44,961 nucleotides of DNA from NCBI GenBank assembly GCA_002168115.1, contig NHCC01000021.1, positions 39,102 to 84,062 of the forward strand. Direction: 5' to 3'. The position numbers were made by a program, and so were the translations under genes. The notes beneath the pieces were generated by a model. The model was not told the origin of the DNA, made no database searches, and was given only the letters and a program-made list of their open reading frames with translations. Position 1 is the first letter of the stretch. Each line of letters begins with the position of its first letter. Source of the stretch: Rhodospirillaceae bacterium TMED23. Lineage in GTDB: Bacteria > Pseudomonadota > Alphaproteobacteria > Rhodospirillales > UBA2165. Of this stretch, positions 1 through 44,961 are shown piece by piece.

Positions 1-1967
1 TCATCATTCGCTGTTGTAGGCGTTAACTCAGGCGCGCTCCACATGGCAGTTTCTCTGATTGCCGGCTCCATCCCCTCTGGCAAACTACCTGGCGACCAAT
101 GGGCAATTCCGCCAACCCTATAAAAGGGAACCGAATTTTCTGGATTGTTTCTCGCATAAATTTTATTATTAGAAAATTCAATTTCCTCTGCACTAACATT
201 AAGCATTGTAGCTGCAATTCGAGCCATTTTTTTCTTTACGCGCTCTGCAGCTAAGTCAGCCGCACTCGCGGATGCTGGAGAGAATCGACACGAATAATTT
301 CCTGCTGCAATTGACCAACCATCTTTCGCCGTATCTGTATCAAGAGAAACGACCACATTTTCTGGATCTATGCCCAACTGATCAGATATAATTTGAGCGA
401 GAGCTGTTTTGTGCCCTTGCCCTTGAGGCACAGAGTCGCCAACGACATTCACAGACCCCAAAGCGTCAACTGATACTGTAACTGATGCAACGGCCCCATC
501 TTTTGGCCCTGCTCTATTCCTCTCCTCACCTGTCTTCAGAGTTGAAATGTACCCCATATTTGATTGGCTCGGCTCAACACAAGAAGCATAGCCAATTCCG
601 TATAACTTTCCTGATCTACGCGCTACATCTCTCCTCTTCAAAAGATCGTCCAGACCCCCCTTTTTGACGGTTTCTTCGATAGTTTTATGATAATCACCTG
701 AGTCTAAAAGGGCGCCTGCGATTGTCTTGTAAGGAAATTCAGAAGACTTGATCAAATTACGTTTCATCAAATCTAAAGGGTCAATTTTTAGCTGTGAGGC
801 AATCTTTTGCATAACACGCTCGACAGCGAAATAAAGTTGAGGACCACCAAACCCCCGAACTGCTCCAGTCGGACACTTGTTTGTTATCATTATATGATTT
901 GTAACTTCCAAATTTCTGATAGTATAACCGTTTGTTGAGACCCCATGCATCCTATATATTGGAGCCGGCATTGGAGCTCTCAGATATGCTCCATGATCAT
1001 CCCAATGGTTCAAACGCAAGCCGTTTATTATTCCATCACTTGAATATGCGGCTTCAACTTCAGTAACGCGATTAGGCGCAACACTTGATGCCGATAAGTG
1101 TTCTAATCGATCTTCAATCCATTTAATGGGCCTTTTAGCTTTTCGCGCTAAGATACACAAAACTACGATATGAGGAAATATTACGAGTTTAGTTCCAAAA
1201 CTTCCACCCGAGTTCTCTGGACTTCTATGACGCAACGCAGCAGTGCGAATCCGTAATGCCAATGCCATCACAGTATGTACTGAAAAAGGGCCCTGAAAGT
1301 TTGATAGAACATCGAAGCCCTGGGTTGCCTCTGCGTACTCAGCGACAATTGCATACGTTTCCATCGGAGTAATTGAATTCCTAGGATACTTAACTTTTAT
1401 CTTAGTAATATTCTCTGCCTCATCGAATGCTTTTGCGGGATTACCGTGAACAAAATGTCTCTTCGAGACACAATTAGATTTTGATCGAGGATGTATCAAC
1501 GGGGCATCTTGGCCTTCAGCCTCTACAGGATCCACAACTGCCTCTAGAACATCATACTCAACCTTAATAAGGTCAAGGGCATCTTCTGCGATATAACGAT
1601 TAGTTGCAGCTACGACGGCTACCGGATCACCCACATGCCTTACTTTATCTACCGCCAGTCCATAGTAATCGATTGGATTTTCAAATCCAACAATTAGTGG
1701 ATCAGTCTCACGGGCCATGTCCTCGCCAGTTACAACAGCGTAAACGCCTGACATTTTAAGAGCTTCGGTGTAATCTATTGAAACAATTACTGCATGGGCG
1801 TGCGGAGATCTTAAAAACGCCGCTTCCAAAGTGTTCTTCTTTACAGGAATATCATCAACAAATTGTCCTTGCCCCTTCAATAACGCATAATCCTCGACCC
1901 TCAGCATTCTTCGGCCGATGTTTTTATCTTTATTTTTCTGTTCAACAGGAATAGAAAAATTGGTCAT
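1..1967 (-). CDS. xanthine dehydrogenase/CoxL-family molybdopterin-binding (large) subunit, C-terminus truncated by window edge
   Basis: Manual minus-strand translation from ATG at 1967: MTNFSIPVEQKNKDKNIGRRMLRVEDYALLKGQGQFVDDI...LRSPHAHAVIVSIDYTEAL...GGSFGTK...AVRGFGGPQ...PQGQGHKTALAQI...; open to base 3 with no stop. Not in the ORF track because it has no stop in the window. Confidence 0.9.
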   Translation of the reverse strand, partial: MTNFSIPVEQKNKDKNIGRRMLRVEDYALLKGQGQFVDDIPVKKNTLEAAFLRSPHAHAVIVSIDYTEALKMSGVYAVVTGEDMARETDPLIVGFENPIDYYGLAVDKVRHVGDPVAVVAATNRYIAEDALDLIKVEYDVLEAVVDPVEAEGQDAPLIHPRSKSNCVSKRHFVHGNPAKAFDEAENITKIKVKYPRNSITPMETYAIVAEYAEATQGFDVLSNFQGPFSVHTVMALALRIRTAALRHRSPENSGGSFGTKLVIFPHIVVLCILARKAKRPIKWIEDRLEHLSASSVAPNRVTEVEAAYSSDGIINGLRLNHWDDHGAYLRAPMPAPIYRMHGVSTNGYTIRNLEVTNHIMITNKCPTGAVRGFGGPQLYFAVERVMQKIASQLKIDPLDLMKRNLIKSSEFPYKTIAGALLDSGDYHKTIEETVKKGGLDDLLKRRDVARRSGKLYGIGYASCVEPSQSNMGYISTLKTGEERNRAGPKDGAVASVTVSVDALGSVNVVGDSVPQGQGHKTALAQIISDQLGIDPENVVVSLDTDTAKDGWSIAAGNYSCRFSPASASAADLAAERVKKKMARIAATMLNVSAEEIEFSNNKIYARNNPENSVPFYRVGGIAHWSPGSLPEGMEPAIRETAMWSAPELTPTTAND

Positions 1968-2168
1968 ATACAATTAAGCTCTTTTCTTTTTAATAAACCG
2001 TTAGTTGCAAATATTTCTGTAACTATAAACAAAATAGCGGTTTTTTCTTATTTGCCAAGCTCTCTTCTTTCCGCTGAGTAATATTAAAATTCATAAAATC
2101 TATCCATTGCATCCAATTAATTCAATCTTTATATACAAGAAGTATTTAATTTATTAAGGATATTTTAA

Positions 2169-4226
2169 ATGGGGTGGTTAATTGGTGTTGACGTTGGAGG
2201 AACCTTTACGGATTTTTTTGCTACAGAACGAGAAACCAATTCTGTAAAATATTTTAAACGACCATCGACGCCTAAAAATCCCGGGGAAGCAATTTTTCTT
2301 GGCCTGAAAGAAATGTGTGAGAGCCTTAAAATTGCGCCAGACACTATCGAACAACTTTGTCATGGAACTACCGTCGCAACAAATGCATTAATTCAAAGAA
2401 AAGGTGGCAAAGTAGCACTCGTTACAACAGAAGGTTTTAGAGATCTATTAGAGATAGGTCGCCAAACTCGGCCACATATGTACTCACTTCAAGAAGACCA
2501 GCCAGAGAGCTTGGTGCCACGTAAATATCGATTTGAAGTAAAAGAGCGTACTAATTCAGACGGAACTATCATAAAAGAAATTGATAAAAATAATTTAAAA
2601 GTTTTATTCGATGAAATAGAACACTCAAAGGTAGATTCTATAGCCATTTGTTTTTTGTTCTCTTTTATTAATAATAAGCCAGAAGAATTAGTCGCTAAAT
2701 TACTTAAAAATAGATTCCCAAATATTCCAATTTCCCTTTCATCTGAAGTGCGCCCAGAATTTAGAGAATACGAGCGCTTTTCTACCACCGCGTTGAACGC
2801 CTATCTACAACCAATTATGGGCTCTTATTTGGACTATCTTGATAATAATATAAAATTAAATATTCCAAATGCACCACTTAGAATTTATCAATCCAGCGGC
2901 GGATTAATGTCAATTAATACTTCAAAAAAATTTCCAATCAGGACCGCATTGTCAGGTCCCGCAGCTGGAGCTGTAGGAGCAGTTAATATTGCAAAAGAGA
3001 GCAACCGCTCAAAAGTAATAACTTTAGATATGGGGGGGACCAGTGCTGATGTAGCCCTAGTTAGGGACTTTGATGCCGGTACAAGCCTCGATCGTGAAGT
3101 CGCTGGTTTTCCGGTTCGCCTTCCTATGGTCGACATTCATACGGTTGGGGCTGGGGGTGGCTCAATCTCTTGGGTAAGCAAGGATGGACTGATGAAAGTA
3201 GGCCCGAAAAGCGCGGGTGCTGACCCTGGACCTGCTTGCTATAACCTAGGCGGCAATGAACCAACGGTGACCGATGCAAATTTGGTTTTAGGGCGACTTT
3301 CTGGACAAGGCCTGATTGGTGGCGCAATGAAGTTAGACCTAGAATCAGCAAGAGCTTCCATTAAAAAACTAGCAGATAAATTTGGCTTTAGTATCGAAAA
3401 AACAGCTCAGGGTATCATTAAAATTGTTATTTCGAACATGGTAAGAGCGGTTCGTGCCATGTCAGTAGAAAGAGGACATGACCCCCGAGACTACAGCCTA
3501 ATGGCATTTGGCGGTGCCGGCCCTTTGCACGGCTCGCAGGTTGCAAAGTCGATAGATATAAAGGAAATCATTGTTCCTCTAGCACCAGGTATTTTATGCG
3601 CGCAAGGATTAATAGCTTCAGATATTAAGGAGGATTTTATTAAAAGTGGTCGGTTCCATGTAAATGCGGATTGGTCAATTAATGTTCGAGAAATAATGGA
3701 TTCATTGAGTCACGAAGCTAAAGAGTGGTGCAAAACCGAACGAATAGAGAAGAAAAAACAACTTTACAGTGTAACATTAGATGCGCGGTATGTTGGACAA
3801 AATTTTGAACTTCAGGTCACCTACAAAGAAGCAAAAAGTTGGGAAATTCCAATGCCCTTAGATGCAGATGAGGTTATTGATAGATTTAATGCTGCACATG
3901 AGCAGTTATATGGCTTTGCTAATACCGATGAACAAATCGAAGTCGTAAATATTAGATTAAATGTCAGCGGAAATTTTAATGAACCCTCAGAATCAAATAA
4001 AAAAAATACGACAATAAAAAGTGTTAATCCGATAAGTGAAAGGCTGGTTTGGTTTGATGATGAAAAACCATTAAAAACAAATGTTTTTGATCGTAACGAT
4101 CTCAAGGCTGGCTTTGAAATAGAAGGTCCCGCAATAATTGAACAATTTGATTCAACAACTGTTATTTACCCGAAAGACCGGGTTGTAATTGACAAATCCT
4201 TAAATATTGTTATTTCAATATCTTAG
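2169..4226 (+). CDS. hyuA: hydantoinase/oxoprolinase family protein, HyuA-type subunit
   Basis: N-terminal IGVDVGGTFTDFFA, HGTTVATNALIQRKGGKVALVTTEGFRDLLEIGRQ, LDMGGTSADVAL, GGAGPLHG motifs of the HyuA/acetophenone carboxylase/oxoprolinase family. Confidence 0.92.
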   Translation: MGWLIGVDVGGTFTDFFATERETNSVKYFKRPSTPKNPGEAIFLGLKEMCESLKIAPDTIEQLCHGTTVATNALIQRKGGKVALVTTEGFRDLLEIGRQTRPHMYSLQEDQPESLVPRKYRFEVKERTNSDGTIIKEIDKNNLKVLFDEIEHSKVDSIAICFLFSFINNKPEELVAKLLKNRFPNIPISLSSEVRPEFREYERFSTTALNAYLQPIMGSYLDYLDNNIKLNIPNAPLRIYQSSGGLMSINTSKKFPIRTALSGPAAGAVGAVNIAKESNRSKVITLDMGGTSADVALVRDFDAGTSLDREVAGFPVRLPMVDIHTVGAGGGSISWVSKDGLMKVGPKSAGADPGPACYNLGGNEPTVTDANLVLGRLSGQGLIGGAMKLDLESARASIKKLADKFGFSIEKTAQGIIKIVISNMVRAVRAMSVERGHDPRDYSLMAFGGAGPLHGSQVAKSIDIKEIIVPLAPGILCAQGLIASDIKEDFIKSGRFHVNADWSINVREIMDSLSHEAKEWCKTERIEKKKQLYSVTLDARYVGQNFELQVTYKEAKSWEIPMPLDADEVIDRFNAAHEQLYGFANTDEQIEVVNIRLNVSGNFNEPSESNKKNTTIKSVNPISERLVWFDDEKPLKTNVFDRNDLKAGFEIEGPAIIEQFDSTTVIYPKDRVVIDKSLNIVISIS

Positions 4227-4238
4227 AGCGCCAAGGGT

Positions 4239-5939
4239 ATGAAAATGTCTAAAGCAAATAGTTCACTTGATCCCATTACATTAGAAATAATATTCAATGC
4301 ACTCAGATCTGTCGCTGATGAAACTTTTATAACATTAATGAAGAGTGCATACTCAACCAATATAAAAGAGCGTCGAGATCATTCTACAGCTATAATGGAT
4401 AAGTATGGCCGTTTAATAGTCCAAGCTGATGCATCACTTCCTGTGCATCTAGCATCAATGGGCGGACTTATGGTTTCACTTTTAAAAAAATATAAAGGAA
4501 ATATTTTCCCGGGTGATATATTCATTGGCAATGATCCGCACGTTGCTGGCGGCACACATTTGCCAGATATCAATATGGCTATGCCTCTTTTTTTTGAAGG
4601 ACAGTTAATTGCATTTATGTGCAATATTGCGCACCACGCCGATGTTGGTGGGTCGGTTCCAGGAAGTATGGCCGGCGGTATGACCGAAATATTTCAAGAG
4701 GGCATTAGACTTCCAGTAACGCGACTTTTTGAGGCTGGGGAACTTCAAGCCGATATTATGGAATTAATATTACTAAATGTTAGAATTCCAGAGGAGCGGC
4801 GCGGAGATTACTACGCGCAAATCGCATCATGTCGTCTTGGGACAACACGGCTATCTGAGTTAATTGAGAATTATGGTATTACACAACTAAATAACAGCTT
4901 TGACGAGATCATTCATCGAACTAAAAAAAGAATGAAAGAAGCTATAATTGAGATACCTGACGGCATCTATGAATTTAGCGATATTATGGATGATGATGGA
5001 ATGGGCACGTTAGAAATCCCAATTTGCGTGTCAATAATGGTAAAAAATGATTACATATTATTCGATTTTACCGGAACCGCAGATCAAGTAACGGGCAACA
5101 TTAACGTAACACTAAATGCCACTCAGGCCTCTGTATGCTATGCATTGAAGGCTTTGCTTGATCCAGATGTACCAAATAATCAAGGCGTCTTGGATTTACC
5201 AGAAATAATTGTCAAAAAAGGTTCATTACTTGATGCTCAATTTCCTGCGCCCGTAGCGGCGCGCGCGAATACATGCCAAAGAATAATCGATGTCATACTT
5301 GGTGCTTTAGCGAAAGCAAAACCGGAGGCCGCAGTTGCTGCGGCAAACGGAGCAAATACTACGGCTGTATTTTCAGGTGTAAATCCCAGCACTGGCGTCA
5401 GTTATGTCTATCTTGAAACACTAGGAGGTGGGTTTGGAGGACGCGCAACAAAGGACGGAAAAGATGGTGTTCAGGTACACATAACAAATACTTCCAATCT
5501 ACCAGTTGAAGCAATAGAAATGGAGTACCCTCTTATGGTTCATTCTTATAAATTAATTGAGGACTCAGGTGGCGCGGGGCGTAATCGGGGAGGACTTGGA
5601 TTAGAAAGAATTATCGAGCCAATAAAACATGATTGTACTTTCAATGGAGCAGGTGAGCGATTTGAAAATCAACCATGGGGAATTTTTGGTGGTGAAGATG
5701 GAAAATCAGGCGAATTTATTAAAGTCGATAAATCAGGCAAAGCGAGCAGGCTAAATAATAAGCCGATAGCAATAGAAGTTAAGGAAAATGAGAGCATTGT
5801 AATTAGAACTCCCGGTGCCGGCGGGTATGGGCCCGCTAAAGAACGTGAGATTAAAGATATCTCTGCAGATGCTGTAAATAAAAAATTTAGCTATAATTTC
5901 CTCGAGAAAAAATATCCACAATGGAAAAATGGCACATGA
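4239..5939 (+). CDS. hyuB: hydantoinase B/oxoprolinase family protein, HyuB-type subunit
   Basis: LDPITLEIIFNALRSVADE, GDIFIGNDPHVAGGTHLPDI, HHADVGG, GAGGRNRGGLGLER-like and TPGAGGYGP C-terminus; 12 bp downstream of HyuA. Confidence 0.92.
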   Translation: MKMSKANSSLDPITLEIIFNALRSVADETFITLMKSAYSTNIKERRDHSTAIMDKYGRLIVQADASLPVHLASMGGLMVSLLKKYKGNIFPGDIFIGNDPHVAGGTHLPDINMAMPLFFEGQLIAFMCNIAHHADVGGSVPGSMAGGMTEIFQEGIRLPVTRLFEAGELQADIMELILLNVRIPEERRGDYYAQIASCRLGTTRLSELIENYGITQLNNSFDEIIHRTKKRMKEAIIEIPDGIYEFSDIMDDDGMGTLEIPICVSIMVKNDYILFDFTGTADQVTGNINVTLNATQASVCYALKALLDPDVPNNQGVLDLPEIIVKKGSLLDAQFPAPVAARANTCQRIIDVILGALAKAKPEAAVAAANGANTTAVFSGVNPSTGVSYVYLETLGGGFGGRATKDGKDGVQVHITNTSNLPVEAIEMEYPLMVHSYKLIEDSGGAGRNRGGLGLERIIEPIKHDCTFNGAGERFENQPWGIFGGEDGKSGEFIKVDKSGKASRLNNKPIAIEVKENESIVIRTPGAGGYGPAKEREIKDISADAVNKKFSYNFLEKKYPQWKNGT

Positions 5940-6841
5940 CCGAGTTAATAATTCCAGAACCCAATGAAGTTTTCAGTGTTGAAGTTAAGGGTGGAACAGA
6001 GATAATTGTAAGGCGATATTTTAACTCATGCAGGCCTTGCCTTTTACTTAGCCACGGTAATGGATTTGCAATTGATGCCTATTCACCCTTTTGGGGCCAG
6101 TTAAGGTCCGAATTCGAACTTTGTGTATATGATCAACGTCATCATGGACACAATCAGCCATCTAGTTCTAACGACGCTGACTTCGATCTATTTGCCGATG
6201 ATTTAGACAAAATAATTTCCAAGGTTAGGCAAATAATAACAGATGTCTCAATATATGGCGTTTATCACTCCCTTTCAGCTGTCGCCTCTCTACTTCACGC
6301 AAAAAATTATAAAAACCATTTGGACGCCCTTGTTTTATTTGATCCGCCTTTGCAACCTCCAAAAGACCATAAATTGTACTCCATAGCTCATAATTTTGAA
6401 ATGAAGTTATCAGATTGGGCAAAAAATCGACAAAGTCAATTTACCTCTCCAGCCGAACTAGCGCATCAATTTCGTAAGTCACGATCTTTATCTGGTTGGG
6501 TCGATGGTGCTCACGAGCTAATGGCTAAATCCGTACTTAAAGAAACGGGATCGAACTGGGAACTAATTTGTCCCCCAGATATTGAGTCCCAAATTTATAG
6601 ACACAACGCTTCCTTAATTCTTTGGGACTTTTTTGAAAACCAAACAGTGCCGATCGCACTAATTATTGCTGATCCTAGTCATCCTGCCGAACAGGCACCA
6701 GCCAAAGTTTGTTCAAGTTTGGTAAAAAAATCATCAATACCATTTATAACAATATCTGGTACTACTCACCTACTTCAGATTGAGAAGCCCGAAGAATGTA
6801 GAGTGGCATTAAAAAAACTTTTACGGGAAATTACACTTTAG
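5936..6841 (+). CDS. alpha/beta hydrolase
   Basis: LLSHGNGFAIDAYSPFWGQL, YDQRHHGHN, C-terminal SGTTHLLQIEKPEE; ORF track starts at 5921, but the second Met (ATG 5936-5938) overlaps the HyuB stop as ATGA and is the more likely start. Confidence 0.8.
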   Translation: MTELIIPEPNEVFSVEVKGGTEIIVRRYFNSCRPCLLLSHGNGFAIDAYSPFWGQLRSEFELCVYDQRHHGHNQPSSSNDADFDLFADDLDKIISKVRQIITDVSIYGVYHSLSAVASLLHAKNYKNHLDALVLFDPPLQPPKDHKLYSIAHNFEMKLSDWAKNRQSQFTSPAELAHQFRKSRSLSGWVDGAHELMAKSVLKETGSNWELICPPDIESQIYRHNASLILWDFFENQTVPIALIIADPSHPAEQAPAKVCSSLVKKSSIPFITISGTTHLLQIEKPEECRVALKKLLREITL

Positions 6842-6843
6842 AT

Positions 6844-7575
6844 TTAAAACGTTTTCACTAGATTGATTGATGTCTTTGGATCTTTATTTATTGAGGCCAT
6901 AAATCGTTCGTGAAATAATTTAGTATGTTTTCTGGCCACTTCTTCCGCCATCTCAATATCTTTATTTGAAATGGCTGTAATCATTTCCTTGTGCTGGTTA
7001 ACCACCTCGCTGTAATAATTGTCATCATAGTAACTATTTGATACCCCAGTCCCAAAAGCTGATAAAGATAATCTTAGTCCCGTGGAAAGAAGTTTTCCAT
7101 ACAGTGCTCCAACATATTTATTTCTGCATGCATCTATCATTACAGAGTGAAATTCGTTATTCGTTTCACCCATTTTAACGATATTCCGTAAATCAGTAGC
7201 TGCAATAAAATCTTCATTAATACGCCTTAAGAGTTTCAACTGATCGTCATAACACCTCTCCGCACATAACTTTAGGACCATCCGCTGACAAACGTCCAAT
7301 GCTTCAAAATACTGTGGTATATCAGATATATCTATTGCTGAAACATGAGCTCCCTTATTTGGGTGTAAATTTACTAAACCCTCAGAAGCTAGGCGAATTA
7401 GGGCTTCCCTGACAGGAGTTCTAGATAGATTAAACCGATCTTTTAAAATCGATTCTTCGATATGCTCCCCAGGCTTTAAACGCAGTTGTAGTATATCCTC
7501 TCTCAAACCAACATAAATACTCTGGGCCCCTGTTCCACGAGGTCGACCGCGTGTTTTCTTTTCGTTACCATTCAT
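6844..7575 (-). CDS. GntR family transcriptional regulator (FCD domain)
   Basis: LREDILQLRLKPGEHIEESILKDRFNLSRTPVREALIRLASEGLVNLHPNKGAHV wHTH, followed by helical FCD-type effector domain. Confidence 0.93.
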   Translation of the reverse strand: MNGNEKKTRGRPRGTGAQSIYVGLREDILQLRLKPGEHIEESILKDRFNLSRTPVREALIRLASEGLVNLHPNKGAHVSAIDISDIPQYFEALDVCQRMVLKLCAERCYDDQLKLLRRINEDFIAATDLRNIVKMGETNNEFHSVMIDACRNKYVGALYGKLLSTGLRLSLSAFGTGVSNSYYDDNYYSEVVNQHKEMITAISNKDIEMAEEVARKHTKLFHERFMASINKDPKTSINLVKTF

Positions 7576-7673
7576 AATTACATCTCGGCAATTTATAAAA
7601 AACCTTTTTGACGAATCAAATATTTTAAACCTTTAATATCGTTATTGCACGCTTGTTTTTTTTTATGATTAAA

Positions 7674-7686
7674 TACATTATATGTA
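7674..7686. promoter_or_regulatory. candidate operator: inverted repeat TACAT-TAT-ATGTA between divergent GntR regulator and CoA-ligase genes
   Basis: Perfect 5-bp inverted repeat with 3-nt spacer in the 189-bp divergent intergenic region. Confidence 0.35.
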
Positions 7687-7764
7687 AATTGATTAGTATT
7701 ATATTTTTCTAGAATTTTTATGATATTAGCTGTCACAAAACTTTGATATCGGGGGTATGAAGTT

Positions 7765-9381
7765 ATGACAAAAGGATTATCTTTCCCAAGACATTCAGAA
7801 AATTTAGCAAATCAATTCCGCGAATTAGGATATTGGAACGATGATACACTAACTACTTATATTGAAAAATGGGCAAAGAAGACTCCAGCAAAAGTTGCTG
7901 TCGTATCGCCAGACACAGAGTTGACCTTTGAAGATTGGCATTTACAGTCGTTGAAATTTGCAAATGGCCTTTTAAAGCTCGGCCTTAAACGGGGAGACGT
8001 TATTGCTATTCAGTATCCCAATACCCCGGAGTTCTTGATCGCCTATATTGGAATTGCACTTATGGGTGGTGTAATGTGCACTCTTCATATGCCTTATAGA
8101 GCTGGAGAAATGGCCCCATTAATGAATCATGGTAAAACAAAAGCGGTTATCTGCGGACAAGGTGATGAAAAATATGATGCCCCAAATACTATGATGAAAT
8201 TAAAAGAAAAGGTTGCTAGCCTGCAACATATAATTGTCATTGGAGAAAAACCATCTGATTACTATAATTTTAATTCATTAATCGAAGAAGCCAATACAAG
8301 CCCAATAGCAGATCCACCTATTGCAAGTGATCCGTGCATTTTATGTTTTACATCTGGCACTTCCGCATCACCAAAAGGAGTTGTAAGAACCTATGAAACG
8401 CTAACTGCAAATGCTAGAATTTATTCACCGACGATCAACTTAAACTCAGAAGATCGTGTAATGGTTGCTCCTCCATTTACCCACGTCTTCGGACTAACAT
8501 GCGGAACGCTGGCTTTATGTTGGGGGTCAACAAATATTTTAATGCCATTATTTACGCCCGAGCTTTATGCCGATAGACTAATAAATGCCCAACCAACGAT
8601 TGTATTTTCAGCACCCGCCCACGTTGCTGCTACGATAAAGGCTGGCTTGCTCGACGATGTCGATTTATCCTCTTTGAAAGAAGTTATAATCGCGGGCTCA
8701 GTATGCCCGCCAGAGGTAGCCGCCAACCTCGAGCGACGAATGCCAAACGGCAGGTCGGGTCAGCTTTTTGGTATGACAGAAACAATTTTAATTATGCAAA
8801 CCCCCTTAGATGAAAAACCAGAAATACGCCATTCCAGCACTGGACGAAAAACAGAAGGAATTGATGTTCGGATAGTAAACCCAATAGATGGTACAGATGT
8901 CCAAATAGGAGAAGAGGGTGAATTGTTATTACGGGGTTATGCAATAATGGCTGGATATTTAAACAATGATGAGGCAAATCGATTAGCTTTTACCAAAGAT
9001 GGATTTTTCCGTTCCGGAGACCTCGCTACTTGCGACTCTGATGGTAATATTATTATTACAGGAAGGGTAAAAGACATAATAAATCGCGGAGGAATAAAAA
9101 TTAATCCAACCGATATTGAAAATATTTTGCAAGGACATCCAAATATAATTTTAGCTGCTCTAGTTCCAATGAAAGATGATGTTTTGGGAGAACGAATTTG
9201 TGCTTTTGCTACCTTAACACCAAATACCAAACTTACGTTTGATCAGATGACCGACCACCTAAGTAAGAACGGAATAGCCAAAATGCGTTGGCCAGAAAAA
9301 CTAGAGATCATCGAAGAAATGCCAATGACGCCTACCAAGAAAATTCAGAAGGGTGAATTGGTCAGAATTCTTGAAAAATAA
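7765..9381 (+). CDS. AMP-dependent acyl/aryl-CoA synthetase (ligase)
   Basis: LCFTSGTSASPKGVVRTYE (P-loop), GMTE, RSGDLATCDSDGNIIITGRVKDIINRGGIKINPTDIE, PMTPTKKIQKGELV C-terminal Lys region. Confidence 0.93.
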   Translation: MTKGLSFPRHSENLANQFRELGYWNDDTLTTYIEKWAKKTPAKVAVVSPDTELTFEDWHLQSLKFANGLLKLGLKRGDVIAIQYPNTPEFLIAYIGIALMGGVMCTLHMPYRAGEMAPLMNHGKTKAVICGQGDEKYDAPNTMMKLKEKVASLQHIIVIGEKPSDYYNFNSLIEEANTSPIADPPIASDPCILCFTSGTSASPKGVVRTYETLTANARIYSPTINLNSEDRVMVAPPFTHVFGLTCGTLALCWGSTNILMPLFTPELYADRLINAQPTIVFSAPAHVAATIKAGLLDDVDLSSLKEVIIAGSVCPPEVAANLERRMPNGRSGQLFGMTETILIMQTPLDEKPEIRHSSTGRKTEGIDVRIVNPIDGTDVQIGEEGELLLRGYAIMAGYLNNDEANRLAFTKDGFFRSGDLATCDSDGNIIITGRVKDIINRGGIKINPTDIENILQGHPNIILAALVPMKDDVLGERICAFATLTPNTKLTFDQMTDHLSKNGIAKMRWPEKLEIIEEMPMTPTKKIQKGELVRILEK

Positions 9382-9456
9382 TAGACATATCGTAACATTT
9401 AGAGGTCTTTGCTACTTACGATCAAATAAAATATTTGAACACTTTAAGGAAAATAC

Positions 9457-10458
9457 ATGAAGGGCTTAGTTATACACCAATTTGGAGATATTAATACCCA
9501 CCGAGTGGAGGATTTTGTCGATCCTATCGCAGGAGCTAATGATGTCATAATTGACGTTCATGCTATAGGTTTAAACTTTCCTGATACTCTTATGTTAAAA
9601 GGTAAATATCAAATGTGGCCGGAACGACCGTTCATTCCTGGAAGAGATGCAGCGGGGATTATTTCCTCCATAGGAGCAAATGTAACCGATTTTAAGATAG
9701 GTGATAGAGTATCTTGTCAAGTTTTATGGGGCGCGTTTGCTGAGAAAGTAAAAGCGCCTGAAACTAAGGTTTTTAAAATCCCAGATAAACTCAATTTTTC
9801 AACAGCTGCTGGGATGGTAACTACTTATAATACAGCCTATGTGGCAGTTTACGAGAGAGGTAACGTACAAGCCGGCGAGACCGTTTTAATAACTGGAGCC
9901 TCTGGTGGGGTAGGACTGGCTATGATAGAACTAGCTAAAGCTAAAGGTGCTATCGTAGTTGCTGGGGTTACTTCAAAAGAAAAAGGACAAATAGCGATTG
10001 CACATGGTGCCGATCACTGGATCGATCTCTCAGTTGAAAACCTTTATGATAATCTAAAAGAACAAGTTATAAATGCTATTGGCGAAAATCTTTGTGATGC
10101 AGTATTTGATGTAGTTGGAGGGAAAGTCTTTGATGCTTCGATGAGATGCTTAGCTTATCGAGGACGCATGGTGATAGTCGGTTTTGCTACCTTAGATATC
10201 TCTATGCCCAAGGGGCACCATATTTTACTAAAAAATATTTCAATAATTGGAGCCCCACTTGATATTAATTTTAAGAAGTCCATCAATGTTATTCACACCG
10301 GCGTGAGGACACTTTTTAAATTATGGGAAACAAATCAAATTAATCCTGCAGTTGCCACAATCATTCCACTTGAACAAATCACGCAAGCAATTGAAACAAT
10401 AGAGAATCGTTCGGCTAAAGGAAAAATTGTTGTTACAACTGATTCCATAAGATTATAA
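9457..10458 (+). CDS. NADPH:quinone oxidoreductase-like medium-chain dehydrogenase/reductase
   Basis: GLNFPDTLMLKGKYQ...PFIPGRDAAGII, VLITGASGGVGLAMIELAKAKGA Rossmann motif. Confidence 0.9.
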   Translation: MKGLVIHQFGDINTHRVEDFVDPIAGANDVIIDVHAIGLNFPDTLMLKGKYQMWPERPFIPGRDAAGIISSIGANVTDFKIGDRVSCQVLWGAFAEKVKAPETKVFKIPDKLNFSTAAGMVTTYNTAYVAVYERGNVQAGETVLITGASGGVGLAMIELAKAKGAIVVAGVTSKEKGQIAIAHGADHWIDLSVENLYDNLKEQVINAIGENLCDAVFDVVGGKVFDASMRCLAYRGRMVIVGFATLDISMPKGHHILLKNISIIGAPLDINFKKSINVIHTGVRTLFKLWETNQINPAVATIIPLEQITQAIETIENRSAKGKIVVTTDSIRL

Positions 10459-10484
10459 TTCGATAAAATCATCAAAACCAAAAC

Positions 10485-10946
10485 TCAGGTGCGAGAAAAA
10501 TCAATTTCACCACCGGGCAAAAGATATAGCACAATGGCAGTGCCTCCTGTCACTGTCGGTCGATGAGAGGAGCCAGGGCCATACACAACCCATCCAGCAG
10601 CGTGATTGTCGAATTTAGCATTACCCTCAATTGGCATAATTAAATCAATTTCCCCTCTTGGGTGAGCATGATGTGGCCCAACGATGTCAGTCATCACTAC
10701 AACGTCAACACTGAAACCATTAATGTCCTTAACCACCCTTCCATACTTAATTCCGCCATGTTCATTTTGACATAACCAACCTTGTTTGACCCCCGTTTCA
10801 CATGATATCTGGATTTTTTTAAATATTTCGGTTTCAAAGGAGTAATTGGAATTCAATTCAACCGCCAATGAATGGTCAAGTTTTTTATCATAAATGTCTA
10901 AGGTTAAATCACCCATCAACGCCTTAAAATCATCTTTAGTTTGCAC
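10485..10946 (-). CDS. DUF4863 family protein, 4-hydroxylaminobenzoate lyase (PnbB)-like
   Basis: GRVVKDINGFSVDVVVMTDIVGPHHAHPRGEIDLIMPIEGNAKFDNHAAGWVVYGPGSSHRPTVTGGTAIVLYLLPGGEIDF matches remembered DUF4863/PnbB consensus. Confidence 0.75.
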   Translation of the reverse strand: MQTKDDFKALMGDLTLDIYDKKLDHSLAVELNSNYSFETEIFKKIQISCETGVKQGWLCQNEHGGIKYGRVVKDINGFSVDVVVMTDIVGPHHAHPRGEIDLIMPIEGNAKFDNHAAGWVVYGPGSSHRPTVTGGTAIVLYLLPGGEIDFSRT

Positions 10947-10961
10947 GAACCTCTCCCTTAG

Positions 10962-11408
10962 TTAGTCATTACTTATCATTTGATATTTTTCAAGTTTTGA
11001 TCTCAGCTCGTGTGGTATGGGAATAGACTTAAAAGTCTTTGAGTTAACAAAACACGACACCTGTTTTACTTCAAAACAATGAACTTTTTTTTCGTTATAA
11101 CCATTTATCGAGTAATGGATCGAAGCATTCCCCATTTTCTCAATCTTTAGACTTATCTCAACAAAATCACCAGTCCTCAGGGGGTGAAAGAATTCACACC
11201 CCATTTTAACGGTCGGTGTATCTAGCTTTAAATCGCTTTGAAGAGACATCCAATTATGGCCTAAGATTTTAATTAACCACTCTTCTACCGTCTCGATCGC
11301 ATAATGAAAGATTCGAGGCGTGTAAATAACACCAGCTGGATCACTATCTCCCCATAAAACGCGACGACGACACATGAAAACATTAGCCATAAATTTTAAA
11401 TACCACAT
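10962..11408 (-). CDS. 4-hydroxybenzoyl-CoA thioesterase-like (4HBT/YbgC hotdog) protein
   Basis: RRRVLWGDSDPAGVIYTPRIFHYAIETVEEWL active-site signature; true start may be the internal Met at ~11390. Confidence 0.85.
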   Translation of the reverse strand: MWYLKFMANVFMCRRRVLWGDSDPAGVIYTPRIFHYAIETVEEWLIKILGHNWMSLQSDLKLDTPTVKMGCEFFHPLRTGDFVEISLKIEKMGNASIHYSINGYNEKKVHCFEVKQVSCFVNSKTFKSIPIPHELRSKLEKYQMISND

Positions 11409-11532
11409 TTATTTACTGATTTTTATAAGCTTAACTTATGACGAAATATGTTGAATGACGCAAGTTCCTCAAATATATTAAAAAAATATAATCTGAGTAC
11501 CAGTAACATAAGACGACTGAAGGAATAAAAAA

Positions 11533-13698
11533 ATGGATGGCGGAACTGCTATAGAACGCGTTAATCTGGGGGGAGAACGATCTTTTGTAAAAGAGATTGG
11601 CAAACTAACAATGGGTGCTGGAGAAGAATTCCATGGCGAGGGAATTTTGGCAGTAACTAAAGCATTGTTGCAGTCTGGAATATCTTATGTTGGAGGTTAT
11701 CCAGGAGCCCCGATGTCCCATCTAATCGATGTATTCGCGGAAGCAAGCAAAGAAATTTTGGAACCCATGGGTATTACTTATGAACAATCTGCTTCTGAAG
11801 CCGGTGCGGCTGCCCTTTTAAGCGCCTCAATTCACTATCCAATCAGAGGGGCTGTAACTTGGAAGTCTGTCGTTGGAACAAATGTAGCATCAGATGCCTT
11901 ATCTAATTTAGCCTCAACAGGTGTAACAGGAGGATCGTTAATAATTCTTGGCGATGATTACGGTGAAGGCTCAAGCATCATGCAAGAACGCACCTACACC
12001 TTCGCAATGAAATCTTCAATACCGCTTGTTGATCCCAGATATGATATGGAAAGACTAGTAGATCTAACCGAACATTGTTTTGGTATTTCAGAAGCTTCTA
12101 ACATGCCAGTATTTCTAAATATGAGAATTAGGGCATGCCACCTAACGGGCAGTTTTATTACAAAAGAAAATAAAATAGCCCAATTCAATACTAATAATCC
12201 AGTTCCTGAACAGCGCTACGATGTTAATAAAATAGTACTCCCTCCTCAGTCTTATCATCATGAAAAAGCTAAATTTGATCAACGTCTTCCAGCCGCTGTA
12301 GCATATTCAAAAGAAAACTCGATAAATGAAATTTTCTCGGGCAATAATGAGAAATATGGCATCATTACCCAAGGTGGAACATATAACGTAGTTATGAGGG
12401 CTCTCAGCCGTCTTGGCGCTGCTGATGCATTTGGTAATACTGATATTCCAGTCTACTGTTTAAATCTTGTTTATCCTCTCATTGAAGACGAAATTATTGA
12501 TTTTGTTAAAGATAAAGATAGTATTCTAATAGTTGAAGAAGGAAACCCCAATTACATAGAAACTCAAATTGCAACGATTATTCATGCACAAGGCTTGGAT
12601 TGCCGCGTCCATGGCAAAGGCATGCTGCCAATGGCAGGTGAATATGTTTCTAACGTTGTGAGAGAGGGCGTTGCACAATATTTAGCTGAAGAGGCAAGCG
12701 GTGCTACTGGTGAATTAGCCCTTGAAAAAAATAGTATAATTAATTCGAATACACACAAAGCACAAGAATACCTTCCAGAACCGATGCCCGTACGTCCTCC
12801 ATCATTTTGTACAGGATGCCCTGAGAGACCGATTATGGCTGCATTGAAAATACTGATGAAAGAACGAGGGAAATTTCATATTTCTATGGATATCGGGTGC
12901 AATTTATTTGGATCTCTCCCCCCGTTCAACGTGGGAAATACGGTTCTAGGATATGGACTTAGTCTTGCGAGTAGCGGCGCTGTAGGTCCAGCATTAGGCC
13001 AATCAAATGTTGCAATCATGGGTGATGGTGGTTTTTGGCATAATGGATTTACTACCGGGATTATAAACGCAAAGTGGAATAAATATGATTCGGTTCTTGT
13101 CATTCTAGATAATGGATATGCCGCCGCGACCGGACATCACAAATTACCATCTACCGGCATGACCCCAAAGGGAACGCCCTCCCTTCTATCGATAGAAAAA
13201 GCTTTACGAGGCGTAGGTGTTGAGTGGATTAAACATGTTGACTCCTATAGTTTGGAGGAAACGATCAATGTTCTGCGAGAGGCTATGGATGCTAAGGATA
13301 AAGGTCTTCGCGTTGTAATTTCTAACAAAGAGTGCATGCTTGCATTACAAAGGCGAGAGAAACCTGCGAAAGCGGCAGCATTAAAGGCTGGCCAAACGGT
13401 AATTAAGGAAAAGTTTGGAGTTGACGAAGAAGTTTGCACCGGAGATCATTCTTGTATGAGATTAAGTGGATGTCCTTCTTTAACTCTGAAAAAAAGTAAT
13501 GATCCATTAAAGGAAACACCAACAGCGCATGTAGACGAAACTTGCGTTGCATGCGGTAATTGTGGCGAAGTGGCTCACGCCGCTCAACTTTGTCCATCTT
13601 TTTTTAAAGCGCAAGCTGTTCAAAACCCAAGTATGGTTAGAAAATTAAGTTCGAAAATAAATCGAGCTATGCTCTCAATGCTTGGAGCACAATCATGA
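11533..13698 (+). CDS. iorA: indolepyruvate:ferredoxin oxidoreductase alpha-like subunit (TPP-dependent, C-terminal Fe-S motifs)
   Basis: GGYPGAPMSHLIDVF, YEQSASEAGAAALL, FCTGCPERPIMAALK, IMGDGGFWHNG...NGYAAATGHH, C-terminal CTGDHSCMRLSGCPS and CVACGNCGEVAHAAQLCP. Confidence 0.9.
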   Translation: MDGGTAIERVNLGGERSFVKEIGKLTMGAGEEFHGEGILAVTKALLQSGISYVGGYPGAPMSHLIDVFAEASKEILEPMGITYEQSASEAGAAALLSASIHYPIRGAVTWKSVVGTNVASDALSNLASTGVTGGSLIILGDDYGEGSSIMQERTYTFAMKSSIPLVDPRYDMERLVDLTEHCFGISEASNMPVFLNMRIRACHLTGSFITKENKIAQFNTNNPVPEQRYDVNKIVLPPQSYHHEKAKFDQRLPAAVAYSKENSINEIFSGNNEKYGIITQGGTYNVVMRALSRLGAADAFGNTDIPVYCLNLVYPLIEDEIIDFVKDKDSILIVEEGNPNYIETQIATIIHAQGLDCRVHGKGMLPMAGEYVSNVVREGVAQYLAEEASGATGELALEKNSIINSNTHKAQEYLPEPMPVRPPSFCTGCPERPIMAALKILMKERGKFHISMDIGCNLFGSLPPFNVGNTVLGYGLSLASSGAVGPALGQSNVAIMGDGGFWHNGFTTGIINAKWNKYDSVLVILDNGYAAATGHHKLPSTGMTPKGTPSLLSIEKALRGVGVEWIKHVDSYSLEETINVLREAMDAKDKGLRVVISNKECMLALQRREKPAKAAALKAGQTVIKEKFGVDEEVCTGDHSCMRLSGCPSLTLKKSNDPLKETPTAHVDETCVACGNCGEVAHAAQLCPSFFKAQAVQNPSMVRKLSSKINRAMLSMLGAQS

Positions 13699-15146
13699 AT
13701 AAAGTTAACAAAATTAAGTCTAACGTTCGGCCTATATGTATTTTAGTTGGTGCACTTGGCGGACAAGGTGGTGGTGTATTAGTAGATTGGTTGGTAGATG
13801 CCGCGCGAAAAGCCGGCTATCATGCTCAAGGCACATCAACACCAGGCGTGGCTCAAAGAACGGGTGCAACCACCTACTATTTTGAACTCTTTCCAGAGAA
13901 AAATCTCCAGAAAACCCCAATTTTCACATTCTTCCCTGGCTCAGATGATTTAGACTTAATGGTAGCGATGGAGCCAACTGAGGCTGGTCGAGCCATTGAA
14001 AGAGGATTTGTAACAAAATTCACAACCGTTATTTCAGCAACTGACAGAGTATACTCAACAGCGGAAAAGGTGTCTGCAGGAGATGGGCGAATTAATATTG
14101 TTCCTGTTGTTGATGCTATTCAGAAGGCTTCAAAAAAACTAGTTCAGTTGGATCTAACAGCCCTCTCTAAAGGAACTAATGCGCGCGGCAACGCTATTGT
14201 TCTGGGAGCAATAATCGGAAGCGGCATCCTCCCATTAACAAAGGATGAGTGTCGAGACTCAATAAAATCAAAAAATGTTGCCGTAGAAAGTAATCTAGCG
14301 GGCTTTGAAATTGGTTTAAAAGCGATACAAAATAACAATTCAGTCAACTCATCTGACCCAGACCTAATTTTCGAAAAAGCTCCCTCAGCGTTCGACGAGA
14401 AAATTACATTATTTCCAGAGAATGCTCATCTGATAATTTCCCATGGAATAAATCGGCTCATTGATTACCAAAACTCAGATTATGCCAATTTTTATCTTGA
14501 ACGGTTAAAAAAAATACACAATGCGACCAACTCTTCAGACGGCAAATTAGTCTCTGAAGTTGCACGCCATCTTGCGCGTTGGATGAGTTTTGAGGATGTA
14601 ATCCGAGTTGCTCAATTAAAAACTAGGCCGGGTCGATTAGCGCGCATAAGGAAAGACTTAAATATTAACGATCAAATTCCACTTAAGGTAACAGATTATT
14701 TTAAACCGGGAAGAGAAGAATTCATGGGAATGTTGCCAAAATCAATCAGTTGGCTCATCCCTAATGTAGGAAAATTAAAAAAGGGGAAAGGCATCTCTCT
14801 TCACTTACCAACAGGGTCTGCTTTTGGATATGGAATGTTAAAAATTCTATCTTCTTTTAGACCCTTTAGGGCAAAAAGCACTCAATATAAAGAAGAGCAG
14901 AAAATAATTGAACTTTGGTTAGCCGCAATTACTGCTTCAGCGAACGTTAATGAAGATTTAGCCTGTCAGACTGCCGCACTTGCAATTTTAGCCCGCGGTT
15001 ATGGACCTGTTCGAAAATCCGGACTTGATAAACTAATATCCCTTTTTAACGACTGGGACGCACGATTAGAAAGTGATAAAAACGGCTTGAGTATAGAAGT
15101 TGACCAACATATTTTATTGGCTCACTCTAATCCCGATGCCACATAA
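13695..15146 (+). CDS. iorB: indolepyruvate:ferredoxin oxidoreductase beta-like subunit with C-terminal DUF6537-like extension
   Basis: GALGGQGGGVLVDWLVDAARKAGYHAQGTSTPGVAQRTGATTYYFE gamma-domain signature; C-terminal region resembling DUF6537; ATGA overlap with upstream gene. Confidence 0.85.
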   Translation: MNKVNKIKSNVRPICILVGALGGQGGGVLVDWLVDAARKAGYHAQGTSTPGVAQRTGATTYYFELFPEKNLQKTPIFTFFPGSDDLDLMVAMEPTEAGRAIERGFVTKFTTVISATDRVYSTAEKVSAGDGRINIVPVVDAIQKASKKLVQLDLTALSKGTNARGNAIVLGAIIGSGILPLTKDECRDSIKSKNVAVESNLAGFEIGLKAIQNNNSVNSSDPDLIFEKAPSAFDEKITLFPENAHLIISHGINRLIDYQNSDYANFYLERLKKIHNATNSSDGKLVSEVARHLARWMSFEDVIRVAQLKTRPGRLARIRKDLNINDQIPLKVTDYFKPGREEFMGMLPKSISWLIPNVGKLKKGKGISLHLPTGSAFGYGMLKILSSFRPFRAKSTQYKEEQKIIELWLAAITASANVNEDLACQTAALAILARGYGPVRKSGLDKLISLFNDWDARLESDKNGLSIEVDQHILLAHSNPDAT

Positions 15147-15169
15147 TCACAAGACTTAGGAAATTTAAT

Positions 15170-15670
15170 ATGTCTGACAAACGAGCTAAAACTCACCTAC
15201 ACTGCACCGTTAATGGTAAAGAACGTGATAATTTTGTAGCCGATAATATGCTATTAGCTGACTATCTTAGAGAAGAATTAGCATTAACAGGAACTAAAAT
15301 TGGGTGCGATGGCGGAGAATGTGGATGCTGTACGGTCCTAATTGATGGAAACCCTCAACATGCTTGTTTAAGGCTCGCCGCTACTTGTCAGGAATTGGAG
15401 ATTGAGACCATCGAAGCCATATCAAATCAAAGCAGAATGTCCGCGATACAAAGAGGGTTCCATGAAAAACTAGGTACCCAATGCGGATTTTGTACTCCTG
15501 GTATGATTATGGCAGCTGAAGCACTATTACGTAAAAACCCTGACCCAACGATAGATGAAATTCGGAGCGGTCTAGCCGCAAATATATGCCGATGTACCGG
15601 ATATATTAAAATAATAGAGTCAGTCCAATTTGCTGTAAATGAAATGAAATTAGAGAGTACGCAAAAATGA
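15170..15670 (+). CDS. hcrC: 4-hydroxybenzoyl-CoA reductase-like gamma subunit, [2Fe-2S] protein of XDH family
   Basis: GTKIGCDGGECGCCTVLIDG and CGFCTPGMIMAAEALL...ANICRCTGY motifs. Confidence 0.85.
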   Translation: MSDKRAKTHLHCTVNGKERDNFVADNMLLADYLREELALTGTKIGCDGGECGCCTVLIDGNPQHACLRLAATCQELEIETIEAISNQSRMSAIQRGFHEKLGTQCGFCTPGMIMAAEALLRKNPDPTIDEIRSGLAANICRCTGYIKIIESVQFAVNEMKLESTQK

Positions 15671-17979
15671 ATGAGATCAAGCCAACATCATCAATAGGAA
15701 TTCCAAAACCCCTCGTCGATGGTCCAGAGAAGGTGACTGGTAAAGCTCGTTATTCAGCGGATTTTATTCCTTCAGACTGTCTTGTAGGTCGAATATTTAG
15801 AAGTCCAGTTTCGCATGCGGAAATTATGGAAGTCGACATATCGGATGCACTGTCGTTACCCGGCGTCAAAGCGGTAATTACAGGTGAGGAGACGGATGAA
15901 CCTTATGGCGTTCTTCCGATAGCACGCTTTGAATATCCAATGGCACGCGATAAAGTTAGATACAAAGGTGAACCCGTTGCCTGTGTTGCTGCCGTCGATG
16001 TTGAGACGGCTCAAAAAGCGATTGATCTGATTAAATTTAAGTATAAAGAGTTACCTGCATATTATACCTCTCAGGACGCTATGGCGGAAGGTGCAGTCAA
16101 TTTGCATGATCACAGGCCGGGTAACGTAGAACGTGATGTGGATTTTGATCTAGGCGATACAGACAATGGCCTCACGGAGGCAGACCTAATAATGGAAGAA
16201 AAATATAATTGTGCTGAAATTGCTCAGGTACAAAGTGAACCTCATGCAGCGATTGCAGAATATGATTCGACTAGAGAGTTCTTAACTGTGCACGCAAGCA
16301 CTCAGGTTCCCTACTATGGACATAAAATGCTAGCTAAAGTCCTCAAAATGAAAGAGAGCCAAATTAGAATGATCAAACCTTTCGTGGGGGGAGGATTTGG
16401 TTGTAGAACTGAATGTTTAAATATTGAATTAATTTGTGCATTAGTCGCACGAGCCGCCAAAGGAACGGTTAGGATCGTTGCGAGCCGCGAAGAAACATTT
16501 ATTACTCATCGAGGCAGGCCCGAAACAGACGTGGAAATGAAGATAGGGGTTAAAAATGATGGGACAATAACCGCGGTAGACTTTAAAGCAATTCAGCGCG
16601 GCGGTGCCTACAGCGGATATGGTGTAGTAACTATCTTATATTCTGGTGGTTTAATGTTTGGTTTATATGATCTGCCCGCCGTGCGCTATCGGGGATTACG
16701 TATTTTAACAAATACACCTCCACCAGGTGCAATGCGAGGTCATGGTATAACAGATGTCAGATACGCTTTTGAAAATTTACTCGATAAAGTTGCCAATAAA
16801 CTAGGCGTTGATCCAATTGAAATCAGGCGAAAAAACTTATTAGAGGGTCCCAAATACGAGACCCTAAATGAGATGTTCATTAACTCTTACGGATTACCTG
16901 AGTGTTTAGATTGGGTTGAGGAAAAGAGTGGTTGGAAAAGTAGAAAAGGTAATTTAGGACCAAACAGAGGTTTGGGAATAGCCTGTGCCCATTATCCGAG
17001 TGGCGCATCAAAGCCTGTTAATTGGACTGGAGAACCTCATGCTACGATACACTTAAAATTAGATTGGGACGCTTCAATTACTGTACTTACAGGTGCTCCC
17101 GAAATTGGACAAGGCTCGACTACGATGGCCACTCAGTGTGCTGCAGAGGTCTTGGGATTAGATATGTCTCGTTTTCAAAGTTTGACAAGTGATAGCAAAC
17201 TAACACCAAAAGATAATGGCTCCTACTCGTCGCGCGTAACCTACATGGTTGGCAATGCATCCATCGATGCGGCTAAAAACTTAAAAAACATATTAATTGA
17301 AGCTGCAGCTCGAAAGCTCGAAGTAAAACCTGAGGATATTGAGTGTCTTGGAGAAGTATATCGAGCAGGTTCGCAAGATGAGGGGCTTTCATTTCCTGAG
17401 GTGGTTCAGGCAGCTTTAGAAGGCACTGGAACAATAACCGTTAAAGGTAATTTTGACACTCTTCCAGAGTCATGGGGCACAAAAAAGTATCGCGGAGGAG
17501 CCATAAGTGGAAGTATGGCTTATGCTTACGCAGCTCAAGTTGTTGAGGTCAGTGTTGATCCAGATACAGCAGAAATTACTGTCGAAAAGGTTTGGGCTGC
17601 TCAAGATGTTGGAAAGGCTTTAAATCCACTCGCCGTCGAAGGCCAAATCGAAGGTTCGGTTTGGATGGGAATGGGACAAGCTATTTCTGAAGGTACCAAA
17701 TATGTAAATGGTCTAGGAATTACAAACAACATGCTTGATTATCGAGTACCAACAATAATAGAGTCTCCTCCAATTGATGTTGGCATTATTGAAAGTGTTG
17801 ACCCCCATGGGCCCTTCGGAGCAAAAGAAGCTGGAGAGACATCACTTGTAGCATTTATACCCGCCTTAACCAATGCAATCGCAGATGCTGTTGGCGTTAG
17901 ACCTCTTGACTTACCTGTAACATCGGACCATTTACTTGAACTTATGGAAAACTATAAGACCAGAGAGGCTGCTGAATAA
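15667..17979 (+). CDS. hcrA: 4-hydroxybenzoyl-CoA reductase-like alpha subunit, molybdopterin-binding
   Basis: XDH-family large-subunit motifs GGGFGCRTE, TPPPGAMRGHG, GAPEIGQGS, HGPFGAKEAGE; ATGA-coupled to 2Fe-2S subunit and followed by HcrB-like subunit. Confidence 0.85.
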   Translation: MNEIKPTSSIGIPKPLVDGPEKVTGKARYSADFIPSDCLVGRIFRSPVSHAEIMEVDISDALSLPGVKAVITGEETDEPYGVLPIARFEYPMARDKVRYKGEPVACVAAVDVETAQKAIDLIKFKYKELPAYYTSQDAMAEGAVNLHDHRPGNVERDVDFDLGDTDNGLTEADLIMEEKYNCAEIAQVQSEPHAAIAEYDSTREFLTVHASTQVPYYGHKMLAKVLKMKESQIRMIKPFVGGGFGCRTECLNIELICALVARAAKGTVRIVASREETFITHRGRPETDVEMKIGVKNDGTITAVDFKAIQRGGAYSGYGVVTILYSGGLMFGLYDLPAVRYRGLRILTNTPPPGAMRGHGITDVRYAFENLLDKVANKLGVDPIEIRRKNLLEGPKYETLNEMFINSYGLPECLDWVEEKSGWKSRKGNLGPNRGLGIACAHYPSGASKPVNWTGEPHATIHLKLDWDASITVLTGAPEIGQGSTTMATQCAAEVLGLDMSRFQSLTSDSKLTPKDNGSYSSRVTYMVGNASIDAAKNLKNILIEAAARKLEVKPEDIECLGEVYRAGSQDEGLSFPEVVQAALEGTGTITVKGNFDTLPESWGTKKYRGGAISGSMAYAYAAQVVEVSVDPDTAEITVEKVWAAQDVGKALNPLAVEGQIEGSVWMGMGQAISEGTKYVNGLGITNNMLDYRVPTIIESPPIDVGIIESVDPHGPFGAKEAGETSLVAFIPALTNAIADAVGVRPLDLPVTSDHLLELMENYKTREAAE

Positions 17980-18956
17980 TGGAATATATGCCAAATTTTA
18001 AACTCCATAGGCCGAAAAGTAAAGACGAGGCGGCTCAAATAAAGAATGAAAGCTCTGACTCACTATTCGTAGCCGGTGGAACGGACATGATCGTAAACGT
18101 TCGGAGAGGAATAGAGCAACCACATCACTTAATTGATTTAAGCGATATAGCCGAAGTGAAAGAAATTAGTCAGGATAAATCGGAATTAGTTATTGGGTCT
18201 GGAGTAACATTAAATAGCTTAGCAAACAGCGAGAAAATTAAATCTGATTACCCAGCAATCGCTGATGCTGCACTTTCAATAGCTGGAAGTACACACCAAC
18301 AATATGGCACTGTTGGTGGCAATTTATGCCTCGATACACGATGCCTTTTTTATAACCAAAGCGAGTGGTGGCGACAGAGTAACGACTACTGCATGAAAGA
18401 AAGAGGAGAAATATGTCATGTTGCTCCAGGAGGAAAGAGATGCTTTGCAGCATTTTCAGGAGATCTAGCGCCTGCTATGCTCGTTTATAATGCTGAAGTA
18501 AAGATTCATGGACCGAATGGAGTACGCCAATTGGCCCTTCAGGATTTATATCGCAATGATGGCATGAACCATCTAACACTTGAATCTAATGAGCTAATTG
18601 CATCAATTCACTTGTCAAATAATCTTGCCGGGTCTCCATCTAAATATGAGAAAGCCAGGATTAGAGGATCCATAGACTTTCCATTAGCTGGGGCTGCAGT
18701 GAGATTAGAAAAAGAAAATAATAAAATTAAAGATATAACAGTGGCGTTAACCGGCGTTAATCCGTTTCCTCAGATTATAAAGAATACTGAAGCAATGATA
18801 GGGATGGATATTAATGAAAAAACTTTAGATCTACTCCGGGAAAATGTTCGAAAACAGGCAAAACCAATGAAAACAACGACTGTGGCACCTTGGTATCGAA
18901 GACGTGTAGTTGGTGCAATAGCTAAGCGCCTTATGCACGAGCTTTCAGTCGAATAA
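17979..18956 (+). CDS. hcrB: 4-hydroxybenzoyl-CoA reductase-like beta subunit, FAD-binding with extra Fe-S loop
   Basis: VAGGTDMIVNVRRG, TVGGNLCLDTRCLFYNQSEWWRQSNDYCMKERGEICHVAPGGKRCFAAFSGDLAPA; Cys122/138/146/155 loop characteristic of HcrB; TAATG overlap with upstream gene. Confidence 0.88.
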   Translation: MEYMPNFKLHRPKSKDEAAQIKNESSDSLFVAGGTDMIVNVRRGIEQPHHLIDLSDIAEVKEISQDKSELVIGSGVTLNSLANSEKIKSDYPAIADAALSIAGSTHQQYGTVGGNLCLDTRCLFYNQSEWWRQSNDYCMKERGEICHVAPGGKRCFAAFSGDLAPAMLVYNAEVKIHGPNGVRQLALQDLYRNDGMNHLTLESNELIASIHLSNNLAGSPSKYEKARIRGSIDFPLAGAAVRLEKENNKIKDITVALTGVNPFPQIIKNTEAMIGMDINEKTLDLLRENVRKQAKPMKTTTVAPWYRRRVVGAIAKRLMHELSVE

Positions 18957-19071
18957 TTTTAACAGGTTTTTGTCTTTAATAATTTATTGCTATCCCGATA
19001 GATATGTGAACTAAAATAAAGAGTAAACCCGTATACGAGAAAAATAATGAATTTTTGGATTAAATAATAAA

Positions 19072-20256
19072 ATGTCAGATAAATTAAAATTTCAGTGGGA
19101 TGACCCATTCTTCTTTGAAAGTCAGCTTTTAGAAGAAGAGCGTTTAGTGCAAGAGACAGCCCGAAATTATGCTCAAGAAAAATTAATGCCTAGAGTTCTC
19201 AATGCTAACCGTGAAGAGCGCTTTGATCGAGATATCTTTTTTGAAATGGGCGAATTAGGTTTTTTTGGAATTACCCAACCAGAAAAGTATGGTGGTGCAG
19301 ATCTTAACTACGTTTCCTACGGTCTCGTTAATCGTGAAATAGAGCGCATAGACTCTGGCTATAGATCAATGATGTCAGTGCAATCCTCGCTGGTCATGCA
19401 TCCAATTCACGTTTATGGCAGTGAAGAGCAAAGAGTTAGGTTTTTACCTAAACTGGCGTCAGGAGAGTTTATAGGATGTTTTGGCCTTACTGAACCTGAC
19501 TACGGCTCTGATCCTGGTAGCATGATTACTCGCGCTGAAAAGAATGGCAATGGGTATATTCTGACTGGAAATAAAATGTGGATCTCGAATTCACCTGTAG
19601 CAGATGTATTCGTAGTTTGGGCAAAATTAGACGACGTCATTCGAGGCTTCATTCTAGAAAAAGGAATGGAGGGTTTGAGCGCCCCAAAGATTGAAGGTAA
19701 GTTTTCACTTCGTACGTCGGTAACTGGAGAGATCGTTATGGATCGTGTTTTCGTTCCAGAAGAGAACTTATTGCCTAATGTAAAAGGATTGGGAGGGCCA
19801 TTCGGTTGCCTAAATAAAGCGCGCTATGGAATTTCCTGGGGAACAATCGGAGCTGCTGAGTTTTGTTGGCATGCAGCAAGACAGTATACCCTAGACCGAA
19901 AACAATTTAATAGACCGCTAGCCTCAAACCAACTTATCCAAAAAAAATTAGCTGATATGCAAACTGAAATAACGCTTGGGCTACAAGGGGTTTTACGAAT
20001 TGGTCGTTTAATGGACGAAAATAGGTGCCCGCCAGAGGATATTTCTTTGATGAAGCGCAACAATGCGGGAAAAGCTCTAGATATAGCTAGAGCTTCTCGT
20101 GACATGCATGGTGGAAATGGAATTGTTGATGAATTTCATGTTATACGGCATCTTATGAATTTGGAAACCGTCAACACTTATGAAGGGACCCACGATATTC
20201 ACGCTCTTATATTAGGAAGAGCCCAAACAGGTTTACAGGCTTTTTTTCCAGAGTAA
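19072..20256 (+). CDS. gcdH: glutaryl-CoA dehydrogenase-like acyl-CoA dehydrogenase
   Basis: [81 protein letters not shown] typical of GcdH. Confidence 0.92.
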
Positions 20257-20363
20257 GAAGAGCCATGCAATAGTATATTTATTTGCGCTAATTGTATAAA
20301 TAATTCTAACGTCCACTTCGCATATATAAATGGAGTCAAGCCATAAAAACATAGGCGATTAAC

Positions 20364-21143
20364 ATGAGAAACGATGAAAAATTTCCAGTAATAGGAATAC
20401 CGACGTCGGTCCTTAATTTATCAGACTCTAACTTTAAAGCCCATATTAGTGGTCACAAGTATATTACTGCATTACTAGAATACTCAAAATGCATAGCATT
20501 TCAAATACCCTCGATGGGAAAAAACTATAATTATTCGTATCTGGTTGACCACTTTGATGGAATTTTATTAACCGGTGGACGCGCAAACATTGAACCACAT
20601 TATTATGGAGGCGAGCCATTCCCAGACGGGGAACTAATTGATCCCGAACGAGACTCAACAGTTTTAGAATTAATCCCCATTTGCATTAAATTAGGTGTTC
20701 CATTATTTGGCATCTGTAGGGGGCTTCAAGAAATAAATGTCGCTATGGGCGGCTCCCTTCACTATAGAATACACAAACTGCCAGGGAAAAATGATCACAG
20801 AATGCCAAAGGGCAATAATATTGATGACCAAGAAATTTATGCACTGCGTCACCCCATCACTTTAACTAAGAACGGATTCTTTCATAAGTTATCTGGTAAA
20901 TCAGAATTGAATGTAAATAGTTTACATGGCCAAGGCATTGACCGTCTTGGGCAAGATCTAGCTATTGAAGCAATTTCTGACGATAATATAATCGAAGGGA
21001 TTAGAATAATAAACCATCCTAATTTTGGTATAGCTGTTCAGTGGCATGCTGAATATCAACCAGGACAGGAAGATCACAGATTATCGCGATGTCTCTATGA
21101 GGCCTTTGGTCATGCAGCGAGACAAAGAATGCTAAATCGTTGA
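20364..21143 (+). CDS. gamma-glutamyl-gamma-aminobutyrate hydrolase-like class I amidotransferase (peptidase C26)
   Basis: DGILLTGGRANIEPHYYGGEP, PLFGICRGLQEINVAMGGSLH nucleophile elbow, VNSLHGQGIDRLG, AVQWHAEYQPG. Confidence 0.9.
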   Translation: MRNDEKFPVIGIPTSVLNLSDSNFKAHISGHKYITALLEYSKCIAFQIPSMGKNYNYSYLVDHFDGILLTGGRANIEPHYYGGEPFPDGELIDPERDSTVLELIPICIKLGVPLFGICRGLQEINVAMGGSLHYRIHKLPGKNDHRMPKGNNIDDQEIYALRHPITLTKNGFFHKLSGKSELNVNSLHGQGIDRLGQDLAIEAISDDNIIEGIRIINHPNFGIAVQWHAEYQPGQEDHRLSRCLYEAFGHAARQRMLNR

Positions 21144-21153
21144 TTATTATAAA

Positions 21154-21663
21154 ATGAGAAGAACACCTAATAATCTCAAATCATTCACGCTAATACTTTC
21201 TTTATTGTTACCCATTAACTTTACATCTAAAGATAGTAGAGCGGATATAAGTCAACATTTTGGAATAAAATTTGGAAGCGATTTTAATAGCGTCATCCAC
21301 AAAAGTATAAATATTAGAAAAAATATTCGCACAGTACTCATTGAAACTGAGAATACACCAACGGACACCAAATCTCTTAGAGCCGAAATTTGCGATAATT
21401 TTGGAATACAAATAATTACTTGGCGCAGCATTGAAAGGTCTCTCAGTTCAGGCGTAGAAAGACAAGAGAAAATTCGAAAAGATTTATCAATACTTTTTGG
21501 GCCCTCTAAATTTAAAAATGGGTCTTATATTTGGACAAATAATTCCATTAATATTATTACTAAAATTCGAGCTAATGAGAACAATTACCAAAATCAAATC
21601 CGATATTTTGGACCTAAAAACAACGAGTGTTTTAACCAATTAATCGATACTCAAAACCAATAG
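21154..21663 (+). CDS. hypothetical protein with putative signal peptide
   Basis: 169-aa ORF, basic N-terminus followed by hydrophobic FTLILSLLLPI; no recognised domain. Confidence 0.55.
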   Translation: MRRTPNNLKSFTLILSLLLPINFTSKDSRADISQHFGIKFGSDFNSVIHKSINIRKNIRTVLIETENTPTDTKSLRAEICDNFGIQIITWRSIERSLSSGVERQEKIRKDLSILFGPSKFKNGSYIWTNNSINIITKIRANENNYQNQIRYFGPKNNECFNQLIDTQNQ

Positions 21664-21681
21664 ATTGATTCCTTAAACTAT

Positions 21682-22107
21682 TCACGTTACGCAACTATTG
21701 GATTTGCTCAAGTGCTCTGCCATTTTTCGAACATGGCCAGTTAGTATATTAATTAAAGCCCTTTGGAACGGGTCAGCATTAATTAACTTCTGCTTAAATT
21801 GATTGCGATCGATCACGAGGACTTCCACTATTCCACCAGATGCTCGGGCAGAACCCATCCGTTTCGCATTATCAATTAAAGCCATCTCCCCAAACATGCC
21901 CCCCTTTCCAACAGTTCCAATAACGACATCCTTTTCTCCTACGAGCCTAGAAATACAAACTGTGCCCGATAGCACTACAAAAGCAAGGTCTCCAATTTCC
22001 CCTTCGCGAAAAATATACTTTCCCTCTTTAAATGTTCTTTTTTCAGAACCCAAAGGTATTTGAATTTCTGAGTCCTCGTTATCCGTATTTGGCTGTTCAT
22101 TTATCAT
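21682..22107 (-). CDS. cyclic nucleotide-binding domain (Crp-like, CNMP) protein without DNA-binding domain
   Basis: FREGEIGDLAFVVLSGTVCISRL...IGTVGKGGMFGEMALIDNAKRMGSARA. Confidence 0.88.
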   Translation of the reverse strand: MINEQPNTDNEDSEIQIPLGSEKRTFKEGKYIFREGEIGDLAFVVLSGTVCISRLVGEKDVVIGTVGKGGMFGEMALIDNAKRMGSARASGGIVEVLVIDRNQFKQKLINADPFQRALINILTGHVRKMAEHLSKSNSCVT

Positions 22108-22192
22108 AACTATTCCACGCTTTCTTTATAAATTTTAGATTTAATTATTTGGAAAATCGTATCAAAAGTAAAAAAAATCGAATAAATTTTAT

Positions 22193-23272
22193 CTATGACA
22201 GACGTCCTCTTACTTGTTTTGAATCGGCTGCATAACGATAACATCTAAAAATTATATTTGTTCCTGTATATGCTGGATGATCATACTCAACAAAGTAAGG
22301 TGAAACATACTCCCAAACTATCTCATGGTCGGGAGTAACCTCAAATAATCTTCCCCACAACCCCTCACAAATGAGTGTATTTCCAGATGAAAGGCGTTGG
22401 CATCCACTAATAAACCAGCTCATAAATGACCTGGGTGGTGTGCCAGAGTAGCTCCAAACCTCTTTTTTACTAATTGGATTTATCTCAATAACCCGCGAAC
22501 CAGTCTCTGGTCCATGCACATGAACGTCAGCTCCATTAGCAAAAAAAAGGATATTACCATTATCCAACATTTGAACATCATGATGCTGGCCATATAAAGT
22601 ATCATTTAATGACCATTTTATTTCTTTTGTATCTCTATCAATAATAATCATAGTATTATTATTACGCCAATTTACGATCACATCACCATCCAGAGTTAAA
22701 GCGACAGTATTAGCATGCGCATACTCGCGGCGATTTATAGTTGGATCGATTGGGAACTGAGTCATATCCATATTCTCCAAAACATCCCATTCCCAGACTA
22801 ATTTTCCGTTTGGGTCGACTTCTCTGATTACATCGGTATAAATTGCACCATCATTTTCTGTCCCCGGCATCCCCCCCGGTATCGACTTTAGAATCATTGG
22901 ATCCGTTTGTTTAACCCATGCAGCATAAATAGTATTACCATTTTTTTTTCGCCTAAAATCATGGTGCTGCAAAGGATCATTATGCTCCCAAATTATTTTA
23001 CCATCCCAGTCATATTCAACTAGTCGTCCACCCTTTGCTGGAAGACCAGCATCTTGCTCCTTAGTTCGAATAGCCGCGAGAAGATTACCATTTTCAAGCA
23101 AGTATGCATAATTACCAACGTCACTTGGTAAATCCCACTTATGAACAACCTCACCATCCATATCGATTAAATATGTATTGTACTGTCCTAGCGGAGTAAA
23201 CAATGTATACCCATTAGTAGATTTATTTTTCTTATGCTGAAGAATACCGTATCTGGTGTCAATTGCGGGCAC
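22193..23272 (-). CDS. arylsulfotransferase (ASST)-like beta-propeller protein
   Basis: YNTYLIDMDGEVVHKWDLPSDVGNYAYLLENGNLL...GKIIWEHNDPLQHHDFRRKKNGNTIY, HDVQMLDNGNILFF repeats. Confidence 0.75.
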   Translation of the reverse strand: MPAIDTRYGILQHKKNKSTNGYTLFTPLGQYNTYLIDMDGEVVHKWDLPSDVGNYAYLLENGNLLAAIRTKEQDAGLPAKGGRLVEYDWDGKIIWEHNDPLQHHDFRRKKNGNTIYAAWVKQTDPMILKSIPGGMPGTENDGAIYTDVIREVDPNGKLVWEWDVLENMDMTQFPIDPTINRREYAHANTVALTLDGDVIVNWRNNNTMIIIDRDTKEIKWSLNDTLYGQHHDVQMLDNGNILFFANGADVHVHGPETGSRVIEINPISKKEVWSYSGTPPRSFMSWFISGCQRLSSGNTLICEGLWGRLFEVTPDHEIVWEYVSPYFVEYDHPAYTGTNIIFRCYRYAADSKQVRGRLS

Positions 23273-23355
23273 TCTTTTCTCCTAAAAATAATCAGTTATA
23301 CGTGGTTATGATTTATCAATAAAAATATAACTTTAAAAGGTTTTAAATATTAATT

Positions 23356-23808
23356 TCATCTGCCTTTAATAGGCCCTTGTAAACCGTTTAAAACTTCTCT
23401 TAAACGTTCATCAATTGGCTCGGGCCGCTTACTGTTAGGGTTTAAAAACACTGTAATTGCCTCGGCAATAGAAAGACAATCAGTTCCGCTAAAAAGTGCT
23501 TGTCCCAATGTATACGAGGTATTCCCAACTTTTTTCACCATTGTTCCCACTTCAATTACATTAAGATATTTTATTTCTTTTAAATATTCCACAGTAAATC
23601 GGACTAACGCGAAACCACTTAAAATATTTTTATCTAATACAGCCATCCGTTCAGCACGAAGATTAACCCTACCTTCTTCGAAAAATGAGTTAATTGCCCC
23701 ATTGTTAACATGTTCGTTAGGATCAAGGTCACTGTATCGAGCAGATACATTTATCCAGCTTGAATATGACTCCCTTAACAATAAACTTTCCGTGACTAAT
23801 TTAGACAT
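23356..23808 (-). CDS. acyl-CoA thioesterase (4HBT hotdog family)
   Basis: VSARYSDLDPNEHVNNGAINSFFEEGRV signature. Confidence 0.85.
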   Translation of the reverse strand: MSKLVTESLLLRESYSSWINVSARYSDLDPNEHVNNGAINSFFEEGRVNLRAERMAVLDKNILSGFALVRFTVEYLKEIKYLNVIEVGTMVKKVGNTSYTLGQALFSGTDCLSIAEAITVFLNPNSKRPEPIDERLREVLNGLQGPIKGR

Positions 23809-23815
23809 AATTATT

Positions 23816-24709
23816 TTATCCCTGTTTCCAAGTCCTGTTAATGACTTCTTTCATAATACTCTTCATGGGTAAGTGTTTTTCTAAATATTTATATTTTTCA
23901 TTTGCCAAATCAAAAAGATCTATTTCATTTAGAAAAAATTCTGCTTTATCTACGAATTCGTCACTTCCAGCCACCAAACAAAGGTCAGAATATATATTTG
24001 CAGGTCCTGAATACTCCAACAGAACTGGGATACGATTAATAACTGAGTGACATATGCGAGTCATAGATATAATTCTATGTCGACACGTTTTTTGGATAGA
24101 CAAATTAATTTGACTTCGTTGCATTAAAGAATTTCTTAAATATACGGGAATCGGTTGGTTAAAATAACTTACGTTGTGACCTCGACTTTTCAAGGCATCA
24201 GTAACACCTTTCCTATGCGCTGTGGGTACTCCACACATTAAGAAATCTATGTCTAAATCCTCTTTATTTCTCAGATTATAGTTTGGCTTTAATCTCTCGA
24301 GAAAACCAATAGGTAAAAATATTGTATTGGGATTGAATTTTCTGCATGCTTCGACAGACTCTTCAAATAAACACCAAACAAATTCTGCATTTTCTGCAGC
24401 AATTTGAAAATTTACAACCGAACTTTTTGTTCTTCCTTCTGCCCCAGAATTCCATATACCATCAACAGACAGAACTTCGGTGCAAACCAGACCGTATTTA
24501 ATTTTTAAAATTTTCATTTTTAAAGGTAGGGATGGATTAGTATCAAAGTGATCAAAAAACAAATTAAGTATGTCAGGTTTGAGTTGGTTTACACCAACCT
24601 TTACTTTTATTCCACACTCTTCAAGTGCGATACGAACAAAGTCAATAGTATCTGATAGCATTCCCCACAAATGCGGTTTTAGATTGTTTAACTCAATATT
24701 AATTATCAT
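23816..24709 (-). CDS. putative glycosyltransferase (CgeB/GT1-like)
   Basis: DFLMCGVPTAHRKGVTDALKSRGHNVSYF ... INLSIQKTCRHRIISMTRICHSVINRIPVLLEYSG GT-B-like C-domain pattern. Confidence 0.5.
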   Translation of the reverse strand: MIINIELNNLKPHLWGMLSDTIDFVRIALEECGIKVKVGVNQLKPDILNLFFDHFDTNPSLPLKMKILKIKYGLVCTEVLSVDGIWNSGAEGRTKSSVVNFQIAAENAEFVWCLFEESVEACRKFNPNTIFLPIGFLERLKPNYNLRNKEDLDIDFLMCGVPTAHRKGVTDALKSRGHNVSYFNQPIPVYLRNSLMQRSQINLSIQKTCRHRIISMTRICHSVINRIPVLLEYSGPANIYSDLCLVAGSDEFVDKAEFFLNEIDLFDLANEKYKYLEKHLPMKSIMKEVINRTWKQG

Positions 24710-24729
24710 AGAAAACTCTACGCTAGAAA

Positions 24730-25668
24730 TTATAATTTCTCATATTCTGCATCAATACCAACCTCTCCTCTGGTGCAGATAATATCACGTTTAACAAGAT
24801 CAATAATATGAGATAAAATTGAATGTTGTGCAGCCTTAATTAAGCGTTGATCTAAACCTTCATACATCGCAGATACCATATCAGGAATATTATTTATTTC
24901 TTTAGAAATACAATCGAGTATTTGATTTTCTCTTAATTTCCTGTGAACAATAATCGCGCGTACATATTTTTGTGGCTCAAAGATTGCCCCCCCATGAGTT
25001 GGGTAATATATTTTATCCTCCCGAATTAGAAGTTTTTTTAAACTTAAAATATAATCGGACATGTCGCCGTCAGGAGGAGAAACGACCGTTGTTGACCAGC
25101 CCATCACATGATCTCCTGTAAAAAGAGAATTCTCCTCAATCAATGATAAACATAAATGATTAGACGTATGACCTGGAGTATGGACACACTCAAGGCTCCA
25201 TCCATTCCCTTCAATTATATCACCATCTTTCACCAAAATGTCAGGTGTAAAACTCATATCACCACCGGCTTCAACTGTAATTTCTTTAGCTATTTTACCT
25301 AATCCATGAGGTCCGATTGCGTAAGTTTTAGCCCCTGTTTTTTCTGAAACGTAACGCGCAGCTGGAGAATGATCTAAATGCGTATGCGTAATAATCTGAT
25401 GCGTAATTTTTTCCCCTTGAAGAGAATTTAGTAGAGCGTTAACGTGATCTTGATCGTCGGGCCCAGGGTCAATAACCCCGACATCCCCATAGCCGATAAC
25501 ATAAGTTCCGGTACCCTTAAAAGTATAAGGTCCCGGATTATTAGCAACAATACGGCGGATTAATGGCGAAACTTGAGTAATTTGTCCATACTCGCACTCA
25601 AAGTTTCGATTAAACTCCATCTGATTCTTAGATGACCTTACCATATGTAAAAAAACCTCTCTTATCAA
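24730..25668 (-). CDS. MBL-fold metallo-hydrolase (LACTB2-like)
   Basis: QIITHTHLDHSPAARYVSEKTGAK, LECVHTPGHTSNHLCLSL, LFTGDHVMGW, YPTHGGAI. Confidence 0.92.
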   Translation of the reverse strand: MIREVFLHMVRSSKNQMEFNRNFECEYGQITQVSPLIRRIVANNPGPYTFKGTGTYVIGYGDVGVIDPGPDDQDHVNALLNSLQGEKITHQIITHTHLDHSPAARYVSEKTGAKTYAIGPHGLGKIAKEITVEAGGDMSFTPDILVKDGDIIEGNGWSLECVHTPGHTSNHLCLSLIEENSLFTGDHVMGWSTTVVSPPDGDMSDYILSLKKLLIREDKIYYPTHGGAIFEPQKYVRAIIVHRKLRENQILDCISKEINNIPDMVSAMYEGLDQRLIKAAQHSILSHIIDLVKRDIICTRGEVGIDAEYEKL

Positions 25669-25928
25669 AAACTATAATAAATTACGCCAAGCTCATTCGA
25701 AAGAACTGTTCGTTCACGGTATCATTTTGCTCTTCTCATACAAACAGAATACTAATTTAAAATTACAAAAAACTGTATATGATTTTTTATTTTTATTTGA
25801 GAGTAAGAAAAATTCAAACAAAATATTTATCAACGAAATGAAAGGCTTGACATAATCACTATAATCTACAAATTTCACTATTATATGTTTTTGATTATTT
25901 TTTACAGCGGTGAGGAGCCGTTGGATAC

Positions 25929-26951
25929 ATGATACAAACTGTTGTGGATAAATCTGATATTAACGTTATCTCGGAAACACTCGATCCATTCATCAATATT
26001 GAAGAAGAAATCGATCGCCTTCGTAAAGAGAAGAATGCAGTTATTTTAGCCCATTATTACCAATCGGCGGAAATCCAAGATATTGCTAATTTTGTGGGCG
26101 ACTCGCTTGATCTCTCGCGAAAAGCAGCAGAAACAGATGCTGACATGATTGCTTTTTGCGGTGTTAAATTTATGGCTGAGTGTGCAAAGATCCTGAGCCC
26201 TGATAAGACCGTTGTACTTCCAGACAAAGATGCGGGCTGCTCTTTAGAAGAATCGTGTAAGCCAGATAATTTTAAAGTCTTTAAAAAAAACCATCCAGAT
26301 CACCTTGTTCTAAGTTATGTAAATTGTTCTGCAGAAATAAAAGCTCTTTCGGATATTATTGTAACCTCGTCAAATGCTAAAATAATTATAGACCAGTTAC
26401 CAAAAGGTCAAAAAATTATTTTTGGTCCAGATAAACATCTAGGAGCATATTTAAATAAGGAAACAGGACGTAATATGGTTCTATGGCCTGGAACTTGTAT
26501 TGTACACGAACAATTCAATGAGCGCGAGTTGATCAAATTAATGACCCGCCACCCTAGCGCATCATTAGTAGCTCATCCAGAATGTCCCGAAGAGATCTTA
26601 AAACATGCAAATCACGTGGGTTCAACGCGTTCGATCCTTGAGTATGCGACAAAAGCCTCTGGCACTGAATTTATCGTCGCAACAGAGCAACACATAATAC
26701 ATCAAATGCAGTTAGAAACTCCTGACAGAACCTTTATACCAGCGCCTGGCTCTGATGGAACTTGCAATTGTGCAAACTGTCCGTACATGGCTCTTAATGA
26801 TCTAGAAAAATTATATTTCGCGATGTTAAATGAAATACCTAGAATTGAAATTCCGGAAGAACTTAGATTATCCGCTCTCAAGCCTCTTAACAAGATGTTA
26901 GATATGACGCCAAAAAACGTTAATCCAGCAAGTAAAATTGTAGCTGCGTAA
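25929..26951 (+). CDS. nadA: quinolinate synthase
   Basis: AVILAHYYQSAEIQDIANFVGDSLDLSRKAAETDADMIAFCGVKFMAE, VHPECPEE-like VAHPECPEEIL, CNCANCPYM cluster ligand motif. Confidence 0.97.
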   Translation: MIQTVVDKSDINVISETLDPFINIEEEIDRLRKEKNAVILAHYYQSAEIQDIANFVGDSLDLSRKAAETDADMIAFCGVKFMAECAKILSPDKTVVLPDKDAGCSLEESCKPDNFKVFKKNHPDHLVLSYVNCSAEIKALSDIIVTSSNAKIIIDQLPKGQKIIFGPDKHLGAYLNKETGRNMVLWPGTCIVHEQFNERELIKLMTRHPSASLVAHPECPEEILKHANHVGSTRSILEYATKASGTEFIVATEQHIIHQMQLETPDRTFIPAPGSDGTCNCANCPYMALNDLEKLYFAMLNEIPRIEIPEELRLSALKPLNKMLDMTPKNVNPASKIVAA

Positions 26952-26961
26952 GCAAATTATA

Positions 26962-27819
26962 ATGGTAGACACTTGGCCTTCTGAACTTAATATCAAAATA
27001 GTAGATCAAATTATTGATATAGCCCTTGAAGAAGATATAGGATATGGTGACCTAACTTCAAAGGCAGTTATAACACCTGAAACTATTTTTACGGGAGTAA
27101 TGTCAGCCAGAGAAGAAATGGTATGTGCGGGGCTTCCAATTGCCGGACGTATCTTTAAAAGATATTCAAAAGATATCCTTTGGGAGGCCGATGTTATAGA
27201 TGGAGAGAAGGTTGCCGGTAACACAACACTTGCGCGTATTTCTGGGCCTGCAATTGACCTACTTACAGCAGAACGCACAGCAATTAATATATTGCAATAC
27301 TTATCTGGCATAGCCACTCTAACTCGAAAATACGTTGAAGCTATATCAGACCTGGATACCATTTTGCTGGATACAAGAAAAACGACACCAGTATATCGTC
27401 ATCTCGCAAAATATGCGACGAGGATGGGCGGAGCCACGAATCATAGAATGTCATTAGATGATGGAGTACTAATAAAAGATAATCATATAGCAGTAGCTGG
27501 AAATATTACTGAAGCAGTTAAAAGAGCTCAGAAAGCTAATTTACAAAAGATTGAAGTAGAATGTGATAACTTAGACCAAGTAAAAGATGCCCTAAAAGCC
27601 GGGGCGGATATGATCTTATTAGATAATATGACAGTTAATCAAATGAAAGAGGCAGTTGAAGTAATTGAAGACAAAGTACCAACTGAAGCTTCTGGTGATA
27701 TTAATATAAAAACTATCAGGGCAAAAGCGGCAACTGGTGTAACATATCTTTCTGTAGGGCGTCTCACCCATTCGGCTCCGGCGGTAAATATTGGGCTCGA
27801 CTGGACCCACAGAGTTTAG
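26962..27819 (+). CDS. nadC: nicotinate-nucleotide diphosphorylase (carboxylating)
   Basis: EDIGYGDLTSKAVI, ERTAINILQYLSGIATLTRKYV, DTRKTTPVYRHLAKYATRMGGATNHRMSLDDGVLIKDNHI, SVGRLTHSAPAVNIGLD. Confidence 0.97.
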   Translation: MVDTWPSELNIKIVDQIIDIALEEDIGYGDLTSKAVITPETIFTGVMSAREEMVCAGLPIAGRIFKRYSKDILWEADVIDGEKVAGNTTLARISGPAIDLLTAERTAINILQYLSGIATLTRKYVEAISDLDTILLDTRKTTPVYRHLAKYATRMGGATNHRMSLDDGVLIKDNHIAVAGNITEAVKRAQKANLQKIEVECDNLDQVKDALKAGADMILLDNMTVNQMKEAVEVIEDKVPTEASGDINIKTIRAKAATGVTYLSVGRLTHSAPAVNIGLDWTHRV

Positions 27820-27826
27820 ATAATTT

Positions 27827-28675
27827 ATGTCCATAAAACCGCACCTACGCATTTTCATGATGGCGTTGCAAACACTCTTCGGAATTAGGAGACAAGGATT
27901 TTTTATTCCATATAGGTATTGCGATCAATTGGCAGACACTGGAACCCAGCAGAAGTACTCAGCTCTAAATAATATATTTTTAGCTTCTCATGAAAGACAC
28001 CGCGATTTTATAAAACAGCTAAATTCTTATGAGAATGAACTGAACTTTGAAAACATTACGTCGCCACCTGGACCCAGATGGCACCAGACATGGTTTCCGC
28101 GGTTAGATGGTGCATCAGCATATACTATTGTTAGAAAACAGAAGCCTTCAAAAATTATTGAAATTGGATCTGGGCATTCAACTCGATTTATGGCTCAAGC
28201 AATACAAGATGAAAGACTAAAGACTGAGTTCATTTCAATTGACCCAGAACCTAGAGCTAATATATCTGAGGTTAAAGTCAGAACTGAAAAAATAACTCTA
28301 GACAAAGTTGACATGAGTATATTCGAAACTCTTAAAAAAAATGATATTCTTTTTATAGACTCCAGTCATATACTGATGCCAGGAACGGATGTTGATTTTC
28401 TTTTTAATCGAATATTCCCTATTATTTCAATTGGAACACTTATTCACATTCATGATATTTTCCTACCGTATGACTATCCTCGTGAATGGTCATGGAGAAA
28501 CTATAACGAACAACAAGCTGTTGGAACCTTAATTCAAGGTGGTAATTTTGAAATTATATTTTCAAGCCAATATTCATTGATAAATTTCGCAAAAGAGCTT
28601 TCCCAAGGTCCTATTAATCAGATACACCTACCTAAGAACTCGTATGAGACAAGCCTCTGGCTCAAAAAAGTTTAA
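27827..28675 (+). CDS. class I SAM-dependent methyltransferase-like protein (Methyltransf_24 type)
   Basis: KIIEIGSGHSTRFMAQAIQDERLKTEFISIDPEPRANI, DILFIDSSHILMPGTDVDFLFNRIFPII. Confidence 0.7.
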   Translation: MSIKPHLRIFMMALQTLFGIRRQGFFIPYRYCDQLADTGTQQKYSALNNIFLASHERHRDFIKQLNSYENELNFENITSPPGPRWHQTWFPRLDGASAYTIVRKQKPSKIIEIGSGHSTRFMAQAIQDERLKTEFISIDPEPRANISEVKVRTEKITLDKVDMSIFETLKKNDILFIDSSHILMPGTDVDFLFNRIFPIISIGTLIHIHDIFLPYDYPREWSWRNYNEQQAVGTLIQGGNFEIIFSSQYSLINFAKELSQGPINQIHLPKNSYETSLWLKKV

Positions 28676-28677
28676 AT

Positions 28678-29832
28678 TTACTTATATGGATCGGCAGCAT
28701 CTCTCAGTCCATCGCCAAAAAAATTAAAAGCAAGAACCGTAATAATTACCGGGATTGCTGGGAAAAGCAACCAAGGATAAACTGCTACGGCCTGAAAATT
28801 CTGAGCTTCTACTAGCAAAACCCCCCAACTAGTAACTGGTGGGCGCAAACCTAAACCCAAGAAACTCAATGCTGTTTCAGCCAAGATCATTGATGGAATC
28901 GATAATGTCGCCGACGCAATTAAATGACTCATAAAATTTGGTAGGAGGTGTCGCGCGATAACACGACGCGGTTTTGCGCCCATAAGGGTTGCGGCAGTAC
29001 AAAAATCCTCCTCCCTGAGTGATAACAACTTTGATCTAACTGCCCGCGCCAACCCCGGCCAATCGACTAAACCCAAAATAATTGTTAAACCGAAAAAAAC
29101 TGTCAGAGGGCTCCAATCTTCAGGCATAGCTGCCGATAAGCCCATCCAAAGGGGCAATTCTGGTATTGATCGCAAAATTTCAATTGAACGCTGGGCTAAA
29201 TTATCAACCCAACCTCCAAAAAAACCCGCCGCGCCTCCTATTGTCAGACCTAAAAAGAAGCTGATGGCAATTCCGATTAATCCAACCGTTAGCGAAATTC
29301 TGGCCCCATATATTATTCTAGACCAAATGTCGCGCCCCAACCTATCGGTACCGAGAAAGAAGAAAGTACCCCCGGGAGCTGGACATATGAAATGCAGGTC
29401 CATCTCATATAAACCCCAAAGTTTATACGTATCACCATGGCATATAAAACGAAGCTTTTGCACTTTATCTGGATTTGGAGTATATTCTCGGCGCAATGTT
29501 TTTAAATTTAAGTTATAGTCTAGACCCAATACAAATGGCCCAACAAACTGCCCTTTATTAAAGAATTGAACAGACTGAGGCGGAGCAAAAATATGATCTG
29601 TATGCCTATGGGGTAAACTATAAGTAGCTAAGAATTCTGTAAATAAGATTGATACGTACATCAAAACTAAAATACTCCCCGAAAGTACAGCTATCCTGTG
29701 ACGTTTCAGGCGCCACCACATCATTTTCCATTGGGATGCCATGTAGAAACGCTCTTGCTCAGGAGTTAGCTCCTGGGTTTCATTTGGATTGAACATTGAT
29801 GTCGAGACATAATGTCTTAATTTATCACTCAC
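28678..29832 (-). CDS. peptide/oligopeptide-type ABC transporter permease (OppC/DppC family)
   Basis: FLGTDRLGRDIWSRIIYGARISL, GFFGGWVDNLAQRSIEILRSIPELPLW, EEDFCTAATLMGAKPRRVIARHLLPN; GTG start, TAGTG overlap with upstream permease. Confidence 0.93.
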   Translation of the reverse strand: MSDKLRHYVSTSMFNPNETQELTPEQERFYMASQWKMMWWRLKRHRIAVLSGSILVLMYVSILFTEFLATYSLPHRHTDHIFAPPQSVQFFNKGQFVGPFVLGLDYNLNLKTLRREYTPNPDKVQKLRFICHGDTYKLWGLYEMDLHFICPAPGGTFFFLGTDRLGRDIWSRIIYGARISLTVGLIGIAISFFLGLTIGGAAGFFGGWVDNLAQRSIEILRSIPELPLWMGLSAAMPEDWSPLTVFFGLTIILGLVDWPGLARAVRSKLLSLREEDFCTAATLMGAKPRRVIARHLLPNFMSHLIASATLSIPSMILAETALSFLGLGLRPPVTSWGVLLVEAQNFQAVAVYPWLLFPAIPVIITVLAFNFFGDGLRDAADPYK

Positions 29833-30824
29833 TATCGGCTCCCTTCTAATCTTATACGGGGATCAAGTACCGCAAGTAATAAATCTGATATAAAAGTACC
29901 TAATACCGTTAATAAAGAGACAAACAAAAGAAATGATCCCGCCAAATACGTATCCTGGCTGATCAAAGCGTCTAAAATAACAGGTCCAGTCGTTGGTAGA
30001 TCCATTATTACAGCGACAATAACTGAGCCTGAAATTACCTGAGGGAGAAGGTTTCCAATATCTGCAATAAAAGGATTTAAAGCCATTCGTAAAGGGTATT
30101 TTATTAAAACTTTACTTTCCGATAGGCCTTTAGCACGGGCTGTAATAACATATTGTTTATTAAGCTCATCGAGTAAATTGGCCCTAAGTCTTCTGATCAT
30201 CCCAGCCGTTCCTGATGTACCAATAACAACAACGGGAACTACTAAGTGTTCCAATAATGAAATAATTTTATCCAACGTCCAGGGTTGGCCCTCAAAACTT
30301 GGATCAACGAGTCCTCCGATTGAGGTTCCAAAGTACTTACGAGCAAGAAACATCAATATTAATGCTAAGAGAAAATTAGGCGTCGCTAAACCAATAAATC
30401 CGATAAAGGTAAGGCCATTATCCCCCCAGCTATATTGATGAGTTGCCGAGTATACGCCGATCGGGAATGCTACAACGTAAATAAACAATATAATAGTAAA
30501 GTTCAGAATAAGTGAAAATAAAAAAACATCGCCAATTACATCTACCACGGGTAAATCAAATTCAATTGAACGTCCAAAATCACCCTGAACAATTCCAGTA
30601 ACCCAGTTAATATATTGCAACCAAATCGGTTTATCTAAACCATACTCCTCTTTGAGATATGCTATTTTTTCAGGATCAACCGCCTCTCCTTGACTTTCAA
30701 GTTCAGCAATATAGCTGGTGAGATAGTCACCCTCCGGTAATTGAATAATTATAAACACCAGGGCACTCACTACTAAAAGTGTTACCAACATAGTGAATAT
30801 TCGACGAACAAAATAACTAAACAT
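29832..30824 (-). CDS. peptide/oligopeptide-type ABC transporter permease (OppB/DppB family)
   Basis: MFSYFVRRIFTMLVTLLVVSALVFIIIQLPEGDY, GLDKPIWLQYINWVTGIVQGDFGRS, YVITARAKGLSESKVLIKYPLR. Confidence 0.94.
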   Translation of the reverse strand: MFSYFVRRIFTMLVTLLVVSALVFIIIQLPEGDYLTSYIAELESQGEAVDPEKIAYLKEEYGLDKPIWLQYINWVTGIVQGDFGRSIEFDLPVVDVIGDVFLFSLILNFTIILFIYVVAFPIGVYSATHQYSWGDNGLTFIGFIGLATPNFLLALILMFLARKYFGTSIGGLVDPSFEGQPWTLDKIISLLEHLVVPVVVIGTSGTAGMIRRLRANLLDELNKQYVITARAKGLSESKVLIKYPLRMALNPFIADIGNLLPQVISGSVIVAVIMDLPTTGPVILDALISQDTYLAGSFLLFVSLLTVLGTFISDLLLAVLDPRIRLEGSR

Positions 30825-30842
30825 ATCTTAAATTATAAACCT

Positions 30843-32747
30843 TTATTTATTTTTTCTGAGTGCTGGATCATCCAGCCAAAATTGGTCTGGGCGATGAACA
30901 CCAAAATGGGCCCCAGGGTCCCAATTATAAATAGCTGTTTTAGGAATATTTTTAATATTTTTATTAGCAACAATTACTTTAGGAACACTAGCAATAATAC
31001 CAATGGAAAACATCTGATCGGTATAAATTTCTAACATTTGATGCCAAATATTCCTCCTATTAGCTGTCATAGCACTCGTCGCCCATTTTTTATTCAATAA
31101 CAATAATTTTTCTGCTGGCCCCATATCAACAGGTAGTCCAGAATTCCCATTCGTTTCAGCATATTGGCCCCATTTTGGCCACTGCAACTGTTGTTGGGAA
31201 GTTGGCGACAGTTCGTGCGGACTCGACTGGGCATTAGGAATTCCATTTTCCAAACCAGACCACATTGACATTTTGATAGCGCCACTAAATATTCTGTTAC
31301 GAAGTACTTCTCGTTGCATAGGTTTTAAAAATATTTTCACACCAATTCTTCGCCATGTATCACTAATAAGCTCCAAAACGTCAGAAGACTCGGTCTCTTC
31401 AGTCGAAAACGCAATGGTAAATTCTAATTTCTTTCCATTTGGAAGCAAACGGATCCCAGAGTTTGTTTTCTGCGTTAAGCCCATTTGATCAAGTAAACTA
31501 TTAGATTTATCAATATCAAAATTAGCCCACTTTTTCTGATATAAGGAACGATAAAGGGGGCTCTCCGGAAGCACGGTATTATTTCCAGGCCTCGCTAATC
31601 CATAGTAAATGACTTGATTAATCTCATGACGATTAATTGCCAGAGATAGTGCCCTTCTGAAACGCACGTCTCGTAATATTCTTCTCCATTGAGCATCATT
31701 TGTATTAAGGTTAGGGAATAAAGCCCAACGGGATCCTTTGGCAGTTTTCCATAAAAGTGTTCTAAAACCAGAACCCTCCTCCGATTGCTTCAACGCTGTA
31801 ACATTGCTGAAGGAAAGCCCCCTTCCTTGCAAATCCGTCTCACCACCACCAGCTTTTATAGGAATCAATTTACTATTCGTGACATTCATCCTAATCTCAT
31901 CCAAGTACGGCAATTGGTGCCCTGCACGATCTATTCTATGATAATATTTGTTTCTTAAAAATCTAAACCGTTTTGAAGGAGGTCGAGTCGATAAAATCCA
32001 AGGCTGGAGGCTTGGTAGATCTGGATTAGAGTTTTTATACTGTTCACTTACAGAATAATGGAGTGCAAGCCAATTTCGTTTATTTGCGTATTTAGCCTTA
32101 GACTGAAGAATGCTTTTATCTACATACTTTATATGAAATTTCTTAAGATAATGCGCTGGTCTGTATATATAAAGTGGCCTTGCACCAGCCAACCTCGGCA
32201 GAAAAAATGGGTTTGGCTTTTTCCAAGTATATCTTATGGTAAATTCATTTAAGATTTTAAATTCCGGCTTTTGGCCCTCTATAATCATGGAACTTGGAAC
32301 ATTCTCATTCGCAACTTCATTATTAGTGGCAACATCTTCCCAATAATATCGAAAGTCCTCTGCCGTGAATGGATGACCATCTGACCACTTATGACCTTTA
32401 CGTAGATATAACGTGAATATCCTTCCATCCTGAACGTCTATCTTTGACAAAATATCTGGTCTAATATTAAATTTACTATCATATCCTACTAATCTTGCGT
32501 ATCCATAAACTACTAGCTGGCGCGTATCCTTCTTTCGTCCCATCAGAACATTTATAATTCCACCCGGCTTGCCACTAGTGTCTACAATTGATGGTTCAGA
32601 TGGAATCCTATCCCTGATTGAAGGCAACTGTCCCTTTGAAACCTCATCTATTAGGATTGGGGTTTCAATTAATTCAAAACTGCTCGCAGTACTAATATAA
32701 AAAAGAAAGAGAACTAATATAAAAAACGATTTAGTATTTCCAAACAT
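30843..32747 (-). CDS. ABC transporter substrate-binding protein, family 5 (peptide-type)
   Basis: N-terminal signal peptide; LRKGHKWSDGHPFTAEDFRYYWEDV; RRALSLAINRHEINQVIYYGLARPG. Confidence 0.92.
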   Translation of the reverse strand: MFGNTKSFFILVLFLFYISTASSFELIETPILIDEVSKGQLPSIRDRIPSEPSIVDTSGKPGGIINVLMGRKKDTRQLVVYGYARLVGYDSKFNIRPDILSKIDVQDGRIFTLYLRKGHKWSDGHPFTAEDFRYYWEDVATNNEVANENVPSSMIIEGQKPEFKILNEFTIRYTWKKPNPFFLPRLAGARPLYIYRPAHYLKKFHIKYVDKSILQSKAKYANKRNWLALHYSVSEQYKNSNPDLPSLQPWILSTRPPSKRFRFLRNKYYHRIDRAGHQLPYLDEIRMNVTNSKLIPIKAGGGETDLQGRGLSFSNVTALKQSEEGSGFRTLLWKTAKGSRWALFPNLNTNDAQWRRILRDVRFRRALSLAINRHEINQVIYYGLARPGNNTVLPESPLYRSLYQKKWANFDIDKSNSLLDQMGLTQKTNSGIRLLPNGKKLEFTIAFSTEETESSDVLELISDTWRRIGVKIFLKPMQREVLRNRIFSGAIKMSMWSGLENGIPNAQSSPHELSPTSQQQLQWPKWGQYAETNGNSGLPVDMGPAEKLLLLNKKWATSAMTANRRNIWHQMLEIYTDQMFSIGIIASVPKVIVANKNIKNIPKTAIYNWDPGAHFGVHRPDQFWLDDPALRKNK

Positions 32748-34631
32748 TTAAGATACTCTTCTTACAAAATGATTGGGGTCAATCTCAGTTAATTTTGCAT
32801 CACTGCCGTTTACCAGATTAAAAGGCTGAGGCCATGTTTCAGGATTTGAGGCTCTACCATCCATTAACTCTGTAAAATCTAATTTTTGGTTTATATCTGG
32901 ATGCGGAATAGCCGAAAGCAGGGCTTTAGTATAGGGATGAACGGGATTATCAAATAGAACTTCTCGAGGCGCCATTTCAACCAATCTACCTGCGCACATT
33001 ACAGCTATATTATCAGCTATATAGTTAACCACGGCCAAATTATGAGAGACAAATAAATATGTTAACTCTAATTTTTTCTGAAGATCTTTTAATAAGTTTA
33101 ATATCTGAGCCTGAATCGAAACATCCAACGCTGATACTGGCTCGTCACACAGTAGTAAAGTCGGTCTCAAGGCAAGAGATCGCGCAATACTTATACGTTG
33201 TCGCTGCCCACCTGAAAAACTATGAGGATATCGATTTAAGAATTGAGGATCTAAACCAACTAAATCCATTAACTCTTTTACCATTTCAATCCGATACTTT
33301 CGATCACCTATTTTGTGTATCTCTAAGGGTTCAGTTATTATATCAAATATGGTCATGCGTGGATTAAGGGCACCAAAAGGATCCTGAAAAATATATTGGT
33401 ACTTAGTTCTATAAGGTATAAGTTGACGCGCCTTTAAGCTCGTAAGGTCAGTTTCTTGACCATCATGGTTAAAAATAACCTCTCCCTGATCAGGATCAAT
33501 AGCACGCATAATTATTTTACTGAGTGTTGTTTTACCACACCCACTCTCCCCTACAAGGCCCAACGTCTTTCCTCTTTCTATCTCAAAACTTACATCGTCT
33601 ACCGCATTAATTAGGTTTTTCTTGGAACTAACCATTCCAGCAGAACGCACACTGTACGATTTAGAGATATTTTTAACCTTTAATATAAGTGAACTCTGGT
33701 TCTCAATAGCTGTTATATCATGAGCTTTAGAAATCAAATGTCCCGTTGTGGGCTTTATATCTCTGAGAGGTTTAAGACGTTCACCTTCCAGCATATTGAA
33801 ACGCGGTACTGCAGAAAGTAAAGATTTTAAGTATGGGTGAGATGGATTCTGAAAAATATCAACAATACTTCCCGCCTCCATGACTTCGCCTTTATACATA
33901 ACGATTACTGAATCCGCTACATTTGCAACAACACCCAAATCATGTGTGATCAAAAGAACGGCCATTTTCCGTTTTATTTGGAGATCGCTAATTAATTTGA
34001 GTATTTGAGCCTGAATGGTAACGTCAAGAGCGGTAGTTGGTTCATCAGCAATCAACAAGGCTGGCTTGCAAACCAGAGCCATCGCAATCATAGCTCGTTG
34101 ACGTAATCCACCTGAAAGCTCAAATGGATAAGTTTTTATAGCTCTATTTGGGTTAGGAAAACCAACAACACTCAAGATCTCAATTGCAGCTGCCTTAGCT
34201 TCAGACCTTGATATAATTGAATGCAACCTAACCGCCTCAATAATCTGGTTACCAATCGTATGAAGTGGGGACAAGGAAGTCATGGGTTCTTGAAATATCA
34301 TCGATATTTGCGAACCTCGTATCGATTGTATTGCGGCACTGTTGTTTCTGAGTTTAGCGATATCGATAATCTTACGATCAAAGAAACCTTGTTTCTTTCT
34401 ACGTTCCACTTTTTGACTTCTAAATAAAATCTCTCCCTCTGTTATCGTGGCAGGTTTTGGAAGAATACCCAGAATCGCTTGAGCTATAGTCGATTTTCCT
34501 GAACCAGACTCACCCACTATGGCAACAGTTGTGGATTCTTTTATACCAAATGTAACACCATTCACCGCCTTAACAGTTCCAGATGGTACTCGGAATTCAA
34601 TAGAAAGGTCTCGAACTTGCAATAGATTCAT
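32748..34631 (-). CDS. fused dual ABC ATP-binding protein (DppD-DppF type)
   Basis: Two complete NBDs: GESGSGKST/LSGGLRQRAMIAMAL/LLIADEPTTALD and GESGCGKTT/FSGGQRQRISIARSL/LLLCDEPVSALD. Confidence 0.95.
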   Translation of the reverse strand: MNLLQVRDLSIEFRVPSGTVKAVNGVTFGIKESTTVAIVGESGSGKSTIAQAILGILPKPATITEGEILFRSQKVERRKKQGFFDRKIIDIAKLRNNSAAIQSIRGSQISMIFQEPMTSLSPLHTIGNQIIEAVRLHSIISRSEAKAAAIEILSVVGFPNPNRAIKTYPFELSGGLRQRAMIAMALVCKPALLIADEPTTALDVTIQAQILKLISDLQIKRKMAVLLITHDLGVVANVADSVIVMYKGEVMEAGSIVDIFQNPSHPYLKSLLSAVPRFNMLEGERLKPLRDIKPTTGHLISKAHDITAIENQSSLILKVKNISKSYSVRSAGMVSSKKNLINAVDDVSFEIERGKTLGLVGESGCGKTTLSKIIMRAIDPDQGEVIFNHDGQETDLTSLKARQLIPYRTKYQYIFQDPFGALNPRMTIFDIITEPLEIHKIGDRKYRIEMVKELMDLVGLDPQFLNRYPHSFSGGQRQRISIARSLALRPTLLLCDEPVSALDVSIQAQILNLLKDLQKKLELTYLFVSHNLAVVNYIADNIAVMCAGRLVEMAPREVLFDNPVHPYTKALLSAIPHPDINQKLDFTELMDGRASNPETWPQPFNLVNGSDAKLTEIDPNHFVRRVS

Positions 34632-35131
34632 TTTTCAGTAGACCTAAAATCTGATATATCTATGTTGGAGGCTTCCAAATTTAATAGAGTTGTACGCTTT
34701 AAAGTTAGATTATTAACCTTTGCAGCAGCGACCACTCTTTCTAAAATTACATCGAAATCAGATAAACTGGATTCAAGACACATTTTTTTATTTATCCCAT
34801 GAATACACAATTGCGCCCAGTTTAAATTTGACCCACGCGATGTTGTAAAGCATGAAACTGTAACATCTGAGACAGTATTCCAATAAATAATTTTTGGGAA
34901 TGGCAAATTAACGCTAATTTTTTTCTCGTCAGTAATCACTCTTAATTTATGCCATAATAATGTTCTTAAACCGTAAAGCGCAAAAATAAAACCTAACCCA
35001 ATAAAAAACGGAACTATCCCAGTCATCTCAGCACCTAGGTAAAAGGGAGAAAGACAAATCGCCAAGCCTATAAACGCACGTATGTAACTATTTCTTAAAT
35101 TAGCAAAACTATAGCGATATTCCTTAATCAT
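34628..35131 (-). CDS. hypothetical membrane protein with possible bacterial PH-like domain
   Basis: Two predicted TM stretches (FIGLAICLSPFYLGAE, FIGLGFIFALYGL) then beta-rich soluble region; ATGA overlap with dual ATPase gene. Confidence 0.5.
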   Translation of the reverse strand: MIKEYRYSFANLRNSYIRAFIGLAICLSPFYLGAEMTGIVPFFIGLGFIFALYGLRTLLWHKLRVITDEKKISVNLPFPKIIYWNTVSDVTVSCFTTSRGSNLNWAQLCIHGINKKMCLESSLSDFDVILERVVAAAKVNNLTLKRTTLLNLEASNIDISDFRSTEK

Positions 35132-35150
35132 CAGTAGTAACTATATTCAG

Positions 35151-38100
35151 TTATTTTTTTGCTTCACTTAAATCTTTCGTTGTACGAACCAATCGATCTG
35201 CCAGGAAACGCGTTACTCTCGCACTCATATTTACATCTTCAGAAATTAGCTTAAAGAAAACATCTTTGGAAATACTCATAAGACTCAGTTCCGTGGAAGC
35301 TCTGATAGTAGCTGTCCTCGGGGCATCACAGAGCAATGCTAGCTCGCCAAATAGATCATTTTTTGACATGGTCACCAACTTCTGTGGTCCATCTTCTGTT
35401 TCGAGAATGACATCAGCATCACCACTTATAATGACATATGCTTTATCACCAACGTCGCCTTGCTTAAAAACATTATCATCTGTGGCATATTTATGTCGTT
35501 CACTCGCAAATGATAGAAGTTTTAATTTTGAACGATCTAAACCACCAAATAGTGGTACTCCAGCTAATACATCTATCTCATCGCCGAAGCCACCTTCACT
35601 TCTTGTTTCAGATCCTTCATCAGAGTTCTCAGTATGATCGACTGTATCACCTTCAGATAAAACTTTTCCACTTTTAACCGAAAATATTTTATCAAAACCT
35701 TGACCCGCCTCAGCTTCACTTGGAACAAATAGTAAACTTTTGCCTTCTTGTTCCTTACGAATACTCTCCAAAACGTTTTGCTGACTCTCTTGGTCCAAAC
35801 CTGTTAATGCCTCATTCATAACAAAAATGTCAGGCTCCTTAAACATTCCTCGAGCCAAAGCAAGTTTTTGCCTTTGAATATTTGATAACCTAGACCCACC
35901 ATTTCCAACGTCATAGTTTAGACCTAGATCAATTATTTCAGAATGGAGGCCAGTCTCTCGAATGACTGCTATCATCAACTCTCCAACGGCCTCTGTACTC
36001 CCTGCTCTCTCACTTGCAAGTTTTCCAAATAATATATTATCCTGAACCGAACTCGCCGAGTTATAACTCTCCGAATCGAAGAACTCTACCGACGCCCGCA
36101 GATCTTCTGGTAAACCTTCAGAAAAGGCAATTCGTGCCTTTAATAATTGAGAGCAGAAATCATCATCTACCAGACCAACGTGATGCCTGGCCGGTATCAA
36201 TTTAAAAGGTAAAACTCTTAATCTAGATCTATCCTCATCTGCCAAACTATCTAAGCCCTTATTAGTTATTTTAGTAAGCAAACTTTCAAATTCAGGAAGA
36301 TCATCAGAACTTATAAAACTAAAGCGTTCAAAAAACTCGTGGTCCGATGGCAATCCCCTAAACAGATCAACCATAATTTCCGCTAGTTTCTGGCCCTTTT
36401 GCATGAAGGCTTCAGTAAGTCCACAAGTATTGAGCACTTCCTGAACATACTCGTTCTCGCCCAAAGACTCGATATTAAAATTCTCTCCAACAGGTGTGCC
36501 AAATAATATATTTTCCGCAACCGATGCATTACTGTTGAATTTTTCTTTATCGAATGACTCAACAAATCCCGACATTTTTGCATCATTCAAACGTTTACGA
36601 AGTTCCTGGCGAGCACTCAATATTTTATTCGCTAGATCGTCCTGATTTGTTTTATCAATAGTTTGTCTAAGCCCTATTTGGTAAACATCATCCTCTAATC
36701 CAACTTTGGATAAATAATGAACAGCTTTAACGTTCAACTCTGTTTCGGTATCAATACCAATTGATGCCATATCAACCCAATCAGCTCGAATATCATTTGA
36801 ACTGTTTCCAGCACCACCAGACTCCTCAAGAAAACGCTCTCTAACAACTTTTTCTTCTTCTGAATAATCCGCTTCTTTTTTCGGCCTGTGTTTAAGTCCG
36901 TAAAGTAAGTTATCTCGAATGGTACCAGAAAAGATATATGGTTCTTGACTAACATAAGAGACTTTTCGCCCAGTAATCGCTTCAGGCATCTCATTTACAT
37001 TACTATCATTAATTGTTACGCGTCCAGAAGTAGGCTCTAACAATCCGGCCATAATTTGGGAATATTCATTCTTACCACTACCTGGAGCGCCGACCACCGC
37101 AACATGCGCTGGGAGTTCAACAGACATTGATGCACTATCCAGGATTTTAAGACCATCATCCTCAACTAAACTAATATTTGCAGCTGCTAGTTTCCCCTCA
37201 AGATTAGGCAAACTATCTGGCTCAATAGTTTGCTTTTCGACATCTTTTAAGTCAGGTAACTCAAATTTTTCAATAAGCTGCTCATACTTTATTCGAGAAT
37301 CCTCCAAGCGTTGGTAATAGGTAAGCAACATTTTCCAAGGCGCGGAGACATCCTTGTATGCACCCAAAATAGCAATCAGGGCTCCCACGGAAATATCACC
37401 TTGTATTACTAGATAGCCACCTATGGAGTAAAAGAAAAATGGCGTAAGCAAAGCTAGAAAATTATTAACAAATTTAATAAAAAACTTCTTCTTATAAATT
37501 TCGAAACGAATATTATAGAGTGATCCTAGCCTCTCTGATAGATCAGCCAGCTCAAATTGTGAAGTATCATTCGCATGAATTTCATGAGCTCCTGACACAG
37601 CCTCTCCAATGCGCTCAGATAGCCTACGAACCGTTAATACCCTTTGTTTTCCAAGTAAGTTAACTTTTCTTTGTAGTTTTGGAATCAGATAGCCTTGAAC
37701 TGGATATAATGCGACCGCCGCTAATCCAAGCTTCCAATCTTGAACAAACATAAAGATCATGAGGGTCAATAAAGTACCACCTTGATAGGTGGGAAGGGAT
37801 AGTGCCTCGCCAAAAAAACCACCGAGTGGCTCAGTTTCTAGCGCAACCATAGATACAACTTCACCTTGAGATGTTTTTTTAAATTGGGGCAGAGGAAAGC
37901 GAAGAACCCGCTCTAACAACTGATATCTTAGACGCCGTAACATTCTCTCTCCGGCAGCGCCACGATAAACATTGATGAAATATTTGAACCCACCATTAAT
38001 AAATACTAGAGCTAAAAAAGTAAAACAAAGTACAAGTAAATAACCTACTTGGCTAAATTCAAAGCCCAGAACTTCGACAGGGAAAGAAGCACTCTTTTCT

Positions 38101-38252
38101 CCCCCTTTACCACCAAGAGCTTTATCAACAATTTGCTTAGGAATATCCAAGGAAACAAAATAAAAAGGGAAAGAGAGCGCTGCCATTAACATCAAAAACA
38201 ATTGTTCTTTCTTGCTATACCGCAATACGTAGCTAAATATTCCTTTATCCAT
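35151..38252 (-). CDS. ABC-exporter-like protein: TM domain, degenerate expanded nucleotide-binding domain, C-terminal cNMP-binding domain
   Basis: N-term type-IV exporter TMD; GAPGSGKN (Walker A, S/T replaced by N), RLSNIQRQKLALARGM (degenerate signature), FVMNEALTGLD (Walker B D->N); C-term FKQGDVGDKAYVIISGDADVIL...FGELALLCDAPRTATIRA cNMP domain. Confidence 0.85.
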   Translation of the reverse strand: MDKGIFSYVLRYSKKEQLFLMLMAALSFPFYFVSLDIPKQIVDKALGGKGGEKSASFPVEVLGFEFSQVGYLLVLCFTFLALVFINGGFKYFINVYRGAAGERMLRRLRYQLLERVLRFPLPQFKKTSQGEVVSMVALETEPLGGFFGEALSLPTYQGGTLLTLMIFMFVQDWKLGLAAVALYPVQGYLIPKLQRKVNLLGKQRVLTVRRLSERIGEAVSGAHEIHANDTSQFELADLSERLGSLYNIRFEIYKKKFFIKFVNNFLALLTPFFFYSIGGYLVIQGDISVGALIAILGAYKDVSAPWKMLLTYYQRLEDSRIKYEQLIEKFELPDLKDVEKQTIEPDSLPNLEGKLAAANISLVEDDGLKILDSASMSVELPAHVAVVGAPGSGKNEYSQIMAGLLEPTSGRVTINDSNVNEMPEAITGRKVSYVSQEPYIFSGTIRDNLLYGLKHRPKKEADYSEEEKVVRERFLEESGGAGNSSNDIRADWVDMASIGIDTETELNVKAVHYLSKVGLEDDVYQIGLRQTIDKTNQDDLANKILSARQELRKRLNDAKMSGFVESFDKEKFNSNASVAENILFGTPVGENFNIESLGENEYVQEVLNTCGLTEAFMQKGQKLAEIMVDLFRGLPSDHEFFERFSFISSDDLPEFESLLTKITNKGLDSLADEDRSRLRVLPFKLIPARHHVGLVDDDFCSQLLKARIAFSEGLPEDLRASVEFFDSESYNSASSVQDNILFGKLASERAGSTEAVGELMIAVIRETGLHSEIIDLGLNYDVGNGGSRLSNIQRQKLALARGMFKEPDIFVMNEALTGLDQESQQNVLESIRKEQEGKSLLFVPSEAEAGQGFDKIFSVKSGKVLSEGDTVDHTENSDEGSETRSEGGFGDEIDVLAGVPLFGGLDRSKLKLLSFASERHKYATDDNVFKQGDVGDKAYVIISGDADVILETEDGPQKLVTMSKNDLFGELALLCDAPRTATIRASTELSLMSISKDVFFKLISEDVNMSARVTRFLADRLVRTTKDLSEAKK

Positions 38253-38413
38253 CTAAAATCCCCTTGGTTAAATAACCCGCTAAGAATGAAGTTAAATTAT
38301 AGAGACTGTACTATGCCTCATGCAAGCTTCTTATAATACAATTGATCGTACAATAATTTTTTGATAATCTATGAAACTCAAATAAAATGTTTATCATGTT
38401 TACCTCTGAACGA

Positions 38414-39559
38414 TTATACTAGTGAAGATATAATATCAGCCGTCTTTTCTGCTCCTGAAATATTAATATTATGCTTTACATTAATTGGCTCTTCTAACGA
38501 AAGATTAATCATAATAACTAATTTTTCGAGAGTTAAATCTTCTTCTGGTATCTGACGGATCAAACCACGTTGTGCAAGAAGTCTCGTTCTGAGAGTTTGC
38601 TCCGTTTCATGGCCTCCAGCATACGGTACGGAAATACTATTCGCTTTAGTTGCCAGAGTTTCCATAAGAGTGTTATAGCCTCCCTGCGAAATGGATAACC
38701 GACAATTTTTCAAAAGACCTATAAAATCAGGCCGGGCTCTCTCAACTACCAGTCCTTTTTCCTCAGATTCTTTCAAAGAATGAAAAACAATATCACTAAT
38801 ACTATAGCCCACTAAAATACGCCAAAGATGATTTTTTGCATTAGTAAAGGGTCTGGCCTTGATAGCAAGTTTAAGTAAATTTTCCCCAACCGCGCCGCTT
38901 CCTGATGAAACTAAAATTTCAGATGGTCTCGCCGCAACCTCTTCGTTTCTAATTTTTTCCTGATCAACAACATAGCCCGTATATTTGATTAAATTTATAA
39001 TTTCATTGGACTTTGGGAAAGTTTTATCAAACGGAATTAAGCTAGGATCGCCATGAACGAGAACCAAGTCAAAGTATTGTTTTACTCTTTCAATCATTTC
39101 TTTATCTCGATGCGGTTTATTTTTTTCAACCAAAATATCGCGAACAGAACAAATAATTTTTACGCTCGATTTCAATTTTTTTGCCTTCTCAAGTAAAGGT
39201 AATAGTTCAAATTCGAGTTGACGCCGACCAAACGGATATAATTCTATAATTAAAATATCAGGATCAGTAAGTGTAAAAACCTCAAGAAGTTTGTTCCGAC
39301 GAAGCATTTTAAGTTCATTGCTTATTTGCTGACCATCGGAATCAATTAAAGATTCAAATTTACGATTGCTTGCCTTAATTGAAGGGAGTTGAATAAAGGT
39401 CATTCCAGTATCATCGATAACTGGAACATTCTCTCCACCAGAAATTATTGACACCTCCAAATTTTTTTTCAGCATCGATCTAGCTAATGTAATTGTTCTC
39501 TTAACATGCCCTATACCCAATAAATGTTGGACATAAAAAAGTACTTTAGATCTTGACAT
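38414..39559 (-). CDS. COG4671-like GT-B glycosyltransferase (MurG-like C-domain)
   Basis: VLFYVQHLLGIGHVKRTITLARSML, SVRDILVEK, YTGYV, SISQGGYNTLMETLATKANSISVPYAGGHETEQTLRTRLLAQRGLI. Confidence 0.8.
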   Translation of the reverse strand: MSRSKVLFYVQHLLGIGHVKRTITLARSMLKKNLEVSIISGGENVPVIDDTGMTFIQLPSIKASNRKFESLIDSDGQQISNELKMLRRNKLLEVFTLTDPDILIIELYPFGRRQLEFELLPLLEKAKKLKSSVKIICSVRDILVEKNKPHRDKEMIERVKQYFDLVLVHGDPSLIPFDKTFPKSNEIINLIKYTGYVVDQEKIRNEEVAARPSEILVSSGSGAVGENLLKLAIKARPFTNAKNHLWRILVGYSISDIVFHSLKESEEKGLVVERARPDFIGLLKNCRLSISQGGYNTLMETLATKANSISVPYAGGHETEQTLRTRLLAQRGLIRQIPEEDLTLEKLVIMINLSLEEPINVKHNINISGAEKTADIISSLV

Positions 39560-39571
39560 AATTTTATTTTT

Positions 39572-40156
39572 CTATTTTAGGTTAATATTTAGACTAACTA
39601 TTCTCGGCTCTCCGGTATTATTTAATTCAAATAAATGCATACATCCATCATTCAATTTCTCTTCGGGCTTTTCAACCATATCCCAGCCCACTGAAAGAGC
39701 GTATAAAGCTCTTATAAACCCCTTATGTGTAACTATGATGGTTGGTTTTCCTTCTTGAGCTATCTCTTTTAATAGAGGCTGCATCCTATTTTGTACTTCT
39801 CTAGGACTTTCGCCATTAGGACCACGAAAATCTAACCCCTTTGCCTCCCAAGCGACCATAAGATCACCTAACTCGCTTCTTAAGTCTACCAGGCTTCGTC
39901 CTTCCCAATCCCCCCAAGCCATTTCAACGGCTCTTGAGTCTAATCGTGGCTTAAAACCAGCTAGTATTTGTGCGGTTTGATAAGCTCGTTTCAATGGGCT
40001 CGCAATCCAATTATAATTATCAAAATCCCGAGGCAACGACCATTCAGAAACTTCTTTTACACCATAATCACTCAGTGGGATATCAGTGCTGCCTTGAACC
40101 AAACCTGTTAGGTTCCAATGAGTTTTTCCATGCCGAATAAGGCCTATTTTTGTCAT
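39572..40156 (-). CDS. histidine phosphatase family protein (phosphoglycerate mutase-like)
   Basis: IGLIRHGKTHWNLTGLVQGSTDIPLSDYG, ASPLKRAYQTAQIL, VTHKGFIRAL. Confidence 0.93.
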   Translation of the reverse strand: MTKIGLIRHGKTHWNLTGLVQGSTDIPLSDYGVKEVSEWSLPRDFDNYNWIASPLKRAYQTAQILAGFKPRLDSRAVEMAWGDWEGRSLVDLRSELGDLMVAWEAKGLDFRGPNGESPREVQNRMQPLLKEIAQEGKPTIIVTHKGFIRALYALSVGWDMVEKPEEKLNDGCMHLFELNNTGEPRIVSLNINLK

Positions 40157-41277
40157 TGAATTACACTTCCTATTGCATCATTAATAATCTCAGCAGCCCG
40201 CTCAATCGAATGTTCATCCCGAGCAATTCTGCGTGCTTCTTCAGACATTCTCTCCCTTAGACTCACGCTTGATATCATCAAATCAATTGCCTCAGAGAAT
40301 TGTTTAACATCGCCAACATCACATAATAAGCCAGTTTTATCATGGCGTACAATGTCACTAACACCCCCGCTCCTTCCAGATATAACAGGCAATCCAGACA
40401 TTTGGGCTTCGAGCATTGCCATGCCATAGGCTTCATCCACCGCAGGCCATAAAAATAAATCACTTCCAGACAAAATCTTATTGATATCCTCCTGATTTAG
40501 CTGTCCCAAAAAGAAAATATTATCGCGGTTTAAGTAAGAGGTAACTTTATCTCTCGCTGGTCCATCACCTACCACCAATAACTGCCAATTATTATGGTTA
40601 CATTGATCTAGAGACCGACCCAATAATTCATATGATTTAAGCTTAGCATCATCTCTCATCATAGCTACTGTTACTAAAATACACTTTGAATTATCCAATT
40701 GATATTTTTCAATTAATTCTATACGGGATATTTTTCGGAATAAAAAAGAAGGCGAAATATCTGTAAATGGCCTTAATAATATATGTTTTTGGGAATTACT
40801 CAAAAGGGGCAATACACAATGTGTGTCAGCTGAATTAACACTAAAAATAATATTTGCGTATTGTATTATTTTGATGACCTCTGAATGACTTGCGCTCCAA
40901 TTACCTTTAGAACGTTTAGGAGCATGCGAGACTTCAGCTGCTATATATGGTATGCTTAATTCCTTCGAAACCGTTGGCCCTATCCAATCAACAGCTTTAT
41001 AATAAAGATGGTAAGTAAACCAAAGTTCAGGCCGCTCAGACTGATTAATATTCTTAAACGACCTAATTAAAGACTCAGCTATCTGTTCTCCTTTTTCTTT
41101 AAATTCTTTTTGAGTTTGGCTACTACCGTGAGGATCACGAGACTGAAAGTCAGAAACAATTGAAACTTTATGTTTCTTGTGTTCAAGTGCTCTAATAAAC
41201 GCCCTAGCTATTTTTCTATCTCCAGACGGCACATCAGAGTTCGGTGATTTTAATGGTGCATAAAATGCAATCTGCAT
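40153..41277 (-). CDS. glycosyltransferase family 4 protein
   Basis: LLVVGDGPARDKV, FFLGQLNQEDINKILSGSDLFLWPAVDEAYGMAMLEAQMSGLPVISGRSGGVSDIVRHDKTGLL. Confidence 0.9.
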   Translation of the reverse strand: MQIAFYAPLKSPNSDVPSGDRKIARAFIRALEHKKHKVSIVSDFQSRDPHGSSQTQKEFKEKGEQIAESLIRSFKNINQSERPELWFTYHLYYKAVDWIGPTVSKELSIPYIAAEVSHAPKRSKGNWSASHSEVIKIIQYANIIFSVNSADTHCVLPLLSNSQKHILLRPFTDISPSFLFRKISRIELIEKYQLDNSKCILVTVAMMRDDAKLKSYELLGRSLDQCNHNNWQLLVVGDGPARDKVTSYLNRDNIFFLGQLNQEDINKILSGSDLFLWPAVDEAYGMAMLEAQMSGLPVISGRSGGVSDIVRHDKTGLLCDVGDVKQFSEAIDLMISSVSLRERMSEEARRIARDEHSIERAAEIINDAIGSVIQ

Positions 41278-41281
41278 TGGA

Positions 41282-42529
41282 CTATCTCTTCAATTCTCTT
41301 TTTAGAGGCAAATCAAACAAGGGAAATATCTTCTCGATACAGTCTCTAAAATCAAAACCGTTGAGTACCTTCAGTCGACCGGCCAAGCCCATTTTTGAAC
41401 GATCATCTGGACTGGTAATAAAGCGAGTTAGCGCGTTTATAAGCATTTCATTATTCTCATAGGAAACTAATAATCCTGTCTTTTCGTGATCAATTAACTC
41501 TGGTATTGCTGAAATGTTAGTCGATATGCAAGGCAACCCAATGGATTGGGCCTCCATTAGCACGTTAGGCAAACCATCCCTGTCGCCGTTGTGGGCGATG
41601 ATGCATGGTAAGACGAAAATATCCGTTTTTTTATACTCGAGTATTACAGCTTCTTGTGTTTGAGAGCCGAGCCACGTGATATTATTATTAATCCCCAATT
41701 TATCTGCTAATCGTTGAAGTTTTGGTTTAAGTGGCCCTCCACCCACATGTGTAAAATGCCAATTTAAATTATCTTGTATTGCTGCCAAAGCCTCTAAAAG
41801 ATTTACGTAACCTTTCTTTTCAACAGCTCGCCCAACTGATAAAATACGAACTGGGTCCAACTTCTTTAATCCTGTTCTATCGCTATAATTTGGAGAAGTA
41901 TTCCGAAATCTATTTAAATCAATACCATGATAAGCTAAAAAAACTTTGGAAGAGTCATGCGCTAAAAAGGAGAGCCGTTCATAATTCGTTCTAGTACACG
42001 TCACTATCCAACTACAACTCATCAACTTGCCTTTAAGTTCAGCCTCCGGCGTTGTCCAGATGTCAACAGCGTGAGCTGAGCAAGACCATTCCAAGCCTCT
42101 AAGAATAGCCGTATATTGGGCAACTGAAGCTGGAGTATGAAGAAAATGAGCATGAATATGTTCAATATTACTGGGCAATTCGGCCGCTAGAACGATAGCT
42201 TGGCCGAAACGACGAAATCGGCTTAATGAAAAATCAGACTTTAAATCTTTCCTCCATACTAAATAGGCCTTCCTATAACCTTCACATTTTTTAATTTTCC
42301 ACCAGGACTTAACAACACGACTCACTTCGAGATACAAGTATTCTGGTAAGTATTTTACTAGTGATTTAATCTCGTTATGAATAGGATGAATCTTATGATC
42401 CGTTGGTTTTCTAAGCGAAATTATATGAATATTTAACCCGGACTTTTCTAACTCTAAGATCTCTTGCGCAATAAAAGTTTCTGAGAGACGTGGATAACCT
42501 TTAACAATAATAGCGATATTTTTTGGCAA
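41282..42529 (-). CDS. glycosyltransferase family 4 protein
   Basis: YPRLSETFIAQEILELEKSGLNIHIISLR, HIHAHFLHTPASVAQYTAIL, ILSVGRAVEKKGYVNLLEAL, GDRDGLPNVLMEAQSIGLPCISTNISAIPELI. Confidence 0.93.
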   Translation of the reverse strand: MPKNIAIIVKGYPRLSETFIAQEILELEKSGLNIHIISLRKPTDHKIHPIHNEIKSLVKYLPEYLYLEVSRVVKSWWKIKKCEGYRKAYLVWRKDLKSDFSLSRFRRFGQAIVLAAELPSNIEHIHAHFLHTPASVAQYTAILRGLEWSCSAHAVDIWTTPEAELKGKLMSCSWIVTCTRTNYERLSFLAHDSSKVFLAYHGIDLNRFRNTSPNYSDRTGLKKLDPVRILSVGRAVEKKGYVNLLEALAAIQDNLNWHFTHVGGGPLKPKLQRLADKLGINNNITWLGSQTQEAVILEYKKTDIFVLPCIIAHNGDRDGLPNVLMEAQSIGLPCISTNISAIPELIDHEKTGLLVSYENNEMLINALTRFITSPDDRSKMGLAGRLKVLNGFDFRDCIEKIFPLFDLPLKRELKR

Positions 42530-42560
42530 CCCAATTCCCTCAAATTTTAAGCTCTCAAAA

Positions 42561-43802
42561 TTATCCCATAAGAGCAGAAATATCTATCGCTTCTTGATTG
42601 CTTCTGTTCTTTTCAAGATGTCGTCCCACTAAACGACTAATATTTGGCAAACCATCCAGTAATCCCGGTAAAACTATATCTGATGGCGGACGTTGCTGAG
42701 GAAGTTGTCGCAATGCCGTTATCATAGAGCATGTATCTCTAAATCCATCGTCATTTAAGACTGACATTAGCCCAAGTTCTTGAGCCCTCGAAGCTCTAAT
42801 ATATTGCTCTAATCTTGGCTTAGTGCGAGGTATAATTAAAGCGGGCTTATTAAATGATAAAATTTCACAAAACGTATTATATCCCCCCATGGCTATAATA
42901 CCGATTGCGTTTTTCATTAAGTGCTCAATATGTGAATCAAAAACAATTGATTCGACATTTTCTAGCGTCTCAATACGTTTAATAAATTTCTCCTGATCAT
43001 CGTTTTGCATGAAAGGCCCAAAGACGATCAGAGCACGGTGAGGAATAAATTTGGAGGACTCATAAGCCCTTAGCACCCAATCAATTAAATCCTCACCATC
43101 ACCCCCTCCCCCAGCGGTAACCAAAAAATAGCTACTTTCGTTCTTCACAGCAGGTACCGTTGCGGAAGCGTCTGGAACTGCGTAACGTAAATAACCTGTA
43201 TAAATAATTTTACGCCGCACAGAGGCCGAAAGAGAAATGCCTCTAAGAGGCTCATATATTTGAGGCAATCCATAAACCCAAATTTCATCATATAGATTTT
43301 CAAGCGATGGCATTACGTTCTTACGCTCCCACTCGGGGACCAAAAGTTTGGCTTCATCCATAACATCTCTTAATCCAAGAACAAGTCGGGTTCCGCGTTT
43401 TTTTAAGATTTTTAAGGTCTCCTCCACTTCACCTCTTAGGCCCAATGGTTCTTTATCAACTACAAATATATCAGGATCAAAGACTTCAGCTGTGTGTTGT
43501 ATGATCGAGCCCCGCAACTCCATAGTTTTTTCAATATCCATATGAAGGCTTAGCGACGTATAATCGCCATTTCTCAACTTAATTACTCCTGGAACTCGGA
43601 CGAAATCTACTCTTGATCGAAAATCAAAACTTCCAATTATTGGCGAACCAGAGAGAATTAAAATAGATAAACTCTCATAACACCCAACGAGCGAGTGAGC
43701 GATCTCTCGACATCTTCGCAAATGTCCCAAACCAAAGCTATCATGGCTATAAATTAAAATGCGGCACTCTGGTGAGTTAATGTCAACGTTATCTTCAGCC
43801 AT
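42561..43802 (-). CDS. COG4671-like GT-B glycosyltransferase
   Basis: ILIYSHDSFGLGHLRRCREIAHSL, DPDIFVVDKEPLGLRGE, LGLRDVMDE, YTGYLRY, IAMGGYNTFCEILSFNKPALIIPRTKPRLEQYIRASRAQELGLM. Confidence 0.85.
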   Translation of the reverse strand: MAEDNVDINSPECRILIYSHDSFGLGHLRRCREIAHSLVGCYESLSILILSGSPIIGSFDFRSRVDFVRVPGVIKLRNGDYTSLSLHMDIEKTMELRGSIIQHTAEVFDPDIFVVDKEPLGLRGEVEETLKILKKRGTRLVLGLRDVMDEAKLLVPEWERKNVMPSLENLYDEIWVYGLPQIYEPLRGISLSASVRRKIIYTGYLRYAVPDASATVPAVKNESSYFLVTAGGGGDGEDLIDWVLRAYESSKFIPHRALIVFGPFMQNDDQEKFIKRIETLENVESIVFDSHIEHLMKNAIGIIAMGGYNTFCEILSFNKPALIIPRTKPRLEQYIRASRAQELGLMSVLNDDGFRDTCSMITALRQLPQQRPPSDIVLPGLLDGLPNISRLVGRHLEKNRSNQEAIDISALMG

Positions 43803-43914
43803 TCAACTTCCCCATATTGAGGGTAACAATACCATAATCCAGTTACACAATTTGAAAAAAGTAGCGCGTATACTGAAATCTCATACGAAAATATTATTAT
43901 ATCAAGAAAAGGTT

Positions 43915-44958
43915 TCAGTCACGTTTAAAAATAATCACTTTATCTCTATTAAAATTAATATTACCTCTATCTCCAACCTTTAATTGATTTTCCGCAGATT
44001 GCGAAATAAATACATACTCTTTATCCTTATCCTGTTTGAGCAAACTGCAACGAATATGTTCCATACCTCCAATAATTCTTACTTCTTCTACTTTTGCCCC
44101 TAAGTCCTTCTCATCCATTCGTTCATTGGGAATTAACTTAAGTGTGTCGGGCCTCATTACAACATTTAGTTCTTTTTCAGAGCATGGTTCATTATAGGGA
44201 ATATCTCCGATAGCAGTTTTAATTAAGTTGTTAGAAAACGTTCCTTTAAAACAATTAATCGGGCCGAGAAACGAAGCAGCGAACTTATCCACCGGCTCAT
44301 GATAAAGTTCAAAAGCCGACCCACTTTGTGTAATTTCACCGTTATTCATTAAAATAATTCTATCGGCTATTAACATAGCCTCTTCAGGATCATGAGTAAC
44401 TATTACAGCGGTAATACCCATTTGTTTTAAAAGTGATATCGTATAGTCCCTGATTTCATTGCGTAGATTTGTGTCTAGGCTTGAAAAAGGCTCATCTAAA
44501 AGCAAAATACGCGGGTTTGTCACAATTGATCTTGCTAGAGCTACTCTTTGTTGCTCCCCACCCGACATTTCATGAGGATATTTATGCTCATGGCCAACCA
44601 TATTAATCTGTTCAAATAATTCTGCTACCTGTTTATTATGAGTTCTTTTTCCCAGAGCCCAAATAATATTTTGTTTCGCGGTCAGATGGGGAAATAGCGC
44701 AAAATCTTGAAATAGAAAACCCACCTTCCGTTTATGAGGTTCAATAAAAATTTTATCGCTCGTTACATTTTGATTTGCTATTGAGATGGTCCCAGAAATT
44801 GGTCTTTCTAACCCAGCGATTAATCGTAATGTCGAAGTTTTACCGCAACCCGAAGGACCAAGTAAACAGATGATTTCTCCAGATTTTGCTTCCAAAGAAA
44901 TTTTATTCAATATTAATTTTTGTTGTACTTTATAACTTAAACCCGAAATTCGTAACAT
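43915..44958 (-). CDS. ABC transporter ATP-binding protein (FbpC/PotA-like with TOBE-type C-terminus)
   Basis: LLGPSGCGKTSTLRLIAGLERP, FLFQDFALFPHLTAKQNI, MSGGEQQRVALARSIVTNPRILLLDEPFSSLD, VTHDPEEAMLIADRI. Confidence 0.94.
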   Translation of the reverse strand: MLRISGLSYKVQQKLILNKISLEAKSGEIICLLGPSGCGKTSTLRLIAGLERPISGTISIANQNVTSDKIFIEPHKRKVGFLFQDFALFPHLTAKQNIIWALGKRTHNKQVAELFEQINMVGHEHKYPHEMSGGEQQRVALARSIVTNPRILLLDEPFSSLDTNLRNEIRDYTISLLKQMGITAVIVTHDPEEAMLIADRIILMNNGEITQSGSAFELYHEPVDKFAASFLGPINCFKGTFSNNLIKTAIGDIPYNEPCSEKELNVVMRPDTLKLIPNERMDEKDLGAKVEEVRIIGGMEHIRCSLLKQDKDKEYVFISQSAENQLKVGDRGNINFNRDKVIIFKRD

Positions 44959-44961
44959 TAG

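Follow-up and report, generated by a model that had tools for sequence, protein, structure and literature searches.

The window analysed here, a 44,961-nucleotide stretch from the genome of Rhodospirillaceae bacterium TMED23 (labelled G000), carries five genes in a head-to-tail run on the plus strand (Table 1). The first two, iorA and iorB, encode a two-subunit 2-oxoacid oxidoreductase; hcrC, hcrA and hcrB encode a predicted 4-hydroxybenzoyl-CoA reductase (4-HBCR). Open reading frames and sequence reproduce exactly the co-directional arrangement given in the initial annotation: iorA and iorB overlap by ATGA (13695-13698), as do hcrC and hcrA (15667-15670); hcrA and hcrB overlap by TAATG (17977-17981); and 23 bp separate iorB from hcrC. 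Consensus scans found no terminator-like site in this interval, weak evidence given that there was no excess over shuffled sequences. We infer from the sequence that the operon is co-transcribed.

Table 1. The operon and its neighbours, in window coordinates
Feature	Position	Strand	Basis
AMP-dependent CoA ligase, possible aryl-CoA ligase	7765..9381	+	PF00501; below all equivalog cut-offs
PnbB-family protein, cupin-like by sequence reading; divergent, kept beside hcr/ior/pad genes	10485..10946	-	PF16155; neighbourhood maps
4HBT-type thioesterase; divergent, a partner gene conserved within the genus	10962..11408	-	PF13279; neighbourhood maps
iorA: TPP-binding 2-oxoacid:acceptor oxidoreductase alpha subunit, 721 aa	11533..13698	+	TPP_enzyme_C; TIGR03336 316 bits, below cut-off
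iorB: POR gamma-type domain and DUF6537, 483 aa	13695..15146	+	PF01558, PF20169; NF006179 437.4 > 348 bits
iorB-hcrC spacer, 23 bp	15147..15169	+	sequence
hcrC: 2x[2Fe-2S] gamma subunit, predicted 4-HBCR	15170..15670	+	TIGR03193 top match
hcrA: molybdopterin (catalytic) alpha subunit	15667..17979	+	TIGR03194; alignment to 1rm6_A
hcrB: FAD beta subunit with 4-HBCR-specific [4Fe-4S] loop	17979..18956	+	TIGR03195; alignment to 1rm6_B
Acyl-CoA dehydrogenase, after hcrB in many relatives	19072..20256	+	PF02771/PF00441/PF02770; neighbourhood maps

A [4Fe-4S] loop distinguishes 4-HBCR from other xanthine-oxidase-type enzymes. In a residue-by-residue alignment of HcrB with 1rm6_B, all four cysteines of this loop (C-x15-C-x7-C-x8-C) are kept, and residues 8-762 of HcrA align with 1rm6_A of the Thauera enzyme. 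HcrA scores 1096.6 bits against TIGR03194 (cut-off 994.55) and HcrB 412.4 bits against TIGR03195 (cut-off 404.55), both within the curated 4-HBCR families. HcrC, at 233.1 bits against TIGR03193, misses its cut-off of 257.8, although this is still its best-scoring family. With two of three curated cut-offs exceeded and the four-cysteine loop in place, HcrABC passes most tests as a predicted 4-HBCR. It resembles HcrABC of Thauera aromatica (PDB 1RM6/1SB3) in its three subunits, the alignment of HcrA and HcrB over nearly their whole length and the loop cysteines; it differs in the slightly low score of HcrC, in sharing an operon with IorAB, and in a genome that has the Box route and in which Bcr is undetected. 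A second HcrA-like gene, 53-55% identical to HcrA of the window, adjoins a BcrB-like gene scoring below the BcrB cut-off at L213 (G005:C63), G004:C111 and G011:C84.

What kind of oxidoreductase precedes the reductase? IorAB shares its superfamily, TPP domain, gamma-type domain and Fe-S domain with the arylpyruvate (indolepyruvate):ferredoxin oxidoreductases (IOR). In contrast, both subunits score below the IOR equivalog cut-offs: IorA, a distant IOR alpha subunit, reaches 316.3 bits against TIGR03336 (cut-off 650.9) and IorB 39.3 bits against TIGR03334 (cut-off 205.8), and the enzyme is not a member of the equivalog. IorB belongs to NF006179 (PRK08312; 437.4 bits, threshold 348) and, as a further difference from IOR, carries DUF6537 (PF20169). 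Its predicted fold (pLDDT 71) matches OFOR gamma subunits in the PDB, and its DUF6537 part gave no significant match in the same search; the predicted model of IorA was poor (pLDDT 46), and no solved relative of IorA was found by sequence. The ferredoxin-like Fe-S domain at the C-terminus of IorA contains the motifs CxxDxxC...CP and CxxCxxC...CP, which we take to mark a domain of two clusters in which one ligand is an aspartate. Among IorA sequences of more than 650 aa, some of them duplicates from one genome, 63 of 63 have the Cys/Asp motif pair. Since IorAB has no NAD-binding subunit, electrons would exit via the Fe-S clusters. As the initial annotation noted, no ferredoxin gene is nearby: the motif CxxCxxC...C occurs in no other ORF of the window. 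In other parts of G000, contig C4 has an FdxA-like ORF and contig C10 a small ferredoxin-like ORF.

An unconserved neighbourhood had been named beforehand as grounds for abandoning the pairing. Among 60 relatives, iorB adjoins hcrC in 12 (G000-G006, G008, G012, G014, G016 and G021), which span four genera of one family; the objection does not apply within this clade. The gap is 3-31 bp across the 11 loci measured, and the twelfth genome, G004, follows the same spacing pattern judged by coordinates. In G007, iorAB is present and the contig stops at iorB. A binning artefact is unlikely because a SAG-titled record (L063) and a record without MAG in its title (L068) show the adjacency too.

In the IorB tree, the 22 window-type rows form a single clade with support 100/100, and this clade, tied to Hcr-positive genomes, again sets IorAB apart from IOR. 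Twelve rows are adjacent to hcrC, four are linked to PaaK, one is at a contig edge, and five are unlinked but in Hcr-positive genomes. The source genomes of 21 of the 22 are Hcr-positive, the remaining row being cut at a contig edge. IorAB-PaaK-Hcr or IorAB-PaaK is also found in four other families. The ior-hcr pairing is real and conserved, yet not typical of 4-HBCR at large: of the 80 top HcrA loci in named genomes, 10 have IorAB within the stretch that was fetched, nine belonging to the clade of the window and one to another family. In plasmid collections no HcrA was found, and every IorA relative was below 60% identity.

HcrA and two-subunit IorB co-occur across the 60 relatives (26/2/1/31 for both, HcrA only, IorB only and neither; p = 1.4e-13) and after collapsing by family (7/2/0/22; p = 1.4e-5), both values being uncorrected for shared ancestry. 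Across 289 genomes of the class, with shared ancestry likewise uncorrected, NF006179 is found in 15 of 15 HcrA-positive genomes and 28 of 274 others, and PadB in 13 of 15 and 1 of 274 (13/2/1/273; p = 1.2e-19). The pairing is not due to chance. A single Hcr-specific IorAB was considered as the source of the class-wide co-occurrence and rejected: outside the order, IorAB belongs to a general clade of the IorB tree in which Hcr-positive and Hcr-negative genomes are mixed.

Could ior and hcr be co-regulated catabolic neighbours that exchange neither substrate nor electrons? Window-type IorAB lies away from hcr in five family members, and most other HcrA loci have no IorAB nearby. Against it stand the tight spacing in four genera, the linkage seen in other families and a co-occurrence that is nearly perfect, and we regard this explanation as very improbable.

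The genes that accompany the pair elsewhere suggest a function. In the Pad pathway, arylacetyl-CoA is oxidized to arylglyoxylate, which is converted to aryl-CoA (PMC5109826). Genes resembling those of PadBCD and PaaK co-occur with the genes described here or stand in one operon with them. G032, from another family, has the order thioesterase-PadB-PadCD-IorA-IorB-PaaK-HcrC-HcrA-HcrB (L058); G029 has PadB-PadCD-IorA-IorB-PaaK-HcrC to the contig end (L060), G038 PadCD-IorA-IorB-PaaK to the contig end (L224), and G036 IorA-IorB-PaaK (L222). The order in G252 and G344, from another family, is PadB-PadCD-PaaK-HcrCAB. PaaK scores 611 bits against a cut-off of 646; PadB, a molybdopterin enzyme without a curated model, is named from its operon partners and presumably has the corresponding function. 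G000 itself carries PadB-like, fused PadCD-like and FlK-type thioesterase genes, PadB being on a different contig from the window. The best PaaK match in G000 is at 32%, not a close orthologue, and no PadB match was found in G012, G016 and G021 despite their IorAB-Hcr genes. The FlK-type (fluoroacetyl-CoA) thioesterase gene, upstream of PadB in many genomes and on contig C14 of G000 (L212:11494-11940, minus strand), encodes a candidate for arylglyoxylyl-CoA hydrolysis.

Two genomes, G026 and G027, are the sole Hcr-positive members of the 60 without two-subunit IorB. The order in G026 is thioesterase-PadC-PadD-PadEGHI-PaaK-MarR-HcrCAB: genes of the NADH-dependent phenylglyoxylate dehydrogenase occupy the slot that separates PadCD from PaaK, namely PadE (310 bits, cut-off 300), PadG (711, 700), PadH (584, 475) and PadI (771, 700). 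In G027, a 2-oxoacid oxidoreductase with a GltD-like subunit lies after or beside PadBCD-PaaK (L215:12555-16791); its identification as PadEFGHI was rejected, its proteins scoring below those cut-offs. Strict complementarity of PadG and IorAB was also rejected. Because G004, G005, G011 and G020 hold both, the displacement of IorAB by PadEGHI is a matter of one operon and not a strict either/or. No PadG-type match was found in G000 at 1e-60, and the window enzyme, having two subunits, is not a PadEFGHI member by scores for PadE, PadG, PadH and PadI. Compared with the Pad pathway (PadJ, PadBCD and the phenylglyoxylate:NAD+ oxidoreductase PadEFGHI), the oxidoreductase slot is equivalent; here, however, a two-subunit IorAB without an NAD-binding subunit occupies it and the hcr genes follow directly. 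IorAB is neither an IOR equivalog nor a PadEFGHI member, but may work like PadEFGHI.

Because PadEGHI fills this slot in G026, the likeliest substrate of IorAB is (4-hydroxy)phenylglyoxylate, which the enzyme most likely converts to 4-hydroxybenzoyl-CoA, giving Hcr both its substrate and low-potential electrons. On balance we lean towards reading the operon as a two-enzyme, redox-neutral step in breakdown of the 4-hydroxyphenylacetate type. PadBCD, encoded elsewhere in G000, would convert 4-hydroxyphenylacetyl-CoA to 4-hydroxyphenylglyoxylate by alpha-oxidation. IorAB, running in the presumed direction of oxidative decarboxylation, would yield 4-hydroxybenzoyl-CoA and CO2 from this product and CoA, and two low-potential electrons would leave the Fe-S domain of the enzyme for ferredoxin, the putative carrier, or be handed over directly. 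The electrons would enter Hcr at the [4Fe-4S] cluster of HcrB, and 4-hydroxybenzoyl-CoA would lose its hydroxyl to give benzoyl-CoA. The arylglyoxylate step yields two electrons and Hcr consumes two, which would make the pair redox-neutral. The initial annotation had offered two readings: the oxidoreductase as reductant supply for Hcr, or both enzymes as parts of one pathway. A single pathway through arylglyoxylate oxidation fits best, given the Pad operons and the G026 slot, with electron supply an expectation that follows from it; if IorAB oxidizes arylglyoxylate, both readings hold at once.

The main rival is that IorAB is an ordinary arylpyruvate:ferredoxin oxidoreductase. It would convert 4-hydroxyphenylpyruvate, from tyrosine, to 4-hydroxyphenylacetyl-CoA for PadBCD and send reduced ferredoxin to Hcr, with another enzyme decarboxylating the arylglyoxylate. 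This role is the one assigned to IorAB in Aromatoleum (PMC9765128) and to IOR in Pyrococcus (cited in PMC5109826), and a position beside PaaK and PadBCD suits it equally. It would, however, leave PadG-less genomes such as G000 and G001 with no enzyme for the conversion of arylglyoxylate to aryl-CoA; the G026 slot holds a phenylglyoxylate dehydrogenase and no arylpyruvate enzyme; and the window type forms a clade apart from general IorAB. We consider it unlikely, if the most serious competitor to arylglyoxylate oxidation.

Alternatively, IorAB might oxidize an unrelated 2-oxoacid and serve Hcr solely by reducing ferredoxin, as KorAB does for ring reduction in Thauera. Hcr requires electrons of low potential; in aromatic degraders, such electrons are known to be supplied by KorAB and AadN (PMC9973337); and each of the 14 remaining Hcr-positive genomes in the class sample has an IorAB of the general clade. 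The PadBCD/PaaK operons and the PadEGHI genes in the G026 slot point instead to a role in the carbon pathway, and the G026 enzyme includes an NAD-type subunit, PadH, that would be superfluous for pure ferredoxin supply. We think a reductant-only role quite improbable. IorAB resembles KorAB (Thauera) and AadN (Rhodopseudomonas) in what it is proposed to do, namely to provide aromatic CoA reductases with low-potential electrons; those are different enzymes and do not produce the reductase's own substrate. IOR-family enzymes of aerobes act on other 2-oxoacids, an example being EdcC in estrogen breakdown (PMC7793797).

Where would the benzoyl-CoA go? BoxB is present in 24 of the 28 Hcr-positive relatives and BcrB in 13. 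BoxC and BoxB of G000 lie on the window's own contig; BcrB was not found in G000, an absence that is provisional because the genome is 86% complete. Fourteen Hcr-positive genomes, including G001, G009, G015, G018, G022 and G023 at completeness of at least 94%, have Box with Bcr undetected. In the window's lineage, benzoyl-CoA would enter the oxygen-dependent box route. Reductive dehydroxylation is known from anaerobic metabolism. Marine Rhodospirillales are known carriers of aromatic-degradation genes, and the gene for benzoyl-CoA epoxidase is among those abundant in these waters (PMC9789639). A more specific proposal, possible but rather doubtful, is that IorAB, as a dedicated arylglyoxylate:ferredoxin oxidoreductase, passes its product and its electrons to 4-HBCR, perhaps as a complex without free ferredoxin, with dehydroxylation feeding an oxygen-dependent benzoyl-CoA pathway in open-ocean bacteria. 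Coupling of IorAB to Hcr, if real, would link the 4-HBCR reaction to the box pathway and show how aerobic or microaerobic marine bacteria could drive a reaction for which an anaerobic source of electrons is normally required.

A literature search, with most subscription journals outside its reach, found no paper joining IorAB to 4-HBCR. Judging from gene context, IorAB probably makes the Hcr substrate and also supplies its high-energy electrons. The arylglyoxylate step has been called unclear in Desulfococcus multivorans (PMC5109826). IorAB is a candidate for this step in organisms without PadEFGHI, though the D. multivorans IorAB may be of another type.

Several neighbouring genes deserve mention. 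The PnbB-like gene keeps its place next to hcr or pad genes also in loci where iorAB has another location or arrangement (L052, L056, L060 and L215). The position of the CoA ligase gene is kept in only part of the genus, and the gene is present in L044 at 80%. Downstream of hcrB (19072-25668), several relatives keep the order acyl-CoA dehydrogenase, glutamine amidotransferase-like, arylsulfotransferase-like, second thioesterase and metallo-beta-lactamase fold. An ordinary hydantoinase A/B pair lies at 2169-5939, its nearest solved structure being N-methylhydantoinase; acetophenone carboxylase was rejected as an identity for HyuAB, N-methylhydantoinase scoring far better. At 35151-38252 on the minus strand is a gene for a 1033-aa ABC transporter with a C-terminal cyclic-nucleotide-binding domain.
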